Part shown: positions 1 through 64,000 of the stretch, in pieces
Layout: each line of letters begins with the position of its first letter
Position numbering within the stretch: the stretch's first letter is position 1
NCBI GenBank assembly: GCA_963969365.1
Contig: OZ017750.1
Location: forward strand, 3,534,001-3,598,000
From: Asterochloris sp. CNOR1
Taxonomy: Eukaryota; Chlorophyta; Trebouxiophyceae; Trebouxiales; Trebouxiaceae
DNA: 64,000 nt
Reading direction: 5' to 3'
Notes under the pieces: model-generated
What the model saw: only the letters and a program-made list of their open reading frames with translations
Told to the model about the DNA's origin: nothing
The model's database searches: none
Program-made: the position numbers and the translations under genes

Positions 1-189
1 TTTCAGCATTGCAAAGCAGAGATGGCCAGTGAAGCATTGCAGGAGCTCAGCTGCTCAATTACAGTGATAGCTCATGCAGAGTGGCCACCACCAGGCTTCT
101 GGTGCCAACTGCTCTGGTTCCTGAGCACATCTTGGCCCTGCACACTCGTCCAGCCTCTCGATTCTGCCAGGCCCAAGCAGTCAGCTCAC

Positions 190-1116
190 CTTCGTATGAG
201 ACCTCGCTGGGGCCCTGGTTCAGGCGCTCAATGGCCAGCTCCAAAAACATCTTCCGAGTGCGCTCCGGATCATAGCCTTCCACGGAAAAGTCTTTAGCAA
301 TGCTGTTCAGGAAGGTGGCCTCCCCTGTGCCAGCATAGGGGAATGAAAGCCTCTGGCGCCACCTGCAGCAGGGCAGGTTCTGGGAGTGAGGGCGCAGCAA
401 GGCTTGCCATGCAGAAAAGTGGCTTTGGCAGTGGTTTCAGCCGGGGCCACCTGCAGATGTGGGCAGTGAGTGCACCTCTGCAGTGGTGCCAGCATGTGGC
501 CCTTGCAATCACGTGCAGCATGGCAGTCCCAGGTCTTAGGAGCGAGTGGGACATTCAGCATTGGTGGGCAATTTGGCGGAGGAAAGTTGGTGCCTGTGGC
601 AGACCAGTGGCAGAGGAGCATATGCCAAGCCGCAGGAGTCGCATGGCAGCCCACAGGTCCCGCATGGCACGGCCTCAGTCGGGTCCTGTAGCATTGCAGT
701 GCTCGGTGGCCCATTACCTCTGTACCATAGATCCGCTTGAACGCCTGCGATCCTGCCCTGCAGATGTACATGCAGGTGCTTGGCATATTATGTGCCTGTA
801 TAGATCAGAGCAACAATCTAACTCACCAACAAGCAATCTCCTCAGTGTTACAGAGCACACCGTCCATGTCAAATATCACAGCCTTTATGCTGTCTGTATC
901 ATCTGCGAGTTCAAAGCCTGGCACCTGCTCTGTGTCTGTGCTTGTTGCATGCATGTGCCATCCTGATCTGCAGCAAGAGCGGCCGGGCTGCCCCAAGGAA
1001 GAACAGGCCCTGCCGCTGTCGCCATTGCCTTTTGCACTCTGGTGCCAATGCATGCCAGATAGGGCGGTGCCCGAGGGTCTTGGGCAAGCATGCCCACTAA
1101 TTGAGGGCAGCCTCAT
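190..1116 (-). CDS. SOQ1: SOQ1-like HAD-domain protein, 5' part (gene runs off left edge)
   Basis: This is the N-terminal HAD-hydrolase portion of a protein resembling plant SUPPRESSOR OF QUENCHING 1, a thylakoid protein (HAD, thioredoxin-like and NHL domains) that limits a slow form of non-photochemical quenching. Exons on the minus strand are about 924(or 1116)-827, 757-718 and 362-190. The first carries the HAD nucleophile motif FDMDGVLCN. The second gives AGSQAFKRIYGTE, and the third gives YAGTGEATFLN followed by GYDPERTRKMF, matching the SOQ1 cap region in order. Introns are GT-AG with compatible phases. In the third exon VAPEAFIP and YAGTGEATF lie in different frames, separated by one surplus base in the G run at 338-341. 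The remaining HAD, thioredoxin and NHL parts lie outside the window. The start codon and any transit peptide are uncertain. A generic HAD phosphatase is the alternative, but the SOQ1 match spans several segments. Confidence 0.8.
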
Positions 1117-1271
1117 ACTTTCAACAGCTCAATGCGATCTATCCTGCTTGAATCAAAATGGCGACTTTCCTTCCGCTGTCACAAATAAGAGGCTGTGATT
1201 ATTGTTGGCTAGTCTCCTGCAGAAGGATCCTGCAGCACGCTGTTAAACTCTCTAGCACCAAGCCACTCGCC

Positions 1272-2454
1272 ATGGCCTCAGCACTGGTGCGTGCATGTTT
1301 GCTTCATGCAACCATGCCAATGTGCTGCTGTGGTCAATTGAACATCCAGTGTGCATGCAGATGTTCTACTCCTGTCATTGGCAGCCGACAGCTGGCAGGG
1401 CAGTCTGTGCAATGCAAGCAATGGCATGCAGCACCAGCACGGCGCACAGTGACAGTATTTGCAGCAGACGAAGATGATGACAGGCCCAAGTTCAGCTTTA
1501 GGCCCAACCAGAGAGCAGTGAGTTCCTGCAGCCGGTGCCTCCACTCCGTCGTTTTCCTCACAAGGTCTGTGCTGATAGCCGCCTCCCTTTCGAGCATGCA
1601 ATTGCACCTTGCCACATTGTCGCCCTGGCTGAGGGTGCAACGGTCCTCATGAGCCTGTGCGAGGGGCCCAGTCTTGCCACTGCACGTTCATTTTGGCCTT
1701 TGCCCGCCACAGCTGTCAGCAGCTGTGCCTGTGCATCCCTCAGGTCATGACTCGTGGCAGGGGCCCCAATGCTGCCCTCTGCGTGTGTGCTTGGCCTCTG
1801 CCATGGCCTGTACCTGGCTGCACCTCGACGTCAGACATGTACCAGGGGCCTGACCCTGACTATGCTTGTGCAGGCCCGTGGTTACCAGGAGGAGGATTCT
1901 GCAGGCCAGACAAATGTGTTTGCTGTCGAGGTGTGCCTGACTGCACTCTCTCGGTAGTCCGTCAGACAGGAGGCAGCCTTTCAATGAGGCTGTGCCCGGT
2001 CTGTGCGGGGAGCAGGACTTGGACTGAGCCTTGTTCTGCATGCCATGTGCTCTGTGTTCTGCATGAGTGAGAGCCGGAAACTGCTGGCACTGAGCTCTCT
2101 GCCCTGCTTTGACTTCGTGATGCAATGGGCCCAGCCTGGCTGCACAATTTTGCATTTGCATTCTGTATTGCCGCCCTGCATGCCAGCTCTCTGCAAGCAA
2201 GGTTTGGCACGCTGCCAGACCTTGTGTCAGCTAGCAGAAGGCATGTTTATGCTAAGCACCCACTGCCAGGCTGGCCACAGTGACTCTGATGCTGACAGTG
2301 ACCTCTGTTGTGCAGCCCAAGCAGTACCTCGCAGGAAGCTCTGGGGACCAGCCAGATGTCAACCCCAACACGCAGATCATTGCAGTGTCAGTGGGGGCAA
2401 TCGCCCTGGCCCTGGTGGCCTCCGGTTTCGTGAAGGGCCTCACAAATGATGGAG
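1272..2454 (+). CDS. Putative plastid-targeted single-helix membrane protein, partial model
   Basis: Three exons join in phase: 1272-1517, 1874-1930 and 2316-2454, all with GT-AG borders. The first 55 or so residues are rich in Ala, Cys, Arg and Ser with few acids, like an algal plastid transit peptide, ending near a TVTVFAA processing-type site. An acidic stretch (DEDDDRP) follows, then QTNVFAVE joined to PKQYLAG, then one hydrophobic helix (IIAVSVGAIALALVASGFV) and a short charged tail. The last exon ends at GGAG|gtgagc, so at least one more exon is expected; none was found with confidence between 2.45 and 3.4 kb. I do not recognise the family. It starts about 150 bp from the SOQ1-like gene on the opposite strand, so the two probably share a promoter, which fits a plastid role. 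The location and role are inferences. Confidence 0.55.
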
Positions 2455-3500
2455 GTGAGCGCCGCACCACAACATCTTAATGGTTTCGTAGCTTCAGCAT
2501 GTGCTAGCTCAGACGTGCTTGACCATGACAATGCCGCCCGCTCAGGACCTCATGTGCACCTGAAAATGAAGCCAAATGCTGCCAGGGCTTCTAGCCACAA
2601 GCTTGTTGCATATTGCCTGCTGCAGTGCCCATTTCTGATGAGCCTGGGAGCTACCTATCACTTTCTGAGTACAGCAGCAAGTTTTCTGGCAGCGATGTGG
2701 CAGCAGCACCATCTATCAGCAGCGGAAGCCAAGCGTGAATGCAACGGCCCCACACTGTCCCGCCCTAAGTCTCCCTTTGAAAAGTCCTTTCTGAGCAGAG
2801 CAATGGCGCATTGCCATTATCTTTTGAGCACTTTGCTTTGTCGAGCAGGCTTTGCGCAGTGGGTGCTGAAACAATGTCTTGTTATTCTCACAAGGGGTTT
2901 ACCTCTGCCTGGCGCCCACAGTCTTACCTCAAGCTTCTAGGCTGCCTGTTTTGGCTGTTTGCGCCTTGTACAGCTACTGGCTGACGCTGCCAACGGGGCT
3001 GATGCTAACAAAACTAGGCTGCTGCCTGAGGCTGTGCATGCAATGCTGCCACAGGGAACTTTGATTCTTTGGCACGCTTCCAGAGCGTGCAGGAGCACTC
3101 CAACCTGCAGGACAGTGTATTCATTCACATTTGCAGTGCAATGCTCACGAGTCCAAGACTGGGCAGACAGACATCACAAGTGATTACCATGTTGGCATCA
3201 CCACATGCTTGCCCTCTTTCTGTGCCCAGAACACCTGCACACCAGGGTTGAATAATCTGAGAGCGATTGGTGATACAGCCTTCACACCTGGAGAGCTTTG
3301 GGCGGTGGGATGAGGTCTTCACGAGGGAAGGCAGCATGCGCAGCCAAAGCCCAGCAAGTCATGAGGGGCCCTATATCAGAGGCAGCCTTTCAATCAAGTA
3401 CAATAGCCCACTGCTGCTACTGTGTGGGTTAGGCGAGAGCCCAAGACACACCCCAAAAGCTGCTGAGGCTCTGAATGAAGCTGCTGCTGCCATCTTGCCG
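2455..3500. other. Unresolved stretch between the plastid protein and the CTD phosphatase
   Basis: About 1 kb with no exon I can support. It should hold the last exon or exons of the upstream plus-strand gene and the 3' end of the minus-strand CTD phosphatase. Short open frames exist here, for example around 2940-3000, but none has both a good splice site in the right phase and recognisable content. Confidence 0.4.
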
Positions 3501-3531
3501 AGCAGCAAGGTCACTCCTGTCAGCCGACCTT

Positions 3532-6500
3532 CTCAGTGCCAGCCACATTGGCGACCACATGTGTCACATCAGCGCTCATGCCCTTGGCACAGCGGGCGCC
3601 AAAGCGCACCGCCAGGCGCCACAGGGGGTGCGACTCCGGCTCATGCTCCAGGGGAATAATGCGGCTGAACAGGATGACTACCCCTGCCAGCACCTGCAGG
3701 GAAGCAAAGTAGCATGAGGCTAACAGGTGGTCCAGACTGAAACTTGCAGCATCACTTAAGGCCACATTCAGCTTGCAGGGGCTGGAGCCAAGGCTGTGCG
3801 CTTGCTTCTGAGCCACAGATGATGTGCCAGCAATCAATACGGCTGGTGGCTCCACATCAGGCTTGTGTAGCTCATTGCAATATGCAGCTTATCACAATGT
3901 GAGACTCCATGAGCATGGCCCAGCAGGCTGAGTGCACTTCAGTGCTCCATAGCCTGAAGTGCCAAGTCCAGGCAGCACCAGGCCAGCCCCAAGACACCAC
4001 ACCAGCCCAATTCTTTTCGGTAGCATCCAGGCAACCCCAGCCCAGCAAGAGGCACACTGCTGCACGCCTGCACAGAAGCAATTGCCACTGGCCCTCAAAG
4101 GGCAACAACTCAGTACTGCTGTCAGCCCCTCTGGTGCAGAGCAGGTCACAGGCACTACACATGGGGCGGTGGCATGCAGGCCCTGCAGCACACTGCTGCT
4201 CGCACAAGCAGCACCAATCTGATACTAGGTCACCTCCTGTCTCTCAGCGGCCAGCACATCCCGCACGTCCCAAGCCTGGCGCGACGCCGTCTGGGGCGCA
4301 TGCACGTGCTCATGCAGCTGCTGGAAGACGCGCGCATGCGTGCGCAGCAGGATATGCTGGCACACCTTGAGCATGCCCAGCTCAGCGTGCTCATCCCTGC
4401 AGCCAGAAGGGAAGCTGCTTCAGCAGTGTGTTGCCCTGGGCATGCAAAGTGCTAGTGCGACCATCCATGCACAGGCTTGTCCAGAACAGGCAATGAAGCG
4501 GCTGCGGCAGTCTGGCACTCTTGAGCATGCCCACTCCAGCAGTGGCCACCCCTGCACAGAACTGCAGAACTCGAGCCATTGAAATTACCGCTTGTATCAT
4601 GGCTACAGGGTGGCATGCAGCCACAGAATGTAAGACGAGCCCAAAGTTGTCAGATACGGACCGGCAAGTGCAGATTGAATTCAAGAGCAAGGGCGCCCCA
4701 CACCAGTCCAGCCCAGCCCATGCATGCACCGTGCCAGGGCGTGCCTGCCCCTCCTGCCACTTCTCTGTACTGCTGCCTTGTTTCCTGGAATGACTTGACA
4801 TAAAGGTAGCATGGTCGCCTGCCCCACCTGTTGAGTTCCAGCAGGGACTTCCCCCTGAGCCCAAACTGGCGGCGGCTTGAGGGGAACCAGACATACCGCT
4901 CCACGGCCAGCAGGTTCTCCTCGTGGTCGTTCCACACGGTGGAGGTGTCGTCCACCACCACTGCCACCGACTCACGCCCCTCCAGACCCTGCAGGTGTCA
5001 GCTGGAGCTTGGGGCAAAAATAAAACCTGCATGGTGGACTTGCAGAGAGCCCGTCCTGCCCCTTTGCACCCTGCAGGCCAGGTGGCAGCTTGACGTGCTC
5101 ACTCCTTGACATGGTGGATCTGCCTTCGTTCACCACGGCACCTGACCTGCTGTTCTCTAGACCCAGCAGGCATGATGTCAGACCTGATCAGCACACCAGC
5201 CAGCTCCAGCAACAAAAGCAGGTGACACACGCTGTGAGCTGCAAGCGCACCTGCATGAGGCGCTTGCTGAGGGCCGCCTGGGGCGCGTCGCCGCCACTTC
5301 CCTGTGCAATGATGCGGGCTCCAAACAGGTCGCCGCTGGGGTCCAACACCTCCACTACAGCAGCTGCATAGGACCTGCAGGCGAGTGACTAGCAAAAAGT
5401 GCATGCTCCATGTCATCATCGTGTTCCAGCTCTGCAAACTCAGCCTGGCACCCACCTGTTGCCGTTGGTGTGGATCCAGAGCTCAAAGTAGCGCTTGGCC
5501 TGGGCCAGAAAGGTGCGCACCCCTGGCCGCAGCTTTGTCCACATTTGAATGTGCTCCAGCTTGAACAGGCTGCGCTCTGCAGTGGCACAAATTCTTTGAG
5601 GAATGGAGGATTTTATATGCATGTGATGCAGGCCTGCATCGCAGCAGCACAGGCTCTCTGGGGTCAGTCAGCATGCACTGCTTGACCCCTGGCTAGCAGA
5701 TCCCCGTCAGAGAACCCTGCGTTGGCCCCAGTGGCAGGGTGTGGCAGTGTCTTGGGCTTGCCATGGCATCATGCTGCATCCTAGCATTTCTTCAGCAGCA
5801 AGATGCTGGCCAGTGCTGCCTGCTTGTGTAAACTGCTTGATCTGAAGCCTGATGTGCTCTAAAAGGAGACCCACCTGCATGACTTCTGTGCTGCAACAGC
5901 AGATACTAGAGCCTCACCTGACTCTGGCAGGCTGTCCTCTGTCGCCAGGCGCGCTTCCAGCACCTCTACAACGTCTGCGCTGGTCTCCCCAAAGCGCGCT
6001 GAGTTGATGAGGGTGTGGTCCAGGTCAAGGACGAGGCACAGCTTGCCCTGCCTGCACAAACCAGATCACTCTCAGCTTTGAACTGAGACCTGGGGGGGAC
6101 GCGGGCGGCGAGTGGGGGAGCGGGGGGGGGGGGGGGGGGGCGGGCGGCAGAGTAGAGAAATGTGTCCCAACACCAGCTCGTCAGCTTCCCAGACAGGAAC
6201 ATGTCTTGTGGCCATCCCCTTCCAGGTACACACCCACCAGAGCTGAGGCCCCACATCATCTGCTGCAAGCTTGTGCCCCACAAAGTTTTCAAGCAGAGGG
6301 CCAACTGCAGCCACCACTTCTGCCTTGCCTGAGCAGGAGCCCATGCCCCACAAACATTTCAGGCAGAGGGCAAGTTGCAGCCACCCCTTCCACCTGAGCA
6401 GAGTCCCCACATCATCTGCCAGAAGCACCGCGTCCCTCTCGGACTGTGGCCCAGCCCCCGCTGCCGGCTGCGCAGTCACAGCGCCGCCCTCATCAGCTCG

Positions 6501-6698
6501 GGTGACTCCCGGAATGATGCGGGCAGCCGCTGGGACTGCCTGTGGCTGCTGCCACTGCTGCTGGTATTGGTGACCAGCAGCCTCCTGCAGCTCCTCTGGC
6601 TGCAGCTGCTGCTCTTGCAGCGGCTCGGACGGCTGCCAGCCCTCCATTTGAAGATCGCCAAATGGGTCATCCTCCTCCTCCTGCAATGAGCCAGGCAG
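3532..6698 (-). CDS. FCP1: RNA polymerase II CTD phosphatase, FCP1/CPL type
   Basis: The enzyme dephosphorylates the RNA polymerase II C-terminal domain in the nucleus. Minus-strand exons, all with clear GT-AG borders, are roughly 6698-6410, 6051-5918, 5576-5456, 5374-5251, 4988-4828, 4396-4234 and 3693-3532. In order they give an acidic Gln-rich N-terminus (EEEDDPFGD), the catalytic DxDxT motif LDLDHTLIN, LEHIQMWTKLRPGVRTFL, HTNGNR, YAAAVVEVLDPSGDLFGAR, VVVDDTSTVWNDHEENL with VERYVWFPSS, then DVRDVLAAERQE. The last visible exon is a BRCT domain (FSRIIPLEHEPESHPLW, VTHVVA, TEK). This FCPH-then-BRCT order is the FCP1/CPL3-CPL4 layout. The first exon starts directly after an acceptor, so the initiator lies upstream (6.7-7.1 kb) and was not found. 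The 3' end of the BRCT domain past 3532 is also unresolved. The first intron holds a poly(G) tract and a degenerate tandem repeat. Confidence 0.9.
6122..6140. repeat. Poly(G) tract, 19 G
   Basis: An uninterrupted run of 19 G lies in G-rich surroundings (GGGCGGCG before and after) within an intron of the CTD phosphatase gene. Read as mRNA precursor on the minus strand it is a C tract close to a 3' splice site, where it could act as a pyrimidine tract. Confidence 0.9.
6241..6420. repeat. Degenerate tandem repeat in CTD phosphatase intron
   Basis: Two to three diverged copies of a roughly 75 bp unit: TGCCCCACAAA, then TTTCA-GCAGAGGGC and GCAGCCACC-CTTC, recur at about 6270-6330 and 6345-6400. 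CCCCACATCATCTGC appears at both ends of the array. The copies lie in the first recognised intron. Confidence 0.7.
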
Positions 6699-7377
6699 GG
6701 TGTGCAAGGGGCTGCTCTAGGCACTGCCAGGCACACAATGGCTGCTTGTGCAGCTCCTTGGAAGGTTTGTGGCTCATGTTTGCAAAGGAACCCACCTGCC
6801 TCCTAACCTTGATGTTGCACAATCAAGATTCAGTAGCACAACATCTGCTTTGCATGCGCCTTGCAAGCTGAGCTCGCACTAAACTGCTTTGCATATCATG
6901 CAAACATATGGTCATCAGCAGAGCCATGCCTCTATGCATGGACTGCTGCAGGGGCTGACAGGTCCAGCTTGCAAGGGTTGCATGGGCCAGCATACTGATG
7001 TGTCTGCCATCAGTTCCCACATCAATGGGCATGCAGCACAGCCGCCAGAGGGCTGATTAAGGCCTGCCCAACGTCACTGAGAAGTTCCGGGGCGCAAGAA
7101 GACAATCTGGCTCAAACAGGGTTGCAACTACCACCAGGAGGAGGCGTCAAGCAGGCGCCAAGCAGGCAGCCTGGCAACCTTGGGGGCATATGAAAACGAG
7201 AATGTGGCTGTCAGTGACGATTCCACAGTGCAAAAGACCACACTCAATCAGGATTGCAGATATTGGCTTCAAGCATGCCCAAGCGGGAAGCGTAGCATCT
7301 GCGCAGGCAAGTATTACACCGAGTGTGGTTACCCAGGGACAACTTTTGCAGGTAGACCGGGTGGCAGCCCTTTTGAG

Positions 7378-7640
7378 CTGGGCTCTCTGCGGGCTACATA
7401 CCTGTGCAGCATGGCCCACCTCAGGAGCCGCAGTGCAAGGCGGTGCTGGCAGGGGTTGCTGAGCTGGACTGCTGTGGGCAATGTCCCTTCGCACATGAGC
7501 TCAGAAGCCGCAGCCGAAGGGGTGCTGGCAAGGACATGCTGAGCTGGGCTCCTGCGGGCAACCAACCTGTGCGGCGTGGCCGGTCTCAAGAGCGGTGGCC
7601 TGAGGCGGCCCTGGGAGAGACAGGCTCTTGAGGGTGATGT
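7378..7640. repeat. Three decayed copies of an exon 3' edge with its donor
   Basis: On the minus strand the exon ending ETGHAAQ|gttggttgcccgcag is followed by two further copies about 90 bp apart, one reading EVGHAAQ|gtatgtagcccgcag. Each has a GT at the same place and similar flanks on both sides. The copies lie in the intron after the exon. Confidence 0.65.
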
Positions 7641-10600
7641 TGATGGCGTGCTTTGGGGCTGCGGCAGGGGGCTGACTGGACGAGTCTGCTGGCAGCGGCG
7701 CGTCAAACCAGCTGGTCCCATCGCCCAGAGTCTCCAGTGCTGCTGGGTCATCTGCAGAACAGTACCTCATTGTTTGATACATTTCGGTCCGACAAACGTC
7801 AATAAGAGTGGGGCATCAAGCGTGTGACCTGTTCAAGGCAGCTTCCATCGCCAGCCAGCACTTTGTTTTGCGGAACACTTGGCAAAGCAATTGATGAGCT
7901 GCATGTTTGAGCCTGAAGGGCTCACTGCTGTGGGGAGGGGGGAGGGGGGAAGAGGCAGGGTCCTCCATTGAGGCAGTATTTGCCGCAATGTGCAGCTGAT
8001 GGAGCCCTGAGCAGAGTCGCCGCAATTGTATGTTGCCGGGTAGCACCCTGGAGAGGGCCTGGCAGACTCCTGCCTGGCAGCTAGTAGACGCCAGAAGACT
8101 TGGCTTGGTGGTAACTGTCGAGACAGCAATGACAGCTAGTCCTGGAGGACCTCACCAGAATGCGAGTGACAACAGCTGCCGCCTACTGTGAGCACTCGTG
8201 CTGGCAGCATGACATACCTGTGTCAGGCAGCGGCGGCGGTGGCGGCGGTGGAGGCTCTGCATCCTCCTTGGGCGCCTGCTTGCCCCGGTTCCGTCTTTTA
8301 CTGTTCTCTTGCTGCTGCTCCCTCTGCTTGCGCCGGCGGCCCTGCAGAGCAGGCAAGACTTGATCAGTGGATGGACAGGTTTCCTGTGCCCTGCACCTGA
8401 CCATCACCTGCACACACAAGCAATGGTTTGTAAGCTGACAATGAGGTCTTTGTGTAGTGGGGCTGGTCTGTCTGCCCATCCTGCACAAGCAATGGCTCAT
8501 AGCTTGATGTCAGCGCCACAGCATTGCCAAACTGCATTGTGGGCAGCCAGGCAGGAGACCAGCACTTGAAAGGCTGTAAGGCGGCATCCAAGGAGAAAAA
8601 GGGGGGACAGATACAGACAGCACCCTGGCAAGCAGATTCAAGCACGAGATGCCACACAAGCACTGGTCCATCTTAGAGCCTTCGACTCAGGCCACAGGGG
8701 TGTCTTCATCCTGGCTGTGAGAGCCCACCTGCTTCCCCTGCGCCTGCTTGCCGTCTGCCTGGGCGTCCTCCTTGGGTGCCTTCCTGTTGGCCGGCTCCTG
8801 CTGCTTTTGCTTCTTGGCAGCAGGAGCAGGGACCGGCCTGGCGGGCTCTGTGCGGGGCCTCTTGGGCTTGGGTGGCTGCAGCGTGGCCTCCTTGTGGTCT
8901 GCCAGGGCCTTGAACACCTTGTCGTCCCGCACCCACTCTGACAGCTCCCTCTGCTGCGCTGCGGTGAACAGCAGCCGCTGCTGCCTGAGGGCAGCCCGCA
9001 CAGCCTCCCCAGCATCTGTCAGGTCAGCCGTCCTGCCCACACCTGCAGAAGTGGTGTGCTGATCTCTGTTGCATGCCACACATGGTCAACACCAGCCACA
9101 GCATCCTCAATACCAGCTGACATTGAAGCCTGCCCAGCCTTACTTGCTGAAGCCAGGGATGCGCACTGTTGCAGCAGCAGGGTTGCACAAGCCAAGAAAC
9201 TGACTGGGTGGGCTGCACAAGCAAAAGCTACGCGGGCCGACGGCATCCTTTCAGCTACGCCCACAGACTGCTTGACCTTAGGAGTACAGGCCAAGCTGAC
9301 CATGCCACTGCTGATGCCATGGGCTGTTGAGGCAGCATCCTTCTGCAGCTGACGCTCTGCTGTCATTCCAAAACTTTCTGGCCGCACACCTGTCTTGCAC
9401 ACCACATGCAGCGACTTGATTCCACCGAACACCCGAGCAGCGCTGGCTGCCAGGTCAGCGCTGCCATCCGCAGTGGCGGGGGACATCATGCGCTGCAGGT
9501 CGCTCAGCATCTTCACAGCTGCCCTCACATCTGAACTCACGCGCTCCAGCGCCCTGCAGGCAACAGCAATGTGCTATACAGCCTGTGCTTGGATGTCCGA
9601 AGGCCTAGCTGAGCATGTTTGCCACACAACAAGCCTTGGCATGAAGAATTCTTCACTAGCATATGTAGATGAGGTCAGGAGCAGCAGCGCTGTCAGAGCA
9701 TCTGGTTGATGTGGGGCAGACTCACTTCATGGCGTGCTGGACTCCCATGGCCTTGGTGGCGCCTGTGATGTCTGTCTGCAGCTGCTGAATTGCATGTGCA
9801 GGCACGCCATTGCTGCTGGGCCTGCAGGAGAAGTGCAGCTGCAGTCTGGCCCTCTGTCAAAACTTGGCGGCAGCTGTGGCAGGCAGCAACGCAGACCTCC
9901 AGGCCACCACCAGAATACTTCACCACCCATATGAGCCAACCCTCATCTGAGTTGAGCTTGTCGATGCATGCTGCACACTTGAAGGCAGATAGAGGCTCCT
10001 CTTTGACACTCATTGGTGCAGGTACCAAGATCCCTGAGACTGCCATCAATCCTTGCAACAGTATGGAGCTCTCACAGTTGGCAACGCAGGGGTGTCTAGC
10101 TGGTGGTACAAGAAGCGTACCTGCCCTGGTCATGCAGGCCAGGGATGCTCGCAGTGTATGCCCCCTTGGGTGCGGGCTCGGGCACATATCTTGCTGGCGG
10201 AGTGCGCGACCTGATTCTGCCATTGCTTCTGGCACGCAGAGGCGGAGGCGCAGGCCCCTGCCTCCCAATTGGCTGTCTGCACAATGCAGTGCACTGGCCT
10301 GGGAAGGGCAGCTAGCTAATGTCGAATTTGACAGTCAGTCTGTGTGATTTCGCGATGCCTCTTGAGCGACAGGCTTTTGGTGCTGGTGTGGCATGCCACG
10401 ACAGAGCTCAGCCACCTGGCAGCTCTTCTGCCTCACAGCTCTGCTGCTCTTCATAAAGTTGTTGCGTCAACCGCACTTGTGCCAGGTCGCTCTCATATAC
10501 AAGAGAGGGGGCTCTGGGGCTCCACGCCCTTTGGAGCAGTGCTTCACCGCCAGTTTGCTGCCGCTAGAAAATGCATGATGCCACATGAGGTTCGCCAGCA

Positions 10601-11253
10601 AACTCTCTTGCAGCCAAGCTTGGTGCACTCCCACATCCATCTGGGCACAGTGGGCCTGCAGGAGCACCCATCCATGGCTAGCAACCTGCATGATGCCAAG
10701 CGGCTGGCCTGGAGCAGGCCTGGTCATCCTCCCTGCTTCAACCTGTGTTGCAGCTTGTTTGTGCCAGAGCTGCCTGACCCAAGCGGCCCTGCCAGCGCTC
10801 CTGTTCTGCCAGGCATCTAGAGAGCTCTCCAGCATACCTTCCAGGGCGCCAGTCGGGACCGTCCCAGTGCGGCCGGGCAGATGAGGCATGGCGCCAGCCC
10901 TGTGCGGACGCATGCACACGGCCAGAATGCAGACTATCCTCTCTGGCAGGCCGGCTGCGCTCAAGCTGAGGCTGCGCCGCCGGTGCAGGCAAAGCAGGGG
11001 CTGCAATGATGGGGTTTGGGGCGCCCTGAGGCAGGATGGGTCCTGACACCTGCGGCAAGCACTGCGCGAATCAGAGCAGCAGCAGGCATGTCGCATGCAG
11101 CCACACATTCTCATCTGCGACCACAGCTGCAAGGCAGGGCTAGCTCTGTGCCTGCAGCATGCAAGGAAGCTGCAGCATGCGCCACACCTCGGGCTGCCCC
11201 TGCTCTACGAGTTCTCCTTCCTCTGACAGCTCCCCCTCCTCCTTCTCTGACAT
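7567..11253 (-). CDS. Unrecognised charged, low-complexity protein (probably nuclear)
   Basis: The start codon at 11253-11251 opens MSEKEEGELSEEGELVEQ. Exons then run roughly 11253-11195, 11050-10840 (Pro/Ala-rich, VSGPILPQGAPNPI), 10270-10120 (RSRTPPARYVPEP), 9830-9727 (HAIQQLQTDITGATKAMG), 9555-9410 (SSDVRAAVKMLSDLQRMM), 9046-8720 (LLFTAAQQRELSEWV, then a Lys/Pro-rich tail with KPKRPRTEP), 8343-8215 (GRRRKQREQQQ, ending in a run of Pro) and 7750-7567. Each has GT-AG borders. The two helical segments in the middle may be a folded or coiled-coil core. The Arg/Ser and Lys/Arg-rich parts look like nuclear localisation or RNA-associated regions. I do not recognise the family and assign no function. 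The last exon shown ends at a donor, so the C-terminus lies below 7.57 kb, where decayed copies of this exon edge make the structure unclear. Confidence 0.6.
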
Positions 11254-11595
11254 GGCAGCCTTGATCGAAGACTCTGCCGGCTTGCCTTACGATACAATGA
11301 CGGCAATGCAATGACCCAACAGCTGGTGTTCGCGTGCCCTCCAGAAAACTCCAGCTGAAGGTATGATGTCCAGTGCGGTAATTGTATAAAGCAAGAAAGT
11401 TTTGTTGGCCTAAGCCTCAGCCTGAGCCTATACGTCTAGGATTGCCACACTGTTGTTGCCATCTCAGTCTACCTATTCACATACGTCATTGCTGTCTGGG
11501 CATGCGTGATCAGGGGAGGAGCAAACGGCTTTGGCCAAAACTGGGTGAGGGGGAAACAAATGGGCACAGTTCTGGACACAACTTCAAGACACAAA

Positions 11596-14500
11596 TCAGA
11601 AAGACTCGAAGCGGTTGACAGCGTGACGCGTCTGGCATACTACAGTGATCTGCCGGGATCCAGCCAGGGCGTTGGGCAGCACGCCACCTACCTGGTACCT
11701 GTCGTTCACGCACAGGCACAGCTGTACGCGCGAGGCCTGACTGGTGTACATATCCTCGTTGGTGGCAGCCGTGAAGTGCACCTCTATGGACGCCTGCAAG
11801 CCCAGTGGAGCATGTTATTTCTGGGCCTCAGGCGTGCTTATCTGTGACCATCATGCCAGCCATGGCACTGTCTTAAATGCTGGTGACATGTGCCATCAGT
11901 TGTGCCCCTTGCTTGTGGGATTTGCACAAATGTAACTGTTGACGCGGCCAGTGCTTGCGTCTGATGAGCCTGTCCATGACGTCGTTGCCGCAAGGCGCCA
12001 GCTGCTGCCGGCCAGCAGTGCACTGGCAATACGACCTTGAGAGTCAGCATGGTGGTCCTTGTTGTCAACCAAACGATCACATGCTGGCGGACCAGTCAAG
12101 TAGCCGCCCAGAGGTGCTGATGGTAGACAGCCCCTCAGTTGCAGATGCGAGAAGGCTGCCAGCAAAAGCCAGCAATGTATGTGACCAGTCCGTACACAGA
12201 CACTTTCACAGGCCAGCTTTGCAGCTGCCCCGCAGGTTGCCTTACCTGTGGCTCAAGGGCTCCGTCAGATGGGAACACGTCAAGCCAGTCTGGCAGGCCC
12301 AACTCTTCAGGGGTGAAGGTGGCGGCACGCTTCAGGGCGTAGCCTGTGGTAAGCCTCCACATGGCTGTGTGGTGCCCCGTGTTGGTGAGGCGCACAGAGG
12401 CTGTCGGCCGGTTGATCTGCAGCAGGTGCGGACAGTGGGAAGGTGTTGTGGAAAGTGGTCCTTGCTTTGCATGTAAAGAAAGTGGCATTGTTACTGCCTG
12501 CCTGTGCCCAGCAGCTGATACCGGCAGAGCACTGTGGGCATCAGGGGCTTCTGCAGGAAGTGCCCTGCCATGCACCCATCAGCCATCTTCAATGCTTGAA
12601 GACAGACAAGGACACAACCATGTAGATGGCTCCTGCCTCTGCACTGCACAGCTAATCTTGGGTGCCCTGAGGGTGGTGGTGTCCGAGCAAAGGCGCCACC
12701 TGACAGCCGATAACTTCTCATACGACAAAGTCACGATAAGTCACTCAGGATGAGTAAGCAGACGGCTGCCGGACAGATCTGGACAGCGGGCAACGGTGTC
12801 ATGGCGGCAAGTACTGGCAGAACAGCCTGGCACGGAGCTTTCATCGGGGCTCCTTTGACCCTGCTGCGGGCCGGCCTTGGACCCTAAACCCTGCATCCCC
12901 TTACCTTGCCCCATCTCGCAGCAGGCTCCACCCACAGAGACCGTGTAGCTGAGCCCTATGCGGCACGGTAGCATGCTTGGGCCCAGTTCAACATGATGCA
13001 GGCGCATTCTCACACAGCGCTGCCCCACCTCAGATGAGCGTACACTGTTGCACAGACACCTTCACCTAGACATAACATTGCAGGCCCCAGCGACTGCCTC
13101 AGCTGGAGCAGGCCCCACCTTCATTTCATGCCCCACCTAGCACAGGGTCACACTGCTGCAGAGACACCTCCACCCAAAACGATGGTACAAGTCCCAGCGC
13201 CTGGCTTACCTGATGCAGGCGCACACCCGAGTATGCTGCCCCGCTTAGCACAGGCACACACTGCTGCAAAGACACCCAACCTGATATGACAGCCCCAGTA
13301 GATGCCTTCCTGGTGTACAGTCAACTTGTGCCCACCAGCACGGGCACACACAGCTGCGCAGACACGACCGGTGCAAGCCTCAGGACCTGCCCCACCTGGT
13401 GCAAGCGCACATCGCTGGCAGACACTTCCACCCGCGGCTCGGCGGTGGGGGCAGACGCCGCATACGCCTGCTGCAGCAGGCGGCAGCAGACCTCCCGCTT
13501 TCGGTCTTGGATGACCACAGGCATGTCCACTGTCAACAGAGCCCACACAGGCTTGTGGTCTGAGTCAGTGACCTCCATGACAGCATCGTACAGCTTGCTG
13601 CGTACCTACAAGAGCAGATGTGATTTGATGGACTAGCAGCAGATAATAAAACACTCTGCTTTCACAGAAGCAGTTCATTTCAGCTGCAGGGCTTGCACAA
13701 TTGCACCGCTGACATGGGGCACCCATGTCACGGCAGGACTGCTGAGCTTGCAGCCTCCAACACAGGCCTTGCACTGCAGCAACAGGGTGTCCCACCACAA
13801 TCTCCTCTGCGTCCAGCGTGGGGGGAGGGGGCAGCTGAGCTTGGACGTCCCCTGCCTGAGTGGCGGGGCTGCCTGACGCATGGGGGCTGCCTGTGAGCTC
13901 CTGCAGGGCGGCAGAGAGCGGCAGTAACACACAGAGCAGAAGGTGACCCTTGCCAGGGCAGGAGAGCACTTCATCTTCAAGCTCACAATGCAGATCAGGA
14001 CTAGCACTACCTCTGCCAAAGGTGGCATCAGCCCAGGTGAGGGGGATGTGTGCTATCTGCGTATGACACAGAGAACCGCAGTCTGTAGGGACGCTGCCCT
14101 GTGTGCCAGGCGGGGCTGCCACTCCCTTTGAGCCTAAGGCTTTGTTGAGATGCAGGCTGCTCTGATGAGGTGCGGGCCGCTCTGCCCTGCAGGTGTTCAT
14201 GCAGCAGCAGGGGCCCACCTCCAGGCTGCTCCTGGCAAATGCGGAACTTTGATAACAGATGCGGTCATTCAGGCAAGGGTCTCTCTGACAGTCATCTAGC
14301 AAGAGGCCTGACCCCAATACTGTGGTGCACCCTGGGCAATGGATGCATGCCACTCCTTGCTGGCACGCAAGTACGCGGCAACATCACAGGGGCCCACCTC
14401 CACGCCGCTGCTGGCAAAGGCGGAGCCCCGGTAGAAGATGCGGTCAGTCCAGGCAGGGACCCGCCGCTTCTCGCTGGTGTCGTACTGCATGAAGTCGGAG

Positions 14501-17500
14501 CGGGGGCGCTGGGGGTGGGCCTTGTCAAACTTGTAGGTGGGCTTGAAGGCGATGGTGCCCTCCCTCATGTAGCGGAAGATGTGGCCGGCAGCCATTTCGC
14601 GGCGGCACTGGTCCTGCAGGTACATGAGGGCCAGTGGGACTGAGGGCTTGCAGCAGGCTGGGAAAGCCGTACACCACTCCTGCACCCTGCAGCAGGCTGG
14701 GGACTTCGTACACCACTCCTGCAGGCAGTCTTGGCGGCACAGTCCTGCCAGGGCAGAGGCAGCTGTTGAAGAATGTTGCCAGCACTTCCAGTCAGCTTGT
14801 ACAAGCGATTGCAGAAATGCAACAGGGCTGCAAACTGTGGCAGCGCTGCACACATGGCGACACTGGTCCTGCAGAAGGACACAGTACTAGCAGATGCAGC
14901 AGGTGGGCACACTTGAAGGATACCGCACTGGGAACCTCCAGCTTGCATTTGGTCATGCACAGGGTGGCCCACACATGCAGAAATTGCAGGAGGCCGAGGC
15001 CGAGGCGCTTAGCACAGACTGGCGCTGATGTGCAAGATTGCATTGTCTGAGTCAGTGAAGGTGAAGCTGCAGGCCCCAGCAGAGCACTGCAGCTCTTTGT
15101 CGGCGCAGGCCCTGCTTGGACCCTAGCCAAGCAAATAGCGGCATGCTCAGCATCCGCTCACCAGAGAGGCAGTCAGTGCAGACACGGCAGTCATCTGAGC
15201 GATGATGGGCAGTCTGCTGCTCTGCTTGCGCCACATTGACAGCCGAGGCTTAGGCAGAGCACAAAAAGCTGCACAAGCCGCCTGAGAAGCTCCGATTTCC
15301 ATAAGCAGCCCTGCTGGGGACCTCCATGAGGCTTCAGATCAGGGCAAACACGCCCTAAACCCTCAGCTTACCCTGTCCAGCAGCCACTCGAGATCCCCTG
15401 CCGAATGCGCCTCACTGCATCCTCATGGGTTACGCCGTCAATCCTGTAGTTGAAGTCGCCGCCCCACACCACCAGCTCGGCGTCACGCATGCCCTGACCC
15501 TGCAGGACAGCTGCCACCGCATAAGATCCTTGAAGATTGACGGAGGACAAATAGCCTTCTAAGAGGCCCCAGTACCGCCAAACGCTTTGATCGACGCGCG
15601 TCCTGCCAGAAAGGGCAGCAGCAGGAACGACTCCGCCTCATGGTTGGCACTGGACACCGCTCCTGTCGTCCCACAATGACGCATCCCCTCTGATGGCGCA
15701 TCCTGCAATGGTCCTGGTGCCAGCACCGATACTCCCACTTCCTGCACCTGACCCCTGACGCTGGCCTTGGCGATGCCAGGTGGACAGTGTCTTGCTCTGC
15801 AACAAGCTGCTTGCGCTGACCACACAGCAGAGCCTCACGCCGCACCAGATGGCGGGCTGAGAGGTGTGCAGCATCGATGAACAGGGCATCACTGTCTCAC
15901 TGCCAAGCTGTCCACTGCAGCCTGAACAGCTTGCTGCAGCACTCAAATACAGGCAGGTGCAACAGTAATGTGCTGCCGTGATGCAAGGATGTCTTTAATG
16001 AGTCCCATAATGGCAGGCATTACACAGATCGCTGTTCTGATGCATTGGCTTGTTGACCTATGCAAAGTCATCAGCGTCCTTGCCATAAAGCCTGAGCCCA
16101 TGGGGGCCTGAGTTGGGGCGCCTGTGCAACACTCTGACTGTATTGAACAACATCATCAGGGTCTGCATCAGTAGAGTCTGAGCAGGGGGGGGACTCAGTC
16201 AGAATGCCTGTGCAACACCTCTTGACTGACCTGAGCAAACTCATCAGGGTCTGGGCCAGTGAAGTCTGAGTCTGAGCGACCGCTGGGCGACTCATTGCCC
16301 GATTCCAGATCAGTCAGACGTGCCATCTCCTGCAGGCATCATGCAAGGGCAAGGTCCAGACCTGATAGCAGGGCGGCATGGGAATGCAGAAGCATGCGAG
16401 AGCAGACAGGCAGCTCCGCATCTGTGCAGGCTGGTCCCCACAGAAGCAACTCGTCATGCGCTGCCTGCAGGCGACCAAAGGATGGCAAGCCGCCATCTTG
16501 GAAGAAGCGGGGAGCAGTTGCAATGCCAGGCATTCTCTGCAGTTGCAGAACAGGACAAGACACCTGCAGTTGCAGCCTGACGGCAGTGACAGGGCTGGCA
16601 GCTCCTCAACAAGCAATCTGACGAGTGCAGCCCTCTGAAGACGCCATGCATCCCTGATCAAGCAGCAGCTGGGCAGCACTCCTTTGCTTTGGTGAGCCGG
16701 CGCAGTGCAGCACGTTGTCCCTTGATTCCAGCTGAAAGAGCCATGCGTAGACAAGCCATCCTTGTGCTGAGCATTCCTCAGCTGCTAATAACACAGCCAT
16801 CCCAACTGCCCTGCTCTGGCCTGTCATCCCAGCTTGCAGCAAACCACAGCCGTGAAGCAACCCAGGGGACGAACTCACCTTGCGCTTGACATGGTCGTCA
16901 AGCTCGTCCGTCTGGGACTGCACGTCATACCAGCCGCGGCTGCTGAAGTTGAGGTTGCGCATGATGGAGGCATAGTTCCTGTTCCTGTCCTCCACAGCCC
17001 CCTGCAGACCCCAACACTAGCCGATTGTGCTCATTGCTGACATTGAGGTTGCATACATGCTGTGCCTGTCCTCCACCGTTCCCCTCATCTGGTGCCAGTG
17101 GGCCAGGCTCAGTAAGCCAGTCCAGGGCTGCGCCACGCGCCCTACGCTGTGCAGCTGGGGTGAGTAAATACCATGCCGCCTTCAGGCAAGACTGTGCACT
17201 GTCCTGGCAGGCTGTCTGCCAACATTGCGGCATAAGACAGCAGTGCAGCCCACCTGTGCCATGCATTGACGTGATGACCTACAAAGATGTATATGATGGC
17301 AGCAGCAGTGCAGCCTGACCCACCTGGTGCGCCGCAAAGTGAGAGCATACGCAGGCCACCTTGCGGCGGTAGAGGGAGAAGGCAACCCCCACCGCGCCCT
17401 TGTTGCCGCCCACCCCCAGCACCCCACAGGCCACACTGGAGGTGCTGACCTCACCCAAGTAATCCTGCAGGTTATGGGTTACATCAGCCGCACAACAGAT

Positions 17501-20500
17501 GGCTGAAAGGCACAGCAGCTGACCAGGTCTATGGCGTCAAACTCCCAGGCAGGTCCTGCAGCAGAGCAACCTTAGGTTGTGTTGTTCATGGCAACTGCAT
17601 TGGGGCAGCATCCTCCAGGCAATGGATGCGCTGACCTGCTGGACTTCCCCAGAAAGTCCTAAACAGTCGCACTTCCATTTCTTGCTGATGATGTGGGAGG
17701 GACAAGCATGGGGGCTGCCAGGCAGAGGGCAGCAACCTCATCAGCATCACAGCCTCAAGCACAAGCTCAGGCAGAATTGGCACTGTCCCAGATAAAGACA
17801 GAAGTCACAAACTGGCCCCTCATGGTGGCATGGGGCTTTCTTCAGTGGGCAGCAAACCTGCCAACAGGCGCAGCTGCTGCTGACCTATTTGCATGCAGGT
17901 CAGACTGTGATGAGCGACAACGACAGATGTGCAGCCTCCAGCAGCAAGTCAAGAGCACTATCAACCCCTGGAGGTGACCACCAATCCTGAGCGCAAAGGC
18001 CATGTGAACAGCTAGCACAGCTGCACGCAGCACTCCTGCTGCAGCATGCCCCAAGCGGGTCCATGTCAAGCCCCTAGAACCTACCTGGAGGCTGGTGAGC
18101 GCAAACACCATAACGAGCATGCCAGACAGCTGGCGCAGGCCCACGTGCATCCAGCTGCCCCCGCGGGAGCTCAGGCGCCCCAACACGTGCTGCTGCCACC
18201 ACTGGGCATTGCTGTTGCCCTTCTCCTGCAGGCAGGGTGAGTGACCGCCTTTCAGGACTGGCAGGAGGTGCCCACTGAGCTGGGGTGGTTAGCCACCACT
18301 GGGCAATACTGTCGCCTCTCTCCTGCAGGCAGGGTGAGTGACTGCCTTTCAAGGATAGCAGGAGGTGCCAAATGAGGTAGGGTTGGCGGCCACAAGTCTT
18401 GAGATGCCGGGGGGGCCTCAACCTGGTGGACACACTCTGCACCATGAGCGTCTCAGGGGCAGGCAGGCCTCAGGGAACCAGGCTCGTCTGCACCCAGGCA
18501 TGCCTGGGGCAATTCATGTCTGCTGTGCAAGCCACCTGGGCAGACCTGTGCATCACATCTGTCCACGGCAAGCTCACCTGGGCTGACTTGCGGAGCGCAT
18601 CCTTGGCAGCGGCAATGGCCACGGAGCTGCTGCCCATCTCGATCTCCTGGAGGGCCACCACAACAAAGGAGGCTGAGGCGCCGGCCTCAGCCACTTTGTG
18701 GAAGAGACCGTTGTTGGCGTCGGGACGCTGCTGGTTCACATTCCAGGTCAGGCACATGACCTCGATGTGCTCCCTCCGGAGCGTGCCAGGGGCTTCTGCC
18801 AGCCAAGCTTCCCTGCACAGGCCAAACGCGCTGCACTTGAAGAGCTGAACACTTCCCAGGCCCCGTCGCCAGCCAGGCTCATTTGCAGGAGCACGTCCAC
18901 GAGAGCTCAAGGCGCAGGCTGGCAGCACTTTGGAATCAAGCGCCTGTGTCAGTGCACTGCAGGCAAGCAATGTCCAGGTGCATTGTGGGAGACAAGCCTC
19001 TGCCAGCCACAACTTTCTTCTTTGATGCAGAAATACCAGCGTGTTCACACTTGACCCAGCCGGCTGGGCCTACCTCAAGGAATGACATGAGTCATGTCAA
19101 AAGATGGTCTGTAACAGCCAACAATCACTGCAATAATTGGCTGCAGGACATGCACCCACGCTCTGATGAGCAGCACAGGGCCTCCAACACTCAGCTTGGA
19201 TTCAAGGGGCCACTCAACATTGACAAAAAGTGGTTTACTACGACAACCACACTTTATGGAGGCCTACGTATCCATCTAGAGTGCCTGCACAGCCTGACTT
19301 TGTGCAGCAGCAAGTGGTACTGACCATGGTGCGTCCTCTGAAGGCGCGCTGTTCTTGCCCCGGTCGCTGCGGTGCGCCTCCCAACAGCAAGCTGCAGCTG
19401 CAAAGTCAGGCCCCCTAGGAAGTCCATGCTCCCCGAATGCCGCCCCTGACCAGCGCCAAGCCACACCTAGCGCCTCCCAGGAGCAGTATAATGCAGCTGC
19501 AGAGCCAGGCTCACTGCAGCGTGCTCATGGGTCGCAACAGCCCTGGCAGTGCCCTGCGTCACAGGCTGCAGACCCAAGCCCACCTTCCTGCTCTCCTGGG
19601 CAGTCCAGGTGCAACCCCTGGATGAACCTCACAAGGCGGCAGCCCAATTTTGTGCCTCTCAATGAACAGCTGCAGACCCTGGCCCACCTCAGGGCATCGT
19701 CCTGGTCCCCTGGGCTGTCCACGCTCCACCCCTTGATGGAGCCATCAGCCGCCAGCGAGAACACACGGCTGCCGCACTGCACAATGTCGGTGATGCCTGC
19801 ATCATGTGCCTGCCACTCCCGAATGGCTACGGGCCCAATGGCCGGCTGGCCAGGGACGGCAGGAGCCAGCAGCGCCGCCCTGAGACGCCCGTCATTCAGG
19901 CCAGCCCATGCGTGGGTGCCGACCGCGCACATGGCTCCCAGGCCGATGCCAATATCCTACAGGGAATAAATGCACTCATGAGAAGCTGAAAGTGCACGGC
20001 AGAGTGTGAAGGGATTAAGTGGCTGTTGCTGCAACTACAGCTGAATGCCTTGTCCTTGTTTCTAACGCTCATTTGAGCATGACACAGCCTGGAAGGGCAT
20101 GCTAACCTTGCTGAACAGCAGCTTGCCGTGGGGAAGGTAGCGCTCTATCTTGCCATGCTTGAACGCCACGAACACTGTGCCATCTGCCCCAGCTGCCATC
20201 GCCTTCAGGTGGCCTGTCTTGGCCCCCTTCTTCTCCTCGCCATCAGTTTCTGCAGCCACATGCTTCCGCAAGCTGTTTGCAGCACCAGCTCCAATAATTG
20301 GAGGTCCTCCTGGGTAAGGTTCCTCCACTGCGGCAGCCTGTGCTGAGTGTCACTGCTCAGGGTGCCCAAGGATGAAGCAAAGGGCCCCTTCACGTGCAGT
20401 GCAGGCAGACATGGTCTGGCACGGGGTGACGCTGCCCCAACACCCCTTTCCCCGTCCTCTCTTGCCACCAAAGCCCCTGACTGCACTGCGGTCAACATGA

Positions 20501-23500
20501 CAGCACCACCTGGCCTGCACGTGGCAGTGCAGCGGGGGCAGCCTGCATGTCAGGTGATGGGCTCCGAAGCCAGCAGGTGCACGATCTCTTGCCAGGTGCT
20601 CAGGTGAACCCCTGCTTGTGCTTGTTCGTCTGCAGCACTCATGCCCAGCTGGGGGCTGGCATTCTGCCCTGCTGCACCCTGCTCCAGGTACACTGCCTGC
20701 TCACTTGGCGTACTGCCACCTGCCGCTGCATGCTGCCGTGATGCTTTGCAGTAGCAGAAGCAGGGGGCGCCACCGCACCTAAGTCCCCGTCGCCCTCTGT
20801 GACCACCTTGCGAGCACCAGAGACAGACTTGGGCTCCTGATCTGACGCGCCAAAGTTGCTGGCAATCTTCTTGCCCAGCTTTCCCAGGTACTTGGCAGCC
20901 TTGCCTGCACAGCAAATGGTACAAGCCTGTGATGCAGTGGCGATGTGACAACCTGGCAGCACCTCAGCCATCACAGAGCAACAGCAACTGCTGGACACTT
21001 TTGACACGCTTGAGCATTCTGCTGGACTAAGTGCGACTTTTTTGGCACCAACAGTGAGTCACACCGTGCGCGGTGGAGCGGCAGGCAGATGCCAGAACGA
21101 GTCCCCTTCAGATGCCCAGGCCAGTCAACGCAACTGTGTGGAGCAACTCAGCGGCTGCAGTTGGCCCCAGCCTGCAAGGTACACAGGTGCCTTGTCCCAC
21201 CTGCTTTCCCGGCCATCTGCTCGCTGGTGAGAGCCATGTGCTCGAACCACTCGCGTGTCCTCTTCTCGCTCTGCTGTCCCCAGGCCTCCTGCTCCTCCTG
21301 AGCTTCCTTCTTGGCAGAGAAGCCCAGCGGCTTGTTATCTATCTTCCCCTGCCTGTCCAGCGCCAGACCCTGCATGGCCAACGCATACAAATCTGGCATA
21401 CACATTTGGCTGCAGTGCAGGCACCCCAGCTGCTTGCTGTCTGTCTCCTCCTGCCTGTCCAGCCCCAACTCCTGTGGGGGCCAGGGCATGCACTCCTTGC
21501 AGATAAGCGCGGTTCTGCCTATCTGCAAGATAGGCAGATCCGCGCTTATCTGCTTAGTGACGACCCACGTTTGCAGTTGATTATGGCATGCGGTGCTTGC
21601 AACCTTGCAGGCGTGTTGTTGTCTGCTGCCCGCTTTCCCCTGCCTCTTTGATCCGGCGCCTGCATGGCTGAACATGCAGTTCGGCACCAGTGAGGGCTTG
21701 GTGTTTGTGTTGCTGCAGGTGGTGCGTCCCCTGAAATGGTGCAGCTTGCGGCATTCTAAAGCAAGAACGCCCTCCCAGTGCAGCTCCACCCCTGCATGGC
21801 CAGGGCATGAAGCAGTTCCTCTCCGCCTGCCAGTCCTGCTAAAAGCCAGGCAGAGCCACAGCATGCAGCATTGCGGACCGCCATCAGCAGATCAGCATTG
21901 CACATGCTGCTTGCATTGGTGGTGTCTCTGCCCATCTTGTTTCCCTGAAGCTGCTGGATCCCGCACAGCGGAGGAAGCAGACCCAACAAGGAAGTCAGCA
22001 CTGCACAGGCCCCGCGCATTGCTGGTGTCACTGCATATCCTGGTGTGCGCCTCCTCAACAGTGTCTAATGGCCTTGCAGTATGCATGCAGACCAGCACCT
22101 CTTGTCGGCGTCAGTGTGCATATGGAAGCGCGCATCTTCACGTGGCTAGAATGTCCCCAGGATTGTCCTAGGAAACTCAGTGAGGGACACAGTCCCAGCC
22201 AGCACTACACCCAGCGCCTCACCTTGCTGGTGTCGATACACATTTTGGTGTGCGCCTCCTCGATGTTGGTCCGCTGAGGCTCCCGCGCAGCAAAGGAGGT
22301 AGACTCTGCCAGCAGGCCCAGCTCCTTGTCCTTGTCGATGCAGCCCAGGAAGATGCCTGTGTAGGCGCACCACAGGCCCAGCGTGCGGTCCCCACCAGTC
22401 CACACCACCTGCACACAGGGAGCAGGGCAAGTGAGGCAAGTGGCTTCACGGGACAGAGGCTGAAGTGGAGCAGTCCCTCAGACCCAGACCACCTGTAAAA
22501 ACAGAGAAGTTCAAGGGCTCAGTGGGCACTCCCTCAAAGACACACCACTTGCACGCCCAGCCCAGAAACAGAGAGGCTACCCAAACCCCGCCAGGGTGAT
22601 CATATGGCAGGCTGGGGTGGAAATGCCACCTGTCCACTGTGCCTGATCACAGCTGCCTGCACATATGCCTGCAAAAGTGCATCCTGGCAGAGAGTCTGCA
22701 GCAAGAGTAGCAACGTAAGTACCAGGATGCTCATTCAGAGGCAATCGGCATCAGAAGAGACTCTGAAGAAAGGGTTGCAGCATGTGGCCTGGGACGGCAC
22801 AGAGTCCAGCTGCAAGCAAGCAGCATGAAGCCACTCAGCCTTCCCTGGGTTTCCTCAAGCAGCACCACGTGCGACACGGGGCCATGGGCCCAGGCACCTC
22901 AAGGCTACTACTGCAGAGCCGAACACAATGTGTCTGATACAGCTGGGCTCACCTGCACTGCACATTGCCATGGTGCCGCGCACCTCCAGAACGCCAGGAC
23001 AGACAGCAACAGGAGGCAAAGGCTTTAGCTTAGGGGTCACCTGGCCTCCCTTGGGCAGCATCATGTACTGCACATCGCCACAGGGCCACGCACCCCCAAA
23101 TTGCCAGGACAGACAGCAGCTAATGAAAGAGTTGGACTCACCTGGCCTCCCTTAGGCAGCACCATGTACTGCACATCGCCATGGGGCCGGGCGCCCCCAG
23201 GCCGCCGCAGCTCCCGCACTGTCTGCTGCAGCTCCGTCTTGTGGAAGACTGCAGCACGCCACACAGTAGCATCAGGCAGCTCGATCTTGTGGAAGACTGC
23301 AGCACGCAACAAACAGCATCAAGCAGCTCTGTCCTGTGCAAGACTGCAGCACAACAACACTGGAGCCTTGCAGCTCTGTGCTGGGAGCTGATGCAGCGTG
23401 CCCAGTAGCCTATGAGGTGCAGGGCAAGGATCATGAAACAAACTGAAGACATGGCCCACGTTTCAGCTGGTTGTTCCTGACTTAGCTGCTGGCCTCAGGT

Positions 23501-26500
23501 CACAACTCACTGCCCAGAGGGTCAGCACTCGTGTGCACCTGTGCAGATGCATTGCTTTTGCTCTCCTCTGCCTGTAGTGGCTGTCCATGCTCAATATAAG
23601 CGCCCCAGCTTTAGTGGACACCCTTCAGGCCCTCAAGCTCACCCCTCAACATGATGCAGCTGGGAATAGGGAATTGCCAGGGCCTTGCATTCATTTGAGC
23701 CACCGTCAAGTCAAACCACACGCAAACTCACTGGTTGCGCGTCCAGCCCAGAATATAGGCAGACCCCTAATGCACTAGTCTTTCTCCGCAGGCAGATGGA
23801 GTCACAGCTGAAACTGCAGACGCTTCTGATCCTGATTTCCAAGCTCCTCAGCCACATGCAAACCCTTCCAAAGCCAAAAGGCCAAAATGGATGTAAACTG
23901 CTGTGTGCTCCCCAGCCACACTCAACCTGCCAAGCCCAGGCCAGATGCAGACTGAGATCACGAACTCACCAGGTCTGTTGGCTCCCAGCCACACGCGGAT
24001 GATGCCCCGACTGCTGCCCGTCCACAGCTCCCCCCAGGGTGTGGTGCACATGGCTGTGACGTGCCCAATCCTGTGGGCCTGCCACCTCTTCAGCAGGCGC
24101 CCCGCCAAGTAGGTCCCTGGCTGGGACCCCAGTGAGAATCCGCAGACACGCCCATCAGCGTGGCCTGTCCACAAGATGCCTGCAAGCCAAAACAGGAGCT
24201 GAGCAGCTGCTTGTCAGGCTACACACTGGTGTCTGCCAGACTGTGACAAGGACGCCGCAAACCAAAGCAGCTGGGCACTGTAGGTTGCATCTTCTTGGTA
24301 CCCAGAGCTGTCCTGTCTTCTTGGCATGGTCTGTAGGTCTGGGGAGATGTGCAGCAAAGCGGCCACAGCATTCAGGGGCTTCAGCCAGACTCACAGCTCA
24401 TGCTGGCAGGGCAAATGGTAGTAATCTAACACACATGAGCAACACATCACCTGCCAGCCATATACGTCAGAACTTGCATGTAGGTTCCTGAAGAGGTGAA
24501 ACACATCGCAGATTCCACAAGAGGTACAAGCATGATGAGGCTGCATGCAGGCCATGCTTTAGGCTGGAAAGAAAGCCTTAGCACGCAGGCAGCTCTGCGC
24601 AACACCAGACCAACTCACTGATCCCTGAACAGACTCTGTAGTTCCTATAAGCCACCCTCTTTATCTGTCTGCAATCTTTCTGAACGCAGGCAGGCTGCAC
24701 AACATAGAGCCCTGCTCAGCACACCCTCGACAAGCCCTGTTGTCCCTCTTACCTGCCACCTCATCCACATACAGGCAAGTGACTCGCTTGCACTCCTGAA
24801 TGGGCACCTCGCAGCTGGGAGCTGCATCACTGTCCTCAGTGTCTGGGCGCTGCAGGGCATCGAGGCGCATTGAGGCCCCTCCATCCCACCGGAACTGCGT
24901 GCTCCTGCACAGCAGAGGCATGAGGTCAAGCGGGCGGCAGCCAAGAAGCCTGAGGTTGCAGACCACTGCAGCGCTTGGGATGCATTGTGACCCCTGGGCT
25001 GCTGCACAGCAGAGGTGCAAGCTTGATTAATAGCCAGCAAGACAGAGGCATCTTGACATAGAAAGGACCTCTGTATTTCAACAACTGCACGCCGCCCCAT
25101 CGCAGGAAACACACCATCCACTGGCACAGGTTGCAGCTGCACCCCATGCTGGTGCTTCTCCCTCAACAAAAGCTGACAGCAAGCGTGCTGCTGCTTGCGT
25201 GCCAACTGGCTGGCAGGGGTCCTGAGACAGCGGACATGTCCAAGTGCAGGATACAGACTCACGGCTGCTCATAGCGTGGCATGCCGATCTGGCCCTCGGG
25301 GTCGCCCCACTGCAGCAGAGCGCCGGAGGCACAGGGCGCTGCAAACAGCGAGCCGCCACCAGCTGCCAGGAACTGCAGGCGCGAGGTCGTCTTGGGCCGC
25401 AGCAGCGGCAGCCGCACATCCACAGAGACAGGGGCCACCATCGCCACTGGCCGTGCGGGGCCCAACTGCACGCAAGCAGAGAGGCATAGTCAGGGGCGCC
25501 CAGTGAACACTAAACTGCCAAATGGGGGGCACATGACGCAGCCCTGTGAGGACAGAGGAAAGACCCCTCAGCATGGGCCGCAACAGGACACCTGCACGCA
25601 GGCAGCAAAGGGTGCCCAGAACGTCTTCTGAGCCTTGGGGGTGGTGCATCACTGCAGGTCTGTGAAGGCAGAGAGGGGTGCAGTCGAGCACGCGAGCTGT
25701 GCAAAAGGGAGCCAGGGGCATGCAGAGAGGGACACAGACAGGCCCAAGAGATGTGTCAAGAATCTGGTTCTGCACAAAAAAATAAGCCAGGGGCATGTAG
25801 ACACTGCGGCACTGCAGGCAGTCCTGGGCTGACAGAAGGAGGTTGGTGGAGCACCCAGAGCGCACACTGGCCACTTGCTGCCTGCCCTGCAAGCGTCACA
25901 GCCATGCAGAGGCAGCGCAAACATGTCTGCGCTCCCCCTAGATAGCTCCAGAGGCAAGCCTCACTTGTGCAGGCCATTGAGGAATCAGGGGCACCCAGAG
26001 GGCATTGTGCAGATTGCAAGCTGAGTCTGGCACCTAGAGCACGCATAAGGCACCTGAAGGCTGCCCTCTGAGGTGACAGCCAGGCAGATGTAGTGCATAC
26101 ATACCTGTGGTACTCAGGAGGTGGCCACTGCTACCTACATGCTTGTTTGCTTCTTGCATGCAGCCCAGTAAGGGCGCAGGTGCGCTCGAAGGCCACTGTG
26201 CTGCATGTGACATGTGTTGAATGCCCCCATCCAGCGCTGACACCCCCACAGAGGCGGTGAGGACACACCTGTGGTCCGCCCGAGGAGACCGAGAGGTGGC
26301 CCCGGCTGTGCAGCTCCGGCTCGCTGTCGTGCATGTGCAGGCTGGCCCGGCTGGCAGCCTGCGAGGCCCACTGGTGGGCGTCTGAGCTGTCGGGGTCAGA
26401 GGCCCCCACCAGCTCCTCCTGCGTGTCGGAGGAGCTGGCGTCAGACAGTCGGCGCCCCATCTCAGGGGAGGGGTCCCCGTAGCCGGAGTCTCTCTCCCCA

Positions 26501-29500
26501 GGGGAGGGCTGCATGCCCGCCTGCCTGGGATGGCTGGCAGGGGGCAGGGGCGGCCGGTGCTGCAGACTAGGGCCCCTGCCGTTCGCTGCCCCCGGCATGT
26601 CTCCTCCAGGGGAGGTCTGGAACGGGTTGGGGCCGTCAGGCTCCGGCTGGGCCATGGCCAGCTGTGGGGGCGGCAGCGGCGTCCCACCATTCTGCAGCAG
26701 CCAGACCGCCGGGGCGGCGGCTTCAGCCGCCGACTCGGGGGTCAGAGCGTGTCCCGTCTGCAGCACCAGGGGCCACCTCAGCAGTCCTGCCGGACAGCAT
26801 CCCATGTGGCACACAGGGTCACTTGAGCACTGGTGCAAGCCGGCTGGACACCGAGGCATGCCACTGGCATGCATGCTGCCACTGCAGCAGCTGGACAGGT
26901 CTGCAGACCTGCAGATCCTGGCAAGGGGCCTGATCTACAGGCACATGCATGGCTGCACCACGCTTCTGCAGCCAGTCAGACCTTTGACACGACAGCAGCA
27001 CACACTTGGACAGGGCTGCGCATGCTTAACCTAATTGGAAGTCATGTGTCACCTGTACCAACGCGACTAGCCGGAGAGCCACTGCAAACTGGTCCAGTGT
27101 CAGGCCATCCCCCTGTGCTGGGGCAAGGGCTTTTGCCTGCTGCCACACCTGCACCACCAGGTGTGGGGTCTTAGGCAGCTTTCAACGGTGCACATGCGTC
27201 TGGGAGCAGGAGGCACCCGCAGGCTGGCATGCAGTGTCTCCAGCAACAGAACAAGCCTGACAAGACTAGATACTGATGACAGTGGTGCATATCTGCAGAG
27301 CAGCCAGCCTAAACGCTAAGCCCGCCATGCGCACCATGGACAGGTTGCCTGGCTGCAGGCCCGTCCTCAGGAAGAATCGCCGCGCCGCCTCGCCAGCCAA
27401 CCTGCAGTCCAGACAGGAGACGTCATTGAGGAATGGACGCCGGCTCACTGACCAGTGACAACAGCTTTGCAGGAGAGGCGCCCTGCAGCATGGCCTGATG
27501 ATAGATTTTAGGGTGCAAGAGGGGCGCAGCAATTGGAGCAAAGAGTGGTGCCCTGGGGGTAAACCCGACCAGACTGCAGGGACAAGCACCTGGCAAGGCA
27601 GGTAAGCTGCGTGTCTGCCCGGCTGCTGAGCAACAGCCCCAGCCAATGAATCACGTAGATGTGCACTTTGAGTGCACCTGCAGTGCAGAAATTTCGGTGT
27701 TGCTCTGGGAATGCAGTCTTTGTCAGGTGCTGTTGTTGTTCTCTGACAGTTCACATGCTGATGGAGGCACTGCACAAGTTGCATCACTGCACCTGGCCCC
27801 CAGGGCGGCATGCTGCATCAATGCACAACCGCTCTACCCTTGTATCAGCTGAGCGAGCAAGCTGCTGGCACCAGGAAGCCCACCTCTGGTCCTCGTTGAG
27901 GCCGGCGGCCTCAAACAACTGAACCACCTCGGCAGGGGACATGCCGTCAACCCCCACGCTGGCGGGAAGCCGCTGCGTCTGCCACAGCTGTGGCCCCGTC
28001 TGTCCAGCTGGGGATGACGCCGCAAGCAGGTCAGGATGGCAGGGTGCAGGCTGCTGCCACGGCTGCTGCTGCTGCCCTCCCTGGCCTGGTGCCTGAGAGG
28101 CACCTGGCGGCGCCCATGCAGGTGCAGCCGGCATTGCATCACCAAAGGGATCCCAGGCCTGCAGCAATGTTTCTTTCTGCCTCCAGAATGTGAGCTGAGC
28201 AAAGCCTGCAGCTGAGAGCTGGTGCTGCCAGAGGCAGCTCAGATGACAGGGCTTGCATTGCTGAGTCGAGCTGCTGGATTCAGTTCAGCCTGATCATGCC
28301 CAAGGACACAGGAGAGCAACAACCCTCCCCTGCACCACTCTCTGGATAAGCTGGGCTCTCTGACGATGAGCAACAGACAGCACAGGCCGGAGAGCCCTTG
28401 CTGCCCAAGCCTGACAGCACCAGCACTCCTGCAAAGCCTGCCACAGTGTCCCAGGGCTTGCCTGTAAGGTCTCCTGGACGGCAGCGCCCGCCAATGGACT
28501 TGCCTCTGCAGTGCCCAGGACAGAGGGCCCTGGCAGGGACCCACTGCTAGCAGCAGGCTGCTCAGAGGCCCCTCCCAGGCCTGCGCCGCCCCACAGCGGA
28601 TCCTGTGCTGGCGCCCCCGCAGCTGCCTGGTCGCCTCGACACTGCCCCTGCCCAGCGCTGGCCAGGGAGCTGCTGCTCCCGCCGCGACTGCCTGCCGAGC
28701 TCTGCAGCAGGGCCGCCTTCATGGGGGAGCTCCCTACCCGGAGCGGGCTGGACAGCTCCGGCGGCAGAAGGTCCTGCAGGGTGGCAGACAGCGATTGAGG
28801 TGCCATGCCACAGCTCTGGCTGTGGGAACTTTGGCAGGGCTGGCTGTCAGGGAGCCTTGTCTGCGGAGGGCTGGCTGGCTCTGATCCTGCATGCGGGTGC
28901 TGCATGTCAGCCCTGTGTCCGCTCTGCAAGTGGGTGCTACATGTCAGCCCTGTGTCCGCTCTGCAGGTAGGTGCTGCATGTCAGCCCTGTGTCGCTCCGC
29001 AAGCGGGTGCAACATGTCAGCCCTGTGTCCGCTCCGCAAGCCGGTGCTACATGTCAGCCCTGTGTTCGCTCTGCAGGCGGGTGCCACATGTCAGCCCTGC
29101 GTCTGCTCTGCAAGCGGGTGCTGCATGTCAGCCGTGTGTCTTTCAAGCGCCTGGTTGGGTCTTGGAGGCAGGAGGACCTGCAGGGTACACCCAGACAACA
29201 ACTTGTCTTCTGTCGAGCCCACACAGAGCTGGAGCTGCCTGGATGGCTGACCAGCTTGCGCACCAGAAGGGCAACAGTGGCGCTCAGCGTCGCAGAACGG
29301 CTTCCCTCTCAAACTAGCCGTGACTGAGGAGCTGTTCAGGCATCTGCCCCACCCACAAGCTTATTCCATGAAAAGTCGGCATATCTGCAAGATCTTGGCA
29401 GTTGATGTGAGGGCGTGCACAACAGTACTGCAGCCATGTTGCACTGCCTGCAAAGCAGCAACTGTCGACTCAGAAGAGGGACGGAGTCTGCAGCTGTATT

Positions 29501-30012
29501 GCGCATTGGCGGAAGATTGTCTGTTGCTCGAGACCTCTTTGCCCACCCTGCAGGCTGCACTGTGCAGCTCAGAGACCCCAGGCAGCATCTGAGCCCTGAA
29601 TCTGCTCAGGTTCCATGACAGGTGGCTTCAGCGACCTTGTCTGAGGGGCTGCAAGTGTCGCCATCTCAAGTGAGCCACTGTTGCGCACTGCAGATCCTGA
29701 GCACGGGGCGCAGTGCCAGCACACCTGGAAGGCGTGGTACGCGCGCTTCCCCGCAGGTGATGCGGTCCTAGCTTCCCCTGTGCTGCTGGGTGCAGCATGT
29801 CCTCTGGCAAAGGGGTTCCCGCTGCTGAGGCTGCCTCCACTGAGGTTGCTGCCAAGAATGTCAGGGCCTCTGGGACTGGAAGGTAAGCTCCACGCAGAGG
29901 ACCCACTGAATGAAGGGCCGGCTTGCTGTATTCCGTCGCCTGGACCTTGATTGCTGGCATTTCTGGAGCTAAAGATGGCCTCAAAGGGGTCTGGCTGGAC
30001 CCCAGCAGGCAT
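11596..30012 (-). CDS. EH domain - WD40 propeller - inositol polyphosphate 5-phosphatase fusion (FRA3-like)
   Basis: An 18 kb gene with over 20 exons. The likely start at 30012 (MPAGVQPDPFEAIF) follows an in-frame stop with no AG between. Exons 30012-29725, 28773-28462 and 28158-27884 carry DPF and NPF motifs. An EH domain spans 28.0-27.05 kb (FEAAGLNEDQR, ARRFFLRTGLQPGNLSMV, DQFAVALRLVALVQ). A disordered linker with PNPFQ follows (26757-26269). WD40 exons match Arabidopsis FRA3: 25465-25263, 24904-24753 (CKRVTCLYVDEVAG), 24180-23970 (ILWTGHADGRV), 23.29-23.14, 22408-22223 (VVWTGGDRTLGLW), 21369-21201, 20.9, 20.3-20.1 and 19956-19688. The 5-phosphatase follows: LTWNVNQQ and ALQEIEMG (18812-18578), WMHVGLRQLSGML, GGNKGAVG, WGGDFNYRID (15499-15372), RRVPAWTDRIFY (14613-14398), TDSDHKPVWALL (13605-13396). 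The C-terminus matches the FRA3 tail (12416-12246, 11793-11692). A WD40-5-phosphatase hydrolyses the 5-phosphate of inositol phospholipids; the EH and NPF parts suggest membrane traffic. The last exons are uncertain. Confidence 0.85.
13020..13440. repeat. Four decayed tandem copies of a 5-phosphatase exon edge
   Basis: The true exon end (13396 onward; plus strand CCCCACCTGGTGCAAGCGC, then TCGCTGGCAGACACTTCCACC) is followed in its intron by four diverged copies at about 13321-13366, 13241-13283, 13131-13175 and 13020-13066. Each keeps the CCCCACCT-type donor complement and a CTGC-CAGACAC core. Spacing is about 80-110 bp. Confidence 0.75.
14188..14285. repeat. Decayed copy of the PAWTDRI exon of the 5-phosphatase
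   Basis: About 180 bp from the true exon (14368-14463), this intronic segment keeps CAGGGGCCCACCTCCA, CTGGCAAA and AGATGCGGTCA. On the minus strand the true exon reads RVPAWTDRIFYRGSAFAS and the copy reads RDPCLNDRICYQSSAFAR, so the copy has lost the catalytic-site residues yet keeps the donor. Confidence 0.8.
18185..18370. repeat. Tandem duplication of a splice acceptor region
   Basis: Two copies about 100 bp apart share CCACCACTGGGCA, then TCTCCTGCAGGCAGGGTGAG and GGCAGGAGGTGCC-type ends. The first copy is the true exon 5' edge (minus-strand acceptor ctgcag|GAGAAGGGC, exon start 18225). The second lies upstream in the intron. Confidence 0.85.
21500..21552. repeat. Near-perfect 25-bp inverted repeat with 3-nt loop
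   Basis: The left arm 21500-21524 and right arm 21528-21552 pair at 24 of 25 positions around the loop GCA. The arms contain ATAAGCGCGG and CTGCCTATCT. It lies in an intron of the EH-WD40-5-phosphatase gene and could form a stable RNA hairpin or a DNA cruciform. Confidence 0.9.
22855..23365. repeat. Tandem copies around a WD40 exon, on both of its sides
   Basis: The exon at about 23142-23290 is flanked below by three diverged copies of its 3' edge (about 22855-22890, 22948-23015, 23038-23125), each with TACTGCACAT-GCCA and CCAGGACAGACAGCA-type ends. It is flanked above by two copies of its 5' part (TCTTGTGGAAGACTGCAGCA at about 23282-23305, then TCCTGTGCAAGACTGCAGCA). Confidence 0.8.
28895..29140. 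repeat. 37-bp minisatellite, about 7 copies
   Basis: About seven consecutive units of roughly 37 bp, each of the form GGTGC-(T/A)(A/G)CATGTCAGCC, then CTGTGTCCGCTCTGCAAGC. It lies in the intron between the first two exons of the EH-WD40-5-phosphatase gene. Copy-to-copy divergence is low, so the array looks younger than the other intronic repeats here. Confidence 0.9.
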
Positions 30013-30371
30013 TTCGTCAGCAAAAAATTGTAGCCGGGGTGGTGTGCATCATATCCAAGCTGCCTGGCGATAGCACCCAAAACTTCATCACTCTGGCCCA
30101 GCACACCACAATGCAATGCCAAGAAAGAGAAGTTGATATTGACCTGTAGTAAGGCCATTGTGACGCCCTGCAACATGGCGTGAAACTTAACTTGAAGGCC
30201 TGCTCCGCGGCAGCACTCAGCTGTGATGCTCGTGCCCCACCTAGACTTCCCTGATTGATGATAGATGTGAAGAATTCATGTAAAGCATCAATGAGCTTCT
30301 CTCCTGACCGGCTGCTCTGGGCAGGGCGAGCAGAAGGTGTGTGAGTCGTGAGAGCTGACATTCCCGCTCAC

Positions 30372-30527
30372 ATGGCATCCCTGCTCACCAAGGGTCTTGG
30401 CTCCTGCAGGCCCACACCTCTCACTGCCCTGCAGAGGAAGCGGGAGGAGGAAGTCCCGGCTAAGTTGAGCGCTCGGGCATCAGCAGCTGCGTCAGAGCCA
30501 CCATGCATTTGCTTCAAGGACGCTGAG
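30372..30527 (+). CDS. Possible first exon of a divergent plus-strand gene
   Basis: An ATG at 30372 opens 52 codons (MASLLTKGLGSCRPTPL then ALQRKREEEVPAKLS) ending at a strong donor, GCTGAG|gtaagc. The start, rich in Leu, Ser and Arg, could be an organelle-targeting sequence. It would be divergent from the 5-phosphatase start 360 bp away. No following exon could be linked, so this may be chance. Confidence 0.25.
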
Positions 30528-31679
30528 GTAAGCAGAGTATGTGTGTTGTCACGCGGGCTGACAGCTTGAGGGTGGGCAGCTTCTCGGGGCTGGCTAGAGT
30601 CGAGTATAGCCTCCCTGCTCTTGGACATTGTTGGTATGTCGACCAGCTTTGGCAAGTGTAGCGTCCTGTGTTGATTCACGCTACAGCAAGTGTCAGTGGT
30701 AGTGTAGTGTTTGTCATGCCTGAGCAGGTAGGTGAAGATTGACACTGGCAGGCAGACAAGCTCTGCTCTGCTTTCACAGGTAAGTACTCCAAAATCAATA
30801 AAAGTCAGGGGAGGAGGATCCCATGTCCTCATGTCAATCTGTCCTGCTCAACATGAGTCTGTGTGGATACAGATGGAGCCTCAGTGTCTGAGCGGCACCA
30901 AAATTACCAACCCCCAGGGGAGGGGGAGGTCATGTGCTCATGTCCATCCCTTTTGCCCAACATCAACCTGTGCTAAGGCGAACAAAGCTGGTCTGGGCAG
31001 ATAAGTCACCATGAACACCAACATGCAGAAGAGTAGTGCTCATGTGCGCACGCCAGTTTTCCCTGATCAAGGTCTGTGCTGAAGCAGACAGAGCTGGAAT
31101 GTGAGAAGCACCACCATAGTCATCAAACCCAGGGGAAGGGGGCCTCATGTCGGGAGGAATGGGAGCTCATATGCGCATGCCAGTTGTCTGCTTGATGTGA
31201 CTGTGTGTTGTTGCCATGCAAATCTGCAACAGCGACAAAGGGTATGAGTTCCTTCTGTCTGATTGGGTACATGCCCAGACTGCTGCGGCACCAGAATCCT
31301 GTCTTGCTGGGCAAGGCTTTTGCCAAGCTTGTGTTATGCAACTCCAAGTAGCCGCACTTTGCCTCAGTGTATTGCAAAATAGTGAAGGAACTGGGCATTA
31401 GTGGTTACTGAGCCAGGTGAGGATCTGAAGGCTTCCCAGCATTGCACAAATCACTGTGTCAGCTTGCCTCAGCCAGTCTTGATGACTACAGGAGTGCCAG
31501 AACTTATGGTAGGCCACTCATTTCGGTCCATGATGTCACCTGCAGAGAGCCCGACTCTCCTGGCAATAGCAACTTTGTGCGGCAGAAAGAACATTGACTG
31601 ATGCACAGATGCAAATGATTTAGCCTTTCAGGAGACTGCAGCAGCGTCACCACCGGCCGTTGAAACAAAGTTCCAATCT

Positions 31680-32441
31680 CACCTTCCAGGTTGGCTCGGG
31701 ACGGACTGTGCCTGGCAGCGATGCCGTCACTGGGCTCTTGTGCATTGCAGCGGACACAATACATCTGACGGAGCTCCTCAGCACTCCCCTCAAGCTGCTG
31801 GCTCAGGCTGGAGCATGTCGCACCACAGATTGGGCAGTGGCTGACAGGTGCTGTGAAAGTACATGTACATGTGCTACTATGACTTGTATGTGGGCTTGGC
31901 ATTCCAGCTGGCTGTGTCTGTGCACATGCATGCCTCACAACAAGTCTGCAGCTGCTAAGTCATTGGAAACCACCATTGCAATTCTAGTTATTACACAGAG
32001 GCTTCAGGCGCCTTGTAACCACGTATAATTCATGACCACCATTACTGCCAGCATAAGGACTGGTGCTGACCAGCTCCCAGTTAGCTTTGATATCACTTTG
32101 GTAGGTATGTGGGGGGGGGGGGGGGGGGGGGGCGTTTTCAACGCCATCTCCAGCTCAGGTAGCCCAAGGAATTTTGCTTCTTCTGCAACTGCAGCAGCAG
32201 TGTCTGAACCAAGAGAAGTCGGCAGGCTGAAAGCCTCGGAGTCCCTCCTTGGCTTGACGGTATTGCAAGACGTACATGAGCACCTAGGCCTGCCCAGGCC
32301 TGCATGCAGCTTTGTAACTACATGTCACCAGCCTGACCTTTTAAGAGCAGCGAGATGCAGCTCCTTCAGAGTCCAGCTCACCTCTCCATTCCTGTCCAGA
32401 AAATCTTCTGGTAGTGCAAGCTCAATCTTTCAGCAAAAGTC
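31680..32441 (-). pseudogene. Possible BTB (T1/KCTD-like) and zinc-ribbon fragments
   Basis: On the minus strand, 32441-32353 reads ALPEDFLDRNGEV followed by LKELHLAALKR. Then 32280-32230 reads YVLQYRQAK in one frame, and 32250-32135 reads AEEAKFLGLPELEMALK in another. These recall the DRDGxxF, VLxYLR and EAxFxGLPEL blocks of T1-type BTB domains, in order. At about 31860-31680 a cysteine pair pattern CPICGATC and YCVRCNAQ ends at LEG|gtgagatt. The N-terminal half of a BTB domain is not found, and frames change without splice sites, so this may be a decayed gene or a mis-read. No function is proposed. Confidence 0.3.
32111..32132. repeat. Poly(G) tract, 22 G
   Basis: A run of 22 G with no interruption, next to the possible BTB-like fragments. 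It is the longest homopolymer in the window and a likely site of assembly error. Confidence 0.9.
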
Positions 32442-32489
32442 ATGATCATGATGAAGCATTGAATGTCACAAGTGTTGCAGAAGGCACTG

Positions 32490-33295
32490 CTAAGCTTCTC
32501 TTTCACGAATTGTCTGCTTAGCCATCTCATGCTTTAACTCCGGGTAGGCGTCCATGGCAAGCTTCCCGACAAGGCAAAAGAATGCAGCAAACACGCATGA
32601 GGCAGAAACAGCAATCCAATTGTTTCTGAAAATGGACTCCATTGCTGGGAAGCTGATCAACGACACCATGCTGACCGCCACGACCCACTTGGGGATGGCA
32701 GCCACGGTCTTGCGGAGCACATCAAAGAGCAGCCAAGCAGCTGCAACCAAGCAAAGCAGCGCGGCAACCACGCAAAGTAGCGCGACAGCTGACTTGACCG
32801 CCATGTCAGCGTCGCTGAGGATCTTGCGAAGGACATCCACGAACTCAGTCTCGAAAGTGGGTTGCGAGTACTTTCTGCAAGCAAGAGTGCAGCTTAGTGG
32901 CCACCGAATGGCTGGAGTGAATGGCAGAGGCCAAGACAACTTTTGCATACCAACTTTTGAATTCCAAGGACCCATGTCCCACTGAGTCTGATATGCAGAA
33001 GCTGAGCAAGCAAAATGCAGCATTGAGTAAGGCTGTTGAAGCACACACAACTTCCAAGCTCGTTACCAAGGCAGAGCAACATGACCCATGGCTGGGATGG
33101 GCTACAGCGACCTGAACATAGCGTCATTTCCCAGACCACATTTGTGCAATATCAACATCAAGGCCACAAGCAACCTGCAAGCTATTGCCCAATACACATT
33201 TCAACTAGCGCTGATGCCACTCACCTCTGTTTGAAGCCTTGCTGGAAGGGCTTATCGAAGAAGGCTCGATAAAAGCCTTCATCGAAGGCGGCCAT
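32490..33295 (-). CDS. Small multi-helix membrane protein, 151 aa
   Basis: A complete two-exon gene: 33295-33225 (MAAFDEGFYRAFF...) and 32874-32490, joined in phase (AG|A) across a 350-bp GT-AG intron and ending at TAG. The product has a polar N-terminus of about 45 residues, then three hydrophobic segments (AVALLCVVAALLCLVAAAW; WVVAVSMVSLISFPA; WIAVSASCVFAAFFCLVG) and a charged tail (HEMAKQTIREREA). There is no clear signal peptide, so the first hydrophobic segment probably acts as the membrane anchor. I do not recognise the family. The small size and simple structure suggest a lineage-restricted protein. A shadow frame on the other strand (32554-32985) has no such structure and is rejected. 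Confidence 0.7.
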
Positions 33296-34055
33296 CAAAG
33301 CCAACAATCAAGAAGAGCCGCTGGCTTCTCTGCCTGCATGCCAAGCATGCTCATGAAGTGCAAACAGTCCAAGTGACATGCGCACCATGACAGACACCAT
33401 GCCATGTCACTGTGGCGTGCTACACTCCCTGTTACCAACGCTGCAAGCATGGCAACCTCACAGGCAGCACATGCTCTGAGTGGAGTTTCGCACTTAAGAC
33501 AACACTCAGCTCGACAAAACGCGACCTTCCGTAGGGCGCGCCGGTCCAACTTGGAAGTATAGGGAATCTAAGAAGCTTGGCTGGCCCTTGTCAAACGGCT
33601 GACCGCCTTTGCTGCAGGCGAGCTTGAGGCATCCCTCCCTCAAAACACAGCAGAGGCACTGCTAGCAAGAGAGGTGCTGGAAGCGATCATCTTGCAGGAG
33701 TGAGGCTGCATGCTGGTGGCTGCATGGCACAGCTTGCTGGTGGCTGCATGGCACAGCTTGCTGCTCTGTGTATCGCTGTATAGAGTCCAGTCTTGCCTTA
33801 TAGAGTTCAGCCTGGTCAAGTCTTGCACGCTTGCTGGTGCGCTGAGGCATTGCGCCATATGAACCTTCTAGGTGCATCTCAGTGCTCCACAGACCACAGC
33901 ATGCAAGCATGGGCACAGCCAGATTTTCAAGCGCTCCCTCTACTTGTTGACGAGCCTCTCCTGTCGACCCTGGCTCCGAGTTACTTCCATGGGCAGATGG
34001 TACGTTGGTTCAGTCAATGGTTCATTGAATGCCATGTTGCTGCTGCAGGCGAGTC
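33296..34055. other. Intergenic; short tandem duplication at 33716-33765
   Basis: This is the divergent promoter region between the minus-strand membrane protein and the plus-strand HNH-type gene. It holds two adjacent copies of a roughly 25-bp unit (GGCTGCATGGCACAGCTTGCT). No gene is seen. Confidence 0.5.
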
Positions 34056-36582
34056 ATGGCTACAATCCAGGACCTGGTGACGGCACTGATGCCAGATGAG
34101 AGCAAGGCGCGCCTGATGGAGCAGCTTGGCTATGATGATCACAATGCAGTGGACTCAGTGGTGTCAATGCTGACCATGCAAGACCTTGAGACGGCAGCAA
34201 AAGCGGCAGGGCTGAAGCCTCCGCTGACCATCAGGGAGAAGAGGGCTTTGCTGGCACAACTTCAGCCAGCAGGTAAGCGAGTGATGGTCGAGAGGAGGGC
34301 TTTCTGAATGCTATGCTGTGCAGGGCGCAGTTGCCATAGGCTGGATGTGTACAGGAGGTAGCACGTATCCCTTGCGGCTGCCCTGAATGGCTGTACCTCA
34401 ACATGCTGACCTGTTAGTGATGTATGTGGTTTGGGTGAGCAAGGTCATAGTGGCCTGAGCTCTCAGGTGAGATCATGCTCAACCTGTGGCGCCCACAAGC
34501 ATACCAGCCAAGCTGTGTCAGTTGGCCGAGGCATGCTTGTCTGTAATGGAAGAGACATCAGTGAGAGGTCATATCTGGGCCTGGCCGTGATCACCTTGTG
34601 AGGGGTCTGGGCAGGTGTGACTGCAGCTTGTGAGCTGGCTCACATACTTGGGATGTTTCCAGGGGCACACACCCGTCTCTTTTTGGCAGGCCAAGATGGC
34701 CCATGTCCTGTGGGAAGGGTGCCTGTGCTGTGTTGTTGGTGCTGCCTTGTGCGGCCAGGTCATGGGCGCCCCTTACAGCTGTTTGCTGGCAGTCACTCTG
34801 ATGGCTGACTTGATGGCTGTGTAAGGGCCTGGCTTCAAAGGCGTACTCTAGCATGCTGCTGCTGCTGGAGAAGTTTGGTTGCCGTGGTGCATGTCAATGG
34901 AAGCAGCGTCTCATTGCATGGCTTGGGGCCGCAAGTGCAGGTAACAAGCTGGCTGTGCACTGAGCCAGTGAGCAAATGCTGTTGTCAGTGGCTGCACAGG
35001 CTGCTCATTTCAAGCGCAGAGACTCACTTGACAGCAGGCAGATCAAACAGGCACAAAGTGAGGTTCAGTGTCATGAGGTCTGTGCTGTGCTGTCAAGCAG
35101 CCCTGCCACATGCATATGAGCTGGCCCATTTGTTGGTCACCACACGAGGCATGTCACCAGCTTGTACAGTCTGTCTGGGAGGCAAAGCTTTAGTGCCAAG
35201 CAACACAAGCAACTACTTTAAAGAACAAGCTTGTGCGTACTATCACGTGCGTGTTAAGATGTTTGCCATGCTTTGCTGACCGCAGGTAGTGCGAAGCAAG
35301 TGTTCGTGCTTCGCTTGCACTACTAGGTGTTGGTACGCCAACATCTTGGCGCATAGGCCTCTTGTGCAATGCCATCTGCTGATGTGCTACTCATGCATGA
35401 ACTGGGAGGTGAAGCAATGCTTGTGAAAGTCCAGTGTTACTGTGCAATGCAGGGCCAGGTCAGAACGTCTCTGCGCAGCTTGAGAGGCTGGCAGAGGGCC
35501 AGGCTGTGCTCACAGAGGCCATGAGGGCTGTGCAGAATGGTGTGGAGGCCATTCGCTTGGTGCAGCCCTTCAATGCTGACCTTCTGAAGCAGAGCTTCCG
35601 CCCAGGCACAGCCAGTGAAGGACGCAATGCCCAGTTCCACCAAACTCTGAACCACTACTACAGCGCCAAACCTCAAAGAGGGCGAGAGCGGTGCATGGTG
35701 CTTGGCCGCTTGGCTTGGCAACCCCATCTGTGCCGCGCATCTGCTCCCTGTCCAACAGGAGGTAAGATGATGGTCACAATTTAAGCGACACCTGCAAGAC
35801 TCTGACGTGGCATCTAGATGAGCTGTATATGGGTGCTGCATCTGCGGCGCAGATTTCCGTGCTGCCAGTCACCACCCACATGTGGGTGGGCACTGCCAAG
35901 CAGTATGCCCCCTCTGCAAGCACCAAGAGATGTTCATGTTATACTGCAGGTGCACAAGGCTAAGCTTGGACTTACTTCGATCAATGACCCCAGGAATGGC
36001 CTTTTGTGGTGTAATGCCATTGAGTCTGCCTGGGAGGCATGGGCATTGGCAATTGGCGTGGAAAAAAATGGCATTTGTGTCGTAGTGGTGAGCACTCTCA
36101 ATGCTGAGCTGCAAGTCTGCCGTCACCCGTGTGATACGATGTCGCTGGACCCTTGTGGTCCAACCTGGTCTTGTGTTTGCCTTTTTGCTGCTTTCCATGC
36201 CTGCTTCATCTTTGTTGTTGTTGCCTGCCTGGCACATATGGCCTCCTGCCTCTAGATGGATGCACTCTACAGACCAGTAATGTAGTCCATCAGCTCGTTT
36301 GCTTCTTGCAGCACTTGCTCGCGTCTTCTGTGTATCATACTGGAGAGCCTTTGCTTGCAGGTCCTGAACAAGGAGTGGGACAGCAAAAGTCTGGCTTCAG
36401 AGACAAAGTCAAAGGACCCACATGATGTTAACATTCTGTGGAGTTTCACCTATGGCGATCTGCAGAATTGCCAGCTGTCCTTCCCAGGCACACTCAACAG
36501 GCCAAGCAGGAGATGTATATTGTTCATGGGGCGACTGAAGCCAGACCTCGCAAGAGAAGGAGGTGCTATCCCCTGCAGCTGA
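34056..36582 (+). CDS. HNH_2-type (putative endonuclease-fold) protein
   Basis: Four exons: 34056-34272, 35453-35761, 35950-36087 and 36361-36582 (TGA), with GT-AG borders and matching phases. The N-terminal part (MATIQDLVTALMPDESKA) and a helical segment (QLERLAEGQAVLTEAMRAV) precede an HNH_2-like core: RCMVLG, then AAHLLPVQQE, then INDPRNGLLWCNAIESAW, and a C-terminal block with NILWSFTYGDLQ and LNRPSRRCILFMGRL. The AHLLP, DPRNGLL and RPSRR blocks are typical of HNH_2 proteins of fungi and algae, mostly uncharacterised. RCMVLG and AAHLLP lie in different frames within exon 2, separated by one surplus base at about 35713-35722. The summed exon length is one more than a multiple of three, in agreement. 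Nuclease activity is not shown. If the slip is real, the gene is broken. Confidence 0.7.
35286..35323. repeat. Short bulged hairpin
   Basis: GTAGTGCGAAGCA pairs with TGCTTCG-CACTAC around an 8-nt loop, with a 4-nt bulge on the right arm. It lies in intron 1 of the HNH-type gene. A small GTTGG/CCAAC hairpin follows at about 35329-35342. Confidence 0.6.
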
Positions 36583-37663
36583 CCTCCCAATGCTTGACCT
36601 GAACGAATGAGTGAGTGGTCTGGCAAGCGTGGGGTCGTTACATGGCTCCGAGATGCTTTTCCAATGGCCAGTCCGTCAGAAAAGGCAACTGAGCCTGAAG
36701 ACAATGTTTCTGAGCTGGCCCAGTCCTTGCCAAGTGCCTCTGCATCAAGATGAATGCCGTTCTGCTGTGGCCGCCACCACTTTCTGTTTGCTGACATCCA
36801 TGCAGTGCCTGCGTGCCAAGTGCAAGTCAATTCAACTGAGAACCCCCCTGTGCCTGATGCCTGCCATGTGCCTGATGCCTGCCTTGCGGCTGACTTCTGC
36901 CTCAGGCATGCCTCCTGCCCTGCGCCTGACTTCAGCCTCAGGCCTGCCTCCTGCCCTACGCCTGCCTCTGCCTCAGGCCTGCCATCATGCATTCGCTTGA
37001 CGGACATTGAGGTGAGGCAAGGATTCGTTTTGCCTGGGTGCACAGCAGATCCTCTGGGTGCACAGCAATGGCCTGGTCCCTCTCATTAGGGACAGGCATG
37101 GCTGCTCCCCAACCACCTGGGGAGTCTGGGAGTGGTGCACCATTTTGCTGGCCCAACAGCACTATACTGGGCACAGCATGGGGAGAGACTGGCACTGGCT
37201 GGAGCTCATCTACCACCCCAGACAGGTGTCTGCAGGCTTGGTTAAGGGCCGCTCTGAGGAAAGGGGCCTGTCTGGGGAGCAATTGTTACGCAGTTGTGCT
37301 ATGTAGTCCACAGCCAGCCCCAGGCTGATGACATGGTTGATATAGCTGCTGTACTCAGCAGATGGCAGCTGGTAGTGCTGCTTGAGGGTCGATCTAGTTT
37401 GGCGCGCTTTAAGGTTGAGACTTAGGGCTTAAGGTTACAGGGTGTGACATGGGCTAATGATAATATGACTTGTCAGAAAGTCAGATTCTGCTCAAAGGCC
37501 AAACACCTTTCAGCTCGGAGCCGAAGATGTCATCATCAATAGCAAAGCAGGTGAAACGGCACTGATACAGCCCCACCGCTCTGCTGCATGCATGTCACCA
37601 TCTGTATGAGAAGGGTCTCCCTGGACAGGACGCATACAGTCTGCATCATCAGTGCAGGTGCAG
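36583..37663. other. Intergenic with a Pro/Ala-like tandem repeat; RbcX 5' end probably here
   Basis: About 1 kb. At 36857-36975 a degenerate unit of roughly 33 bp (GCCTCAGGC-TGCCTCCTGCCCT) is repeated three to four times. The transit-peptide exon of RbcX should lie in this stretch, but no candidate could be joined with confidence. Confidence 0.45.
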
Positions 37664-38906
37664 CACGGCAGGGCTCTGCAACGCTGCCATCTGCGCAGCA
37701 GGGACCCACACGGGCACAGGCACCACCGCCCTGGCCAAGTGTGGGCCAAGATGTATGTACCCAGCGACAGCTTCAATGGCCTCAGTCCAGAAAAGAAGGC
37801 TGCGACACATCTCAGGGCCATGCAGACCTTTGTAGCATGCAAGTGAGGGGCTGCAGCCAATCGGGGCCTGTCAGCGCTCAGTCCTCACTTTCACATTCTG
37901 AGGTCTGGTCTGTGACTGCAGGGTTATTCTTTCTCAGCTGGCTGGCTCTGGGCGTGGCGACCTCGGCTCATACAACAATCAGAGCCATTCTGACTTGATT
38001 GACATGCTGACTAAGGTTTCAATCAATGTAAGTGCGCTGTGCCGGCCACCAACCTGTTGCTGTCTGTACAGCCTCCCACAAGCCTGCTGCTGTGCAGGAC
38101 TGTGATGACTGGCTGAAGCAGATGATGCGCAAGAACGAGATGCTCGGTAAGCACCTCCCCTTGCAATCATTGACGCCGCCATCATGCGCATCTCACCTGA
38201 TGCTGCTGCGCATCATGGAAGTCTGCTCTTGTTTTCTGTTTCCCAAGAGACAGGCTGCTCTCTTAGAGCGCTTGCTGTCTTGGTGATGATTGATGATAGA
38301 AAGGCATCGGGCATTGCCTGCTGCTGCCCTGCAAACACTGCACGTCATGGCCGCCTGCTGCTGTGCACTGCAGCAATGCGCATCATGGAGGTGCGAGCAG
38401 CATATGCAGAAGAGGATTTTGAGTGGGAGCAGCTGCGAAGGTGGGTCCCGCTGATGCATGTCCAGGCACTCTGTCAAAAGTCATTGATGGGGCAGCACCA
38501 TCACTGTACGCCTACACCACAGCAGATGTCTGGGTTTGGCCTCTCTCACAACCTGCAGTGCTCATGCCTCTGGACCTGTGCTGGTCCTCAAGCATTTCTG
38601 CTCTAGGTAGGGCTGCTCACTTGGGGACTCCCACCCTGCTAGGCCGCCTTCTGCTTGCCCTTCCAGACGTTTCATGTGATGCAGGCTTGTCATCAAGGAC
38701 ATGAAGGATGCAAACCTAAAGCTCATGAAGGTCAGCGATTATCCTAAAGCTGGCATGAAGAGGGCCGCTCACCTGTCCAGCCGCACCGTTTGTGCGTTAC
38801 ATTTGCATGCAGACAGGCAGCCGCCATCCAGACAAAGATTTGTATGACCTTGCAGGACTATGCTTCTGATGCTTTTGCCAAGTCAGCAGAGGCCTCGTCA
38901 TCCTGA
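37664..38906 (+). CDS. RbcX: RbcX, Rubisco assembly chaperone (type II), 5' end incomplete
   Basis: RbcX is a plastid homodimeric chaperone that binds the C-terminus of the Rubisco large subunit during assembly. Exons are about 37664-37842, 37922-38027, 38098-38146, 38374-38440, 38685-38730 and 38856-38906 (TGA), all GT-AG and in phase. They give MYVPSDSFNGLSPEKKA, LRAMQTFVACKVILSQL, an acidic loop region (YNNQSHSDLIDMLTKV), DDWLKQMMRKNEML, AMRIMEVRAAYAEEDFEW, LVIKDMKDANLKLMKDY and a short Ser/Ala tail. The block order MYVP, FTYVA-like helix, LAxRIxEVR and NxxLM matches plant and algal RbcX. The strong MEVR and FEW conservation points to the type II group. The residues before MYVP are basic, as expected for the end of a transit peptide. 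A TGTAA motif lies 316 bp downstream of the stop. Confidence 0.9.
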
Positions 38907-39221
38907 AGCATGAAGCTGACGACGAGGCATAGGCGGTCTCACCCGCCAATGCAGCAGAGCTCTTGGCATTTCAGGCAGGCAACAGCAGACCAGCGCTGTG
39001 GCATATGCCAAGAGTGCTCCCATAGCAGAGTCACAAATTCAGGTGCCCAACTAGCACAGGCGTCAATGGACGCCAGTACCTCACCATCTTTCATTCATTC
39101 TGGACCTTGCAGCAGCAGGAGACACATGCTGTGCACCTTCATGCATATGCAAACAAAAGCAGCTGGCAATACACTGAGATGACCTAGAATGCATATTTAT
39201 TGTACCAATCTTTGCGTTTGT

Positions 39222-39226
39222 TGTAA
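39222..39226 (+). terminator. Candidate TGTAA polyadenylation signal for RbcX
   Basis: TGTAA is the usual chlorophyte poly(A) signal. This copy lies 316 bp after the RbcX stop and before the convergent oxidase gene. The short motif could occur by chance. Confidence 0.4.
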
Positions 39227-39343
39227 AAGAGCTAGCCATTGAGTGTAAGCAGCACAACAAAGCTGTGCTGACAAGCGCCTGCTGATTGAGGGCCACTCAC
39301 GTACACTGGGCTGATTCATGTCCAGAAAAGGGGCAGTCTATGA

Positions 39344-42300
39344 TCACAGCCTGCTGGGGATTAAGCCATAGCTGATGCCTGTGGGCGGCATGATGAGATC
39401 ACCTGTGATGCTTTTGAGGTCCCGGCATCCAGCCAAAATCATGGCCAGCATCAACTCCTTCTCGATAATGTTCAGCACTCTTGTCACTCCAGCCTGTCCT
39501 TCAAGAGCAAGGCCATACAGAATGGGCCTGCCCAGCAGCACTGCATCTGCTCCCAGTGCCAGTGCCTGCACAGAGATGGCTACTGTGTAGCATGCAAGCT
39601 TGCTGGTAACCTGGGCAGCACAGTAAGCTTGACAAATACCTCAGCGGCCATAGCAGCAGTGGCACTGGGACTGCAGCCCTATTTGCAGCATTGCACAGAA
39701 GCTGCATGCCTGCCAAGCCTGTCTGTCCCCAAGGAGACTGCAGCATAGCTCAAAAACCATGCAGCCTGCCATGTCCTGCAGCAGGACCTGTTTCCTGTAC
39801 ACCAACGCGGGAGCGCGCACCAAAGCTGCTTTCGGGCAGCCCTGCCTCAAGCGTGAACCTGTCCCCAGTGAGATCAGCAGCAAAGCCAAAGGTGAACAGC
39901 AGCTTGTCCCCTGGAGCAGGGCTGGCACTCTCCACGGGTTCCATTCAGGAGATTGGGGCTTCACCTTGAGCACATCTGTCCCTCGTCTGATGCCACCATC
40001 CATCAGAATAGGCACTCTGCGCCCCACGGCTTGCCTGCAGCAAAACAGCACACCAACCTTTTGGCGTGCTGGCTGGCGCTGGAGGTCGAGTCATGATCAG
40101 CAAAGCACCCCAACCCCACCAGACGTACTTTGAGGCTTCACTGAAGGACACAGAGGCTGTGCTTCGTTGCGTGAAACATGTGTAGCGAGCCTGCTGCCTG
40201 CCTGGCGTGATTCAGTACCCCAGGATGCAGGCGCGTAGTTCTGTGTCAGCAGGCAGCGCAGCAGCTGCAGACTCTTGGCTGTGCTATTTGCTCTTGCACA
40301 TGCCTGACTCACACGGAAGACGCTGCTTGCCACGCCGCTTCCAGCGGCACCTGAGTCTGCACAACCTACCTCACAAGCTGTATCACGTCCAAAGAAGCAG
40401 GCGCACAGTCCAGCTGGCGTCCGCCGTGATTGGACACAACGATGCCATCCACTCCACTATCTACAGCAATGCGTGCATCGCTGGGGGACAGAATACCCTG
40501 CACAATGCAGAATCGAGGCTGTCAAGCAGGGGTTTGTGGAGATCACGTGCAGACTAAATGTCAGCTGGGGGCCAGCGGTTTGTCGCCACAACCTGCTCTG
40601 CTGCTGGACAGCCCCGTCTGCTCTTCACTGGGAAACCCTATGCCATACATAAGGTGCAGTAGAAGGTCAGCAGTGCTGCCCAGGCCACTTTCCCAAGCAG
40701 TGCCCACATGGTCAGGGGACGAGATGCCCTGCCTGAACTGCAGAAGGACGGTCAGCTCAGGGCCACTTCCAAGCCACTGTGTGGTTATTCAGCGTTCAAG
40801 GCCCACCTCCCTCAGGAGACTGCAGGTGGAGCTGCAGAGGTGGCACACACTATAGCTTTGGCCAGGCAGGGCTTCATACAGATCTGCCACCCTTGTGGTC
40901 AAGGAAGATGGTGGGGCAGGGAAAGCATTGTAACAATCTGTGAGACAACATTGCTGTCCAGTCCGCACATTCCTGCAATGTACACAACAAACAAAGGGAA
41001 CAGGATGTTCGGCACAAAACATGATGAGATAGAGACTATCATTCAAAGCCACGATCCATTGCAAAGGCTTGTGAGTGATGGTGACACACTAGGGTGAAGT
41101 GCTCAGACCCCAGAGCAATGATGCCTGGCTGCACCAGCATGCCAGACCTCAAACAGAAAGGGAATGAGTGAATCAGGTTGCACTGCACACTTGTGGATAA
41201 TTGTGAAGGCTGGGCACCTGCCAGTATGTCCTCAGCCAGTGCCCAACCACTGTTTTGCGACCTCAGCAAGCATTCCTTGACACAGATCGAGCAGAAAGGT
41301 GACGCAACGCATAGACCAGCACTGTGGTTGAGCTGCTACTGGCAGGCCCAGAAGCCCCTTTGCAGTTGCAGATACCCAGGCGTCGATGCAAATCTCGAAG
41401 CGCTGTTTCACCTGCACACAAGCACATTATTTTCTCCAGTCAACTGATGGACAGTTGCGTCTAAAGGTGTTGGTTGCTTAGGTACCCAGTGAAGCACCTT
41501 GCGTACGAAACATAGATGAGTGGTGCAAGCAGGGGCACCACGCACCTTAACAAAGATTGGCAGGGAAGTCACGCTGCGCATCCAGGTGACAAAGTCCCAG
41601 GTCTGGGAGTCATCGACATGACTGCCGAAGACTTTGATGAAGGGGGTGTCCTTTGGCGTTGTGTCTTTGTGGCGCTTCGCCAGGCCCTCCAGGTGCTCCA
41701 AGCGGAGTCCGTCTGGCAGCCTGAATCTGCAGCTTACGGGAAAGCAGATTAGTTTGACATGGCTGCTTACTTTTGGCACAAACTGCTCCAGCTGGGTGTT
41801 TGAACCTGCAGAACACGGCAGAGCCGGGATATGGGCTCAGGCACTCAACTTTTGCGGAAGACCCAGCAGCTGAAGCCCATGTGGTAGCCTGAACCTTACA
41901 GCATGCATCAGAGCGTGTTAGTGTCACCTCAGCTGCTCAATGCTGCTTGAGGCAGTGCCTTTCTGGCAGCTTGCACCTGCAGCACGCAGCTGTTCAAGTT
42001 GGTATGACTTCAGGCGCACAACCCTGGCACAAACTCAAACAGGGCTTCAGGCTGAGCGGATGTGCAACCAGATGGGGGGTCAAATGCTGTGGCACAGATG
42101 CGGCAGAGGGGTCCCATCTTGCAGTTTGCACCAGCAGCAGAACTTTGCAGAGCAGGATGTCTGACCTCAAGTATACAAGTGTATATGTACAGAAGCTTTC
42201 TGCGGCCTGTGGTGTGATATGGAGTCATCAACGCAGCTGGTCAGCCATGACAGGCAGCCGTGCATGTCTCAGGCACTGGAACTTGCTTGACTGCCCTGCC

Positions 42301-45074
42301 CATCTGGTGCCTCCTTCATCAAGCAGGCAGGGCTACCCCAGTCACACATGCTTGCACAAGCACGCAGCTTGTGTGCTTATCAGCAGTGCATGCCATGACC
42401 TGCCACCAGCTGGAAGGCGTGCTGCCTCTAAAGAAGATGATAGGTCAGCAACAACTCACTGCGGCCACAGCTCTTTGCTGCCTGCCTGCATAGCAAGGGT
42501 TCATAGCCCGACCTCACTCACTGAGAGTGCTCACTCTCTTGCTGCCCCGCTGCTGCTCTGTTGCCCTCACCAGCGGTCAACTCACCTGGTGCAAACAGTC
42601 ACCCTGCTGTTGCCCCTGCTGCCTGCCTTCCACAACAATATGGAACACTCACATGCCTCACCCATTGCGGGCATCAACCTCCCTGTTTCCCAGATGTGGA
42701 GCATCCACAGTGACCATGACTGCGTTATATCCTGACTTCTCTGCTCCTGCAGGGCATAGTCGATGGTCCCGCTTGCAGGTACAACTTCAGCAGTATAACA
42801 ATGATGTGCAGGGCTGTGCTGTGCAATGCAGTAATAGAACACCTTAGTGCAGGGCCAGGACCCAGCCAGGTACCCAGGCCTGCTCATGCGGGCAGGGCTA
42901 CACTGCGCGGCACTGCACAGGTTGGCTGCTGCTCTTGCAGCAGCAAACAGGTGGGGCCTTTGATGCCTGGCCCATCAGCTGACCCCGTGGTACATCATCA
43001 GGTGCACCTCATAGCTTGTCACTGCCGAGAGAGATGCTGCAATGCCCAACCAGGCAATCAGGCTTGCTGACATGAACACTGCTTCAATGTACAGCACTGC
43101 ATGAGGCCATGGCTCTTGCCGCAGCACACAGCGTGGGGGTCCTGCTGCACCATCCCATCAGCTGATGCCCCAGTTCCTCATCAAGCCCACCACGCAGCCT
43201 GTCCCTGCCACCAGAGGTGCTGCTGTTCACCCTGAGCAGACTCAAGCTGGGCAGTGCAGAAACTTGTGCTGGGAGAAGCACACAGCAGCAGCAGCAAACC
43301 GTTGCAGCAGTGCTCTGAGGTCCCACTCCTTGCAGCACTCCCGATGCCCCTTTCAACAAGAGCATGCTATACGCAGCCCAGGCCTTCACACCCCGCCCTG
43401 AGGCACATAGCTGAGATGCAGCTGCTCTGGGTGTTATCAGGACAGGGCTGTCCTGGCAACCCTGGCAGCTGGGGATAGCCCAAGTTGCCAAGCAACTGAG
43501 AAGACCAGAAGCCTCACTCAGCAGCAGGCACTCCCCTGCTCCGCACCTCCAGTCGCTGCAGCACTCCCTACCAGGCAGGTACATGCTATGAGCACTTTCA
43601 ACATCTCACTCTGCAGTAGCTCTCTGGTATACTCCCGATCCTTGATGATGTAGAGCTGGAAGAAGCGGAGCACTGAGCTGCCCACAGCTTGGGCCACATC
43701 CTCCATGCTGGTGGTGGACATGGTGGACAACACCTGCAGCAGGGCACTTGAGCAGGCTCATCTGAACAGGGTTGTGGGGCGTTTCCAGAACTGAGGCGTG
43801 CCGGACCTATATCAGAGCTGGTGAGCAGATGCGGGATGGTGACAGCGCAGACAGGGAGGCTGCATGAACTTCACAGCCCTCATGCCCCACCAAACTTTGA
43901 CGGAAGAACTTGAAGAGGTTTATGTTGTTGCAGCAAGTGAGGCTTGGGGGACACATGAGAGTGAGTTTGGGGGCCCTCGAGCAATCCTGGAAGCTTTGCC
44001 ACCCAGGCACATCAGAATGGAGCTCCTGGGTGCTTTGACTACTGCTGACCCATGTGATGGATTGTGCAACTACCAGAGTCCTGTAGGGCTCAGCCAACAC
44101 AACTGCAGTTGTAGGGATGTGCCGCAGGTTGGCGGCAAGAGCAATCAGACAGGGGCAGGCCCTTGGCCAGCCAGGCACCAGCAGCTGCCCCTGCCTCCTG
44201 TGGTGCCCGGGGCGCCCACCAGCTGCCAGAGCACCCACCAGCAGCAGGTGCCACTGCCCCTGGAGCGTGTAGTGGCTTGGCACACATGCAAGGCAGCTGC
44301 AGCGCCGCATGGGCCAACTCCCCAGGACGCAATGTGTGAGGCCAGATCAGTACCTGTGGAGGCCAAGCAGACATCCAACTACAAGATCTGCTTGAACCAG
44401 GGGGCAGGGCTGTGCTCGAAGCTTGCCACCCCAAACAGCTCACCATAGCTGAGCCAGCCTGAGCCGCGGCCTTGGCAACTGCGAGCTCCCCATCTGGATG
44501 AGCCATGCGCTGCATGGCCATTGGTGCCACCAGGATGGGCAGCTTCAGCCTGTGACCTGCAAAATCAGCATCTGCTCTGATACTGCAGCCAGCTCACGCC
44601 AGGAGATACCCAGACAATTTCGACTAAGCTGATAGCTGGGATTGAGAAGCACAGCCTCAGCCACAGCAACCAGAAAGGTCGGTCAAGGGCAGCTGCTGTG
44701 GAAGCCAGACCCATGACCTGGGCCCCAGGGAACTGCAATATTGGGTTCTGCTCACCCAGAACTCATGCTTACCTAGGAGGGTCATGCTCAGCGAGACCTT
44801 TGAGACATTGACCATGATCCTGGGCATCAGCCTGTATCGGCTGTACACAGCCCTGTTGTCCCGCAGCGTGCTTTCAGTTTCTGCGCCACCTGCATAGTAT
44901 CCGTACACTGCCGCTGGCAGCTTCTCCTTTGCCAGCCGCTGCAGCAAGAGAGGCAGAAGGCTCAATGAAATGGACCTCCCGCAAAGAACAATATGCACTT
45001 GCCTCCACTTCCTCAAGATTGAAGAACTTGGGATCTGCTGGATAAATGGCTGCAGGTCCTGCTGCTGTGGTCAT
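39344..45074 (-). CDS. GOX: Glycolate oxidase-family FMN enzyme with peroxisomal signal, 386 aa
   Basis: A flavin (S)-2-hydroxy-acid oxidase (glycolate or L-lactate plus O2 to the 2-oxo acid plus H2O2). Nine minus-strand exons join in phase to 386 residues: 45074-45003, 44938-44773, 44556-44444, 43733-43610, 42746-42662, 41726-41546, 40497-40370, 40034-39965, 39565-39344. Family motifs appear in order: [63 protein letters not shown] (catalytic Lys region), [12 protein letters not shown] (catalytic His and Arg), [29 protein letters not shown]. It ends in SRL, a peroxisomal targeting signal. Intron 1 has a GC donor (GAG|gcaagt). An insertion relative to the spinach enzyme ([15 protein letters not shown]) lies in exon 6. 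The gene is divergent from the dioxygenase-like gene 265 bp away. Glycolate versus lactate preference cannot be read from sequence alone. Confidence 0.95.
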
Positions 45075-45338
45075 CTGACTGGCAGCTCCACCTCGAAGCT
45101 TAAGATTGCATGGGATGCACTTTCAACCTGGAATGCAGTTGGACTGGCATTGCCGTCTCGGGAACTCAGCCTCTTGAGTGATTACTCAGATGTTAGTTCA
45201 GATCACAATGTCAGGTAGGTCTCCTGTCGGTAACCTTATATGTGACCGCCCCGCAACATCTTTGCTCAATCGCAGGCGGGTACACAGGGTTACACTGCAG
45301 CTCAGCTCCTCAGTCCTGGTGTCGGACAGCAGATCGCC

Positions 45339-48063
45339 ATGGCCGTGCTCCATGGGGCCTGTGCTTGTCTGATGCTGATGATGGCAGCAGTTGCTAATGG
45401 TCAGAAGCCGGGGGACCTCAACCCAGTGAGCCATCTGGATAAGGCCTGGCAGGGCCGGTCAGCCTGGCTCATGCAGCTTGTTTGTCGCAGAAGACTGCCC
45501 GTGCTGCTGGGAACAGGAAGGCCCTGGGCATCACAAACACAAACGGCAGTGTCTGGCTATGCAGCTGTCTCTACATAGTCAGGGCTCCAACCTGCCGTCT
45601 TCTGCTTACAGGCTCCAGCCCCATCAACAGAGTGCGAGGCATACTGGGGTGGGCAGATGAGCCCCGAACTCCATGAGGGGTAAGAGCTGTGCGAAGGTGG
45701 CTGAATAAGACCCTTGGGTCCACCTGATCCACGACACATGCATGACTCGCGTCTCACATGTTGGTCTGTAGCAAGACTAGTTCCTTTCGCAGCACCATGA
45801 CAGAGCTACAAGCTGCAAGGCTAAATGGGCCAAATTTGGTGCTCTGCAGGCCCTACTACCTTGAGGAAAACCTGCTGAGATCCAACATCACTGAGAGGGA
45901 GGTGGGGCTTGGTTAATCCCAGTGCCCAGTAGCATCAAATCTTTTCAGTCAAAAGCTAGCCTCATGCACCATGATACATGAGAACAATGCTTAGCTGCTG
46001 TATGGAAAGCGGGGGCTGCGACACTGTTGATGCCTGTGCTGTGGCCCTTCACTTCTCAACCAGCAGAGGAGTCTTCTCTTATATTGCTGTGCAGCCTGGC
46101 GTCCCGCTGGAGCTGCGCATTACAGTGCTGGACAAGGACTGCCGTCCCTTGAATGGCACCTTCGTTGACATCTGGTCTTGCAATAGCACTGGAGTGTACT
46201 CAGGGTGGGTCCTAGCAACTTCAGGCAGGCTTCTCTGCCAGAGCTTCCCAAAAGGCAGTAGCAATACTGCTGGGCTCCTGCACACATTCTGAGGGCTGCC
46301 ATGATGCCTGGGCAGCCTGCCAAAGCTGGTGATCACAATTGCCGCAGGTACACGATGCCATCTGGGCACCATCCCAAAGGCGGGAAGGGCGGTCCACGTG
46401 GTGGTCTGCTGCCCTTAGAAGACCCTCAGGAAGCTGACGGCAAGGCTCTTACCTGCCTGACACAAAAGTTGTTGACAGTGTGACTCCACAGTGTGTTTGT
46501 GACTGTGCCTTTGGCTTGATGGTGCAAGGACTGTGCGCGTTGTCATGGCTGTGACAGCTCTGGTCAGTACTGTTGTGATGCTGACCAGTGGCTGCAGTGT
46601 GCTTGCTGCTTGAGAATTTGCTGAAGACGCACCAGCCTCTGCAGTCAGGTGTTGACGCCCCTGCTGCACACTTCCAGCGTCAATGCAGTGCGTTGCCTAG
46701 TGCTGTGACGGGCTGCAGGAACCGACATGGCTCGGCCACGACCACCACACCCACCACATCCACGTCCACCGCACCCACCACATCCACCCCACCCGAAGAA
46801 GAGTAACAATCTGACTTTTCTGCGTGGCACAGTCATCTCAGACTCAAAGGGTCTGGCCGTCTTTCAAACCATCGTGCCTGGGTGGTACCCAGGTAAGGAG
46901 GGCGTGTTCAGCAACAACCTCTTCTGTGACGGCAGCATGCACGCAGCCGCATGGCCTGACAAACCAGCACTTCAGCCTGTCTGTAGCCTTTGCGTCAGGG
47001 AGCTCAGGAGCTATGTCCTGGTCCCTGGGTCAAGTCAGCGATGTGCTGAGGCCCTGCTGTGGTTGCAGGGCGGGCTGTGCACATTCATGTCAAGGTGGGG
47101 GCAGTCATCAAGTCTGCCGCCCATGCAGAGAATGTCACTCTGCGACTGACTGGGCACCTGCAGCCTGGCCTGCACCAGTTGACCAGTTGACGTTTGTGCA
47201 GCCTCGTGCAAGTCATCTTGTGCTGCAGATACATGTGCCCTACAATACCAGCACCAACACCACCGAGGAGTATCAGGTCAGACTTAAGGGTTGAGTTGCA
47301 CAGCAAAGCAACTACACGGTGCATGCAGCAGCAGTACCATCCAGGCTGGGCCAAGCTTGCTGCAACCTCACGTGTGACACTGTGGCACGCTGAGCTCATG
47401 CTGCTGCAGGACTCTCATGTAGTCCACACTGGGCAGTTCTTCATGCCAGAGCCTGTGCTGAGTGCTGTTGAGGTCATGGAGCCATACGTGCAGCACAATG
47501 GGACAGCCAGGGTCCGCAATGCACACGTGAGCAGCTAAGCACGCAAGATGCACAAGGGAAGGCAGAGAGATGCTTCATGTTTGCTTGTAGAGCTACTGCA
47601 GAGGGGTGCCCCAAAGACAGCCTAGCCGGAAGCTATTGATCGGCAGCACATAGACTCAGCAAGCCTTGGGTTCCAAGCCACGGCATCTGCTCTTTCAGCT
47701 GCTGGTCTGGGGCACTCCTTGCCCTTTGAAATGGATTTGGGCACTGCCAACTGTGGCCTGCCAGCTGACACCGTCATAACTGTCACTTTCATCTGTCTCC
47801 TGCCAAATGTTACAATGAAGCTCTCCTTGCAGGACATGGACTACCGTGGTGATGTCCGCCAATTGTTGAGTCTGTCAGAGGTCCATGCAGGCAACATCTC
47901 AGCAGGGCTCATTGCTGACATTATTGCTGTGGTCAATCCCAAGGCAACATACAGGGCGGCTGCCGAAGACGTCTCTGCCTCCAGTTTTGAGGCAGTTGAT
48001 GGCAATAGTTTTGTCATCATTGGAGCTGATGGCGCACGTGCACTGCAGCTTGAGGCCTGGTGA
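45339..48063 (+). CDS. Secreted intradiol ring-cleavage dioxygenase-like protein
   Basis: Exon 1 (45339-45425) encodes a signal peptide (HGACACLMLMMAAVANG). Later exons carry the intradiol dioxygenase fold: PYYLEENLLRSNI (45850-45901), GVPLELRITVLDKDCRPLNG then VDIWSCNSTGVYSG (46095-46204), LTFLRGTVISDSKGLAVFQ with PGWYPG (to about 46895), GRAVHIHVKVG (from 47069), VHTGQFFMPEPVL (47410-47526) and a C-terminal exon 47833-48063. Conserved iron ligands of the family are visible: Tyr in GVYS and GWYPG, and the two His of HIHV. This subfamily, common in fungi and some algae, is mostly uncharacterised; catechol-type substrates are inferred. Exons between 45425 and 45850, and around the Pro/His-rich stretch at 46.72-46.80 kb, are not settled. 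A TGTAA lies 139 bp after the stop. Confidence 0.8.
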
Positions 48064-48201
48064 CGCGTCCACATGGCCACGCTCTGTGCCTACTAAATTT
48101 GGCCTCAACAGCAATATTGCATCAATGTGAAATCTGTACATATATATGTATTGGGTTTGAGGAGACAATCAAGGCCTGCCCACGCAAAGCATCCAGGCCA
48201 T

Positions 48202-48206
48202 TGTAA
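48202..48206 (+). terminator. Candidate TGTAA polyadenylation signal, dioxygenase-like gene
   Basis: TGTAA lies about 140 bp downstream of the stop at 48063, a typical distance for chlorophyte 3' ends. Confidence 0.5.
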
Positions 48207-48278
48207 AGTGATGGTGAAAGCGTAGCAATGACAGGGCGATACATATCATGGCCAAGTACGCTGCAACCTCAGGCAGCC

Positions 48279-48283
48279 TTACA
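48279..48283 (-). terminator. Candidate TGTAA polyadenylation signal for the SDR gene
   Basis: TTACA on the plus strand is TGTAA on the minus strand, 325 bp after the SDR stop. It lies close to the opposing signal of the convergent gene. Confidence 0.35.
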
Positions 48284-48605
48284 TCTCCAATCGTCACTAC
48301 TTGATGCTCAGGCTACCAGTACAAATAAATTCAGATTTCAAAGCAACAGACCTTACCTGCTGCCCACTTTGAAGGTGTCATCAGCAAGGTGACACAAATT
48401 AGCAGAGCTGCAAGGGCTCACCATGTTATATGACACATGCTTTCATTCATTGCTTGCAACGCAATGGTGCTATCTGCCAGAGTAAGCAGAGACATTGGGC
48501 CACGTCTTGAGCTGCCAGTCACACAACACAAGGTGTCTTCCAGAGTGTGCTTCCAGTGCACATCAGACATGCAAAGGCAACTAGTTACTGACTGGCTAGT
48601 GGAGA

Positions 48606-50128
48606 CTACCAGGGGTACTTCTCGCCCTGGTGGCCACAGAATAGGCCGCTGTCCTCCAGCTTGAGCTCCTCAATGACCTTTAGTTGCTGAGTCACAGAGA
48701 CAGCAGGCTTCATGGCCCATTCCTCCATCTCTTTGTTGCCCTTGCGCACGTCAGCATTCAAATCAGTAGCCACGAAGCCAGGGCACAAGGAGATGACTGT
48801 CATGTCCTGCAGCCTGCGTGCGAAGGTACCATTGTAATGGATATACGTGCCCATGTAGTTTGGTAATGTGAACACTGGCTTCCATATGTTCATGTGCAAA
48901 GCAACGCAGCACATCCTGAGGCACAGCAGCATTGCATCACTCTGCATATGCAGGCCTGACTCACTCATTGGAAAAAATTGAAGTTGGCATATTCAGACAG
49001 GACTTGCTGTTTCGATAGGGAACGGCTACTTTGAACTGCAGCAAGCAGCAGGCGTCAATGAGGCTCACTCCTGAACACGCAAGCTGAAAGGTGGGGACGG
49101 CTACGACACCTGAAATGCAGGCCCAAGCAGTGCTGTAGGCTAGCCTGGCTCATCAGGAACTCTTGTAGCATCCACCTGTGGCTCACCATCGGATTGTTTC
49201 TGTCTTCCCGACACCTGGTGAGGGACCCTGTCATGCTGGAGATGTTGACGATTTTGGGGCGCACGCTGCTCTTGCGCAGCAGCGGCAAGAAGTGCTTTGT
49301 CACCAGCATAGGCCCCACCACATTGACCCTCAGCACCTCCAAGTAATCCTCTGCCTCGCTGTAGCAGGCATTGCACAGCTGACAGAGGACAAAAAATGCC
49401 TGATGCCACAGGTGGAGTCCAACTGCCACACAAGCAGCTGACAAGTGTCGCCATGAAAATGCCACTACCAGGGTGCTCAAGGTCAATGTTGCCCAATCAG
49501 AACCTGTGTCGCCAGCTGGCATGTGTCACGGGCAGCAAAACCGCCCAGTCTCAGCTCCTCAAGGTGGGTGCAGGAGCAACTGGCAGAGGTGCTCACAGTG
49601 ACAGGACCTCACGTTTGTGATGCTAGCTTGAGTGGCCACGTAGTCCCTGCAGGGAGACCTGTGCAGGCGTGACAGGGGTTTTGGTGGCACACTGACGCAT
49701 CGCTTCAAGGCCAAAGCTGTTGCCAGGTTGCAACCCACCTGCATTGTTGATGAGGACATCAATGCCATGGGGGCAGAGCTTGACAGCTTCCGCTGCTGCA
49801 GCCTGCACAGGCATTGCAGGGCTGAGACTGTTTCCTTATGTCAGGCTGCTTCTGATGGTGCAATCGGAGGCTTCTGTATGATGCACTTACGGGCACAGCC
49901 AGAACACAACAGGTGCTTTGCCTCTATGCTCTTCTCATCGGTGACGTCCAGCGTCAAGAGGTGCAGCTGCCCAGGGTGCTCTTTGGCCAGCTGCTGCAGC
50001 TCTGTAGCCTTGCTGGGTGTCCTGCAAGCTGCCAGCACTGTGCATCCTGCCTGCACTGCCTGCCTGGTGTGCTCTTGTCCAATGCCCCTGGATGCACCAG
50101 TCACTAGCCAGACTGGTGGTGGGGCCAT
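48606..50128 (-). CDS. Short-chain dehydrogenase/reductase (SDR)
   Basis: A classical SDR, an NAD(P)-dependent oxidoreductase of unknown substrate. Exon 1 (50128-49922) begins MAPPPVWLVTGASRGIG, with the TGxxxGIG cofactor motif and the LDVTD motif. Exon 2 (49802-49739) ends DVLINNAG. An exon at about 49366-49210 reads DYLEVLRVNVVGPML and IVNISSMTG (catalytic Ser). Exon 49035-48965 holds the catalytic YRNSK. The last exon (48813-48606) reads TVISLCPGFVATDLN and ends KYPW. Intron 1 appears to use a GC donor (GAG|gcaaag). The phases between exons 2, 3 and 4 do not agree as drawn, so a small exon, an alternative splice site or a base error is still hidden there. The gene is convergent with the dioxygenase-like gene and divergent from the oxalate decarboxylase, whose start is 165 bp away. 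Confidence 0.85.
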
Positions 50129-50293
50129 TGATCAGATCACTCTTGCGGACACAAGGCCCCTCAGGACGTTTCCAAGTGTGAGGTTGTTTAGGGTTAGATG
50201 CAAACAATGAAGATCAGGGATCTACCAAATTCAAAGTTCTCTCAGCACGTGTCCGATCGGATCACCGGCAGGGGGCAGTCCCCCAAGCATTCG

Positions 50294-53200
50294 ATGGCAA
50301 AGTTATGGCCATCAAGCATCCTCAGTCTTCTCATCTGCACCATGCCAGCCATGGGCTTGCAGAGCAATGCTCAGCGATCCACGGTGATACCACCACCAAC
50401 TCCCAGGCCTGGACAGGCAAGTCACACCCTCAGATATGAGTTTGTGTGCATGTCAGCTGAGTCTTCGGCCATGTATGCTGACAAATGAATGCATGTGTTC
50501 CACCTGCAGAACACAAAGAACATTACATACGCTCTCTCCCGGCAGCCCTGGTACGAGTATGCAGGAGGCTGGGCCAAGTTTGCCAGTGTCCAAGAATTTC
50601 CCTACAGCAGCAAAATTTCAGGCAGCCTGGTTGAGCTGAAGCCCGGCGGCCTGCGCGAGCTCCACTGGCATGTGCCCAACGAGTGGGCAATAGTCATCAA
50701 TGGCACCTGCAGGTGCGGCCAGTCACATGAGGCTCAATCATTGCAGTCGACCTGGCAGCAGCTGCAAGGGAATTAGGCAAGGGGGTTTGCAAACTGGGTG
50801 GATGATAATGGCTACCAGCTGCCATTTTGTGATGTGCCCTTGCTGGCAACCCAGGCCCCAGTTGCCATTCTAGCCTCCAACCGCCTGTGTTGCAGGAGCC
50901 TGTTGGCATTGAGCAGCCAGATGTGCAGTTTGACTTCCGTTTGCAGCAATTTGTACCTGCCTGTTGCTGCAGGGCCACCATAGTAGAGCAGGGGGCAGGC
51001 CGTGAAGTGGACAGCTGGGATTTCCATGTTGGGGACGTCTGGTGGGCCTCTGCTTCACCTTTATTGCGCACCTCAGGCTGCATGAGAGCGTCCCATGCAT
51101 TGACAGCAAGCACTTCCTGCATGCACGCCCTGCACCCCTGATGCCCACCTCCGGGCTGTTGGTGCTGTATTGTCACTGGACCCCTGAAACCCTAAACCCC
51201 TGAACCCAATGATAGTAATGCAGCTGCTGTTCAGGCCCATGTGTACCCAGTAGTGCCTTGTGCATGCCAGGGCATCAACACAAAGCCAGGTTGCACGGCA
51301 CAGCACAGCAACCCCTCACACTGGTATCTGGGGTGCTGTAACTCCACTTTCAGCGTTCAGCCTCATCCCCTGCACCACATGCCATGGTCTGCTGCATGAC
51401 GGCCATGCCCCTTCCCTCCACTTTCATACTTCACACAAACCCCTGCACCACATGACATGATCAGGTGCATGATGATGCCCCTTGCCTCCACATCCAGAAC
51501 ACATCAACAGCCCTGCACCACATGAACTGATTAGCTGCGTTATGGTCATGCCCCTCGCCTGCAGCACAGGTACTTCCCCAGCAACCTAGGGCACGCAGTC
51601 CTCGGGCTTGAGGCTGGCTGTACCTTTGTAGCTGGCTATGATGATGGTGACTTCGATGAGCCGTCCACCGCATTTGGGCTGGGCAACTGGCTGACAACAG
51701 CGCCACCCAAGATTGTGGCCCAGGTACGCTGCTTGCCTGCTATTCAAGTCTTGACAGGACAATGTCCACAGCCCATATTGATATTTGTTTCCCTGCCATG
51801 TCTACCCTTGAGTGTATCGTTGCCTGCCATCCTGTCCTGACATATCTATGTGTCTGGCAGTTTCTGGCAGAAAACCACTCGACTGAGACCCTTCTTGATG
51901 CCATGGGGATGGCAAGGCTTGTCCTGCCCTCGTCTGTAGCACATATGTCATGCAGCCCCAGATCCAGCTTTCCAATTGCAGGGCCACCTCAGCTGTCCAT
52001 CCGTGGTCAGAAACAGGTGCCGGTGGTGTTTGACTTCTTGCTCATGCACGCTTTCCTGGCACTGCAGGGCTTGGGCGTGTCGGAGGAGGCGGTGCTCCAG
52101 CTCACCGCCAACACGAACCCCTTCATTGCACAGGGCAGCCTGGCAGAGCTGACAGCAGGGCAAGGGGAGCCTGGCCCCATCCTGGCAGCTGGCGCCGCCA
52201 AGCTGCAGCCGCCGCATGTCGCCAGGCTCCACCACCGGTACCCACTGGGCAGGGGTGGCCATGTTGAGGTAGGTTCAGCCGCCGCATGTCGCCAGGCTCT
52301 TTCACAGGTACCCGCTAGGCAGGAGCGGCCATGTGGAGGTGGGCTCAGCCGCCGCATGTCATCAGGCTCCCCTACCCGTACCCACTGGGCAGGGGTGGCC
52401 ATGTTGAACTGGGTTTGAGGCACCTGTGCTGGTGTTGACTGGCTGCTCCAGCTTTGATGGCATTAGCAAGTATCTTGGCCACTCCATTGCTGAGGGTGCA
52501 AGCTGAACCTGTGCTTCTAAGCGTTGTGTTTCCCTGACATTGAAAGCGTCCAATGCCAGCTGCTTGGCATGTACTGTCGTGCCTGCTGCTGCCAGATGCA
52601 GGGCTTGCAGGTACATCTGCTTGACCTGCAGGTGCAGACATCAGGAGGCACTGTGCTCAAGGCAGCTGCCGTGGACTTTCCAATCTCACAGGAGATGGCT
52701 GGTGCGCTGGTGCGGTTTCAACCTGGCGCACTGCGGCAGGCAAGCTCATCACTTTTCCTGCGGAGGTTCAGACCGTTGCTGACGCTAGGCATGTGGCTTC
52801 TTGTCATGCTGTGCCTTGATTGCCTGTGTGGTGTACAAGCGCAGACGCTCTGCAGTGTCTGCTGTGGAACCGCATCCCATGATTCTGCCTGAACTGCAGT
52901 CAATATTGTGAGCTGTCCTTAGTTTATAAAGAAAAGCTTGACAGCTTCCCTCCCATACAACTGCCAAGTCTGTCGTGCACCTTTGAGCTGCCCTTGCCTC
53001 ACTGCAGCTCCACTGGCACCCCACCATGGACGAGTGGCAGTATCTGATCAATGGCACCATGACTGCGGGCACCTTCAATGGGCCAGGCCAAGTGTCAGGC
53101 CCAGCAACACTCCATGCAGGCGATCTGGGCTATGCACCCCGAGGCAGCGCCCACTGGTTGCACAATGAGGGTGAGGCACCTGCCTCACTGTGACGACAGC

Positions 53201-53839
53201 GTTGGCTTGTACACATGCTGAATTGACTCTACACCCAAGAGCATGTATCTGTTCAATGCTGAGGTGATCCATTCAGTGGTGGGCCCACTACCTCTGCTGA
53301 GGCTGGACCTGCTTGAGAGGACAGGCTTGGTGCTCCGGTCTGCCTCCATGCAGCTGCTGATGGGAATGTCTGCAGCTGGCTTGCCCAATGCCGCAACAGC
53401 ATTCCGCGCCTCAGCCTGTGCCAATGCAGCCCATCACTAACCAGTGCCTGAACTCTTCAGTCATGTCCCTTGACAACTGCTGCTGTGCTGCAGACCCCAA
53501 GAGGGATGCGTGGATGGTGCTGATATTCAACAGTGGCTCCTTCACAGGTGAGTGTGCTTGTTGTGTGTCAGGCTTGACTCTCATTTCACAGACATAGAAC
53601 CCTTGTTGAGCAGCTATGGTATGCAGCAAGAACAGCGTTATACTGTGGATGCAGATGTGGAGGTCACCAACTGGATGGGCGCTCTGCCTGCAGACTACAC
53701 CGCACTGAGCCTCAATGCTACCCTGGAGTTTGTTGCAGAGGTTGACCTGGAGCGTAAAGGCATGGTGGCAGGAAGCCCTGACATTGCAGCTCAGAGGTGC
53801 CGCTTGTGCATGCAGCAGCTTGAGCTCCAAGCAATCTGA
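50294..53839 (+). CDS. Secreted bicupin oxalate decarboxylase, 440 aa
   Basis: Oxalate decarboxylase (oxalate to formate and CO2, Mn-dependent). Nine exons sum in frame to 440 residues: 50294-50416, 50510-50712, 50973-51041, 51570-51723, 52068-52268, 52632-52739, 53008-53170, 53494-53547, 53592-53839. A signal peptide (PSSILSLLICTMPAMG) suggests secretion. Cupin 1 has ELHWHVPNEWAIVINGT, DFHVGDVWYFP and NLGHAVLGLE; cupin 2 has LHWHPTMDEWQYLINGT, AGDLGYAPRGSAHW, so both Mn sites look complete. DEPST aligns with the SENST lid of the Bacillus enzyme and keeps its key Glu. Two introns use GC donors (CAG|gcaagt at 50416; CAG|gcaagc at 52739). Introns 3 and 5 carry tandem copies of splice-site regions. 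Divergent from the SDR gene. The C-terminal exon is longer than usual and poorly conserved. Confidence 0.9.
51367..51569. repeat. Three tandem copies ending at a splice acceptor
   Basis: Units of about 70 bp starting CCCTGCACCACATG at 51367, 51441 and 51511, each with CATGCCCCTT/GCCTCCAC-type ends. The last copy ends exactly at the acceptor of the exon at 51570, so the repeat spans the pyrimidine tract and branch region. Confidence 0.85.
52209..52418. repeat. Three 70-bp tandem copies across an exon 3' edge and donor
   Basis: Units begin at 52209, 52279 and 52349 (CCGCCGCATGTC-CAGGCTC, then GGTACCC-CT-GGCAGG, then GCCATGT). The first two carry usable donors (GAG|gtaggt at 52268; GAG|gtgggc at 52338); the third does not. 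The first copy is coding; use of the second donor would add about 23 residues in frame only if no stop intervenes (the joining frame reads a stop-free path only partly by eye). Confidence 0.85.
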
Positions 53840-54961
53840 GCATGTGCCAAATAGCTATTCCAGACAGCACTGTGGGCAGCAATGCTTGGGGCTGGTATGG
53901 GCCAAGGCCTTGAGCTTGACCAGGTTTGGCGGTTGAGCGTGCTGGTGGACTGCAGCCAATTGGCATTGCAATGGGCTGCAACACCCCTCCCTGGCATCTT
54001 CTTCTGCATTGCTGACACATACATCAATGGCTGCATGGGGACCAACCCCAAAAGATCTGGCCACCCTCACCATTGCCCCCTCCTGGCTGCCATGGTGTCT
54101 CAGTGCAGCATCAGCAGAATATCCATGAAGCAGCTTCTTGGCACCCAGCCAAGCATGGCCTGTGCATTGACAATTTTGCATATGGCCTGTGCAACAACGA
54201 TTGTTGTAAAGCCGAAACTAATTTTGATTGCTCAGTAAATCAGAGCACCATGCACCTATATACTACTGAATTGACCTTTCATTTTGAGTTAGAGCAAAGG
54301 GTGTAGGGCGGAGCCTGACATGAACATGAAGGCAAGAGCCTTGCGCCCAAGCGCATCTGGCCCCAGCTAATGAAGATCATTGTTCTGCTGGGGTGATCAG
54401 ACACTGGCTTTGCCAGCAGCAGGATGCGGAAAATATCTATAAGCCAGACACCTCACCAGGGCAGACCTGCTGGAGTGCCACAAAGCAGAGAGTCTGGCCA
54501 AGCTGGACGTCTTCCTCAAAGGAGCCTGTCGTGTGTCTGGCCAACCACATCTCTAAGCACAAGGTCCAACGCACTACCAGCACACATGCAGACACTAGAG
54601 CCTTCTGAAAGGGCTTCTACCATTGGCTGCCTACCAAAACAACATCAAAGCTCCAGGTACCTGCAGTTGCCTTCTGCAATCTTCTCAGCAGCTGCGGAGT
54701 GACGCCAGACCTGCAATTCTCTTGTGCTCTTAGCCATGCGCCTTGACCCCATGGTGGAGCGCAACAAGCAGCGCATAACATATGGAGGTGCAGCACCAAA
54801 CATCTGGCAGGATAAGCTGATAGCTGCAGGCAACATGACATGCTGGGACAGCCTCTTGAACCCTGCAAATAAATTTCAGCTTGAGGTTGCTATGGCATAG
54901 AAGCGGGGAAGCAGGCACAAAATGATAAAATGACGGGCACACAGCAGACAGGCAGAATATT
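53840..54961. other. Convergent intergenic stretch
   Basis: About 1.1 kb between the 3' ends of the oxalate decarboxylase and DBR1. A TGTAA at 54205-54209 is the likely 3' end of the former. No exon-like content is seen; open frames here are short and lack splice sites. Confidence 0.5.
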
Positions 54962-57900
54962 TTAGGCCTTAGGTTCGAGACCGGCAAGGATCGCAGACAG
55001 GCCACCCTTGGCTCGCTTGGGCAGCTGGCGGTCCTCCAGGTCATCCACAGGCTGCATGTTGTCCAGGCCAGGCGGTGCGCTGAACATTCCTGTATCACTG
55101 CCGTCTTCCCCAGCAGCATCCAGGTCGATCTCTTCCGGGTTGGCCTCCAGCGTTTCATCCTTGATGCTGTCTGACTGCTGGGTGGAGGGTCCCTCAAGTT
55201 CAGCATCATCTAAATCAATCTCCTCCTCGTTTGGTACTGCAGCAGCATTATTGGAGGATAAAGGAAGAATCACGCGGATATGTTTTTATGAGTGGAGGGG
55301 TCCTCAGCACTCATGTCAATTTTACTGGTGTCCCTTTCATGAAGGACTGCTGCAGCGCCGAAGGTGGAGTGCACACTTCTCACTATACAACAGACTACAC
55401 GTGGGTTGCTAGCAGTCAATTCATCAGAGCTGCTTCAGGTGCACCCCACCTGTGTCCCCAAGCTGCCCACTTCAACAAGTGACATCCTCAGCCTGCCAGC
55501 AGTCAGTCTACATAACAAGACATAATACGCCCAGAAAACAGACATTCATATCTCACCTGGTGCGGGTGCAGTTGCCGCAACACTGGGCCCAGGGCCCGCC
55601 ATGCCACCCCGCTCCAGGTTGTAGGGCAGCCCCAGCATCTCCAGGAACTGCACCGTCTGGGGGTTTCTGAGCAGGCGCTGCGGCATCCGCCCCCGCTGGG
55701 GCCCGGCAGGGTCGTAGGCTGGAGCCGTGGGGGCAAAGTTCTGAGGGATGGTGGGCCCCCCACGGGCCGCCAGCAGGTCCTTCATGGCCCGCGCCTGCTC
55801 TGTGGTGGTGCCTCCCACCTGGCCACCCATACCTGCAGTGCAGCCAGGTCAAAGTAGGGGATCTTGAATGTCATATATGTGCTCCGTGACCCCCACGTGG
55901 CTGCGCCTGCACAAGACGGAGATGACCAAAGCTCTAGGCAGCTTGAAGCCCCTTGATGGCCCATGCCTGCTCTGTGATTGTGGCTCCTTCCAGGCCTAAG
56001 CCCATGCCTGGATGTAGTGAGTTCAGTGTGAAGGAGTGGTCAATGCCTTAGACTTGCACTCTGGCCCAGATCTGGGCGACCAGGCCAACAAAGGAGGGGA
56101 CCAATGCGTTGTGCTGCTCAAAGTCCCTTGATCGTCCCCGCCTGCTGTGATGGGGTGCGCCTGGCCTTGTTTGCCTGCTGAAACTCAGAGCAACCATGGT
56201 AGGGGCTGCCAGGAGGCCAATTGACAGAACAAGGCACAATCACCCTCCATTTGGCTGTTGCAAGGCAGCCTAACATGAGGATCAGAGTACAGGGCAGGCT
56301 CAGCAGATGGCGGCCCCCTTAAGAAAGGGCTGCTACTCAGCACATTGATGCTGGCTCATGCGGGCTGGCTATTTCTGGCAGGGGGCGCTCACCAGAGAAT
56401 GACGAGTCCTGGCATGCAGCTGCTGAAACAGGTCCAGCACGCAGAGCGAGCACAGCAACTGCTTGACTGGTGGAAACAGCCTCACCTGGCAGAGGCCGCT
56501 GCCGCCGGTCCAGGGTGAACAGGTGGTGGGTGTTGCGCAGGGTGGCCAGCCACTCATGGTCATACGCAAAGGCCTTTGCAGCTTTGGCCTGGGGGAAGTC
56601 CAGCACCTGCAGCAGCAGGCAGGGATGCATTGGCATGCATGCAGTGGCCTGCATGCAGTGGCATGCATGCAGCAGTTGCACCCATTCTTAAGCTGCCACA
56701 GTGGGTGCAGCACTCAAGGCTGAAGGGATGCAGTGCTTCTTCCAGACACGATTCGAGAAAACCAGGGGACTCCTCCTGGAAGCATGCTGTAGGGGGTGGA
56801 AGTGCCCCTGGCCACTGCTGCCTACCCTGGGAGCGTGTACATGGCCAGCAAGACAGCCCAGAAGCTTTCTGCTGCAGGGCAGAAAACGTGCGCACCGCAA
56901 ATGCCCTTGCTGCCAACATGCAGCCCGCCTGCTGCACGAAGCTGCGCCCAGAGAGGCACTCATGCAGAGCAAGGGGGTTGGTGACTGCTGCAAGACAGGA
57001 AGCGCCACACCACAGACGCTGCAAACAGGCAGCCCACCTGCAGGAAGCTGCGCCTGGGGAGGCACTTGTCCAGGGCCAGAAACTTGGTGACTTGGGGCTG
57101 CTGGACTGATGGGTCAGCACTCTCAATGGGAGGGTGCTCATAGAGGGCCGCAAACTTGGTGTGCAGGTGGGCGGAGAACCAGTGCGCGGGCTTGAGGTGC
57201 TGCAGCAGGCGCATGGCTGGGGGACTCCCCAGAGATCCATCGTCAATCTGCAGGGGACCCGAAGTCACCATCACTGCCTTGCAAAAGTGCAGCAGGTATC
57301 TGAGCCAGCCCACTTGCTGGCAGAAGGCCTAGGGACCCATCCTTCAAGCTGCAGGAGAGAAGGAGCAGGCTTGATACCTTTGCAACTGTCGGGCAGGTTA
57401 TTGCAGCCTGCACTTGGCTGAGGGGCTGCCTAGGGATGTTCAGCCTCAATCTGCAGGTGCAGGCAGAGCAGGTTCACTTACTTTGCTTCAAGAACTTCTG
57501 CAGCCAGCACATGGCTGGGGGCCTGCCAAGGAATCCTTCCACAATTTGTAGGGCAGCCAGATCAGGTTTAGTCATTTTGCAAGTATGAGGCAGATACTGC
57601 CGCCAGCACATGGCTGGGGACCTCTCCAGGGGTTCAGAACAGCTGACAAAGGAAGGAATCCCTCTGCTGCCTGGGCCAGGTGCCCATGCAGCTCCACCGA
57701 TTGCCCCAGCCAGGCAACACACTCTTATCAGCGCACAGCGCAGTAAACCGCATCGCAGCTGGGGCGGGTGGACGTGCCGCGCACAACTAAGCAACCAGCA
57801 GACAGAGAGCGCTCACATCCTTGCGCAGGAAGGGTTTCCTCTGCAGCAGCTGCGCCAGGTTGCCATGGTTGTGTATCCCCTGGGGCCAGTCGTGTGACAA

Positions 57901-60900
57901 GAAGACGTCCAGGGGCTTCTGCAGCTGCATCAGTCTGAAGACATCCAGCTCGCGAATGTGGTACGCGCTGCGCATGCTGCTGTTGTCAAAGGGGGGCTGC
58001 TCCCAGTGGCCCTGCAGGCAGCCATGAGCACAGACCCCGTCACTTTGCATGTTGATTAGGCAGGTGCCTTGGACCAGGTACATTCAGGCCCTTGCAACCC
58101 TTACCCTAAGGTCTGACCTGGCCGCTAGCCTTAAACAGCACATGAGCCAGTGCCGGTACAGCCAGCACACCTGTGGCACGGTCAGGCGACCAGCTGCTGC
58201 AGACAAGCTTCCACCAGCACATCTGCCGTGGGCAGCTCAATGGCCTACATGGGCCATGGCAAGGCGATGACCTTGCTGCACTCATGTTGTGCATGCTGCC
58301 GGTGTCCAAGGGTCGCATCCTGGGCTGTGCCGTGCGAGCAAAGGGCGGAAGAAGGGCACAAGAAAAGCGTAATTTATTGTGTTGCCATACGAGCAAAGCA
58401 ACAAAGCGCAGCACAGGGTACAATTAACTTGCACGGCCAAGCAATTGCTAGTGGCCCAGAGCAAGAAGGGCTGCTCCCAGTGGCACGCCGCGCACTGTGG
58501 ATGAGCGTAAACACGATGAACAGTGCTGCGTCTGCTGCTGCAGGATTGGCATCAAGGGTCATGCAGGTGATTTGAAGGGCATTGCGGTATCATTTTGAGC
58601 GGTGCAATGCTGCACATGTTGCTGTGACACAGCGGTACTTTTTATTGTTGCAGCAAAGCTGCTCCCAGAGGCTCTGCAGCTGCCGACTGTTGCAGTGAAG
58701 CTGCTCCCAGAGGCTCTGCAGCTGACGGCAGCTGCGTGAGGGACACTCACATTGCTGTGCATGCTGCCATTGTCAGAAGGGCATGCTCCCCAAACTGGGG
58801 CTGCAACCTCAAGCACCCTTGCAAGCAACGTTGGGCAATGCACCAATGCGGCAAACATGGTTGACATCCTCTGTCAGCCCGCATATGAGTGCCGAAGACC
58901 GCCATTGCGATCCGTAGGCAACATCACTGCGTCCCAGAGGGCATTTAGTGGCGGAATTGGAGTAGTGAGCTGGGACCGCCTGTGTTCAAGCCTCAACATG
59001 CACGAAAGATCACCCTGTGTGTCCTGCCATGCTGCCCTGCCATGGGACTGCGCTGAGAGGAAGGCTCGGCAGGAGTGAGCCTGATTGGTGCAAGCCACAG
59101 TCCTCCCCTGCTTGTTACTGTATTTATTGCACTCAGGCAGCTCTCACCATGCGGTAGTGAGCCTGATTGAAGATGCCTGAGAGGCCACCAATGCGGATGC
59201 CCCCAAACTTGACCACGCCGGCAGCTCCCATGTAGTAGATATTGGGGGCTGCCCAGCCGCCGTAGTACAGCTCAGCCAGGTAGCTGGCGCTCTCATGGTT
59301 GCCGCCGACTGCAGGGGTGGAAGGAAAGTAGTCCTATCAGGAAGGCTAAGCAAGCCATCTCGAGAGTCCCTGGGACACTGCTTGTTCTGCAGAAGGTCAA
59401 GCAGTCAGCTGGCGCTGTCGTGGATTGCTGGCCATCACACACCTTAAGATCATTGCAAGCAAACCAGTGTAAGAAAGCTGAGCATGCCTCTCCTTTTGAG
59501 TGAACTGACTGCCAGCTGAGTTTGAGGGGCAGCACCTGTTACAATTGCTGAAAGGTGCCAAAAGCGACCTGCACAATCTAAAAGGACGCAGCTGTCCCTG
59601 CCATGCCTTCAGTGGCAGCATGTGCCAGTGCCCCATGCGCCTGCACCTGTGGTCAGACCTGTGTCCAGCTGCTTGTGACAGCAGCTTGCCACATCAGACA
59701 CAAGCCGCCCATGACGGTACCCTGCCGCCATGGACAGCAAGTTGCTCACCAGCCAGCATTGACTCAGGCATCCCAGCCTGGCAGCTGTAGCATTTCCGCC
59801 AGATGTAGCACAGCCAACTGCCCCTTCTGAAAAGCAGCTTGCTGCTTATTGACCAGCCTCGAGGACCCCAGCCTAGCGGTGACAGCACTGCCATCAAATC
59901 CTGCACCTGAAGCTGAGCAGTGCTGCAGGCTCACCAAACAGCGTGGGGTACGGTGCCTTGGCCTGACCACTGTAGTACTTCCAGAAGGTCTGCATGGCCC
60001 GGTACTTGGGCGGACAGGCCATCGTTTCCAGGTCATCCAGGTTGCGCATGGCCTGCAGGCCGCGGGTTACTCCTGGTCTTACTTGTGCAGGCACAGCAGC
60101 ACATTGTATGCCCCTGCACGCTTTGGGCAGAGGGTCAGGCTGATGTGTGTCCTCTTGTGCGTCGCCTGCAGGCAAGGACATGCTCAGGGTCCTCCTACAC
60201 CTGCAATAACTTCCTGCTGGCCATCAGAGGTCACTCAGAATCCTGTTGCTTCTTAAAAAACTACAAAACAAAATGCCCAGCCTGATGTGCCATGGTGGTG
60301 AGCGTGGGATGTCTGTAGCTTCCACAGGGTCTTGCTGCAATGGTGCGAATCCAGGCGGCGGCAGGGGCCGCAGAACATATGTGTAGACAACCTCAGCCAG
60401 TTGGTCTTGTGGCGTGTGGGCTTCAGACGGAGTGGGTACGTTGCCTGAGCAGCAGGGCCAACCCAGTGTCTCGCAGCAGATTGTGGCTGTGTGGCCTGCC
60501 ACAGATGGCACCTCACACAGTCAGGCTGTTGTACTCAGCACACCACTTGGTCATGGCAGCAGATGAATGGGTCAATCTTGAGCTGCTGTTGCAAAAATAG
60601 CTGCAATGGTCACCACTGCAGCATCACAGAGGGTGTTCAGCCAACCTGGTCCCTCTGGTTGTAATTTGCAAACATTGCCGCAGCAGATGAGGACTTCTTG
60701 CAAGAACTTTGCAAACTCAATCATAGAGGGTGCTCAGTGCAGTGGTTGCTTGAAAGTGCTTCGCCTTGAAGCTGCCGCAGCAGATATGCAACTCAAGTTT
60801 TTACCTTCTCTTGGACAAGATTGGAGAGCTGAAAGCACCAACCTTCTCTGTGCATGTGCTACCTCGACTGCTCAAGCACACCTGAAAGTCACCGCAGCAG

Positions 60901-60998
60901 ATAAGGAGGTCGATCTTGCGCTGCTCCCGCCTCTCCAGGCGCTGGAGAGTGGAGTAGATGGCATCCAGCTCGCCATGGCAGCACCCCTCCACAGCAAT
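54962..60998 (-). CDS. DBR1: RNA lariat debranching enzyme
   Basis: DBR1 hydrolyses the 2'-5' bond of excised intron lariats in the nucleus. Exons: 60998-60882, 60052-59935, 59308-59148, 58011-57817, 57247-57038, 56606-56486, 55832-55557, 55236-54962 (TAA). Metallophosphoesterase motifs are all present in order: [25 protein letters not shown] with [52 protein letters not shown], then [16 protein letters not shown] and [13 protein letters not shown] of the DBR1-specific region. The C-terminal tail is disordered, with [13 protein letters not shown], two acidic EEIDLD motifs and a basic PKRAKGG end. The first coding exon, probably a few codons before IAVEG, was not found and should lie in 61.0-61.4 kb. 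Exon joins examined are GT-AG and in phase. Introns contain decayed exon-edge copies. Confidence 0.95.
56620..57625. repeat. Decayed tandem copies of DBR1 exon edges
   Basis: The exon edge at 57031-57110 (minus strand [11 protein letters not shown]) has a diverged copy at about 56925-57000 (GAAGCTGCGCCCAGAGAGGC against GAAGCTGCGCCTGGGGAGGC). The 5' edge of the same exon at about 57190-57250 has two diverged copies at about 57485-57555 and 57590-57640, each keeping CAGC-CATGGCTGGGG. A CATGCATGCAGTGG simple repeat lies at 56630-56670. Confidence 0.75.
58645..58735. repeat. Two-copy 44-bp tandem repeat
   Basis: AAGCTGCTCCCAGAGGCTC with TGCAGCTG occurs twice in tandem within a DBR1 intron. Confidence 0.85.
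60530..60930. repeat. Decayed copies of the DBR1 CCGDFQ exon edge
   Basis: The true exon 3' edge (60882-60930; plus strand CACCGCAGCAGATAAGGAGG) is followed in its intron by copies at about 60772-60815 (CTGCCGCAGCAGATATGCA), 60672-60715 (TTGCCGCAGCAGATGAGGAC) and 60550-60595 (GGCAGCAGATGAATGGGTC). Spacing is about 100-120 bp. Confidence 0.7.
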
Positions 60999-62375
60999 CT
61001 GCAGGACAGGGCACAGCTTGAGCTGGGCAGCAGGAAGTGCTGCAAGAGAGGTGCCTTGGCAGCAGCCTTCTACAGCAAATGCAAGGTGCAAGCAGCTTTG
61101 AGACATGAACATGATAGGAGATGCCAGGCCTGGCAGACTGCATTGCTTGGCGCAGCACAGGGCACTGTGCTGTGCTGGGTGAGAGGCCTTGAGCAGGGAG
61201 TCCTCTCACCCGGAGACCTTGTCCTGCCATGTTGCCTGCAAGCCTGGCAAGCTTTAGTCCTCTCTGCTTCAGACTGATCTTGAATAGACTGGCTTGGCTG
61301 TAGGAAGCCTGCTTCAGGGAGTCAGGTGCACAAAGCAGCATGCGAGGTCTGGCAAGCATTGGGTAACAGGAGCAGACTGCATGCAGGGCATGCTAGTTGG
61401 CTTTGCATTCCGAAGTTTGGCCGTATGTCTAGAATGCAAGTGGAAATCATGGGGTTTCATGAGGCTTGAATGACAGCACCATTCATGAATGGACTCTGTG
61501 TGTTGCAGACTTTTGAATCAGCAAGCAACTGACATTCATCCGCATCATCAACAGCAGATATGAATGGGGCATGAGTGACAGCATTGATTGATTTGGAAGC
61601 ATTCTCTGATTGATGGCATCATACCACACAAGGCAATGATGACCGGTATGTCAAGGCATGCAGCAACAGCCATGGCATCACGCCTGCCCAGTGCAAACGG
61701 CATCTATGCTACTGTCAAGGCGGGCGGGCCTGGGGATGCGTAGTGCGGCAGGTTCAGGGGACACAGTTCTAGTTGGGCAACAGCTGCTGTTTAGGAGACA
61801 TGCGAAAGCATGGCAAACGGACTGCCACTGCCACTCCTTCTGTCGCAGGCTTTGTTATCTCACTTGTTCCAGAAGAGTTGCGCAGACTGTGGAGGGCATG
61901 GAGGCTAAATGAATAATGACATCTTAGTTATTTACAAAAATGTGGGGGCTGGGACTGGTGACCTGCTTGGTACAGGACCTGCAGCACCGGAGTTGAATTC
62001 AGGCAGTCAGTCCTTGCAGTGGACTCCCGTCGTACAACACAGCAGTTGCATCACAGCAATGCCCTACAGCAAGCATGCCTGTCAGCAGCCAGCAGCCAGC
62101 AGGTAGTGCACCAAATGAGAGTGGCTGGGGCAGAGCGCAGCAGCAGCCTCACCTTGTCACTGGGCTCTCAAGATCGAGCTCAATGGCACTAGTGATGACG
62201 GCCTGTGACCCCTTCGTGGGCTGCCCGCAGGAGCAGGGGCTGCCCCAGAAGAGCCTCTGTGTGGCTCAAAACTTGGCTCTACACTGAAACCCCAAAATGT
62301 ACATGGCCTGAACTGCCGCCAGCCCCTGGAAGGAGCAGAAACGCTGCCCCCTGTGATGGGGCAGATGCCCCCATT
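60999..62375. other. DBR1 upstream region; no gene resolved
   Basis: About 1.4 kb. It should hold the first, very short DBR1 exon and its promoter, plus the 3' untranslated region of the next minus-strand gene. No other exon-like content is seen. Confidence 0.45.
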
Positions 62376-63545
62376 TCATGGCGGCCCCAGCTGCACCCAC
62401 TGCTGAGTCGATTCAGCTTGTCCATGAGCAGCAGCTGCTGGCAACAGGGAGTTCTCAGGCGCTTCATGCATAGCCTTGAGGCTGCCCACGTCTGGCTCAG
62501 CCTCCTCGGCTGCTGCCTTCTTGTGAGAGTGCCGCCCCAAGGAGCGAAACAGGCGGCTGGGGCCCTTCAACAAGGGCCTCCGCACTGCCTCCCGTGATGA
62601 GGCGTTGCTTTTTGAAGCGGCCTCCACGCCCTTGCTGTCCTGGCTGCTGACCGAGCTGCGGCTGCTGTCCCTGGAGGGGGCCTTAGGAGCCATCCAAGAG
62701 CCCACTCTGTGTCTAGAGCTATCCTGGCTCGCCCCTCTGCTGTGCGTGCGTGTGTGCCTGGCCTCGGCGCGCTTGATCAAGCCCCAGGCTGCAGGCAAGC
62801 ATGATAAACTTTGGGCCACAGCACCTCAGGTGGAGGCCTGCTAAGCTAAGTCAGTACAAATCGCTAGGTGCCCTCCACATGTCCTGCAAAATTTGTTGCA
62901 CCCTGGGCGAGCACAGTGCACAGACTGCCCAGCAGCCACCGCAGCCGGCCCTGAGATACACTAGCAAGCGCGAGGCTTGAATTCAAGGCTACTGCATACT
63001 CATATAGCTCTGTGCTTGTGGCTGTGCCAGACAGCCGCGTCAAGCATTGCAAAAGCCTGGTGCAAAGCCACAGCCAAGCCGGCATTTTAGGTCTTTAACA
63101 GATCTTTGTATGTGAGGGCTGGTGTCAAGCAATGGCCACGGCCAACCCTGCGACTGTCTCTGCCACCCAAACAGCTTTGCCTTGCCATGCACCAGCATAC
63201 TGGAGTGACCAGAGCCAGGATTGATAGACTTGATGCAGTGCAATTGCACTGCTGCACATGGCCACCAGCAGCAGAAGCTCATTGCTCTGTTTCCTGAACA
63301 AGTTGCTGCACTTGAGCCTGCGACACACCTGAAAACAACCCCAACAAGTGTGCCATGCGCACAGTCGCATTGGACATGTCTTTGCGGGGCTGCACCCCCT
63401 GCTGGTCCCAGAATCGCCCCCACGCCTCCAGGTTCATGTTGTCCTGCTCGTCAAAGCGCCCAGTGGCTGCCCTGGACAACCCTTCAGTGGCTGTGGGAGT
63501 GGTGGGCGCCGAAGGGTCAGGGTTTTCGACTGCAGGACACAGGCG
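62376..63545 (-). CDS. Unrecognised protein, 3' part (gene runs off right edge)
   Basis: Two plausible minus-strand exons. The first, about 63539-63331, runs from an acceptor to FSG|gtgtgtcg and reads SAPTTPTATEGLSRA, then MNLEAWGRFWDQQGV and VRMAHLLGLF; it looks like a folded helical segment. The second, about 62783-62376, is Ser/Arg-rich (RDSSRSSVSSQDSKG) with a basic patch (RLFRSLGRHSHKK), ending in VQLGPP and a stop. That they belong to one gene is inferred from order and orientation. The junction region is unresolved. I recognise no family. The 5' part lies beyond the window. Confidence 0.4.
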
Positions 63546-63779
63546 TGGAAGGCAGTGTCCATTCAGTAATGAGCCCATCAGCTGCCTCAGCAGCGGCGCT
63601 TATAACGCCGTCTTACCTGGCACTGACACACGGGCTGCAAGCGGCAAGCACACAACAGCTACAAAGGTGCACAGGCTCATGACGCAGACGTTGCAAAGCA
63701 GCACGAAGCTCAACCCCAAAGCAGTGCACACACGAGTCCTGTGTGCGCCAGACATGTCCAGGTCTGCTGCATAGGCACA

Positions 63780-64000
63780 GAGGCTGAAGTTCTGCAGAGC
63801 TCCTGTACTGGCGGTGGCTCACCGGGCCTGCCCTCATCTTCTGTAACTACATGGAGGCTCAGCTGCTGCAGCGCTCTTGTACCACATGTGCCTCACCGGG
63901 CCTGCCCTCATCTTGCTGTAACTATGCAGAGGCTCAGCTTCTGCAGCGCATTCGAACCGCTTGTGCCTCACCTGGCATGTCCACATCTGCTGTAACTATG
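63780..64000. repeat. Three tandem copies of about 75 bp at the right edge
   Basis: Copies begin at about 63780, 63852 and 63930, each with AGGCT-AG-T-CTGCAGCGC, then GTG(C)CTCACCGGGCCTG and CTGTAACTA. Each contains CTCACC, a minus-strand GGTGAG donor, and CTGCAG, an acceptor-like motif. They probably surround a partly visible exon edge of the right-hand gene. Confidence 0.8.

Follow-up and report, generated by a model that had tools for sequence, protein, structure and literature searches.

A predicted green-algal gene that combines an EH domain with a FRA3-type inositol 5-phosphatase

In animals, the late step from PI(4,5)P2 to PI4P is performed by synaptojanin or OCRL, and long synaptojanin carries NPF and binds Eps15. 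Which enzyme removes PI(4,5)P2 in the clathrin-mediated endocytosis of the plant lineage is not firmly established, and of the 15 5-phosphatases of Arabidopsis few have been characterised. SAC9 has been put forward as a candidate for this removal in plants (PMC9436410). Four Arabidopsis members of the Group III 5-phosphatases possess several N-terminal WD40 domains, and the term 'EH domain' is absent from the main text of the article describing them (PMC6562803). In the TPLATE complex subunit AtEH1, a pair of EH domains is accompanied by a coiled coil and the rest is unstructured; its EH1.1 domain binds a double NPF motif via tryptophan W49 (PMC8144573).

We analysed a window of 64,000 nucleotides from the green alga Asterochloris sp. 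CNOR1 and built a manual model of one gene with 26 exons on the minus strand, from 30012 to 11596 (Table 1). From the N-terminus onwards, the predicted protein comprises DPF/NPF motifs, a single EH domain, a linker with NPF, a propeller of the FRA3 type, the core of a 5-phosphatase and a weak Ig-like tail. A preliminary description had implied the same range, and we found an ATG at 30012 and a last stop codon ending at 11596. That description had also reported several in-phase GT-AG introns; of the 25 introns of the model (150 to 979 bp, median 497), 24 are GT-AG and the remaining one, after 28462, is GC-AG; splice phases were consistent at 20/20 junctions from Nx1 through P6, and the four last junctions (P7 to C2) were mutually in phase, but they lie downstream of a one-base slip inside exon P6 that had been overlooked. 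Domain scores and splice phase bore out the series of domains on one strand, and these data, together with the calibrated ab initio test of the LNK-W1 join given below, supported the fused architecture. We therefore favour, with moderate confidence, a single gene whose product is a 5-phosphatase of the FRA3 type (plant Group III, WD-repeat), with a disordered DPF/NPF region and a single EH domain placed before the propeller. No tRNA genes were found within the window.

Table 1. Exons of the manual gene model, numbered from the first nucleotide of the window
Feature	Coordinates	Strand	Content and evidence
Nx1, first exon	29725..30012	-	starts MPAGVQPDPFEAIF; one DPF and one NPF
Disordered Ser/Gly/Ala-rich exon	28462..28773	-	gene finder; GC-AG intron next
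EHa	27884..28158	-	DPF, then first EH helix and loop; translation, Pfam, gene finder
EHb	27335..27401	-	middle of EH (LAGEAARRFFLRTGLQPGNLSM); translation, Pfam, gene finder
EHc	27053..27148	-	second EF hand of EH (VWQQ...LDQFAVALRLVALVQ), conserved Trp; domain homology only
LNK	26269..26757	-	EH tail and linker with NPF (GPNPFQTS); coding score, EH score gain
W1, first propeller exon	25263..25465	-	translation, gene finder, split cost
W2, propeller	24753..24904	-	translation, Pfam, gene finder
W3, propeller	23970..24179	-	translation, Pfam, gene finder
W4	23142..23248	-	translation, gene finder; other acceptor gives 23142-23296
W5	22223..22408	-	translation, gene finder
W6	21201..21369	-	translation, gene finder
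W7	20779..20904	-	translation, gene finder
W8	20107..20327	-	translation, gene finder; alternative 20107-20249
W9, last propeller exon	19688..19956	-	translation, gene finder
P1, 5-phosphatase start (TWNVN, LQEIEMG)	18578..18812	-	translation, Pfam, gene finder
P2	18085..18225	-	translation, Pfam, gene finder
P3 (GGNKGAVG, SHFAAH)	17324..17464	-	translation, Pfam; gene finder: 17360-17464
P4	16879..17001	-	translation, Pfam, gene finder
P5	16231..16329	-	translation, gene finder
P6 (WGGDFNYR)	15372..15499	-	translation; slip near 15398-15395; alternative in-frame donor gives 15416-15499
P7 (PAWTDRIFYRG)	14398..14613	-	translation, Pfam, gene finder; coding score +28.7
P8, insert exon	13796..13900	-	translation, gene finder
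P9 (SDHKPV), 5-phosphatase end	13396..13605	-	translation, Pfam; gene finder: 13396-13470
C1, Ig-like/ASH-like tail	12246..12416	-	translation, gene finder
C2, last exon	11596..11793	-	TGA ends 11596, inferred gene end; coding score -0.7

The enzyme part of the model resembles plant FRA3 and At5PTase12-14 in its propeller and the 5-phosphatase that follows, with a weak Ig-like match at the end, and it matched plant-type Pfam models; it differs in the EH domain and DPF/NPF region before the propeller. The propeller matched Beta-prop_IP5PC_F (PF23754) at 73.8 bits against a cut-off of 27 (W9 taken alone scored 15.7 bits against this model, under the cut-off), and it was followed by an Exo_endo_phos2 domain (PF22669) with 92.5 bits before and 71.9 bits after the slip; the catalytic motifs WGGDFNYR, PAWTDRIF and SDHKPV were present in the translation. 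The C-terminal match to Ig-like_IP5PC_F (PF23755) was weak (23.1 bits, cut-off 27). A genome search with PF23755 and with PF02296 (adaptin ear) gave zero matches, as it did in the control genomes, so this result says nothing on absence.

For the catalytic core before the slip, the nearest solved structures were synaptojanin-1 and OCRL, and, like these enzymes, the algal 5-phosphatase would be expected to act on PI(4,5)P2 in endocytosis. It differs from them in carrying an EH domain in cis, with neither a matched Sac domain nor a RhoGAP domain. The scanned model gave no match to a Sac1-type domain (Syja_N), and no Sac-domain match was found near any of the three 5-phosphatase loci detected in the genome, whose 12 Syja_N matches lie on C3, C1 and C6:926-928k.

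The EH family profile (PF12763) was matched at 23.6 bits (cut-off 22) by the isolated 115-aa domain; the score was 21.5 bits when the linker tail was left out, and 19.5 bits (E 9e-4), under the Pfam cut-off, when the domain was scanned within the 503-aa N-terminal piece. NCBIfam gave no match to the EH domain. A genome-wide exon-by-exon EH search yielded three matches elsewhere and did not detect the window, because the domain is spread over four exons. The preliminary description had placed the domain close to Eps15; Eps15 does match (E 0.004), but behind the nearest solved structure, EH1.1 of plant AtEH1 (E 1.3e-4). The algal domain is of the EH1.1 type, with its pocket tryptophan and LTPE tail aligned to those of EH1.1, whereas AtEH1/Pan1 proteins have two EH domains and no enzyme and the algal model has one EH domain and a 5-phosphatase. 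Outside the EH domain, 402 residues contained four DPF/NPF motifs, a number reached in 0/20,000 shuffles (mean 0.05); the NPF sites of the protein include GPNPFQTS and SGNPFARG.

The join on which the fusion turns, from LNK to W1, is in phase 0 across 803 bp. Its main rival is a tandem pair, in which a small upstream adaptor (DPF/NPF, EH and linker) is followed by an ordinary FRA3-type 5-phosphatase. Such a separate gene could start in W1 because this exon holds an in-frame ATG (~25441), which the best forced split indeed used; 803 bp leaves room enough for a short intergenic region, and members from Arabidopsis, rice and soybean have been described with WD40 and phosphatase (PMC6562803). We determined the cost of forcing a gene boundary with a gene finder that took the propeller-phosphatase exons as its seed before training on other loci, and calibrated this cost on 380 artificial (chimeric) tandem boundaries. 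Splitting at LNK-W1 cost 26.0 nats (24.8 to 27.0 across five settings), a value reached by 0/380 chimeric boundaries (maximum 20.0; 95% point 15.1) and within the range of 15.5 to 31.2 for 19 core introns; behind C2, where the gene is inferred to end, it was 10.1. The lowest core-intron costs overlap the chimeric boundaries, since 17/380 of the latter reached 15.5. LNK itself had a coding score of +27.1, with null stretches as high in 0/64 and 0/507 cases, and extending it past its donor to the stop scored -22.2. The linker is thus unlike a last exon, as its coding signal is lost at the donor, and the best forced split had to invent a last exon of 14 bp. The LNK-W1 gap behaves like an intron, scoring as the core introns do, and we consider two tandem genes unlikely.

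Two further approaches to the gene boundaries were set aside. Free gene prediction merged everything in the window into a single minus-strand gene, and across 20 loci the gene finder placed 9 convergent, 6 divergent and 0 same-strand boundaries, so it is prone to joining genes; the verdict therefore uses the calibrated split costs only. The free path and the manual model disagreed about exons Nx1, EHc, W4, W8, P3, P6, P9 and C2, the last of which the free path predicted as 11742-11793 and then joined onwards. TGTAA is the poly(A) signal of green algae, and none occurred between linker and propeller. This test was discarded as uninformative, since putative introns showed no sense-strand depletion (57 sense versus 46 antisense), the frequency was as expected (ratio 1.02), and TGTAA was also absent for ~4 kb beyond the last stop of the gene, the next one being at 7318.

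Upstream of LNK, the exons were less even. The uncertain N-terminal exons are a weak point of the model, and the place of the first exon in the gene is uncertain: the gene finder predicted part of it only (29725-29887), its coding score was 0.3 (29994-29725; null stretches as high, 0/1142 same-strand and 39/2857 antisense), and its split cost was 4.9 under the main settings (2.7 to 16.6 across five settings). The Ser/Gly/Ala-rich exon scored 7.7 (0/796 and 0/2325, respectively), with a split cost towards EHa of 4.9 (2.7 to 24.4 across five settings). EHa scored 3.0 (0/1111 and 8/2791) and EHb 6.0 (0/2934 and 21/3735). The split cost between them was 14.0, inside the chimeric range, and their join thus rests on homology.

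EHc bears on a second alternative, a single gene in which this exon is skipped or the EH domain has decayed, leaving a disordered N-terminus with no EH function. The coding score of EHc was -4.0 (224/3052 same-strand null stretches were as high), the gene finder omitted it, EHb to LNK stays in phase in its absence, and, as read from the alignment, the first EH loop has lost most acidic ligands relative to EH1.1. Against this, the EHc splice sites scored well (acceptor 9.2, donor 5.3), the pocket tryptophan is retained, and the EH match disappeared when EHc was removed, EHc and the linker tail together bringing the score over the cut-off. We regard a gene devoid of EH function as quite improbable.

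The slip in P6 falls inside a run of four G, and assembly errors are common in such runs. At the matching position, the C17 paralogue reads RKGDLESLIKADEL. After the slip, coding scores were +10.1 for P8, +2.8 for P9 and +4.5 for C1. The slip could be a sign of a damaged gene, with the enzyme lost or, through the alternative donor at 15416, which brings the exons back into phase and was the gene finder's choice, shortened by part of the phosphatase, but the coding signal and catalytic motifs persist past the slip, strongly in P7 and P8 and more weakly in P9, C1 and C2, and we give a fused but decaying gene the least credence.

If the gene is one fusion, the enzyme would carry a built-in EH adaptor whose targets are probably NPF partners in endocytosis. 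The EH pocket would bind NPF-bearing endocytic or membrane proteins and the DPF motifs an adaptor ear; the enzyme would thereby be held at clathrin-coated sites, where it would convert PI(4,5)P2 to PI4P. An adaptor given in trans in animals would here be part of the enzyme itself, an idea that fits the retained tryptophan of the EH domain and the presence of NPF/DPF motifs. More tentatively, a green-algal lineage lacking a Sac-type synaptojanin might use a self-recruiting EH/NPF/DPF 5-phosphatase, with NPF docking and possibly EH-NPF self-assemblies, for PI(4,5)P2 removal at coated vesicles.

No protein joining an EH domain to a FRA3-type 5-phosphatase was found in the literature searched; the earlier claim that such a fusion had not been described holds for that literature and extends no further. 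Two queries of viral_contigs and one of genome_contigs, which are virus and prokaryote collections, returned no relatives. If the fusion is true, the EH domain may act as an address label built into the enzyme, and the fusion may serve as a 'Rosetta stone' hint that the plant-specific FRA3 group works with the EH/TPLATE machinery. A prediction that can be tested follows for the FRA3 proteins of land plants: although no EH domain is part of their descriptions, they might meet AtEH1/2 in trans.

Two other proteins of the same genome combine an EH domain with NPF motifs. An EHD protein (EH 45.7 bits; 31% identity between its EH domain and the one described here) has NPF motifs and, instead of the phosphatase, a dynamin-type GTPase domain. 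In an EH-Aida_C2 protein (EH 21.7 bits, just under the cut-off), NPF and DPF motifs are present and the Aida C2 domain replaces the phosphatase.

The window corresponds to positions 3534001-3598000 of contig C5 in a genome of 56.4 Mb and 21 contigs, and the gene was modelled as 26 exons on the minus strand, with an ATG at 30012 as its start and a TGA that ends at 11596 as its stop. The preliminary description had placed an EH domain, a propeller and a 5-phosphatase on one strand, and Pfam profiles matched each of them, namely EH, the IP5PC_F propeller (a match to plant-type models) and the 5-phosphatase domain on either side of a frame slip in exon P6, with an Ig-like tail below threshold. TWNVN, LQEIEMG, NKGAVG, SHFAAH, WGGDFNYR, PAWTDRIF and SDHKPV, which we take to be the catalytic motifs of the 5-phosphatase, were legible in the translation, and the nearest solved structures to the phosphatase core upstream of the slip were synaptojanin-1 (E 4.6e-15) and OCRL.

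The key question for an EH-5-phosphatase fusion is whether there is one gene or two. It was addressed with a gene finder that combined splice matrices and a periodic Markov coding model in a two-strand Viterbi search. The propeller, phosphatase and tail exons of the window served as its seed, and five rounds of training followed on 200 kb drawn from elsewhere in the genome, with the window excluded. The finder recovered the second exon (Nx2), the EH exons EHa and EHb, the exon LNK (EH tail and linker) and the first propeller exon, W1, and agreed with the manual model on their borders and phases. The coding score of LNK was +27.1, a value reached by none of the null stretches (64 on the same strand, 507 antisense), and LNK is unlike a last exon, since the score falls to -22.2 when its frame is followed past the donor up to the stop. 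Forcing a gene boundary into the 803-bp gap between LNK and W1 cost 26.0 nats (the split cost), as compared with 15.5 to 31.2 for 19 introns of the propeller-phosphatase-tail part and 10.1 for the inferred gene end after C2, the second tail exon. The 380 artificial tandem pairs, built by combining 21 ends with 21 starts of genes, had a median of 5.8, a 95% point of 15.1 and a maximum of 20.0, with 17 reaching 15.5. The pairs are non-independent, and all of the starts and all but one of the ends are predicted. Over five settings, the cost was 24.8 to 27.0 at the join, 5.8 to 11.1 at the end after C2 and 11.1 to 32.3 at the core introns. The finder called no same-strand boundary in 20 loci and its free path joined the entire window into one gene, so that this path proves little. 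By computation, the cost of the join lies within the range of the core introns and above all 380 artificial pairs, which supports the earlier proposal that the EH/linker part and the propeller-phosphatase form one gene.

The spliced EH domain (115 aa) scored 23.6 bits against a Pfam cut-off of 22, and 19.5 bits within a 503-aa N-terminal piece. Exon EHc had a coding score of -4.0, equalled or beaten by 224 of 3052 same-strand null stretches, and was absent from the predicted path; this exon and its join to LNK are backed by homology, because the same profile gave no EH match without EHc and only 21.5 bits without the linker tail. The split cost between EHa and EHb was 14.0 nats (11.8 to 28.9 over settings), so this join is not clear ab initio and is carried by homology. 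Nine solved sequences matched the EH domain at E ≤1, the best being AtEH1 EH1.1 (6yeu, E 1.3e-4), followed by REPS1, POB1, Eps15 and intersectin, with AtEH1 EH1.2 (6yet) last (E 0.28). The domain had been described as close to Eps15 repeats; Eps15 is indeed among its relatives, but EH1.1, REPS1 and POB1 rank above it. In the printed alignment, a Trp of the window EH aligns with a Trp of EH1.1 that by its place would be W49, and the first loop does not have most of the acidic ligands of EH1.1. Excerpts of PMC8144573 state that W49A in EH1.1 abolishes binding of a double-NPF peptide and that its first loop holds calcium. With most of these ligands gone, calcium binding by the window EH is unlikely.

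Outside the EH domain, 402 residues with just seven Phe contain four [DN]PF motifs (two DPF and one NPF upstream of EH, and one NPF in the linker), a number reached by 0 of 20,000 shuffles; judged from sequence, this enrichment would suit an endocytic protein. Whether the gene includes the first two exons, which bear DPF and NPF, is uncertain, since the split cost upstream of EHa is low and setting dependent (4.9 nats with the main settings, 2.7 to 24.4 over settings). EHa contains an alternative start. Coding scores as high as that of the first exon (0.3) occurred in 0 of 1142 same-strand and 39 of 2857 antisense null stretches, and scores as high as that of the second (7.7) in 0 of 796 and 0 of 2325, respectively. 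The N-terminal 509 aa are single copy in the genome, as six of seven matches were the window itself and the seventh had an E value of 0.75.

The fusion had been put forward as apparently undescribed, and among the titles and abstract openings of the literature searched, none describes an EH-5-phosphatase fusion; it may already be present, unremarked, in protein databases. In the proposed function, the EH domain would dock onto plasma-membrane or early-endosomal proteins bearing NPF and the DPF motifs onto an adaptor ear, and the enzyme would strip the 5-phosphate from PI(4,5)P2 during vesicle maturation. According to excerpts of PMC9436410, OCRL and synaptojanin remove this phosphate in vesicle maturation in animals, Arabidopsis has 15 5-phosphatases, of which few are characterised, and earlier work suggested SAC9 as a PI(4,5)P2 5-phosphatase in planta.

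Across the genome, the FRA3-type propeller exceeded the cut-off solely in this gene; three matches were found at E ≤1, two in this gene and one on C15 at 13 bits. In the C17 5-phosphatase model, presumably type-I-like, the phosphatase domain match spans profile positions 1-242 of 288. C. reinhardtii likewise has three 5-phosphatase genes, as given in excerpts of PMC6562803. The exon-by-exon search showed no synaptojanin-type Sac-phosphatase fusion in the genome, as the Syja_N matches sit away from the 5-phosphatase loci. The EH domain of the EHD-type protein, N-terminal as is the plant arrangement, was 31% identical to the window EH over 102 columns (E 2e-7 in a single comparison). This arrangement and the plant-type propeller matches give the window a green-algal appearance. 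L009 is another unusual protein, endocytic-looking by its motifs and domains, and a third further EH match was weak (14.3 bits) and lay in an apparent EF-hand protein.

Related loci in the genome and sequence features in and around the gene
Feature	Location	Details
5-phosphatase exon loci	C5 (this gene); C6:779-781k; C17:1773-1779k	12 matches, genome search
Sac-type domains (Syja_N)	contigs C3, C1 and C6:926-928k	12 matches, genome search
EHD-type protein (L015)	G000:C7:1138001-1148000, 5054-9903	N-terminal EH, EHD_N, dynamin-type GTPase domain, two NPF
L009 protein	G000:C5:3350001-3360000, exons 1015-8324	EH 21.7 bits (cut-off 22), C-terminal Aida_C2 87.3 bits, DPF and NPF
Open stretch upstream of gene	window about 31840-31700 (-)	HCPICGATCSSLSQQ...YCVRCN, resembling zinc ribbon
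Tandem-repeat-like stretch	window about 29140-28880 (-)	intron before 28773; acagggctgacatg...
Near-repeat at start of exon W4	window about 23310-23242 (-)	48-bp offset, giving two usable in-frame acceptors (23296, 23248)
Hairpin-like inverted repeat	window about 21560-21500 (-)	intron before W6; cagataagcgcgg... / ...ccgcgcttatctg
GGGG run in exon P6	15398-15395 (-)	one-base frame change nearby
Probable next gene, same strand	window about 11253 downwards (-)	begins MSEKEEGELSEEGELVEQ, ~340 bp past stop

The slip in P6, a 5-phosphatase exon, may stem from misassembly or be a genuine lesion. One frame reads ...VRRIRQG; a second, which reads DLEWLLDR as far as the donor, is in keeping with the following exon and similar to RKGDLESLIKADEL of the C17 paralogue. 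The gene finder favoured an in-frame donor at 15416. The inverted repeat before the propeller exon W6 may be what is left of a small mobile element.
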